A DNA stretch of 21,519 nt from a virus. The stretch is from positions 1-21,519 of IMG/VR virus record IMGVR_UViG_3300035698_012402; one strand, given 5' to 3'. Both the position numbers and the translations under genes were made by a program. The notes beneath the pieces were generated by a model. It was given only the letters and a program-made list of their open reading frames with translations, was not told where the DNA came from and did not search any database. Below, one piece after another: positions 1 through 21,519 of the stretch (positions are counted from its first letter, which is position 1; each line of letters opens with the position of its first letter).

Positions 1-33
1 AATCTTCACCTCGTGTCCGATAAACTCTCTCAT
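1..33 (-). CDS. Start of an unidentified gene (partial)
   Basis: Only the first eleven codons are inside the window (MREFIGHEVKI), the rest lies beyond the left edge. The ATG follows the TAA of the SMC-like gene after 2 bases, and a GGAG sits about 8 bases upstream, so it looks like the next cistron of the same operon. In phages with SbcC-like ATPases the partner is often an SbcD-like nuclease, but nothing in eleven residues shows this, so no function is assigned. Confidence 0.45.
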   Translation of the reverse strand, partial: MREFIGHEVKI

Positions 34-35
34 TC

Positions 36-1337
36 TTATACTCCAATTCCTTTTAGGCACTCTTCCGACAAGGGCAAGAGGGTAAGGGGGCAGACCTTGA
101 TGGACTTCAATATCTTATCCCGCTCATGAATGGCATCCGCAAGACGCGTATCCGCGTTACGCATCTTTCTCTCCAGCGTACTGATGTCAGTATCAACTTC
201 AAGCTCGGACATCATGATGTCCTGAAGAGCCCTTGATGAAGCCAGCGCCTCCTGAGCCCCTTCAAGGAACGGAACTGCCCGGTCAGCACCAGCAACCAAC
301 TCCAGCTTGTCAAGGCACTCCCTCTCTTCCGTTTCACAAGCCTTGTGGTCACGCTCAACCGCCGCAAGCGAGATACTATTGGCCCTTGCTTCAAGGCACC
401 GGTCCATCTCGGTCGTTGCCCGGTCGATATCCGGGATAGCGTTCAGGGCAACCATACAGTCCCGCATCTGTAGCTTTACGGTCTCAGCCTGCTCACACAT
501 ATAGACTGCATCCCGAGAGGCCCCTATGAAGTCTACGGCCTCCTGAGTCAACCTCTCGGCCCTATCAATGTCCGGGATTGCCGCAAGCTCGCTCTCGACA
601 TCTCTCGCCGCACTACAGGCTCTATCCCACTCATCAGAGAATTGCTGACAGACATCAGATGCTTTAAGCGCCTCGTACTGCTCTTCCAATGAGTCTCGGG
701 CTGTCCCTAGAATCCGGCTTTCACGGTCGAGGACATCCTCATCGTACATCTTGGCACTGGTCTCATCCACCTGCTTCTCCAGCCGCTTGAGTTCACGACC
801 GTTGCGCGTGTTGTCGAGGCTTACGCCCTTAATGACGCCTTCAATACCGGAAAGACCGGATATTTCATCGACAATCTGAGCACGGACGGAACCGGTCGCC
901 GTCTTATCTCCTATCCCGGAGAGCATGAAATGACTCTCAAGCTGGTCCATGATGTTGACAGGGACATTCACGTCACCCAGCTTCACCATGGAAAGCCCAA
1001 CGACTTCCCCGGCCTGTGGCGGGGCCGCGACCCGCCCAACCTTATCCAGTTCGAGGTCTGGCTGTCCCGGTCTCTTTATCTCCCAGAGGTTGTCTTTCGG
1101 GCCTCGGGTCACCTTGACTGAGCCCTTATCCGTCACAACCTTGACCTTGCATCTCCGGGCTCCCACCCGAACCGAGTCCGGGTCGAACTCATTGTAGGCC
1201 ACCAGCATCAAGGCTCGGACGATAGATGTCTTCCCAACGTTCGAGTCTCCCACGAAGGCATTCAGCGCGGCAGACAGGTCATCAATCAACGTGTGTTCAT
1301 GAGACTCGAAGTCCCATAGTTCGATACTTCTAAGCAT
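36..1337 (-). CDS. SMC/SbcC-like ATPase (RecF/AAA_23 type), N-terminal half
   Basis: A 433-aa protein with a typical SMC/RecF/SbcC N-terminus (MLRSIELWDFESHEHT) and a Walker A motif GDSNVGKTS at about residues 30-38. From about residue 195 to 410 it is rich in Glu, Arg and Leu, consistent with a coiled coil, and it contains two similar segments (AAIPDIDRAE and NAIPDIDRAT). It ends soon after CPLT, which is reminiscent of a zinc-hook CxxC but has only one Cys at that spot. The C-terminal ATPase half (ABC signature, Walker B, D-loop) that a full SMC/SbcC protein has is absent. It would act in DNA end processing, repair or recombination in the cytoplasm. No good Shine-Dalgarno is visible; a TATAAT lies about 43 bases upstream. 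The family call is fairly sure; the precise role is inference. Confidence 0.75.
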   Translation of the reverse strand: MLRSIELWDFESHEHTLIDDLSAALNAFVGDSNVGKTSIVRALMLVAYNEFDPDSVRVGARRCKVKVVTDKGSVKVTRGPKDNLWEIKRPGQPDLELDKVGRVAAPPQAGEVVGLSMVKLGDVNVPVNIMDQLESHFMLSGIGDKTATGSVRAQIVDEISGLSGIEGVIKGVSLDNTRNGRELKRLEKQVDETSAKMYDEDVLDRESRILGTARDSLEEQYEALKASDVCQQFSDEWDRACSAARDVESELAAIPDIDRAERLTQEAVDFIGASRDAVYMCEQAETVKLQMRDCMVALNAIPDIDRATTEMDRCLEARANSISLAAVERDHKACETEERECLDKLELVAGADRAVPFLEGAQEALASSRALQDIMMSELEVDTDISTLERKMRNADTRLADAIHERDKILKSIKVCPLTLLPLSEECLKGIGV

Positions 1338-1379
1338 GATTTCAATCTACGCCGTCTTATGAGGGCGACCTCCACTTGC

Positions 1380-1385
1380 ATTATA
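1380..1385 (-). promoter_or_regulatory. Possible -10 box (TATAAT) upstream of the SMC-like gene
   Basis: Read on the minus strand, TGTATAATGC lies in the 79-base gap between two genes, about 43 bases before the ATG at 1337. The stretch upstream is AT-rich, but I see no good -35 box, so this is only a candidate promoter. Confidence 0.3.
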
Positions 1386-1416
1386 CACATGAGAAATGAT
1401 TTTCAGCCGATATTTT

Positions 1417-2094
1417 TTATATTCCCCAAATCGTACCGCAGGACTTGCACCAAAAGGGATGCTCGGAGATGCCAGTATGATGAGAGACATCTTCGTTTCC
1501 ACACTTGGGACATTTGTCTCCGTCGTTCAGGTCGATGCCCCACGTGTCGGCATACTGCCTCTTGGCGTCATTGAGAAACTGGATAAGCTCTTTCATCGGA
1601 GCGTGTGTCTTCAACCTCATCGACTGGCTCAACGACCTTGTGTCCGCCCGTCTGAAGTACTGCCGCTCATGTGTCTCCCATTCATCTATTCCGTGTGTAG
1701 CGATAGTAAGGGATACTCTCGCGACATTCTTTTCCGCATTACGCATCTTGTCTATTCCGCCCATTGAGGCTTTCCGCTTCTTGTCCTCTTCCTTGATTTT
1801 CCTCAACGTCGGGTGCCTGTCAAGAATGCCCACGTGTTTCCTATCCCAAGGAGGGCCGGTATGTGTCGTATCGTCTTCCTCTTCAGGCTTGAACGGTATC
1901 TGGAAAACGCGGTCGTCCTTATAGGGTACAACGGAGGGAGTGAACTTGCCCTCATACATCCACTTCTCAAGCTCTTCAAGACCAACCGCAAGACAACAAG
2001 CAATGACGTGCGCCTCTTGGTCACCATCCGCCATAACATCGTCGATTATCTTGGACAGCTTGTCTCGTACGCCGATTGCCCGGTCAGTTGCCAT
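1417..2094 (-). CDS. Unknown protein with C-terminal zinc ribbon
   Basis: A 225-aa protein that I do not recognise. The last 31 residues form a clear zinc ribbon: CPKC at 195-198 and CKSC at 216-219, with His residues between. The N-terminal 50 residues (MATDRAIGVRDKLSKIIDDV...) look helical, and the middle is Lys- and Glu-rich. The ATG overlaps the end of the upstream gene by 11 bases, indicating translational coupling. The zinc ribbon suggests nucleic-acid or protein binding; nothing more specific can be said. Confidence 0.7.
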   Translation of the reverse strand: MATDRAIGVRDKLSKIIDDVMADGDQEAHVIACCLAVGLEELEKWMYEGKFTPSVVPYKDDRVFQIPFKPEEEDDTTHTGPPWDRKHVGILDRHPTLRKIKEEDKKRKASMGGIDKMRNAEKNVARVSLTIATHGIDEWETHERQYFRRADTRSLSQSMRLKTHAPMKELIQFLNDAKRQYADTWGIDLNDGDKCPKCGNEDVSHHTGISEHPFWCKSCGTIWGI

Positions 2095-2617
2095 CGAATA
2101 CTTTCTCTATCTCTATGCTTCTCTCTGTCGGGATGACCAATTCCATCCTCTCGGCAAAACACACTTGTACCACTCCAAGACGGTCATACACGGCTAATAA
2201 CCCGTCTCCCGCCTCATGAGCCCGATACTCAATCCCAAGGTCGAACGAGTCCCCAATACCCCGAACATCCTTGAAGACAACATAGCGCTCGCGCTTGGCT
2301 TCCTTGGCCAGAGCAATCAACCCATCCTGGTCCTCCCTCATCTCGGAAGGGACTTCCATCCATCTCCCCAACTCATCCGGCATGTCCTCCAGGGAAAGCG
2401 AAGCGTACCCCCGTTTGCTGACCTTGACCTTGGCCCGGATACGGCAACGCTTTTCTGCGTCTTTCTGAATGAGCGGACCGAATATCTCGCACTGTTCAAT
2501 CAGTTCGCCATTTTTGGCCACTCGCCTTGCTCCGCACAGGTATCCACCCTTGATGGACTCCACGACATACACAATGTAATACTCAAAGTCGTTTGGCTTT
2601 ATCAAAACGATGTTCAT
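2084..2617 (-). CDS. Unknown protein, possible weak WGR-like N-terminus
   Basis: A 177-aa protein with no motif I can name confidently. The first 75 residues are predicted strand-rich, with an ending (AEKRCRIRAKVKVSKRGY) that loosely recalls the end of a WGR fold (A...K...K..GY), but the core WGR residues are missing, so this is a weak guess. The start ATG has AGGA about 8 bases upstream, and a TATAAT-like hexamer at 2628-2633 sits too close to the ATG to act as a normal promoter. Its 3' end overlaps the next gene by 11 bases. Confidence 0.65.
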   Translation of the reverse strand: MNIVLIKPNDFEYYIVYVVESIKGGYLCGARRVAKNGELIEQCEIFGPLIQKDAEKRCRIRAKVKVSKRGYASLSLEDMPDELGRWMEVPSEMREDQDGLIALAKEAKRERYVVFKDVRGIGDSFDLGIEYRAHEAGDGLLAVYDRLGVVQVCFAERMELVIPTERSIEIEKVFDGN

Positions 2618-2651
2618 GCCGTTTCCTATTATACACCCGGAGTCTGAAAAA

Positions 2652-3233
2652 TCAGGCAGTCACTTCCATTTCTAACTGCTCGGGACGAGGCTCAGGCTTA
2701 GGAATCCTGAACTTGCCCTTGGGTCCATCGCCGTACTTGCCGCTAAAGAACTCACGCAGGAGCGCCCACAGAGCCCTCTTCTGGGTCAGAGGAATGTAGT
2801 TAAAACCCCGCCTGTAGGCCCGACCGGGGATATTGCGCCATGCGTTGATGAAGGCAACCTTGTCGCCCCGGCGGAAAGGAGTGTTGACCACGTAGCAGTC
2901 ATCCTCGACCTCGATGGTGATTTGAGCCTTGCGCTCGACAGCCTTCTTGAACCGACAACGAATCTTGTCGGCGAGCGCGGTGAGTCCCATCTCTTCGATG
3001 GTATTGGCAGCCCTCATCACGTCCTCGATACGGCCTTCCTGTGTCGCAATAGCCGCATCGAACACACACTTGTTGGCAATCTTGCGGGTTCCGTCATCGA
3101 TACCTTGGTCGATGTGATTTCGGCACTCAGGTCCGACACCAAGCTCAACGCTCGTGGCATCTACTAGAGCCCGGCCACAAATCGCGCAATTGGTTGCCAG
3201 AAGTTTCGTTGCCGCTGCATTCTCGTAACCCAT
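2652..3233 (-). CDS. Zinc-finger (DUF6011-like) protein with HARP-like C-terminal region
   Basis: I place the start at the ATG at 3233, preceded by GGAG at 7 bases and by a promoter-like repeat; the longer open frame runs back through that promoter and is not used. The 193-aa product begins with CAIC (16-19) followed by GVGPEC (C37), the pattern CxxCGRxL...GxGPxC of small zinc modules seen in phage and actinobacterial proteins (DUF6011-like). The second half (VAFINAWRNIPGRAYRRGFNYIPL, split here: VAFINAWRNIPGR then FNYIPL) recalls the HARP-type single-strand-DNA-binding module found next to SNF2 helicases, where 'iPGR.w....W.vPl' is conserved. A nucleic-acid-binding role is likely; no helicase domain is present. 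Family assignment is from memory of motifs only. Confidence 0.65.
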   Translation of the reverse strand: MGYENAAATKLLATNCAICGRALVDATSVELGVGPECRNHIDQGIDDGTRKIANKCVFDAAIATQEGRIEDVMRAANTIEEMGLTALADKIRCRFKKAVERKAQITIEVEDDCYVVNTPFRRGDKVAFINAWRNIPGRAYRRGFNYIPLTQKRALWALLREFFSGKYGDGPKGKFRIPKPEPRPEQLEMEVTA

Positions 3234-3249
3234 AACTGTCTCCGTTTGA

Positions 3250-3298
3250 TTGTCGCTCACATCACTATACTGACAGAGAGCTTCAGGAATACGGAAAA
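3250..3298 (-). promoter_or_regulatory. Promoter-like 49-bp direct repeat, copy 1
   Basis: This 49-base block matches 3773-3821 at 48 of 49 positions (the difference is at 3273/3796). Each copy lies just upstream of a small gene, and each carries TATAGT on the minus strand (3264-3269 here), 31 bases before the ATG at 3233, with a Shine-Dalgarno between. It directly follows a hairpin terminator, so it probably restarts transcription. The -35 region is not a sigma-70 consensus, so a phage-specific promoter or operator is possible. Confidence 0.6.
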
Positions 3299-3323
3299 AG
3301 CAAAAGGCCGCCCGAAGGCGGCC
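3294..3323 (-). terminator. Rho-independent terminator after the 134-aa gene
   Basis: On the minus strand a perfect 7-bp stem GGCCGCC / GGCGGCC (3306-3323) closes a TTCG tetraloop and is followed by TTTTGCTTTTT. It lies 17 bases after the stop of the gene ending at 3341 and immediately before the promoter-like repeat, a classical terminator-promoter junction. Confidence 0.85.
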
Positions 3324-3340
3324 CTTGAAATGCCTGTCTC

Positions 3341-3745
3341 TTATCCTTCGATGTCGCTCACGAGGTCGAAGACATTGCCGTTGTCGCACCACTGCTTCAG
3401 GGCATGTATCAGAACTTTCAGATACGCCCACGCCACCGCCTCTTGACCCTCGATGACGAACTGGATGTATCGGACTTGTCCGTCCGCCTTGTTTTTCTTT
3501 ATGGTCATGTTGTCTTTGTCGAACTCCATGTTCAGTCCGAAGTAGGGAGCCACCGTCTGGGCCATGAAATCCCGGATGACCTTGGCGGCTGCCTTTGCAT
3601 CCGACGCCTTGTCCTCGGGCACGTTCTGATACCTGACCATATCCGACAAGGCAAGGATATGGTCTTCTTCCCTTCGACCGGCAGTATCCATCACGCCTAT
3701 TACGTTCAGCTTGCCCTCAATCTTGACTCCTTTTACATTCGCCAT
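3341..3745 (-). CDS. Unknown 134-aa protein
   Basis: I do not recognise this protein. The start is put at ATG 3745 (MANVKGVKIEGK), which has GAGGAG about 7 bases upstream; the open frame extends five codons further but without a better ribosome site. The sequence is soluble-looking, with a central amphipathic stretch (SDAKAAAKVIRDFMAQ) and an Ala/Trp-rich helix near the end. It forms its own transcription unit: promoter-like repeat 3773-3821 upstream and a strong hairpin terminator downstream. That isolation suggests it is made at a level different from its neighbours, perhaps a highly expressed small protein. Confidence 0.7.
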   Translation of the reverse strand: MANVKGVKIEGKLNVIGVMDTAGRREEDHILALSDMVRYQNVPEDKASDAKAAAKVIRDFMAQTVAPYFGLNMEFDKDNMTIKKNKADGQVRYIQFVIEGQEAVAWAYLKVLIHALKQWCDNGNVFDLVSDIEG

Positions 3746-3772
3746 TGTCCGTCTCCTCACTTGGTTGTGTCG

Positions 3773-3821
3773 TTGTCGCTCACATCACTATACTGGCAGA
3801 GAGCTTCAGGAATACGGAAAA
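3773..3821 (-). promoter_or_regulatory. Promoter-like 49-bp direct repeat, copy 2
   Basis: Near-identical to 3250-3298 (48/49). TATAGT on the minus strand occupies 3787-3792, 42 bases before the ATG at 3745. It begins just after the zinc-finger gene ends at 3828, in the only gap before the 134-aa gene. Confidence 0.6.
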
Positions 3822-3827
3822 GATTGG

Positions 3828-4212
3828 CTATCTTCCAACAGGGGTTCGGTAGGGTCGGAGTGATTTGAAAAGGCAGATAGTCTCTTGACACTGGGATATG
3901 TCAAACATGCCGATGTGAGTTCTCTTGATGGAAAGACCAAGATGTCCCGATAGCCTGCAATAGGCTTCGTTCCTCGTCATCTTGTCTCTCTTCCAGAACC
4001 AATCGAGGGCTTCGTGTGCCTTCCGGCGCAACTGGCGAAGTTCCCCAGTTGCCATGGTTCCAAGAGGCTTGGTCGTGCCTTTATGACATCCTACGTAGCT
4101 GTCACACTTGGGATAGTTCTGGCACAGGTAGATGAACTCTGTAACCGGAGACTGACCAATCTCACCGCTTGACAAGCCGTGCGATTGCCCCACAAACAGG
4201 ACACGTTACCAT
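3828..4212 (-). CDS. DUF3268-like zinc-finger protein with apparent frameshift
   Basis: The main frame (3828 to about 4165) encodes YLCQNYPKCDSYVGCHKGT, PLGTMATGELRQLRRKAHEA and THIGMFDISQC, the signature of the small DUF3268 zinc-finger family. Family members start with a CPxCG knuckle; here that knuckle is found in another frame: ATG at 4212 encodes MVTCPVCGAIARLVKR and then meets TGA at 4162-4164. Skipping one base around CGG-TGA joins the two frames into a complete protein (CPVCG...LCQNYPKCD). The only start in the main frame (GTG 4193) lacks a ribosome site and would drop the first zinc knuckle. So this is a broken gene, a sequencing error, or a +1 recoding site. It starts 4 bases after the glycosyltransferase stop. 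Confidence 0.65.
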
Positions 4213-4216
4213 TTTC

Positions 4217-5440
4217 TCAGGGGGCTTCATCTTCTATCATGACCGTGCAATGAGGCTCAACTCCAGGGTTCGGGACTGAATTGAGTCTGTAGAAAGAACA
4301 CACCCCTTCTTTCCAAATGAAGTCGTCCACTTGAAGCTCTAAGAACCTCGCATGGATATCCCTGTCATATCCGACTGAGATGTAGCGCACCAGTCTTTGT
4401 ATCTCGGCGTTTCTTCTCTGGTGAGTGTTGCCGGTCTCATTGCGATACTGGACATAGCACAGAGAGGGGACTCGCCCCATCCTCGTGTGAAGAAAAGTCC
4501 GAACCATCAACTCGTAATCATCGACAACATGCAGTGCCGGGTTATGACCGCCGATAGCGTCGTATACGCTCTTTCTCCACGAGCGGATGTGATTCGGAGC
4601 CGCCACGATGTGTCGAATGGTCTTGGCGTTGATATTGGGAGAATTGACAACCAGGTAGCTGACGCCGTTATGCGTCTCTTCCCGATAACTACCGTAGCCA
4701 AATCCCCAGCCTTCCCCGTAAGCGACCCTGCCTCCTCCCTCAAATGATTCGGCAAAGTCGGTATAGATGAATCCTACATCCGGGTACCTTTGAAAGCCGG
4801 AAGCTACCCGCCGAATGGCATCTGGAAGAAGATGGTCATCATGGTCAAGCTCAATAAGGATTTCTCCTCGCGCCAAGTCACAGGCCGTCCTTTTCACTTC
4901 GCCGATGGAGCCCGAAGTTTTCCGGTTCTTATATACCCTGATACGGCAGTCCTGACTGGCGAATTCGTCCAAATAGTTGATAGTGTCGTCATCGTCACCG
5001 GAATCGTCAACGACGACCCATTCCCAGTTGGTGTAAGTCTGGGCCATCAGGGAGAAGAACGGCTTGTAAATCTTGTCACCAGTCTTGTATGTGGGAGTGA
5101 AAACCGAAACGAGAGGCTCCTCGTTCTGCTTCCTCAACGCGCCATCCAAGAAGCACTCAAAGGCATTGTTTCCCAGCTTTTCAAGGTCTCGAACGTTGTC
5201 CTTATGAATCCATCTTGACCGGACAGAGAACGGAGCTTTTGCTAGGTTTGTGAAATCCTGCACTCTACCAACGGAAATGATAGCCGACGGACGCGTCTCT
5301 GCGAAGAGAGACATCGCCCCGTCATCAGTAGGATAGCACCGGCAGTCCAGATTGTTGGTCTCGAAATCTGGAACGGAAGCCTCTGATTTCAAATCCAGAT
5401 TATCAACACCAAAAATATAGACAACCGGAAGGTCTGGCAT
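4217..5440 (-). CDS. GT2-family glycosyltransferase with N-terminal extension
   Basis: A 407-aa protein. A GT-A family 2 domain starts near residue 110 (LVSVFTPTYKTGD), with the nucleotide-binding VVVDDSGDDDD at about 142-152 and the metal-binding DHDD at 199-202 (LIELDHDDHLLPDA). The GGHNP...VVDDYELMVR region matches the acceptor-side ED motif of GT2 enzymes. It transfers a sugar from a nucleotide-sugar to an unknown acceptor. The first 110 residues are an extra region that might interact with a partner. Its ATG overlaps the upstream stop by one base (TAATG), so it is coupled to the putative glycosyltransferase before it and belongs to the glycan cassette with the rmlA-like gene. Confidence 0.85.
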   Translation of the reverse strand: MPDLPVVYIFGVDNLDLKSEASVPDFETNNLDCRCYPTDDGAMSLFAETRPSAIISVGRVQDFTNLAKAPFSVRSRWIHKDNVRDLEKLGNNAFECFLDGALRKQNEEPLVSVFTPTYKTGDKIYKPFFSLMAQTYTNWEWVVVDDSGDDDDTINYLDEFASQDCRIRVYKNRKTSGSIGEVKRTACDLARGEILIELDHDDHLLPDAIRRVASGFQRYPDVGFIYTDFAESFEGGGRVAYGEGWGFGYGSYREETHNGVSYLVVNSPNINAKTIRHIVAAPNHIRSWRKSVYDAIGGHNPALHVVDDYELMVRTFLHTRMGRVPSLCYVQYRNETGNTHQRRNAEIQRLVRYISVGYDRDIHARFLELQVDDFIWKEGVCSFYRLNSVPNPGVEPHCTVMIEDEAP

Positions 5441-6357
5441 TACGGCTTGCCTCCAGTCGCCTTGTCACCCCGAAACTTCTTGATGCCCATCGTCGGGATG
5501 GATATTTCTTCACGCTGGACGCCTGTTCCATACACATCACGCTTGCCGAGACACTTCTCGCTCGCCCCGTAGTTGACCACGACGCTGGACAGTGTCCGCA
5601 AAACATCTGGAAGGCTTACGAGATGAACTCTCGGAAACTCCAATCCGTCAAGGAAGTCCATGGCGAAAATGCCAAGCTCGAACGCCTGATTGTTGCAGAA
5701 TGAAATGATATCAGGATTGAGCCCAATATCGAAAGCGCTTATCTTCTCGACGAAATCCGGCGTCACATCGCAGGTATCATGCAGGCACACGACATAATCG
5801 ACTTCGTCCATCGACAGACCAATGGGGAGTGCCGTAAGGCCATGATGGTCTTCTGTCGTGTGAAGGAAGGTGACCCCATCGTCGTCATGATAGTCACACG
5901 CGTCAGACTTGGAACCACCGACGGCAACCATCACCCGACTCATGCTGACGTCTGCCTTCTTGAGGGACTTCAGCAGCGGGGGCACCGCTTCCTTCACATA
6001 CCGGACATGGCTCGATATGCGAACGCCCCACCGGTCACCCAGGGCCTTCTCCTCGTGCATGACTGCCCGGACAGTGCCTCTTGGAGAGGAAATGGGAATC
6101 TTGCCTACGGCCCGAACCACGCCATTGTTGATATCCAGCCCGTTGAATGCGTACAGGAAGGAAGAGTCCCCCAGCATGAGCTTCAAAATGCCTTCCCCGG
6201 TCTCCCATAGGTGGCCCGAGGATGTCGTCCCGTCCTCATTCATAACAAAACTCTCCCGGACATTATAGCCGGTGTCCTCAGACATGTTCGACGAAACCAC
6301 CATCGTTTTGCCGACGAAGTCTTCTCTCACAATACTATCTGTAAACGGAAATCTCAT
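5440..6357 (-). CDS. Putative glycosyltransferase-like protein
   Basis: A 305-aa protein overlapping the DUF4031 gene by ATGA and the downstream GT2 gene by one base. Around residues 135-200 it has the layout of a small GT-A fold: MVAVGGSKSD, then VDYVVCLHDTCDVTPDFVEKI where HDTCDV occupies the place of a DxD motif. The first half (strand-rich, GKTMVVSSN..., ALGDRWGVRISSHVRYVKEAVPPLLKSL) also recalls 'multi-target' glycosyltransferase starts. No canonical DxD is certain, so the enzyme class is inferred mostly from neighbours. It may be catalytically diverged. Confidence 0.5.
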   Translation of the reverse strand: MRFPFTDSIVREDFVGKTMVVSSNMSEDTGYNVRESFVMNEDGTTSSGHLWETGEGILKLMLGDSSFLYAFNGLDINNGVVRAVGKIPISSPRGTVRAVMHEEKALGDRWGVRISSHVRYVKEAVPPLLKSLKKADVSMSRVMVAVGGSKSDACDYHDDDGVTFLHTTEDHHGLTALPIGLSMDEVDYVVCLHDTCDVTPDFVEKISAFDIGLNPDIISFCNNQAFELGIFAMDFLDGLEFPRVHLVSLPDVLRTLSSVVVNYGASEKCLGKRDVYGTGVQREEISIPTMGIKKFRGDKATGGKP

Positions 6358-6623
6358 TTCCCACCTCTCGCTTCTCTGATTCTCTGGGCGACAAACCTTG
6401 AATCCACTTCAGTCGCCCCATTGAGTACGACACGCCTTCTTGCATTTCGAGTAAGGTCAAAGTGTACCAAACTTCCACGTTGAAGCCACGATTCTTTTAA
6501 TCCCATTCTTCTACCGAAGTCCAGAAGCTCATCATCGCTGTCCGCGAATAGGTGTGCGACCTCCGTATGCCTCCACTTTTTATTGCTGAGGCACGACATC
6601 ATGCTGTCAACGTAAACGCTCAT
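6354..6623 (-). CDS. DUF4031 protein
   Basis: An 89-aa protein. The pattern SVYVDSM at the start, then KWRHTEVAHLFADSDDELLDFGRRMGL (K-W-H..ADS..EL..FA...GL), ESWLQ and a late LNGATEVDSR match the small DUF4031 family, common in phages and actinobacteria, length 80-100 aa. Its function is unknown. The ATG at 6623 overlaps no other gene; the stop overlaps the next start (ATGA). About 50 bases separate it from the rmlA-like gene; that gap contains nothing I can name beyond a possible 22-codon open frame. Confidence 0.75.
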   Translation of the reverse strand: MSVYVDSMMSCLSNKKWRHTEVAHLFADSDDELLDFGRRMGLKESWLQRGSLVHFDLTRNARRRVVLNGATEVDSRFVAQRIREARGGK

Positions 6624-6674
6624 ATGCCGGTTGAGCCGAAGCCCCCTTCTCCCCTTTTCGTATCCGAAAGCCCA

Positions 6675-7406
6675 TCAGCGTCTCGCCAGTTCATTTGCCT
6701 TGCTCAGGCTCTCGTGGGTTCCGGCATCCGTCCACCATCCCTCCAACTTCACAAACCCCATCTGTCCGACCCTGACATAAGCATTGTTCACATCCGTGAT
6801 TTCCATCTCGCCACGACCACTCGGCTTCAGCGTGCGGATGATGTCAAACACACGGCTGTCATAAAAGTAGATGCCGGTAACAGCGAACCCGCTCGGGGGA
6901 TCATCTGACTTCTCCACGATTTCGAGAATTTTACCTTCCTTCAGCCTCGGAACGCCGAACCGTTCCGGGTCAGTAACTCGTTTAAGAGCTACGAACGCAC
7001 CATTGAACAACCGTTCCGCATACTTCTCCACCAGGGCAGAAAGCGGGTCTTCGAAGATGTTGTCCCCCAACAGAACGCACATGGATTCGCCAGTCCGTAC
7101 AAACCCTTCTGCCAGGGCAAGGGCTTGAGCAATGCCACCGGCGGCTTCCTGAACCTTGAACGTGAATGAACACCCGAAATCTTTGCCGCCACCAAGGAAC
7201 TCAGCGATGCCTCCAAGATGCTCGCCGCCAGTCACCACAAGGATGTCTGTAATACCAGCCCCAACAAGTTGCTCCACGCAGTGCTGAAGCATGGGTTTGT
7301 CTCCCACCGGGAGAAGATGCTTGTTGACAGCACGAGTAAGAGGAAGCAATCTCGTTCCCTTTCCTCCAGCCAATATAACCCCCTTCAGTTGACTTCGTGG
7401 TTTCAC
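6675..7406 (-). CDS. RmlA-like sugar-1-phosphate nucleotidyltransferase (chimeric 5' end)
   Basis: A 243-aa protein with the nucleotidyltransferase signature LAGGKGTRLLPLT (12-24), the substrate lysine region NKHLLPVGDKPM (28-39), the metal Asp in LLGDN (115) and GWWTDAGTHESL near the end. It joins a sugar-1-phosphate to dTTP or another NTP, giving the activated sugar for the neighbouring glycosyltransferases. It is of the short type, about 50 residues less than enterobacterial RmlA. The start is GTG, sharing GTGA with the stop of the homing endonuclease upstream. The first 28 codons are a diverged copy of the 5' remnant at 8256-8348, with more AT-rich codons, so this end probably came in with the endonuclease. 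The original joint lies at 7318-7328. Confidence 0.85.
   Translation of the reverse strand: MKPRSQLKGVILAGGKGTRLLPLTRAVNKHLLPVGDKPMLQHCVEQLVGAGITDILVVTGGEHLGGIAEFLGGGKDFGCSFTFKVQEAAGGIAQALALAEGFVRTGESMCVLLGDNIFEDPLSALVEKYAERLFNGAFVALKRVTDPERFGVPRLKEGKILEIVEKSDDPPSGFAVTGIYFYDSRVFDIIRTLKPSGRGEMEITDVNNAYVRVGQMGFVKLEGWWTDAGTHESLSKANELARR
7318..7328. repeat. 11-bp direct repeat at the endonuclease cassette junction (copy 1)
   Basis: TGCTTGTTGAC here is identical to 8260-8270. Both copies encode the same spot of RmlA (codons for V-N-K-[H/Q]). They bracket a 942-base unit holding the replacement rmlA 5' end plus the LAGLIDADG gene, as expected if the endonuclease cuts or inserted at this site. Confidence 0.6.
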
Positions 7407-8215
7407 GCTGCCTCCTTGAGTTCCTGATACCTACTGTGTTTTCTTTTCAGCTTGTAATCCCCATACGAGTAAAGAAGCTCCATGATTCTCACAACCTGCT
7501 TGTTCCCGACATATCTCAACATGAAATGGTTTTTGCTTCTCTTTTGTCGATACAGTTTCGTCTTCCGAAGTCCAAGGAAGGTAATCAGCTTGTCTTGAAC
7601 ACTCGTAAGCAACTCTTTTGTGCCGACAATTTGGAACACCATCTGCCCTGTTGAATATCTGGTAATCGTCCCGTCGGCTTCAAATAGACCACGAATGAAT
7701 GCACAATGAATTGAGTCAGGCTTGCCCTGAAACATATTCGGGTATGTTTCTGATTGACTCTTGCAAGGGGCTATCCCGGCGTCAATAAGCCATGTGGCCA
7801 ACTCTTTTCTCCTGATGCTCAGTGAAACTTGCCCGTACGAACGACCAGTCTTTTCTAAGTACACTTCTCGTTTTGAAATTGGGCCGTTGAACCCAAATAC
7901 TTCTCTAATGCTGAAAAGCACATCTGCATCTTTTTCTGACAGATAGAACTCCAGCCCCTCTTGCCTCACATTCCCGTCACCAACAATCCAGCCAAGAACC
8001 CAAGCCAAATTGTCATCAAGGATATTTACCCTTTCGCTGTTGAAAGAATACTTAACCCTTGAACCTGAAATCTTCCATTCCCTTTCCCTTCGCTTGAGTC
8101 CCCACTTCCTCATCCAGTAGGAAATGGTGCTTTGGGAAACTCCAATAGCATCAGCAATTTCTACCTGTGACATCTTTTCGCCACGATACATCGCAGCAAC
8201 TTGTTCTTTATTCAT
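7403..8215 (-). CDS. Free-standing LAGLIDADG homing endonuclease with N-terminal HTH
   Basis: A 270-aa protein. I choose ATG 8215 because AAGGAGG lies 8 bases upstream; the frame runs further to a TTG at 8251. Residues 13-42 (MSQVEIADAIGVSQSTISYW) are a helix-turn-helix, which may bind DNA or repress its own gene. Two LAGLIDADG helices follow: WVLGWIVGDG (72-81, Asp 80) and FIRGLFEADG (173-182, Asp 181), both with catalytic acid present, so it should be an active single-chain double-strand nuclease. It sits inside an rmlA gene: a 30-codon rmlA remnant ends 40 bases upstream, and an intact rmlA starts in its stop codon. It is more AT-rich than its neighbours, a sign of lateral transfer. Confidence 0.85.
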   Translation of the reverse strand: MNKEQVAAMYRGEKMSQVEIADAIGVSQSTISYWMRKWGLKRREREWKISGSRVKYSFNSERVNILDDNLAWVLGWIVGDGNVRQEGLEFYLSEKDADVLFSIREVFGFNGPISKREVYLEKTGRSYGQVSLSIRRKELATWLIDAGIAPCKSQSETYPNMFQGKPDSIHCAFIRGLFEADGTITRYSTGQMVFQIVGTKELLTSVQDKLITFLGLRKTKLYRQKRSKNHFMLRYVGNKQVVRIMELLYSYGDYKLKRKHSRYQELKEAA

Positions 8216-8241
8216 CGTTCCATCCTCCTTCACCCAAGGAT

Positions 8242-8259
8242 GGAATATCAAAGAATTAT
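8242..8259 (-). repeat. 18-bp leader motif shared with the other homing endonuclease (copy 1)
   Basis: ATAATTCTTTGATATTCC on the minus strand is identical to 15801-15818. In both places it contains the TAA of the preceding open frame and lies 27-41 bases before a homing endonuclease ATG. It could be a promoter -10 plus initial transcribed region, or the left edge of a mobile cassette. Confidence 0.7.
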
Positions 8260-8282
8260 TGCTTGTTGACTGCTTTGGTCAA
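8255..8282 (-). promoter_or_regulatory. Sigma-70-like promoter for the homing endonuclease
   Basis: On the minus strand TTGACC (8277-8282), 16 bases, then AATAAT (8255-8260), about 40 bases before ATG 8215. It lies inside the rmlA remnant. The second endonuclease (ATG 15760) has TATAAT (15814-15819) in the same position relative to the shared 18-bp motif, though without a good -35. Confidence 0.45.
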
Positions 8283-8348
8283 CGGCATGAGTCTCGTGCC
8301 ATTCCCGCCTGCGAGGATAATACCTTTGATGTTAGAAAATGCTCTCAT
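8256..8348 (-). pseudogene. 5' remnant of rmlA cut off by the endonuclease
   Basis: Thirty codons from ATG 8348 encode an RmlA N-terminus ([20 protein letters not shown] then KAVNKQ) and stop at TAA. It aligns residue for residue with the start of the intact copy downstream ([25 protein letters not shown]), but the DNA differs at many synonymous sites until the last 11 bases, which are identical (8260-8270 and 7318-7328). It starts within the 3' end of the upstream glycosyltransferase gene (17-base overlap), as expected of the original operon layout. It is too short to be an enzyme, so it is the severed beginning of the resident gene. Confidence 0.85.
8260..8270. repeat. 11-bp direct repeat at the endonuclease cassette junction (copy 2)
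   Basis: Identical to 7318-7328; marks the point where the original rmlA was interrupted. Confidence 0.6.
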
Positions 8349-9246
8349 GGTTTTGCAAATGCCTCATTATTCCGCTGTTCATCATTCTCATTTTGAACGC
8401 CGCCACCTCGGTCTCGTTGTCAAAACGATAGTGATGAGCCTTGTTTGAGTTCATCAGCCAATCTGCCGACGCCTTCCTTAAAGTCATCTCGATGGGTTCC
8501 TCAAAAAGGTGATTATGCTCAAACTCCTTTTTGCCCACACGGGACGATCCGCCACCTAGATGAATCATTCTGTCATCATAAATGACGCACATGTGTCGAT
8601 TCATCTCGGGGTCGAAGCCTGACGCCCAAGTCGGACTTGCGCACCGAGTCGGCATAAATCCCTTCATGCAAAGCCCAAGCTCATTCGCCTTCTCGATGAG
8701 CGAAAAGCCCGTATCATCCCCAGTTATGTAAGAGAGCTTGTGGTCTTTCACGAACTCCACATCGACCAACTGGCACGCCACCCATGTGTTCGTCCAATTC
8801 TGTATGTGACGAACACGCCACTCGATGCTGTCCTTGTCCATACGGGGGTCGGGAGGTTCCCACGGCCACAGAATACCAGGAAGTACTATCCCCGCCTTGT
8901 GGAAGTCCCACACGTTAGATAGCCACCCGCCAGCCACCGGGAAGCAATCCGAGTCCAGAGTCAGCACAAGGCCCTTTTCACGCCTCATGACCTCGTCCAG
9001 TAGGAAACCGTGCTTCTTGCTACCCGCGATACCATCCGGGCACCCTACTAACTCCGGGAGTATCTGTAGTCTCTGGCGATGGGCTGCACAACAAATTGCG
9101 GCCTCCTGTAACCCATGTTGGTCGGTATATACCTTAACACCAAATTCTGCCCCCGCGTCATGGCGGCCCAAAGACGACAGGCACGTCCGAAGTACGCGCT
9201 CCGTCCCGGCGGCATAGCAAATGACGACAGTAATCATATCGTTCAT
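8332..9246 (-). CDS. Glycosyltransferase-like protein (paralogue A)
   Basis: A 304-aa protein starting [22 protein letters not shown], with [12 protein letters not shown] (DSD at 98-100) as the metal/nucleotide-sugar motif of a GT-A fold, and later CASPTW...[24 protein letters not shown]. It is clearly a paralogue of the protein at 9533-10483 (shared [27 protein letters not shown].....W..T.VACQL, DDTG..I..A..LG, PTRC.S, NR..CVI). It would add a sugar to an unknown acceptor. The ATG overlaps the upstream stop (ATGA). The Met at residue 4 is an alternative start. Confidence 0.75.
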
Positions 9247-9536
9247 TTCAGGTTCATTGGGATAGCGACGACTTCCGTGGTCACTTCGTATGGAACCATC
9301 TCACAATCTACAAGCCACGCATTCCGAGCCCGATGTGAGTTCTCGAAGTAGTATGGAGCAGGCTGGATATTCGAAGGCTGCCCGCCTACAAAGCTGTCAT
9401 CCGAAAGGATAACCCTTTTTGCCAGAGCGGGGTCATCTACGAAATCGAAATTCGCTGTGTGTTGTGTCTCGAATAATCTTAGGAACTTGCCATCTTTTCG
9501 GCGTCTTGCCAGCAAGCATATTTCTACAGTTTTCAT
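9243..9536 (-). CDS. Unknown 97-aa protein between two glycosyltransferases
   Basis: A small protein I do not recognise (MKTVEICLLARRRKDGKFLRLFE...). It contains a basic N-terminal segment, an acidic middle and a Tyr/Phe-rich part (PAPYYFENSH). Both ends use ATGA overlaps with the flanking paralogous glycosyltransferases, so it is co-translated with them and may serve the same pathway. No catalytic motif is visible. Confidence 0.65.
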   Translation of the reverse strand: MKTVEICLLARRRKDGKFLRLFETQHTANFDFVDDPALAKRVILSDDSFVGGQPSNIQPAPYYFENSHRARNAWLVDCEMVPYEVTTEVVAIPMNLK

Positions 9537-10483
9537 AATCCCGTTCCTCCAATGTTTCTCCCATCATGTCCAAACAAACGACCCATCTTCTCGGCTGCCA
9601 CCTCCTCTTCACGGTCGAACTGATAGCGATACGACTGGTCATCGAGAAGCAGAAACTCAGCCCCCTTCCGATCGAAGATAAGCGGCGTCACCCATGCGAG
9701 TTCTTCGCCGTATGGACGGTCGGCTCCCATCGTTGCCCGACTAAAGCCACCATGATGATATATCTTGTCACCAAATATCACACACGAGTATCGGTTGAAC
9801 TCGGGATTGTGACTCGGGTTGCTATTATGGCTGTGAGCTATACGACAAGCCAAGGGTGGAAATCCAGACACAAACGAACTGCCTTGCACCAGTAGGGACG
9901 GACAGCGTGTCGGCTTGAATCCACCAATCTCCCACCCCAGCCGTCGAGCTTCTTTTATGACAGCCAGTCCCGTATCATCGCCGTCATTGTACTTCTGACC
10001 AAGCTCGATAAAGTCGCTCTTGCGAATCAACTGGCAGGCCACATGAGTTGATTCCCAGCAATGTTGTTCCCGCACGCGCCATTCAATCCATGACTTCTGC
10101 ATGGTCAATGGGGGAGGTGCCCACGGATGTAAGATGCCCGCAATGCGAGCGCCATTCTCCATCATAAACATCAGGTCTTGCAACCAGAAGTCTGCTACGG
10201 GGAAACAGTCCGAGTCCAGAGTCAGGATAAAGTCGTAATCATGTCCGATGCCATAGATAGCCCAGTCCAGAAGAGCACCATGAGCGTGATTATCGCCCTT
10301 GATTTTCGAGTTCTCAAGAAGTGGAAGATCATTGTCCCTCGCAAGGCTGAAAAGGGCCTCGTCCGGCTCTGCTGTCACGAGCCACACCTTATGCGGATGC
10401 CCCGTGTGCCTCTTGATGGAAGACAAACAAGCGTCCAGCATCTTGCCTGTCCCCTTCTGATAACAGATGACGACATTGACCAT
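9533..10483 (-). CDS. Glycosyltransferase-like protein (paralogue B)
   Basis: A 316-aa protein. The start is ATG 10483 (MVNVVICYQKGTGKML), whose A overlaps the previous TGA (TGATG), with GGAAGG upstream; a longer frame exists but has no ribosome site. [16 protein letters not shown] holds the DSD metal motif at 90-92, and WIEWRVREQHCW..THVACQL matches paralogue A. It has about 20 extra residues (LVQGSSFVSGFPPLACRIAH region) compared with the paralogue. A GT-A fold sugar transferase is the best guess; donor and acceptor are unknown. Confidence 0.75.
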   Translation of the reverse strand: MVNVVICYQKGTGKMLDACLSSIKRHTGHPHKVWLVTAEPDEALFSLARDNDLPLLENSKIKGDNHAHGALLDWAIYGIGHDYDFILTLDSDCFPVADFWLQDLMFMMENGARIAGILHPWAPPPLTMQKSWIEWRVREQHCWESTHVACQLIRKSDFIELGQKYNDGDDTGLAVIKEARRLGWEIGGFKPTRCPSLLVQGSSFVSGFPPLACRIAHSHNSNPSHNPEFNRYSCVIFGDKIYHHGGFSRATMGADRPYGEELAWVTPLIFDRKGAEFLLLDDQSYRYQFDREEEVAAEKMGRLFGHDGRNIGGTGL

Positions 10484-10911
10484 CAAGCGCCCTTCCAATC
10501 CATGTTCGCAACGACATCGTCTACCCACGCCTTGATTCCGTCATTGGCCTGCATCCGATACAAGTCGAGGTCGAAATGACGCTCCGTCGGAATAGCTAAG
10601 AACATCTGAGGTTCACGATTTACGGTCTGAAGCTCGCCACGTTCCCACTCCTGACGGGTGGCAAAGAACACACGCCGCCAACTGTCCGCGTCATGAGCGA
10701 TAAGACAAACCTTCCACGGGAGTGCGAAGAGGTCATAGTTGAGCCCAAACGTAATGTCCACCGCCCGGCATGACGGGAAGATATGAGTCGTTCCGTCTGG
10801 CCTAATGGCCTCGGCTCGATACGCTTCTGGTATCGAGCCGGGGACAATAAGCGTCTTGGACACAGATGTCTGTGCCACAGGCGACTGAACTCCTGTCGGA
10901 GTCGTGTCCAT
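10483..10911 (-). CDS. Unknown 142-aa protein
   Basis: I do not recognise this protein. The start is ATG 10911 (MDTTPTGVQSPV), overlapping the previous TGA by one base, with GGAG 6 bases upstream. The first 25 residues are Thr/Ser/Pro-rich; the rest is a mixed soluble domain with several Trp (LPWKVCLIAHDADSWRRVFF). A perfect 10-bp hairpin lies in codons 25-33. It ends with a TGATG joint to the glycosyltransferase, so it belongs to the same operon. Confidence 0.65.
   Translation of the reverse strand: MDTTPTGVQSPVAQTSVSKTLIVPGSIPEAYRAEAIRPDGTTHIFPSCRAVDITFGLNYDLFALPWKVCLIAHDADSWRRVFFATRQEWERGELQTVNREPQMFLAIPTERHFDLDLYRMQANDGIKAWVDDVVANMDWKGA
10813..10839. repeat. Perfect 10-bp inverted repeat, 7-base loop, inside a gene
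   Basis: GGCTCGATAC (10813-10822), loop GCTTCTG, GTATCGAGCC (10830-10839). It lies about 73-99 bases into the 142-aa gene. There is no T-run on either side, so it is not a standard terminator. Confidence 0.7.
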
Positions 10912-11264
10912 CACATCTCCATGACGCCAGTTCCGGTCACCTTCCGAGGAGTTCCATCCAGCTTCTTGTCATCGTAGTAGGCCACAATCCCGGCTCGCTT
11001 GGCCGCCGGTATGATTTCCACGATGCCCGTCGCAATGTCACGCTCAATGTGCGCAACCGAGTCCACTACGGTGAACCCCTTCCGGGCTGCCGGGCCTGAT
11101 CCGCCAAGCATAATGCAGCGGACACCGTCCATCTCACCGGCTTTACGCCGGTCTGTCTCCGGGGCCGGAAGTCCGACCTCGTCGATTTCATACAGGCAAT
11201 CTCCGAATACGTCTTCCCGCGTCTTCGTCTGTGCTCTCAGCAACATTCCCTTTTCCAGCTTCAT
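10911..11264 (-). CDS. Unknown 117-aa protein
   Basis: Begins at ATG 11264 after a strong GAGGAGGAG ribosome site and overlaps the end of the DnaE C-terminal gene by 77 bases. The product (MKLEKGMLLRAQTKTREDVFGDCLYEIDEVG...) has a small beta-rich look: 'G...R......EDVFG.CLYEIDEVGL' followed by 'RKGFTVVDS' recalls phage proteins of the tudor/PUA-like small-barrel kind, but I cannot name a family. Its stop shares TGATG with the next gene. Confidence 0.65.
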   Translation of the reverse strand: MKLEKGMLLRAQTKTREDVFGDCLYEIDEVGLPAPETDRRKAGEMDGVRCIMLGGSGPAARKGFTVVDSVAHIERDIATGIVEIIPAAKRAGIVAYYDDKKLDGTPRKVTGTGVMEM

Positions 11265-12297
11265 TCTTCTCCTCCTCTTGTGTTGATGCTTCTGTAACTA
11301 CATCTATTGTACCCCTGTCATCATAAAAACAGGTCTCAGAAAATGAACTTTCTTCTTGAAAGTGGTCGAGAGGCACAGCCGCCAAAACCTTCTTCCGGCT
11401 TATGGCCTCGAAAAAAGCCTCTTTACCGGCCTGAAATACGAAGAACGTCTGAACGTCAACATCATCCGAGATATCAATGATGTGCATCGAATTGCCAGCC
11501 TTGGACGTGTGCGGCCTGATGTCTACTATCCGTCCAAATATCTTGACCTTCTTGACGGATCCTGCCTCGCCCACAGCCTTCCACTTGTTCTCTCTCATCA
11601 GGTCTCGATACTTCATCATCAGAGGGGGCTTAGACAAACAAAGTCCAGTCACCTCCCGCTCAAAGGCCTCCCACTCGGCATCGGCATAATGCGGGACTTC
11701 CTCGTTTTTCTTCTTTCGGCAGCGATAGTACTCAGCGATGACATCATTCCGACTGCCGAACGAGTCAAGGGCACCCGACTTCACGAGAGCCAAGACCTGC
11801 GTTTTGCTTGGCCTTCGAGAAGACTTTTTGCCCGTCTTGGTCGTTGTCTCTACCTTCACCCTCTCATAGAAGTCCGCCACGCTGAGGAACGGCTGAAAGG
11901 ATGCCACAACGGGCGCTTGTGCCGCCACATACTTGATATGCGCCAGAGAGAACAAAATGTTGCCGTCCTCTATCAAGAAGGTCGTTCCGCTCCTGTTGAC
12001 ATCCGGAGGCTTCACTAGTATCCCGCGCCTGCGAGCGTAGTTGATGTACGAGATGAAGATATCCTTCCCATGCTTCTTCTTTCCCAGCTTCGCATTGTTA
12101 ATGAGGGCCGTCATGTACTCAGGCAGGTAGTGATACTTGAGCCACAGTTCCACCGTTGAAACAGCACTATAAGCCACTGCATGCGAGTTCTTTGACACCA
12201 ACCCTGCCGCAAGAACATAGTTGTGAGTTTTACCTGCCATCCGTAAATTGTATAGTCGCCTACGGTCAACGAACCTCGCTGAGGATACTTTTGGCAC
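11188..12297 (-). CDS. dnaE: DNA polymerase III alpha, C-terminal piece, preceded by split-intein B C-half
   Basis: A 369-aa product. Residues 1-37 are the C-terminal half of split intein B, ending LVSKN before Ser38. From Ser38 it continues DnaE exactly after the conserved GFNK: SHAVAYSAVSTVELWLKYHY..EYMTALI, then the RRRGILVKPPDVN segment, a helix-hairpin-helix region (LALVKSGALDSFG) and an OB-fold (VKIFGRIVDIRPH...MHIIDISDD). It stops after the OB-fold with a charged tail, so the tau-binding tail of some bacterial DnaE proteins may be absent. The start is GTG 12297, inside the last ten codons of the endonuclease gene, with GGAAG upstream, so translation is coupled. It must be spliced in trans to the middle piece to work. 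Confidence 0.93.
   Translation of the reverse strand: MPKVSSARFVDRRRLYNLRMAGKTHNYVLAAGLVSKNSHAVAYSAVSTVELWLKYHYLPEYMTALINNAKLGKKKHGKDIFISYINYARRRGILVKPPDVNRSGTTFLIEDGNILFSLAHIKYVAAQAPVVASFQPFLSVADFYERVKVETTTKTGKKSSRRPSKTQVLALVKSGALDSFGSRNDVIAEYYRCRKKKNEEVPHYADAEWEAFEREVTGLCLSKPPLMMKYRDLMRENKWKAVGEAGSVKKVKIFGRIVDIRPHTSKAGNSMHIIDISDDVDVQTFFVFQAGKEAFFEAISRKKVLAAVPLDHFQEESSFSETCFYDDRGTIDVVTEASTQEEEKNEAGKGNVAESTDEDAGRRIRRLPV
12187..12297 (-). other. Split intein B, C-terminal half (37 aa)
   Basis: MPKVSSARFVDRRRLYNLRM then KTHNYVLAAGLVSKN: a block F (LYNLRMAGKTHNYVLAAGL) and block G ending in Asn37, followed by Ser+1 of the extein. The penultimate residue is Lys instead of the usual His. It pairs with the N-half at 13144-13455 because the flanking exteins (GFNK and SHA) rebuild the invariant GFNKSHA of DnaE. 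Confidence 0.9.
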
Positions 12298-13114
12298 TTT
12301 CCATCTTCCTTCCTATTGATACGGACATTTCACCTCCGTAGGCATAATCCAATATCTTAACCACGTCATCGCTTATGCTGTAATCAACATATGACAAGAA
12401 ATCCGAATCAGATTTCAAACTCGGATTTCTGTATCCCACTCCCAGAATCATTGTCAGATACATCGTCACTTGACCAACCAAGAATGGAGACCCGACAAAG
12501 CGAACACACGGCTGACCAGTTTGACCATGCCTGTATATAGTTCCGTCCCCGTCAATAATTCCCCGAATCAGATAAGGCATCGCCCATTCATCCAGTAGGG
12601 GCATCCATGTTTTTCTTGTCTTGGATTTAACAACGCCATAAGCAGATAAATCGGAATGCATCCGCTCAGACTGGACTGCGATTCTTGCCATTGGGGACGA
12701 CTGATACACCTTACCGTTCAATCCTTTGAACTTTCCCTTTCTAAGAACCAGAATTTTTCTATCTGTTTTCCATTCTCTCTTTACAAACTCAATAATGTTC
12801 TTATCTTCTACGACTAACTGAAGTGCAACTTCTGGTCTCCCATCTGAACGAACCCATCCGCCAGTTACTATCAATCCCAAAACGTATGCCTTCTCGGGCG
12901 TGTCGATTTTCGCAAAATAAAAATGATCGACGCTCGCAGGGCACGTTCCACCGTTTCTTCGACTTACACCAAAACGACGTAGCGTATCATAAACGGTCTT
13001 TGTTGTCTTGAACTTGCCGTCAAGAATATCCAGTATTTCACTTCCCGTTTTTCCCTCGCTATATGCAAAAAGGATTGATCTCTCGTCGTCCGGGGTTATT
13101 TTTCGAGAACCCAT
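12266..13114 (-). CDS. LAGLIDADG homing endonuclease inside split intein B (first catalytic Asp lost)
   Basis: A 282-aa free-standing gene between the two halves of split intein B. The start ATG 13114 has AAAGGAG upstream. An N-terminal helix-turn-helix-like part (residues 8-50) precedes two LAGLIDADG helices: YVLGLIVTGG (77-86) and YLIRGIIDGDG (181-191). Residue 85, normally the Asp of the first motif, is Gly (codon GGC, one base from GAC); Asp190 of the second motif is intact. The protein is thus probably a nickase, inactive, or a maturase-like DNA binder. The last 32 bases overlap the start of the downstream DnaE piece. It is AT-rich compared with the exteins. Confidence 0.88.
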   Translation of the reverse strand: MGSRKITPDDERSILFAYSEGKTGSEILDILDGKFKTTKTVYDTLRRFGVSRRNGGTCPASVDHFYFAKIDTPEKAYVLGLIVTGGWVRSDGRPEVALQLVVEDKNIIEFVKREWKTDRKILVLRKGKFKGLNGKVYQSSPMARIAVQSERMHSDLSAYGVVKSKTRKTWMPLLDEWAMPYLIRGIIDGDGTIYRHGQTGQPCVRFVGSPFLVGQVTMYLTMILGVGYRNPSLKSDSDFLSYVDYSISDDVVKILDYAYGGEMSVSIGRKMESAKSILSEVR

Positions 13115-13140
13115 AATAGTACTCCTTTAACTATTCGTAG

Positions 13141-14799
13141 TCACTGAATACTATCTCGTTTTACTGACACAACGTCAAGCCCTTTTTCCATTATCTCTTC
13201 CATCGTATGCATCTTCCCGTCAGCACAAAGAAACTGATGGTCTCTGCTGCAAACAACTTTTGAACCATCATCAAAGCAAAACTCGTAAGCGTCCATCTCG
13301 CCAGCGTCTATGACCTCAACACATTTGTCTTCAATTCTCTCGTCATCAAAGGCATAAAGCACGACTCCTTCTCTGTTGGAATCGAGACGGTTCTTGACGT
13401 CCGAAACAGAAATTGTCCCACTCGGACTATCGAGCAACGTGTCTACGTCAACACATTTGTTGAAACCATATCTTGCAAAAGCCTCAATCAGTGAGAAAAT
13501 TTGCTCAACTTGTTTTAGAGAAACCTCTCCAGCTTCAATCTTTACCCTTGCTCCATCAAAGAACTTTTGCCTCATTTCGTCCATTACGGACTTAATTTTC
13601 TTCCCCATTCCTTTTCGGAGCCGATTCGCCATGGGGCCGTCAAATCCACAAAGCGCCTTGGAGATATTCATAACCTGCTCTTGGTAAGTCATTACCCCGT
13701 ACGTCTCAGTCATGATGTGCTCGATACACGGGATGGATTCATAAGGCTCGCCATGCTTGCGCCGAGCATACGTCATGTCCATTCCCATATCACGGGGGCC
13801 GGGGCGAATCAGTGATGTGATGGCCGACACGTCAGCAAGGGACTCCATTCCCACGGCTTCCACGACAGGCATCGTTGCCGGATTCTCCAACTGGAAGATT
13901 CCCACAAGGTCTCTCTTGGAGCCCATCTTGATTGCCGTGTGGTCATCAATCGGAATGCTGGCCCTTCTCAACACAACCGACTTCCCGCTCTTATCTCGCC
14001 GATTTTGTTCCACTAGATTCACGCAGTCGGCAATCACGGGGATGTTATTCAGCCCCAGAATATCGAACTTAACGAGTCCCACCGAGCTTAGCTCAGACTT
14101 CTCCTGGCCTTCTGCCCATGCAGAAATGACTTGTCGGTCAACCTTATTGCCGGGCTTGTCCCACAGAACCGGGATGCGGCCCCGGAGACTCCTGTCAGAA
14201 ATGATGACACCGCCCGCATGTTTACCCATGTTCTTAACTTGGTTGCGAAGGATTTCAGCATGATGGCGCACCTTTGGATTATCCTCGAAGTACTTAGCTA
14301 AGTCAGAATAATGCTCGCACAGTTCATCGAAAGGCATGTCGTCAACCTTATGAGACTCACCCTCCTCATCCTCGAACTGGCTGAGGGAGTCAATCTTCTT
14401 GGTGACAGCCATTGCGAGCTTGGTATCTTCTCCCAGCGCACGCGCCACGTCGATGATGACAGCCTTGGTCTTGTACGTCTGATATGTTCCGATGCTGCAT
14501 ACCTTTGTCTCACCAAAAACCCTAACAATGTCTTTCTTTACTTCGTCCCGGATTCGCGGGTCAAAGTCCGTGTCAATATCGGGAGGGTCGGGCCTTCCCT
14601 CGTCAAGGAATCGCTCGAACAACAGACCATATTCAATTGGGTCGATGTCAGTCAGTCCCAAGCAATATGAGACAAGGCTACCCGCCGCCGAATTATGAAC
14701 AGCGAGTCCTTCTGCATTGTATGTATGCCTTCCTTCGACACAAAGGTCGTGAACCTTCCCCTTATGTCGAACTACTCTTACTGCTTTTACCCTTGGCAT
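13141..14799 (-). CDS. dnaE: DNA polymerase III alpha, central catalytic piece, flanked by intein A C-half and intein B N-half
   Basis: A 552-aa product in three parts: intein A C-half (1-36), extein (37-448), intein B N-half (449-552). The extein starts SAAGSLVSYCLGLTDIDPIEY, continues PDPPDIDTDFD with the two catalytic Asp of the DnaE palm, then MGKHAGGVIISD, LVKFDILGLNNI (third catalytic Asp), LIRPGPRDMGMD, YGVMTYQEQVMN and FARYGFNK. These match bacterial replicative DnaE, so the piece holds the whole palm and fingers but cannot act alone. Start ATG 14799 lies 38 bases inside the end of the PD-(D/E)xK endonuclease gene. The last 165 or so extein bases (13456-13620) are clearly more AT-rich than the preceding extein. 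Confidence 0.95.
   Translation of the reverse strand: MPRVKAVRVVRHKGKVHDLCVEGRHTYNAEGLAVHNSAAGSLVSYCLGLTDIDPIEYGLLFERFLDEGRPDPPDIDTDFDPRIRDEVKKDIVRVFGETKVCSIGTYQTYKTKAVIIDVARALGEDTKLAMAVTKKIDSLSQFEDEEGESHKVDDMPFDELCEHYSDLAKYFEDNPKVRHHAEILRNQVKNMGKHAGGVIISDRSLRGRIPVLWDKPGNKVDRQVISAWAEGQEKSELSSVGLVKFDILGLNNIPVIADCVNLVEQNRRDKSGKSVVLRRASIPIDDHTAIKMGSKRDLVGIFQLENPATMPVVEAVGMESLADVSAITSLIRPGPRDMGMDMTYARRKHGEPYESIPCIEHIMTETYGVMTYQEQVMNISKALCGFDGPMANRLRKGMGKKIKSVMDEMRQKFFDGARVKIEAGEVSLKQVEQIFSLIEAFARYGFNKCVDVDTLLDSPSGTISVSDVKNRLDSNREGVVLYAFDDERIEDKCVEVIDAGEMDAYEFCFDDGSKVVCSRDHQFLCADGKMHTMEEIMEKGLDVVSVKRDSIQ
13144..13455 (-). other. Split intein B, N-terminal half (104 aa)
   Basis: Begins with Cys1 right after extein GFNK: CVDVDTLLDSPSGTISVSDV (block A). 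Block B is CSRDHQFL with the conserved His, in a setting (CSxxHxF...GxM) resembling the phage-like gp41-1 group of split inteins. It ends at a TGA 27 bases before the LAGLIDADG gene, at the place where contiguous inteins carry their endonuclease domain. Confidence 0.9.
14692..14799 (-). other. Split intein A, C-terminal half (36 aa)
   Basis: MPRVKAVRVVRHKGKVHDLC (residues 1-20) then block F/G ending LAVHN, with the canonical His-Asn and Ser+1 of SAAGSLVSY. Its partner is 16406-16690; joined exteins give GYGRG-SAAGSL, the invariant GRGS motif of DnaE. Confidence 0.93.
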
Positions 14800-15760
14800 G
14801 TTCTGCTACCTTGCTCTCTGATTCCAATTTATCAATCCAGTCCCCGACACGCTTGCTTTCCTTAAAAATCCCCATCCTCTTCAGGTCTTCCTTGAAGAGA
14901 ATGATATATTCACATAGTCCCTCATAGAATGATTCGGCGGCGACCCTCTTCCTCTCGACCAATCCTATTTTTTGTCGGCCACCTTTTATCTCAACGACGC
15001 TTTTCGTTCCATTCGCCCACTCCACAACAAAATCTGGAAAATAACGGGCAGTCCCTCCACTTGGTTTCGAGTACGGAATTTTGTCAACGCATCTGTCAAA
15101 TGAAACAACATCCTCGCTTCTTCCACACCAGTCCAGAAACATCAACTCCCATGAGCTTGCGAAATAAATCCTAATGTCTCCGCTGATATAATATCCATGA
15201 TGATAACCATGCCCTGTTACTTTTTCTTGATACTCTGGCCTCTCCCAGTTTTTTCTTGAAGCCGCTGCAACTTTCCTTCTGAACTCCGGGTTGTCATGGT
15301 ACGCCCTCTTTAGTCCTGCGGATATTCTCTTTGAAATAGATGGGTCGTTGTTGTGAGCCATTTTCAGTCGTCTTGACATCCTTTTTCTTGCTTGAGGACT
15401 TCCTTGTGAGATTCTTTGTGACTTAGAATTGTTTTCTCTCCATTCATCGGTATATGCGGCTTTTCTTACACATCTTCCGCAAACCTCGTCTCCCCGGTAT
15501 CTCTTGCGAATCCATATATTACTCCAAGGTCCGTGAAAATTCCCTCCGCATAATCGGCATGTCCCTCTTACATCCCACTTCAGTGTCTTCGACTTCGCGT
15601 TTTCAAGCATAACCGAGAATGGAACACTTTTAACCGAGAAGCATGAATATCTGGCCCTTTCTGTGCCATACTGATTCTTCCGCCTCAGAAACTCTTTCTC
15701 TTCAGTATATGGACGAACCCACTCAGGCCAATCCTCTAAATTCCACTTAATTGCGTGCAT
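14762..15760 (-). CDS. PD-(D/E)xK homing endonuclease with zinc finger and NUMOD3-like repeats, inside split intein A
   Basis: I start at ATG 15760 because GGAGG lies 6 bases upstream; an ATG at 15796 has no ribosome site. The 332-aa product has a zinc finger CRLC...CGRC (C68, C71, C94, C97), then repeated basic helices (SKSQRISQGSPQARKRMS and SISKRISAGLKRAYHD, residues 110-180) of the NUMOD3 type that bind the minor groove, then a nuclease core: SSWELMFLDW (Glu205), YFPDFVVEW (Asp243) and VVEIKG (Glu257, Lys259). This is the PD-(D/E)xK fold, related in layout to the Vsr-like endonucleases found in fractured phage genes. It ends 38 bases inside the next DnaE piece. A TATAAT and an 18-bp motif shared with the rmlA endonuclease lie just upstream. 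Confidence 0.85.
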   Translation of the reverse strand: MHAIKWNLEDWPEWVRPYTEEKEFLRRKNQYGTERARYSCFSVKSVPFSVMLENAKSKTLKWDVRGTCRLCGGNFHGPWSNIWIRKRYRGDEVCGRCVRKAAYTDEWRENNSKSQRISQGSPQARKRMSRRLKMAHNNDPSISKRISAGLKRAYHDNPEFRRKVAAASRKNWERPEYQEKVTGHGYHHGYYISGDIRIYFASSWELMFLDWCGRSEDVVSFDRCVDKIPYSKPSGGTARYFPDFVVEWANGTKSVVEIKGGRQKIGLVERKRVAAESFYEGLCEYIILFKEDLKRMGIFKESKRVGDWIDKLESESKVAEHAKGKSSKSSST

Positions 15761-15800
15761 CTCTTCCTCCAATAGTTGTAGCGTACCCTCAACCATAGGA

Positions 15801-15818
15801 GGAATATCAAAGAATTAT
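15801..15818 (-). repeat. 18-bp leader motif shared with the rmlA endonuclease (copy 2)
   Basis: Same 18 bases as 8242-8259. Here it includes the TAA of the MT-A70 gene (15815-15817) and overlaps TATAAT at 15814-15819 on the minus strand, 54 bases before ATG 15760. Confidence 0.7.
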
Positions 15819-16387
15819 ACCTCGTTACCCCACGCTTCCCATCCATCACGACGATTTCTCGCGAACATTTCAAGATACGGCCCCGGAGACACCTTCTCAA
15901 CTAGACTGTAAAAATCCTCCGGTTTCTTACTATGTCGCCCTCTCGGCCAATTAAACCACGTCCCGCCAGTCGCAGGAGCAACTCTCCCGCCCGAGCCAAA
16001 CGGATTCCCTGCTCGTGGCCCCTTGCGGCACAACAGTACGTGCTCTGTATTGCACTGAAAACGCCCAACCCCAAGGCCGGGCTTGCACCACGTCAGCATT
16101 GTAGTTATCTCCTGAAACTCCCATGCCCTTGCTACTGCGAAACCCCAGTCAACGTGCTGCGTCAATACCCAGAGCCAGAGATGACACTGTTTAGCGCTTG
16201 GGGGCTGGATAGAGCATATATCATCAAGAAGCATTGTTGGATAATGCTTTTGTGGCCCGGCTTTGTCGAGTGTCGCACGACGAGGATTGTTGGCATGAAG
16301 AGACGGTCTCCACGGAGGGTCGGCTACAATGCACCGGAAATCACCAAGTTCTGAAAGTCTATCAAGGTTCTCGTTCTCTTCGTTCAT
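15815..16387 (-). CDS. MT-A70-family N6-adenine methyltransferase, inside split intein A
   Basis: A 190-aa protein with the catalytic DPPW at 23-26 (CIVADPPWRP), the WLWVLTQHVDWG core strand-helix, EHVLLCRKG, RGRHSKKPEDFY and the closing PYLEMFARNRRDGWEAWGNEV, all typical of the MT-A70 group. It uses S-adenosylmethionine to methylate adenine N6; for phage members the substrate is most likely DNA. Length is normal, so it is intact. The ATG has GGAGGG upstream and lies 15 bases after the stop of the DnaE N piece. Its place between two halves of one split intein is unusual: the split is normally filled by an endonuclease only. Confidence 0.9.
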   Translation of the reverse strand: MNEENENLDRLSELGDFRCIVADPPWRPSLHANNPRRATLDKAGPQKHYPTMLLDDICSIQPPSAKQCHLWLWVLTQHVDWGFAVARAWEFQEITTMLTWCKPGLGVGRFQCNTEHVLLCRKGPRAGNPFGSGGRVAPATGGTWFNWPRGRHSKKPEDFYSLVEKVSPGPYLEMFARNRRDGWEAWGNEV

Positions 16388-16402
16388 CCTAGTCCCTCCA
16401 TC

Positions 16403-19330
16403 CTATACGACATCAACAAGTTCGTCGTCCTCATTCAAATTCTTCGCCTGCACCCACTTTGTACTTCCGTCTTCGCTTTTGACGAGCCATTTGTGGTCTT
16501 TCGTACACCTAATAACACGGCCATCATCTGTTTCGATTTCAACAAGGTCTTCATCGACATCGTATGAGAATGTGTCCAAAACCCCTAGATAAGAGCCGTC
16601 ATCTGCAACGACGACATCTCCTTTTCTGATATTCCCGATAAATCTGGAAACCCCGTTTGACATAACGACCCGAGTGGATGGATGGAAACACCCACGACCG
16701 TACCCGACAGCCCACTCGCCAAACTTGTCCTTTGCATCAGACACAATTCTGTCCATGATAAGAAAGTAATCGGCCCATCCGAGCTTACAGATGACATCAA
16801 ACTCATAATTGACCCGGTCGAGGTATATCTGAGCATCCTTCCGTACACCAATGCCACGATTTGTGAGACCACGATTGACTTTATTGCGCAACATCTCCGG
16901 GGCGTTGTCGTACAACTTCGGCAACTGGATAGCAGAATCCAGATTGATTTCCTCAGCCTCGACAGCCACGAGCCGAGTATTCGCCAGAGCTTCCTTAAAG
17001 ACCTCCGCTGTGAACACGTCGTCCTCAAATGGCCCACGCTGTGTCGTTACTCCATCCCGACTACGATGGACATAGCCGCCCTTGAAAACCTTTCTCATCT
17101 GAGCCGCGTTCCGGTAGAATAAATTACGGACATCGAACGCCCACACATCCGCCTTCTCTCCGCCTGCTTTTTCGTCATCGGTAGGCTCACCCAAATCAAA
17201 GACGGTCTTGTACTGACGGATGCACATAAGGACATCATGTGTATCGGCATGCTCGGCTTCAAGATAGTGAGAATTATGAACAAGCCTTCCTTCCGAGACA
17301 AAACAATGTCGTCCTTTGACTTGTATGTCATGGACATCTGGAACAACAGACCGCAGGACTTCCTCTAAAGACTTTACCCGAACCAAAACAGCATCTTCCT
17401 CTACTCGATGGAACCAAGCGTCCCGTCTATGGATTTGCTCCCCAACACATGACCATTTCAATTGTTTTGTCTGAGGGCCGCCAATTGATATAACATACTG
17501 TGGTCTTGAAAGATTCCCCGTCCTTTCATCCATCCGTGGCGGTATTCTTTGTATTCCTCCCCAGTATCCGAGCCTCAGTAATGCCTGTTGTACTTGATGT
17601 GCCAAACATTCAGAAGTCGTGGTTAAGGAAAGCCTCCTTCCATTCCATGTCCCGTCTCCGCAAAAAATTCCCTCTAGTAACGACGAAAGCCTGTTATTAT
17701 CAAGGCTTCTCCAGAAGTTCGGAAGATGTTTGTTCTCGCACCCTTTGCCGCACAACTCCTCAAACATAGAAGCAAACCCAAATGAGGTAATCCGAACTTG
17801 TAATCCTTTTCCTTTTTGCTCCGCCTCATTCGGATTGAACCCAAACCTTCTAAAGAACTCAATTATGCGACGACGATATTTCTTTTCATCTTCATGAAGT
17901 CCGAACCCAGTGTTGTATCCTCCCCTATATCCCTCTGCGATATACATCCCCAATACCCAGCACATTTCGCTGTCTATTCCCAGTTCCTCCGGCACAAAAC
18001 ATATCTTATCGGTTCTGGTGGAAACCCACCTCCCCTCTTTCAAGTGACAAGTTTGCTTCTTTTCAAAATACTGACTTGTCAGTAGACTGTCGATTTTACC
18101 AGTTTGCACAGGTCGAGGGACGACGAGCCAATCTCCTTTTTTTAAGTCTTTGGCATGTACCCATTCTCGTTTCCCGCATTCGGAAGAAACGAGAAATGGA
18201 TGGTCCTCTGTGGCTATGATAGCCTGATATTTTGTTCCTGAAATTACCTTATAGGCTTTCTCTCCAACTCGCAATCGCCTCTGGCCAATAGCTTCAACCT
18301 CTGAAAACCGACCATCATCAGTTGCGACCAAGTCTCCAACCTTAATGTCTTTTATTGGTTTGAATGACCCGTCGGACATAATCACTTTAGAGTCTGGGTG
18401 CAGGCAATCGCAAGCCATGATAAGGGGAGCCCCGACCTTCCGGGCGAATTGGATAAGCTTGCGATTGACTTCCTTCTGTCGCTCATACTCGATGATTTGA
18501 AGCTCGACGTAAACCTCGTCGAAGGCATCGGCATAGCACCGATAGATACGCTCCGCTTGTTCCCAGTCATCCCTCATCAGCGCTCGCGGAATCTCGCCGC
18601 CCATACACGCCGTCGTGGCAACAATTCCCGCTCCCCATCGGCGGCACGACCACCACGTTGTCCGGGGTGAGTAGTAGAACCCGCTTATCCATGCGTCATT
18701 GTGGATACGGATGATATTGTCGAAGCCCTTCTTGTTCCGGGCAATGAGGACGAGATGACCGGCAGAACGGCACTTCCTCTTCATTTCAGGGTCGTCCCCC
18801 CGATAGTTCGAGATGTACGCTTCCATCCCGAAGACCGCCTTGATGCCTGCCTTCTTGCATGCGTTGTACTGGCGAATCCATCCTCCTACGCTACCATGAT
18901 TCGTCACACTACAGAACGACCGACGTTGTGCTATCAAAAGCTTGGTCAATTGGGAGACGGTCCCGAGTGCATCCTTGATGGAGAACTCGTCATGGTGATG
19001 AAGCCCGACATAACTGTCAGCCGTAGCTGCAACAGCCCGGTCACGAAACTTCCATGCCCACTCGGCACTATGTGTCCACGGAAACTTCTTCGGGTATGGA
19101 CACTTGCCTACCTGTAGTACGAACTTCGGACTGGCAGCGCATATCTCAGGTAGCATCTGGACTGTTGTTTTTGGCCACGTCACCGCCGTCTCAAAGGGGG
19201 AAAGGCCAAGACTCACGGCTACGGGAGCAGCATCGAAGTCCTTATCCGGCACCACCAAAAGGATGTCCTTCTCAAGTGGTATTCGGTCGTCCTTGGGAAC
19301 TTCGTTCTTTTCGTAAAACTCTTTCAGCAT
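16403..19330 (-). CDS. dnaE: DNA polymerase III alpha, N-terminal piece with one whole intein and intein A N-half
   Basis: I start at ATG 19330 (AGGAG 5 bases upstream); the frame is open further up but without a ribosome site. The 975-aa product is: extein 1-308, intein 309-686, extein 687-880, intein A N-half 881-975. The first 105 extein residues are an extension I cannot place. Then comes the PHP domain: YVGLHHHDEFS (H111, H113), SVTNHGSVGG (usually TDHG, here Asn144), KKAGIKAVFGMEAYI, ACD-SHYLEAEHADTHDVLMCI after splicing, and GWADYFLIMDRIV...VGYGRG. After removal of both inteins 502 extein residues remain. It overlaps the upstream gene by 59 bases. PHP proofreading activity is uncertain because of the Asp to Asn change. 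Confidence 0.93.
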   Translation of the reverse strand: MLKEFYEKNEVPKDDRIPLEKDILLVVPDKDFDAAPVAVSLGLSPFETAVTWPKTTVQMLPEICAASPKFVLQVGKCPYPKKFPWTHSAEWAWKFRDRAVAATADSYVGLHHHDEFSIKDALGTVSQLTKLLIAQRRSFCSVTNHGSVGGWIRQYNACKKAGIKAVFGMEAYISNYRGDDPEMKRKCRSAGHLVLIARNKKGFDNIIRIHNDAWISGFYYSPRTTWWSCRRWGAGIVATTACMGGEIPRALMRDDWEQAERIYRCYADAFDEVYVELQIIEYERQKEVNRKLIQFARKVGAPLIMACDCLHPDSKVIMSDGSFKPIKDIKVGDLVATDDGRFSEVEAIGQRRLRVGEKAYKVISGTKYQAIIATEDHPFLVSSECGKREWVHAKDLKKGDWLVVPRPVQTGKIDSLLTSQYFEKKQTCHLKEGRWVSTRTDKICFVPEELGIDSEMCWVLGMYIAEGYRGGYNTGFGLHEDEKKYRRRIIEFFRRFGFNPNEAEQKGKGLQVRITSFGFASMFEELCGKGCENKHLPNFWRSLDNNRLSSLLEGIFCGDGTWNGRRLSLTTTSECLAHQVQQALLRLGYWGGIQRIPPRMDERTGNLSRPQYVISIGGPQTKQLKWSCVGEQIHRRDAWFHRVEEDAVLVRVKSLEEVLRSVVPDVHDIQVKGRHCFVSEGRLVHNSHYLEAEHADTHDVLMCIRQYKTVFDLGEPTDDEKAGGEKADVWAFDVRNLFYRNAAQMRKVFKGGYVHRSRDGVTTQRGPFEDDVFTAEVFKEALANTRLVAVEAEEINLDSAIQLPKLYDNAPEMLRNKVNRGLTNRGIGVRKDAQIYLDRVNYEFDVICKLGWADYFLIMDRIVSDAKDKFGEWAVGYGRGCFHPSTRVVMSNGVSRFIGNIRKGDVVVADDGSYLGVLDTFSYDVDEDLVEIETDDGRVIRCTKDHKWLVKSEDGSTKWVQAKNLNEDDELVDVV
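16406..16690 (-). other. Split intein A, N-terminal half (95 aa)
   Basis: Starts at Cys1 after extein VGYGRG: CFHPSTRVVMSNG (block A), RKGDVVVADDG, block B IRCTKDHKWLV with the conserved Thr and His, and a closing AKNLNEDDELVDVV, which recalls the end of the NrdJ-1 split intein N-half. With the 36-aa C-half the intein totals 131 aa, a mini-intein size. Confidence 0.93.
17273..18406 (-). other. Contiguous LAGLIDADG intein in the DnaE PHP domain (378 aa)
   Basis: Cys1 (CLHPDSKVIMSDG, codon 18404-18406) to Asn (LVHN, codon 17273-17275), followed by Ser+1. Block A includes IKVGDLVATDDG; block B is IIATEDHPFLV; the endonuclease helices are WVLGMYIAEG and LLEGIFCGDG, both with an acidic residue; block F is VHDIQVKGRHCFVSEG. 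The insertion point rebuilds ACDSHYL, matching the TND-x-HYL motif of DnaE. It should self-splice and its nuclease looks intact. Base composition is more AT-rich than the exteins. Confidence 0.95.
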
Positions 19331-19985
19331 GGTCGCTCCTGTACCCCCTATTATACCGAAACCGGGGAACCTCTCGACCCGCAAACTTCGATAAATCTTC
19401 CAGACCGACAATCCATCTACCACCTATGAGCCGGTAGAAGTGCATAAATGCTACTGATCCGGGTAAATACTGTGACGCCAACACCACATCAACGTATCTT
19501 GAGCTACACCTGGAAGCCTCGCTGAACACGGGTGTGTTGTGGAATCTCACCATTGCGGTCGTTGCCGCATACAGCTTAGCCGACAATGGTTCGGTAGGGA
19601 AGTACCGGTCAACCTTACTGCAATCGACCATGAAAGAAGACGTGCCATTCCGAACAACCACCTTGCCATAAAACGGAGAGGCGGTAGACTTCATTACCTC
19701 ATTCAGGACCGGCTGTCCCGCCGCCACAAGGTGAGCCATCCTTCCGAGCGGGTCTCCCTCGCCCATCTTCTCATCAAAGGACTGAAATTCGCCATCGGCC
19801 TCATCAGTATTCGGATCACATGGGAACAACCTGTTCGGCCTTCCTCTCCGGTTCGTACGAACCGAATCTAGCCCTTCCTTGGAGATAATCCAAGGAAGGG
19901 CATAGACTTCATCATGTGGCTTGCCCTGACAAACCTTTCTCAGCGTGTCAGGCTGTTGTGCTGACTCACCGCAGACGAATATCAC
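19272..19985 (-). CDS. Unknown 237-aa protein
   Basis: I do not recognise this protein. The start is GTG 19985, immediately after the TAA of the ParB-like gene (ATGTAAGTG), with AAGG about 9 bases upstream. It has no transmembrane segment; a central part (GKVVVRNGTSSFMVDCSKVDRYF) and a late YRLIGGRWIVGLEDLSKFAG look like folded alpha/beta modules. A perfect 12-bp hairpin lies in codons 29-39. The last 59 bases overlap the DnaE N piece, suggesting coupled translation with the polymerase, but a functional link is only inferred. Confidence 0.65.
   Translation of the reverse strand: MIFVCGESAQQPDTLRKVCQGKPHDEVYALPWIISKEGLDSVRTNRRGRPNRLFPCDPNTDEADGEFQSFDEKMGEGDPLGRMAHLVAAGQPVLNEVMKSTASPFYGKVVVRNGTSSFMVDCSKVDRYFPTEPLSAKLYAATTAMVRFHNTPVFSEASRCSSRYVDVVLASQYLPGSVAFMHFYRLIGGRWIVGLEDLSKFAGREVPRFRYNRGYRSDHAERVLRKERSSQGRPNTT
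19871..19901. repeat. Perfect 12-bp inverted repeat, 7-base loop, inside a gene
   Basis: GCCCTTCCTTGG (19871-19882), loop AGATAAT, CCAAGGAAGGGC (19890-19901). It lies 85-115 bases into the 237-aa gene and has no T-run, so it is not a typical terminator. Confidence 0.8.
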
Positions 19986-21299
19986 TTACATTGCCTTTTT
20001 CAGGTCGTTGTACGTCCTCTCGGCCTTCTGACGACCGACCTCGCCGAGACCAACAACGGCCTTGGCTACTTCGGCAGCGTCAGGGGGCTTCTTCGTCGCA
20101 TCTTCGACAGTGCGGTAGTACTTCCCAATGGCCTGAAGCGTCATGGCGGCCATGTGATGGGACGAATCGAACTCTTCCAACTTCTGCATTGCGGCAGCCA
20201 TGGCGTTCACGAACGTGACCATCTTCTTAAGGCTCTTGTCGAAGTCCTTGCGCTTGGTATCGGCAATCCAGTCCGAGGCGTTGTTCCAGAACCCGCCAAG
20301 GTTGGTAATGGTCGTCAGTGCGCCATCCTTCCTCAATGCCTTGTCCACGACAAGGAATCCCAACGCCTTTGGGTACCTCCTTTCGATGACCGAGTAGGTG
20401 CAATAATGCCGAACCATGCCCTTGGTCCTGACCATCTTGAGGTAGATTTCGTCCTGCTGAGCATCCGCATTGCCAGACACTGCCCGGAGAACGGCATGCT
20501 CGGCCTTTTCGAGGGCCTTCGTCGGACGAGCCTGATTGGCCACCACCACGGCGTCACGCGCCTCGTTAAGGGTCATATCTTCAATGTGGACCGGTACCTC
20601 AACGTCCACCCCGTAGGTGAGCGACAGAAAGGCCAAGCGGTGTCTTCCGCCGGTACATTGGAGTTCTTTATCCGGTGAATCCGTGATTCGGGCCAACTGT
20701 ACCGGAGTGAACATCCGCATGGCATTGAAAATCTGGCTCCCAATGCTGATAACGCGAGCCTCGGTAACCATGGCGCTCAGGTTGACCGTATTCCTAATGG
20801 GACACTTCTCCTGAATCTCCTTGAGGATTTCACTCTTGGGCTCAGAGATGAAGAGACCGATGTCCTTGATGGAGACCATTGTTCCGGTCTTGTTCCCCAT
20901 AAGGATATCCAGTTCCGGCACCTCGTCAGCCCCGGCCCGTCGGAGCATCTTCCGAATGGCCTTCTTTCGCTTCGACATGGGCTTCCGAATGGGCTTGGTC
21001 GTCTTCGGATGCTTGGTCTTCTTCGGAGCGGGCTCCGAAGCCTCTGTCGTGACCTCAGCGGCTTCGGGAACTGTCGTCGCAGTGACGACAGGCTCAGGAG
21101 GCGTTACGGGCTCCTGCGGAGGCTCCTTGCCCTCTACAATGGGAAGGAACTCCTCCTCTATATCACTGAACCCATCGTCGCTATCGTCGCTATCGTCGCT
21201 ATCGTCGCCGCCCAGTACTTCGAACCCGTCACCCATGTTTCCGAATTCGTCATCGTCGCCACCGGTACCCAGAATGCTGTCTCTATCCTCTTCCTTCAT
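19986..21299 (-). CDS. ParB/Srx-like (or DGQHR-like) protein with disordered acidic N-terminus
   Basis: A 437-aa protein. I start at ATG 21299 (GGAGG 8 bases upstream), which gives a 17-base overlap with the upstream gene; a start at 21347 is possible but lacks support. Residues 1-50 are very acidic with DDS repeats, 55-90 Pro/Thr-rich, 92-128 Lys/Arg-rich, then a folded part. CTGGRHRLAFLSLTYG (215-230) resembles the ParB 'box II' or DGQHR motif, followed by VPVHIEDMTLNEARDAVVVANQ as in ParB N-domains (v.i..ls..ea......N). Such domains bind or cleave nucleotides and CTP; in phages they occur in segregation, modification or nuclease roles. No helix-turn-helix is obvious, so the role is open. 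Confidence 0.65.
   Translation of the reverse strand: MKEEDRDSILGTGGDDDEFGNMGDGFEVLGGDDSDDSDDSDDGFSDIEEEFLPIVEGKEPPQEPVTPPEPVVTATTVPEAAEVTTEASEPAPKKTKHPKTTKPIRKPMSKRKKAIRKMLRRAGADEVPELDILMGNKTGTMVSIKDIGLFISEPKSEILKEIQEKCPIRNTVNLSAMVTEARVISIGSQIFNAMRMFTPVQLARITDSPDKELQCTGGRHRLAFLSLTYGVDVEVPVHIEDMTLNEARDAVVVANQARPTKALEKAEHAVLRAVSGNADAQQDEIYLKMVRTKGMVRHYCTYSVIERRYPKALGFLVVDKALRKDGALTTITNLGGFWNNASDWIADTKRKDFDKSLKKMVTFVNAMAAAMQKLEEFDSSHHMAAMTLQAIGKYYRTVEDATKKPPDAAEVAKAVVGLGEVGRQKAERTYNDLKKAM
21174..21209. repeat. Four tandem 9-base units encoding a DDS repeat
   Basis: ATCGTCGCT three times plus ATCGTCGCC in the ParB-like gene, giving (S-D-D) repeats in the acidic tail. Such a tract can change copy number by slippage without breaking the frame. 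Confidence 0.8.
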
Positions 21300-21519
21300 C
21301 GTTCTTCCCTCCATCCTCTTTTGCCTTTTTCGTTGCCAGATAGTCAAGAACCGCCCGTCTTACTCCCTTGGTTTTCCCAACGTTTTGAATCAACTCGTGG
21401 ACATCCACTGAGTCTGCCTCGAACTGAAGCATCTCTTCTGTGAACCCGTCGCCGTCGAACTCCTCGACGGCCCCTTTGACCACTTCCGCAATGCTTTCGC
21501 CAAATACTTCATCGCCCGG
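21283..21519 (-). CDS. C-terminal end of an unknown protein (partial)
   Basis: The frame is open to the right edge, so the true start probably lies outside; a GTG at 21483 exists but codons upstream (PGDEVFGESIAE) continue without stop. The 78 visible residues are acidic in the first half (VEEFDGDGFTEEMLQFEADS), have a helical basic part (KTKGVRRAVLDYLATKKAKE) and end GGKNDEGRG. No domain recognised. The end overlaps the ParB-like gene by 17 bases, so the two are in one operon. Confidence 0.6.
   Translation of the reverse strand, partial: PGDEVFGESIAEVVKGAVEEFDGDGFTEEMLQFEADSVDVHELIQNVGKTKGVRRAVLDYLATKKAKEDGGKNDEGRG

What the first reader, a model, noticed from the sequence alone, without database searches (positions are those of the whole stretch)
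11188..19330. Replicative DNA polymerase encoded as three genes joined by two split inteins, plus one whole intein
The three DnaE pieces end and begin exactly with split-intein halves: GYGRG|C... (16690) with ...VHN|SAAGSL (14692), and GFNK|C... (13455) with ...SKN|SHAVAY (12187). Joined exteins (502 + 412 + 332 = 1246 aa) give one continuous DnaE including all three catalytic Asp. Single split inteins in DnaE (cyanobacteria) and single fractured phage genes are known; two trans-splices and one cis-splice in one polymerase is, as far as I know, uncommon or undescribed.
Basis: partly seen in the sequence, partly recalled or inferred. Interest (0 to 1): 0.95.

Follow-up and report, generated by a model that had tools for sequence, protein, structure and literature searches.

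The report
Phage DNA polymerase in three pieces
A bacterial virus makes its DNA-copying enzyme as three separate proteins that carry matching halves of two different self-splicing tags, so they very probably have to be welded together at two joints; at least a dozen other uncultivated viruses turned out to use the same trick with two or three joints, and I found no published description of it.

Summary
Confirmed. On the minus strand three genes (19330-16403, 14799-13141, 12297-11188) encode consecutive parts of a DnaE (family C) polymerase. Their ends carry intein halves at GYGRG|S and YGFNK|S; a 378-aa continuous intein sits at MACD|S. The in-silico spliced 1246-aa product aligns co-linearly with Thermus DnaE (E 1.7e-125), catalytic Asp included. 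Each gap holds a nuclease-like gene (E1, PD-(D/E)XK-like; E2, LAGLIDADG lacking one catalytic acid). Relatives have empty, continuous or split versions of the same sites; L005 and L023 differ exactly by the site-1 element. Relatives' 113-202 kb records hold one dnaE locus and no family A or B polymerase. Best explanation: tandem protein trans-splicing of the phage's replicative polymerase. Sequence evidence is strong; splicing is inferred. Split inteins, fractured genes and cyanobacterial split DnaE are known, so this is a new variant of a known kind. A side result may be newer: at site 2 a homing nuclease is overprinted out of frame inside continuous inteins, and its frame matches whether the intein is cis or split.

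The parts
16403..19330 (-). dnaE-N gene (ATG 19330; an upstream GTG at 19423 keeps the frame open): N-terminal extension, PHP domain, start of palm, cis intein, split-1 N-half
   Evidence: PHP 7.8e-30; DNA_pol3_alpha 2.4e-7; Intein_splicing 9.8e-20
18407..19330 (-). extein 1a, 308 aa
17273..18406 (-). continuous (cis) intein, 378 aa, Cys1 ... HN|S, LAGLIDADG_3 endonuclease domain, inserted MACD|SHYL
   Evidence: (LAGLIDADG_3 2.8e-10); the site is empty in L003, L007, L023, L125
16691..17272 (-). extein 1b, 194 aa, ends GYGRG
16406..16690 (-). split intein 1, N-half, 95 aa (CFHPSTRVVMSNG..), followed by a stop
   Evidence: (TIGR01445 intein_Nterm 2.6e-11, residues 912-980)
15815..16387 (-). MT-A70-type methyltransferase ORF (DPPW motif), passenger in gap 1; absent from the gap in L005 and L044
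   Evidence: (PF05063 4e-14)
14762..15796 (-). E1, putative homing endonuclease, 344 aa, PD-(D/E)XK-like C-terminal domain; orthologues (46-54%) in the same gap of L005 and L044
13141..14799 (-). dnaE-M gene: split-1 C-half, palm/fingers extein, split-2 N-half
   Evidence: DNA_pol3_alpha 7.1e-46; DNA_pol3_finger 3.5e-39
14692..14799 (-). split intein 1, C-half, 36 aa (MPRVKAVRV..GLAVHN)
   Evidence: (Intein_splicing 4.1e-6)
13456..14691 (-). extein 2, 412 aa, SAAGSL..YGFNK, holds the PDIDTD and FDILGL catalytic Asp motifs
13144..13455 (-). split intein 2, N-half, 104 aa (CVDVDTLL..), followed by a stop
   Evidence: (TIGR01445 0.0026, below cut-off)
12266..13114 (-). E2, HTH + LAGLIDADG endonuclease-like ORF in gap 2; motif 1 reads VLGLIVTGG (catalytic acid lost), motif 2 intact
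   Evidence: (phrog_4645 5.1e-32)
11188..12297 (-). dnaE-C gene (GTG start inside the end of E2): split-2 C-half plus C-terminal DnaE (HhH and beyond)
   Evidence: HHH_6 1.5e-12
12187..12297 (-). split intein 2, C-half, 37 aa (..YNLRMAGKTHNYVLAAGLVSKN)
11188..12186 (-). extein 3, 332 aa plus stop

Best explanation
The locus encodes one replicative DnaE (DNA polymerase III alpha type) of a phage, fractured by two different split inteins. The three gene segments are translated as separate proteins, probably from one operon. Split intein 1 joins piece N to piece M at GYGRG|SAAGSL; split intein 2 joins M to C at YGFNK|SHAVAY; a third, continuous intein removes itself from piece N. The chemistry is expected to be class 1: Cys1 N-S shift, Ser+1 transesterification, terminal Asn cyclisation. 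The result is a 1246-aa polymerase. The breaks came from homing: inteins landed in conserved active-site motifs, and free-standing endonuclease genes sit between the halves (E1 plausibly active, E2 probably decayed). Shown: anatomy, homology, exact presence/absence of the elements among relatives. Inferred: that the halves splice in trans, and that the nucleases drove the insertions.
For: Four intein halves lie exactly at the ends of three DnaE pieces and are found by models trained on other phages. The spliced product aligns co-linearly across all three junctions with Taq DnaE. The sites are empty in relatives: L007, L023, L125 and L129 encode unbroken DnaE. L005 and L023 are about 80-84% identical in DNA and differ at site 1 by an insertion of 1343 bp that is exactly N-half + E1 homologue + C-half. 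Split-intein-1 halves, E1 and DnaE diverge at broadly similar rates (intein halves 44-64%, E1 46-54%, extein 59-72% identity), i.e. the halves are maintained. The two split inteins are unlike each other (26-30%) but like alleles at the same site in other phages, as expected if cross-splicing must be avoided. The same two-site split recurs in L158, L162, L167, L170 and L221. Relatives' records of 113-202 kb hold a single dnaE locus and no family A or B polymerase, so a working product is expected to be required.
Against: No splicing assay. Split-2 C-half departs from its alleles at two functional positions: YNL instead of YDL in block F, and Lys instead of Ser/His before the terminal Asn (SKN); the second is also seen in L179. 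Split-2 N-half scores below the curated NCBIfam cut-off. Piece C starts with GTG. The record is a fragment of unknown host.
Confidence: 0.86

Rival explanations
1. The pieces assemble non-covalently into a working DnaE and one or both split inteins no longer splice (split 2 most likely, because of its odd C-half).
For: Other phages really do have DnaE broken without any intein, after the ERFL..R motif: L006, L126, L140, L141, L143, where the second piece starts with its own extra segment. Split-2 C-half has YNL and SKN.
Against: In those intein-free cases the pieces carry tails or repeated segments and no intein halves at that break; here every break ends in an intein half with Cys1 and terminal Asn at an exact, conserved insertion point. 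The breaks lie inside the palm (GRG|SAAG) and inside YGFNK|SHA, motifs that are hard to leave as chain ends.
Confidence: 0.1
2. The fractured dnaE is a decaying pseudogene and the phage uses the host's polymerase.
For: The E2 endonuclease motif is already decayed; the record is incomplete.
Against: All three extein parts are open, keep the catalytic Asp motifs and are 48-72% identical to their counterparts in the nearest relative. Every relative examined keeps one dnaE locus and no family A or B polymerase.
Confidence: 0.03
3. Assembly or sequencing artefact (chimera or frameshifts) creates the breaks.
For: Metagenomic contig.
Against: Gaps hold whole genes with their own start sites; gap 1 has the same order (N-half, E1, C-half) in two other contigs (L005, L044); the double split recurs in independent assemblies.
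Confidence: 0.01

Closest known systems
Fractured genes (Dassa et al. 2009, Nucleic Acids Res 37:2560; paper not held here, known from memory and from citations seen)
   Same: Phage DNA-synthesis gene broken by a split intein with a free-standing endonuclease gene between the halves.
   Different: Those were described, as I recall, as one break (two pieces) per gene. Here there are two breaks plus a continuous intein in one gene; the two nucleases in the window are not of the Vsr-like family described there.
Cyanobacterial split DnaE intein (Ssp, Npu DnaE)
   Same: Host protein DnaE; a split intein joins two polypeptides; nearly the same motif.
   Different: Cyanobacterial insertion is Y|CFNKSH (own knowledge), four residues before site 2 here (YGFNK|SHA); cyanobacterial halves lie far apart in the genome without a nuclease gene. 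Phage locus L140 does use the cyanobacterial point, QAKY|SFNMPHS.
Trichodesmium erythraeum split dnaE with several inteins (Liu and Yang 2003, cited)
   Same: One split intein and continuous inteins in one DnaE.
   Different: Only one trans-splicing joint there (own knowledge); two here.
Pseudomonas jumbo phage MIJ3 split PolB (PMC6892783)
   Same: Phage replicative polymerase with a putative split intein and an endonuclease ORF between the halves.
   Different: PolB, one break, HNH nuclease.
Engineered tandem protein trans-splicing (PMC12707363)
   Same: Three segments joined by two orthogonal split inteins.
   Different: Man-made; this locus and its relatives would be natural examples.

Membership tests
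DnaE / family C replicative polymerase | PHP, palm, finger domains in order after joining | tested here: met
   PHP, DNA_pol3_alpha (model positions 2-66 / 66-260 on either side of junction 1), finger, HHH_6
DnaE / family C replicative polymerase | three catalytic Asp | tested here: met
   PDIDTD and (K)FDILGL present and aligned with Taq DnaE; conserved in relatives
DnaE / family C replicative polymerase | polymerase activity, clamp binding | not testable with these tools
   -
Class-1 split intein, site 1 | Cys1, block B TxxH, block F Asp, terminal HN, Ser+1, halves on separate ORFs | tested here: met
   C..TKDH..HDL..VHN|S
Class-1 split intein, site 2 | Cys1, block B T/SxxH, terminal Asn, Ser+1, halves on separate ORFs | tested here: met
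   C..SRDH..SKN|S
Class-1 split intein, site 2 | block F Asp and penultimate Ser/His as in its allelic inteins (usual, not strictly required) | tested here: not met
   YNL and SKN; nearly all alleles have D and SN/HN
Split intein | trans-splicing activity | not testable with these tools
   needs co-expression
Fractured gene (Dassa 2009) | conserved enzyme gene broken by split intein, endonuclease gene in the gap | tested here: met
   both gaps
Fractured gene (Dassa 2009) | Vsr-like endonuclease (found in about half of those loci, as I recall; not required) | tested here: inconclusive
   E1 looks TnsA-like/PD-(D/E)XK, E2 LAGLIDADG; relatives' site-2 gaps do have the Vsr-like family
Cyanobacterial DnaE split intein allele | insertion at Y|CFNKSH | tested here: not met
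   insertion here is YGFNK|SHA; cyanobacterial point from own knowledge
PD-(D/E)XK homing endonuclease (E1) | alpha/beta core with PD..ExK | tested here: inconclusive
   PDF..V(E)IKG-type motif conserved in three orthologues; model of residues 206-313 matches TnsA at Z 8.1, rmsd 4.0, 108 aligned, at the edge of significance
Active LAGLIDADG homing endonuclease (E2) | two LAGLIDADG motifs each with catalytic acid | tested here: not met
   motif 1 VLGLIVTGG lacks the acid; motif 2 intact

The most novel reading that the evidence does not exclude
At the second DnaE site, the reading frame of the homing endonuclease gene decides whether the intein is continuous or split. In five phages a Vsr-like nuclease gene is overprinted in another frame across a continuous intein (no stops in the intein frame where synonymous shuffles give means of 11-21), three more kinds keep remnants in that frame, and in ten loci with the split form the same nuclease family lies in the other frame. 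Overprinting would then be a stepping stone between mini-intein and split intein, and multiply fractured polymerases such as the window's would be the outcome of repeating such events.
Probability: 0.55. Interest if true: 0.78.

Novelty: new variant of a known kind. Interest (0 to 1): 0.66.

Why it matters
If the joints work, these phages assemble what looks like their only replicative polymerase from three or four proteins by natural tandem trans-splicing, something I could find only as protein engineering in the literature held here. It gives natural sets of split inteins that must be mutually orthogonal in one cell, useful as tools, and a set of relatives with empty, continuous, overprinted and split versions of the same sites, which makes the old question of how split inteins arise directly testable.

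Tried and rejected
Group I or other catalytic introns in the gaps: no Rfam family at gathering threshold in the window, L003, L005, L006, L044. E2 homologues in viral contigs: none by pattern scan (patterns were narrow). Relatives in bacterial genomes: none. Terminators between the pieces: counts at shuffle level, so nothing concluded. AlphaFold of E1: mean pLDDT 56, only the C-terminal domain usable; Foldseek gave no match under 1e-3; I-Bth0305I appears only at Z 6.0, so E1 was not filed in that family. The L006/L126 breaks looked like inteins at first but have no intein halves. Literature: seven searches found no report of two split inteins in one natural gene; the key 2009 paper is not held.

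Full report
What was checked. The window is a 21,519-base linear viral record. Starting at ATG 19330, the exteins are 308+194, 412 and 332 aa, 1246 aa together. Pfam and NCBIfam place PHP, DNA_pol3_alpha (cut at model position 66 between genes N and M), finger and HhH domains in order. The spliced sequence matches Thermus aquaticus DnaE 2hpi with E=1.7e-125, running through the junctions without a gap at them.

Inteins. Split 1: 95 + 36 aa; split 2: 104 + 37 aa; cis intein: 378 aa with a LAGLIDADG domain. Profile HMMs made only from other phages' halves recover the four window halves as clear best hits among 617 six-frame segments; the cis intein is the runner-up for the site-1 models. The alignment shows Cys1, a TxxH or SxxH block B, block F and terminal Asn followed by Ser+1. 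Split 2 departs from its alleles by YNL and SKN, so its efficiency is the weakest point; L179 also carries SKN.

What lies in the gaps. Gap 1: an MT-A70 methyltransferase and E1. E1 orthologues (46-54% identity) lie in the same gap in L005 and L044; its C-terminal domain has a conserved PD..ExK-type signature and a TnsA-like model of modest quality. Gap 2: E2, a helix-turn-helix LAGLIDADG protein of phrog_4645, 25% identical to a second such gene at 7403-8251, but lacking the acid of motif 1. Genes overlap or nearly abut (N stop to MT start 15 nt; E1 overlaps M by 38 nt; E2 overlaps C by 32 nt; from the coordinates), as expected for one operon.

Relatives. A well supported clade of 13 phages shares this DnaE. 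In it, sites 1, 2 and the cis site are empty in L007, L023, L125 and L129. L005 and L023 are 80-84% identical in DNA, and L005 carries exactly one extra block at site 1 (8658-10000: N-half, E1 homologue, C-half) and a cis intein at IFG|CEL. L044 has site 1 split, a cis intein at LRKA|C, and site 2 continuous. L127 has a split intein at a further site, TYQEQ|C. The window's sister, L003, has site 1 empty and site 2 continuous. So the elements come and go independently, as homing elements do. Relatives' records of 113-202 kb have one dnaE locus and no family A or B polymerase.

How unusual is it. Both sites also hold continuous inteins in cultured phages: site 1 in Bacillus phage G and Lactococcus phage 949, site 2 in Rhodococcus phages Trina and Weasels2. 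A scan for occupied site 1 and one for occupied site 2, followed by a systematic search for ORFs that end in an N-half and start with a C-half, found two split inteins in DnaE of L158, L162, L167, L170, L179, L202, L207, L208, L216 and L222, and three in L169, L218 and L221. L158, L162, L167, L170 and L221 include exactly the window's two sites. On the extein tree, the state 'both sites split' needs at least seven changes; that count cannot tell gain from loss and the quick tree has open forks. So multiply fractured DnaE is a recurrent phage architecture of which the window is one member.

A contrast. Some phages break DnaE without inteins, just after the ERFL..R motif (L006, L126, L140, L141, L143 and others). 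These show that a non-covalent route is possible, but those breaks lack intein halves and gain other segments.

Side result. At site 2 the long continuous inteins (371-430 aa: L003, L044, L199, L203, L215) have no in-frame endonuclease that I could recognise; a conserved Vsr-like nuclease of about 300-380 aa is encoded across the intein middle in another frame, always the same relative frame. The intein frame has no stop in 299-366 codons of overlap, whereas synonymous permutations give means of 11-21 stops and never zero in 5000 draws. In the ten split site-2 loci with the same nuclease family it lies in the other frame. These loci are related to different degrees, so they are not 18 independent observations, but L162 (split) and L217 (cis with a remnant) are near kin on the tree and differ.

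Mechanism. Best supported: homing inserts a split-intein/nuclease module into conserved active-site motifs of an essential gene; the three proteins are joined by two trans-splicing reactions and one cis-splicing. Anatomy, homology, exact insertion and recurrence are shown; ligation is inferred from class-1 residues and from the need for a working polymerase.

Verdict. The finding is real, correctly read, and of a known kind (split inteins, fractured genes) in a variant, natural tandem trans-splicing in one polymerase, that I could not find described in the library held here.

Noticed in passing
L003:11216-12496, L044:10395-11666, L199:5112-6350, L203:6816-8105, L215:1530-2642: Continuous inteins at DnaE site 2 with a Vsr-like homing endonuclease gene overprinted in another frame; the intein frame stays open (0 stops against 11-21 expected) and the frame offset is 2 in all five, but offset 1 in ten split-intein loci with the same nuclease family.
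   Followed up: partly
L169, L218, L221: DnaE with three split inteins, i.e. four or more pieces. L169 also has an apparent frameshift right after its last C-half.
   Followed up: partly
L161:4685-13111: Single 2809-aa open frame of DnaE with about five continuous inteins.
   Followed up: no
L006, L126, L140, L141, L143, L014, L015, L019: DnaE split without inteins after ERFL..R; the second gene begins with a new segment that repeats an S-SL..LGI..DP motif. Looks like a two-subunit DnaE.
   Followed up: partly
L140:2077-3840 and 6321-7331: Phage DnaE split intein at the cyanobacterial insertion point (QAKY|SFNMPHS), with terminal Gln, three other ORFs and a nuclease in the gap, and the N-terminal DnaE gene placed downstream.
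   Followed up: partly
window 7403-8251 (-): Second helix-turn-helix LAGLIDADG nuclease (phrog_4645) with intact motif 1, between sugar-related genes; 25% identical to E2.
   Followed up: partly
window 15815-16387 (-): MT-A70-type methyltransferase riding in split-intein gap 1, absent from that gap in relatives.
   Followed up: no
window 4217-10528 (-): Cluster of glycosyltransferase-like and nucleotidyltransferase-like ORFs (sugar nucleotidyltransferase-like at 6675-7406) next to a phage replication region; read from the translations only.
   Followed up: no
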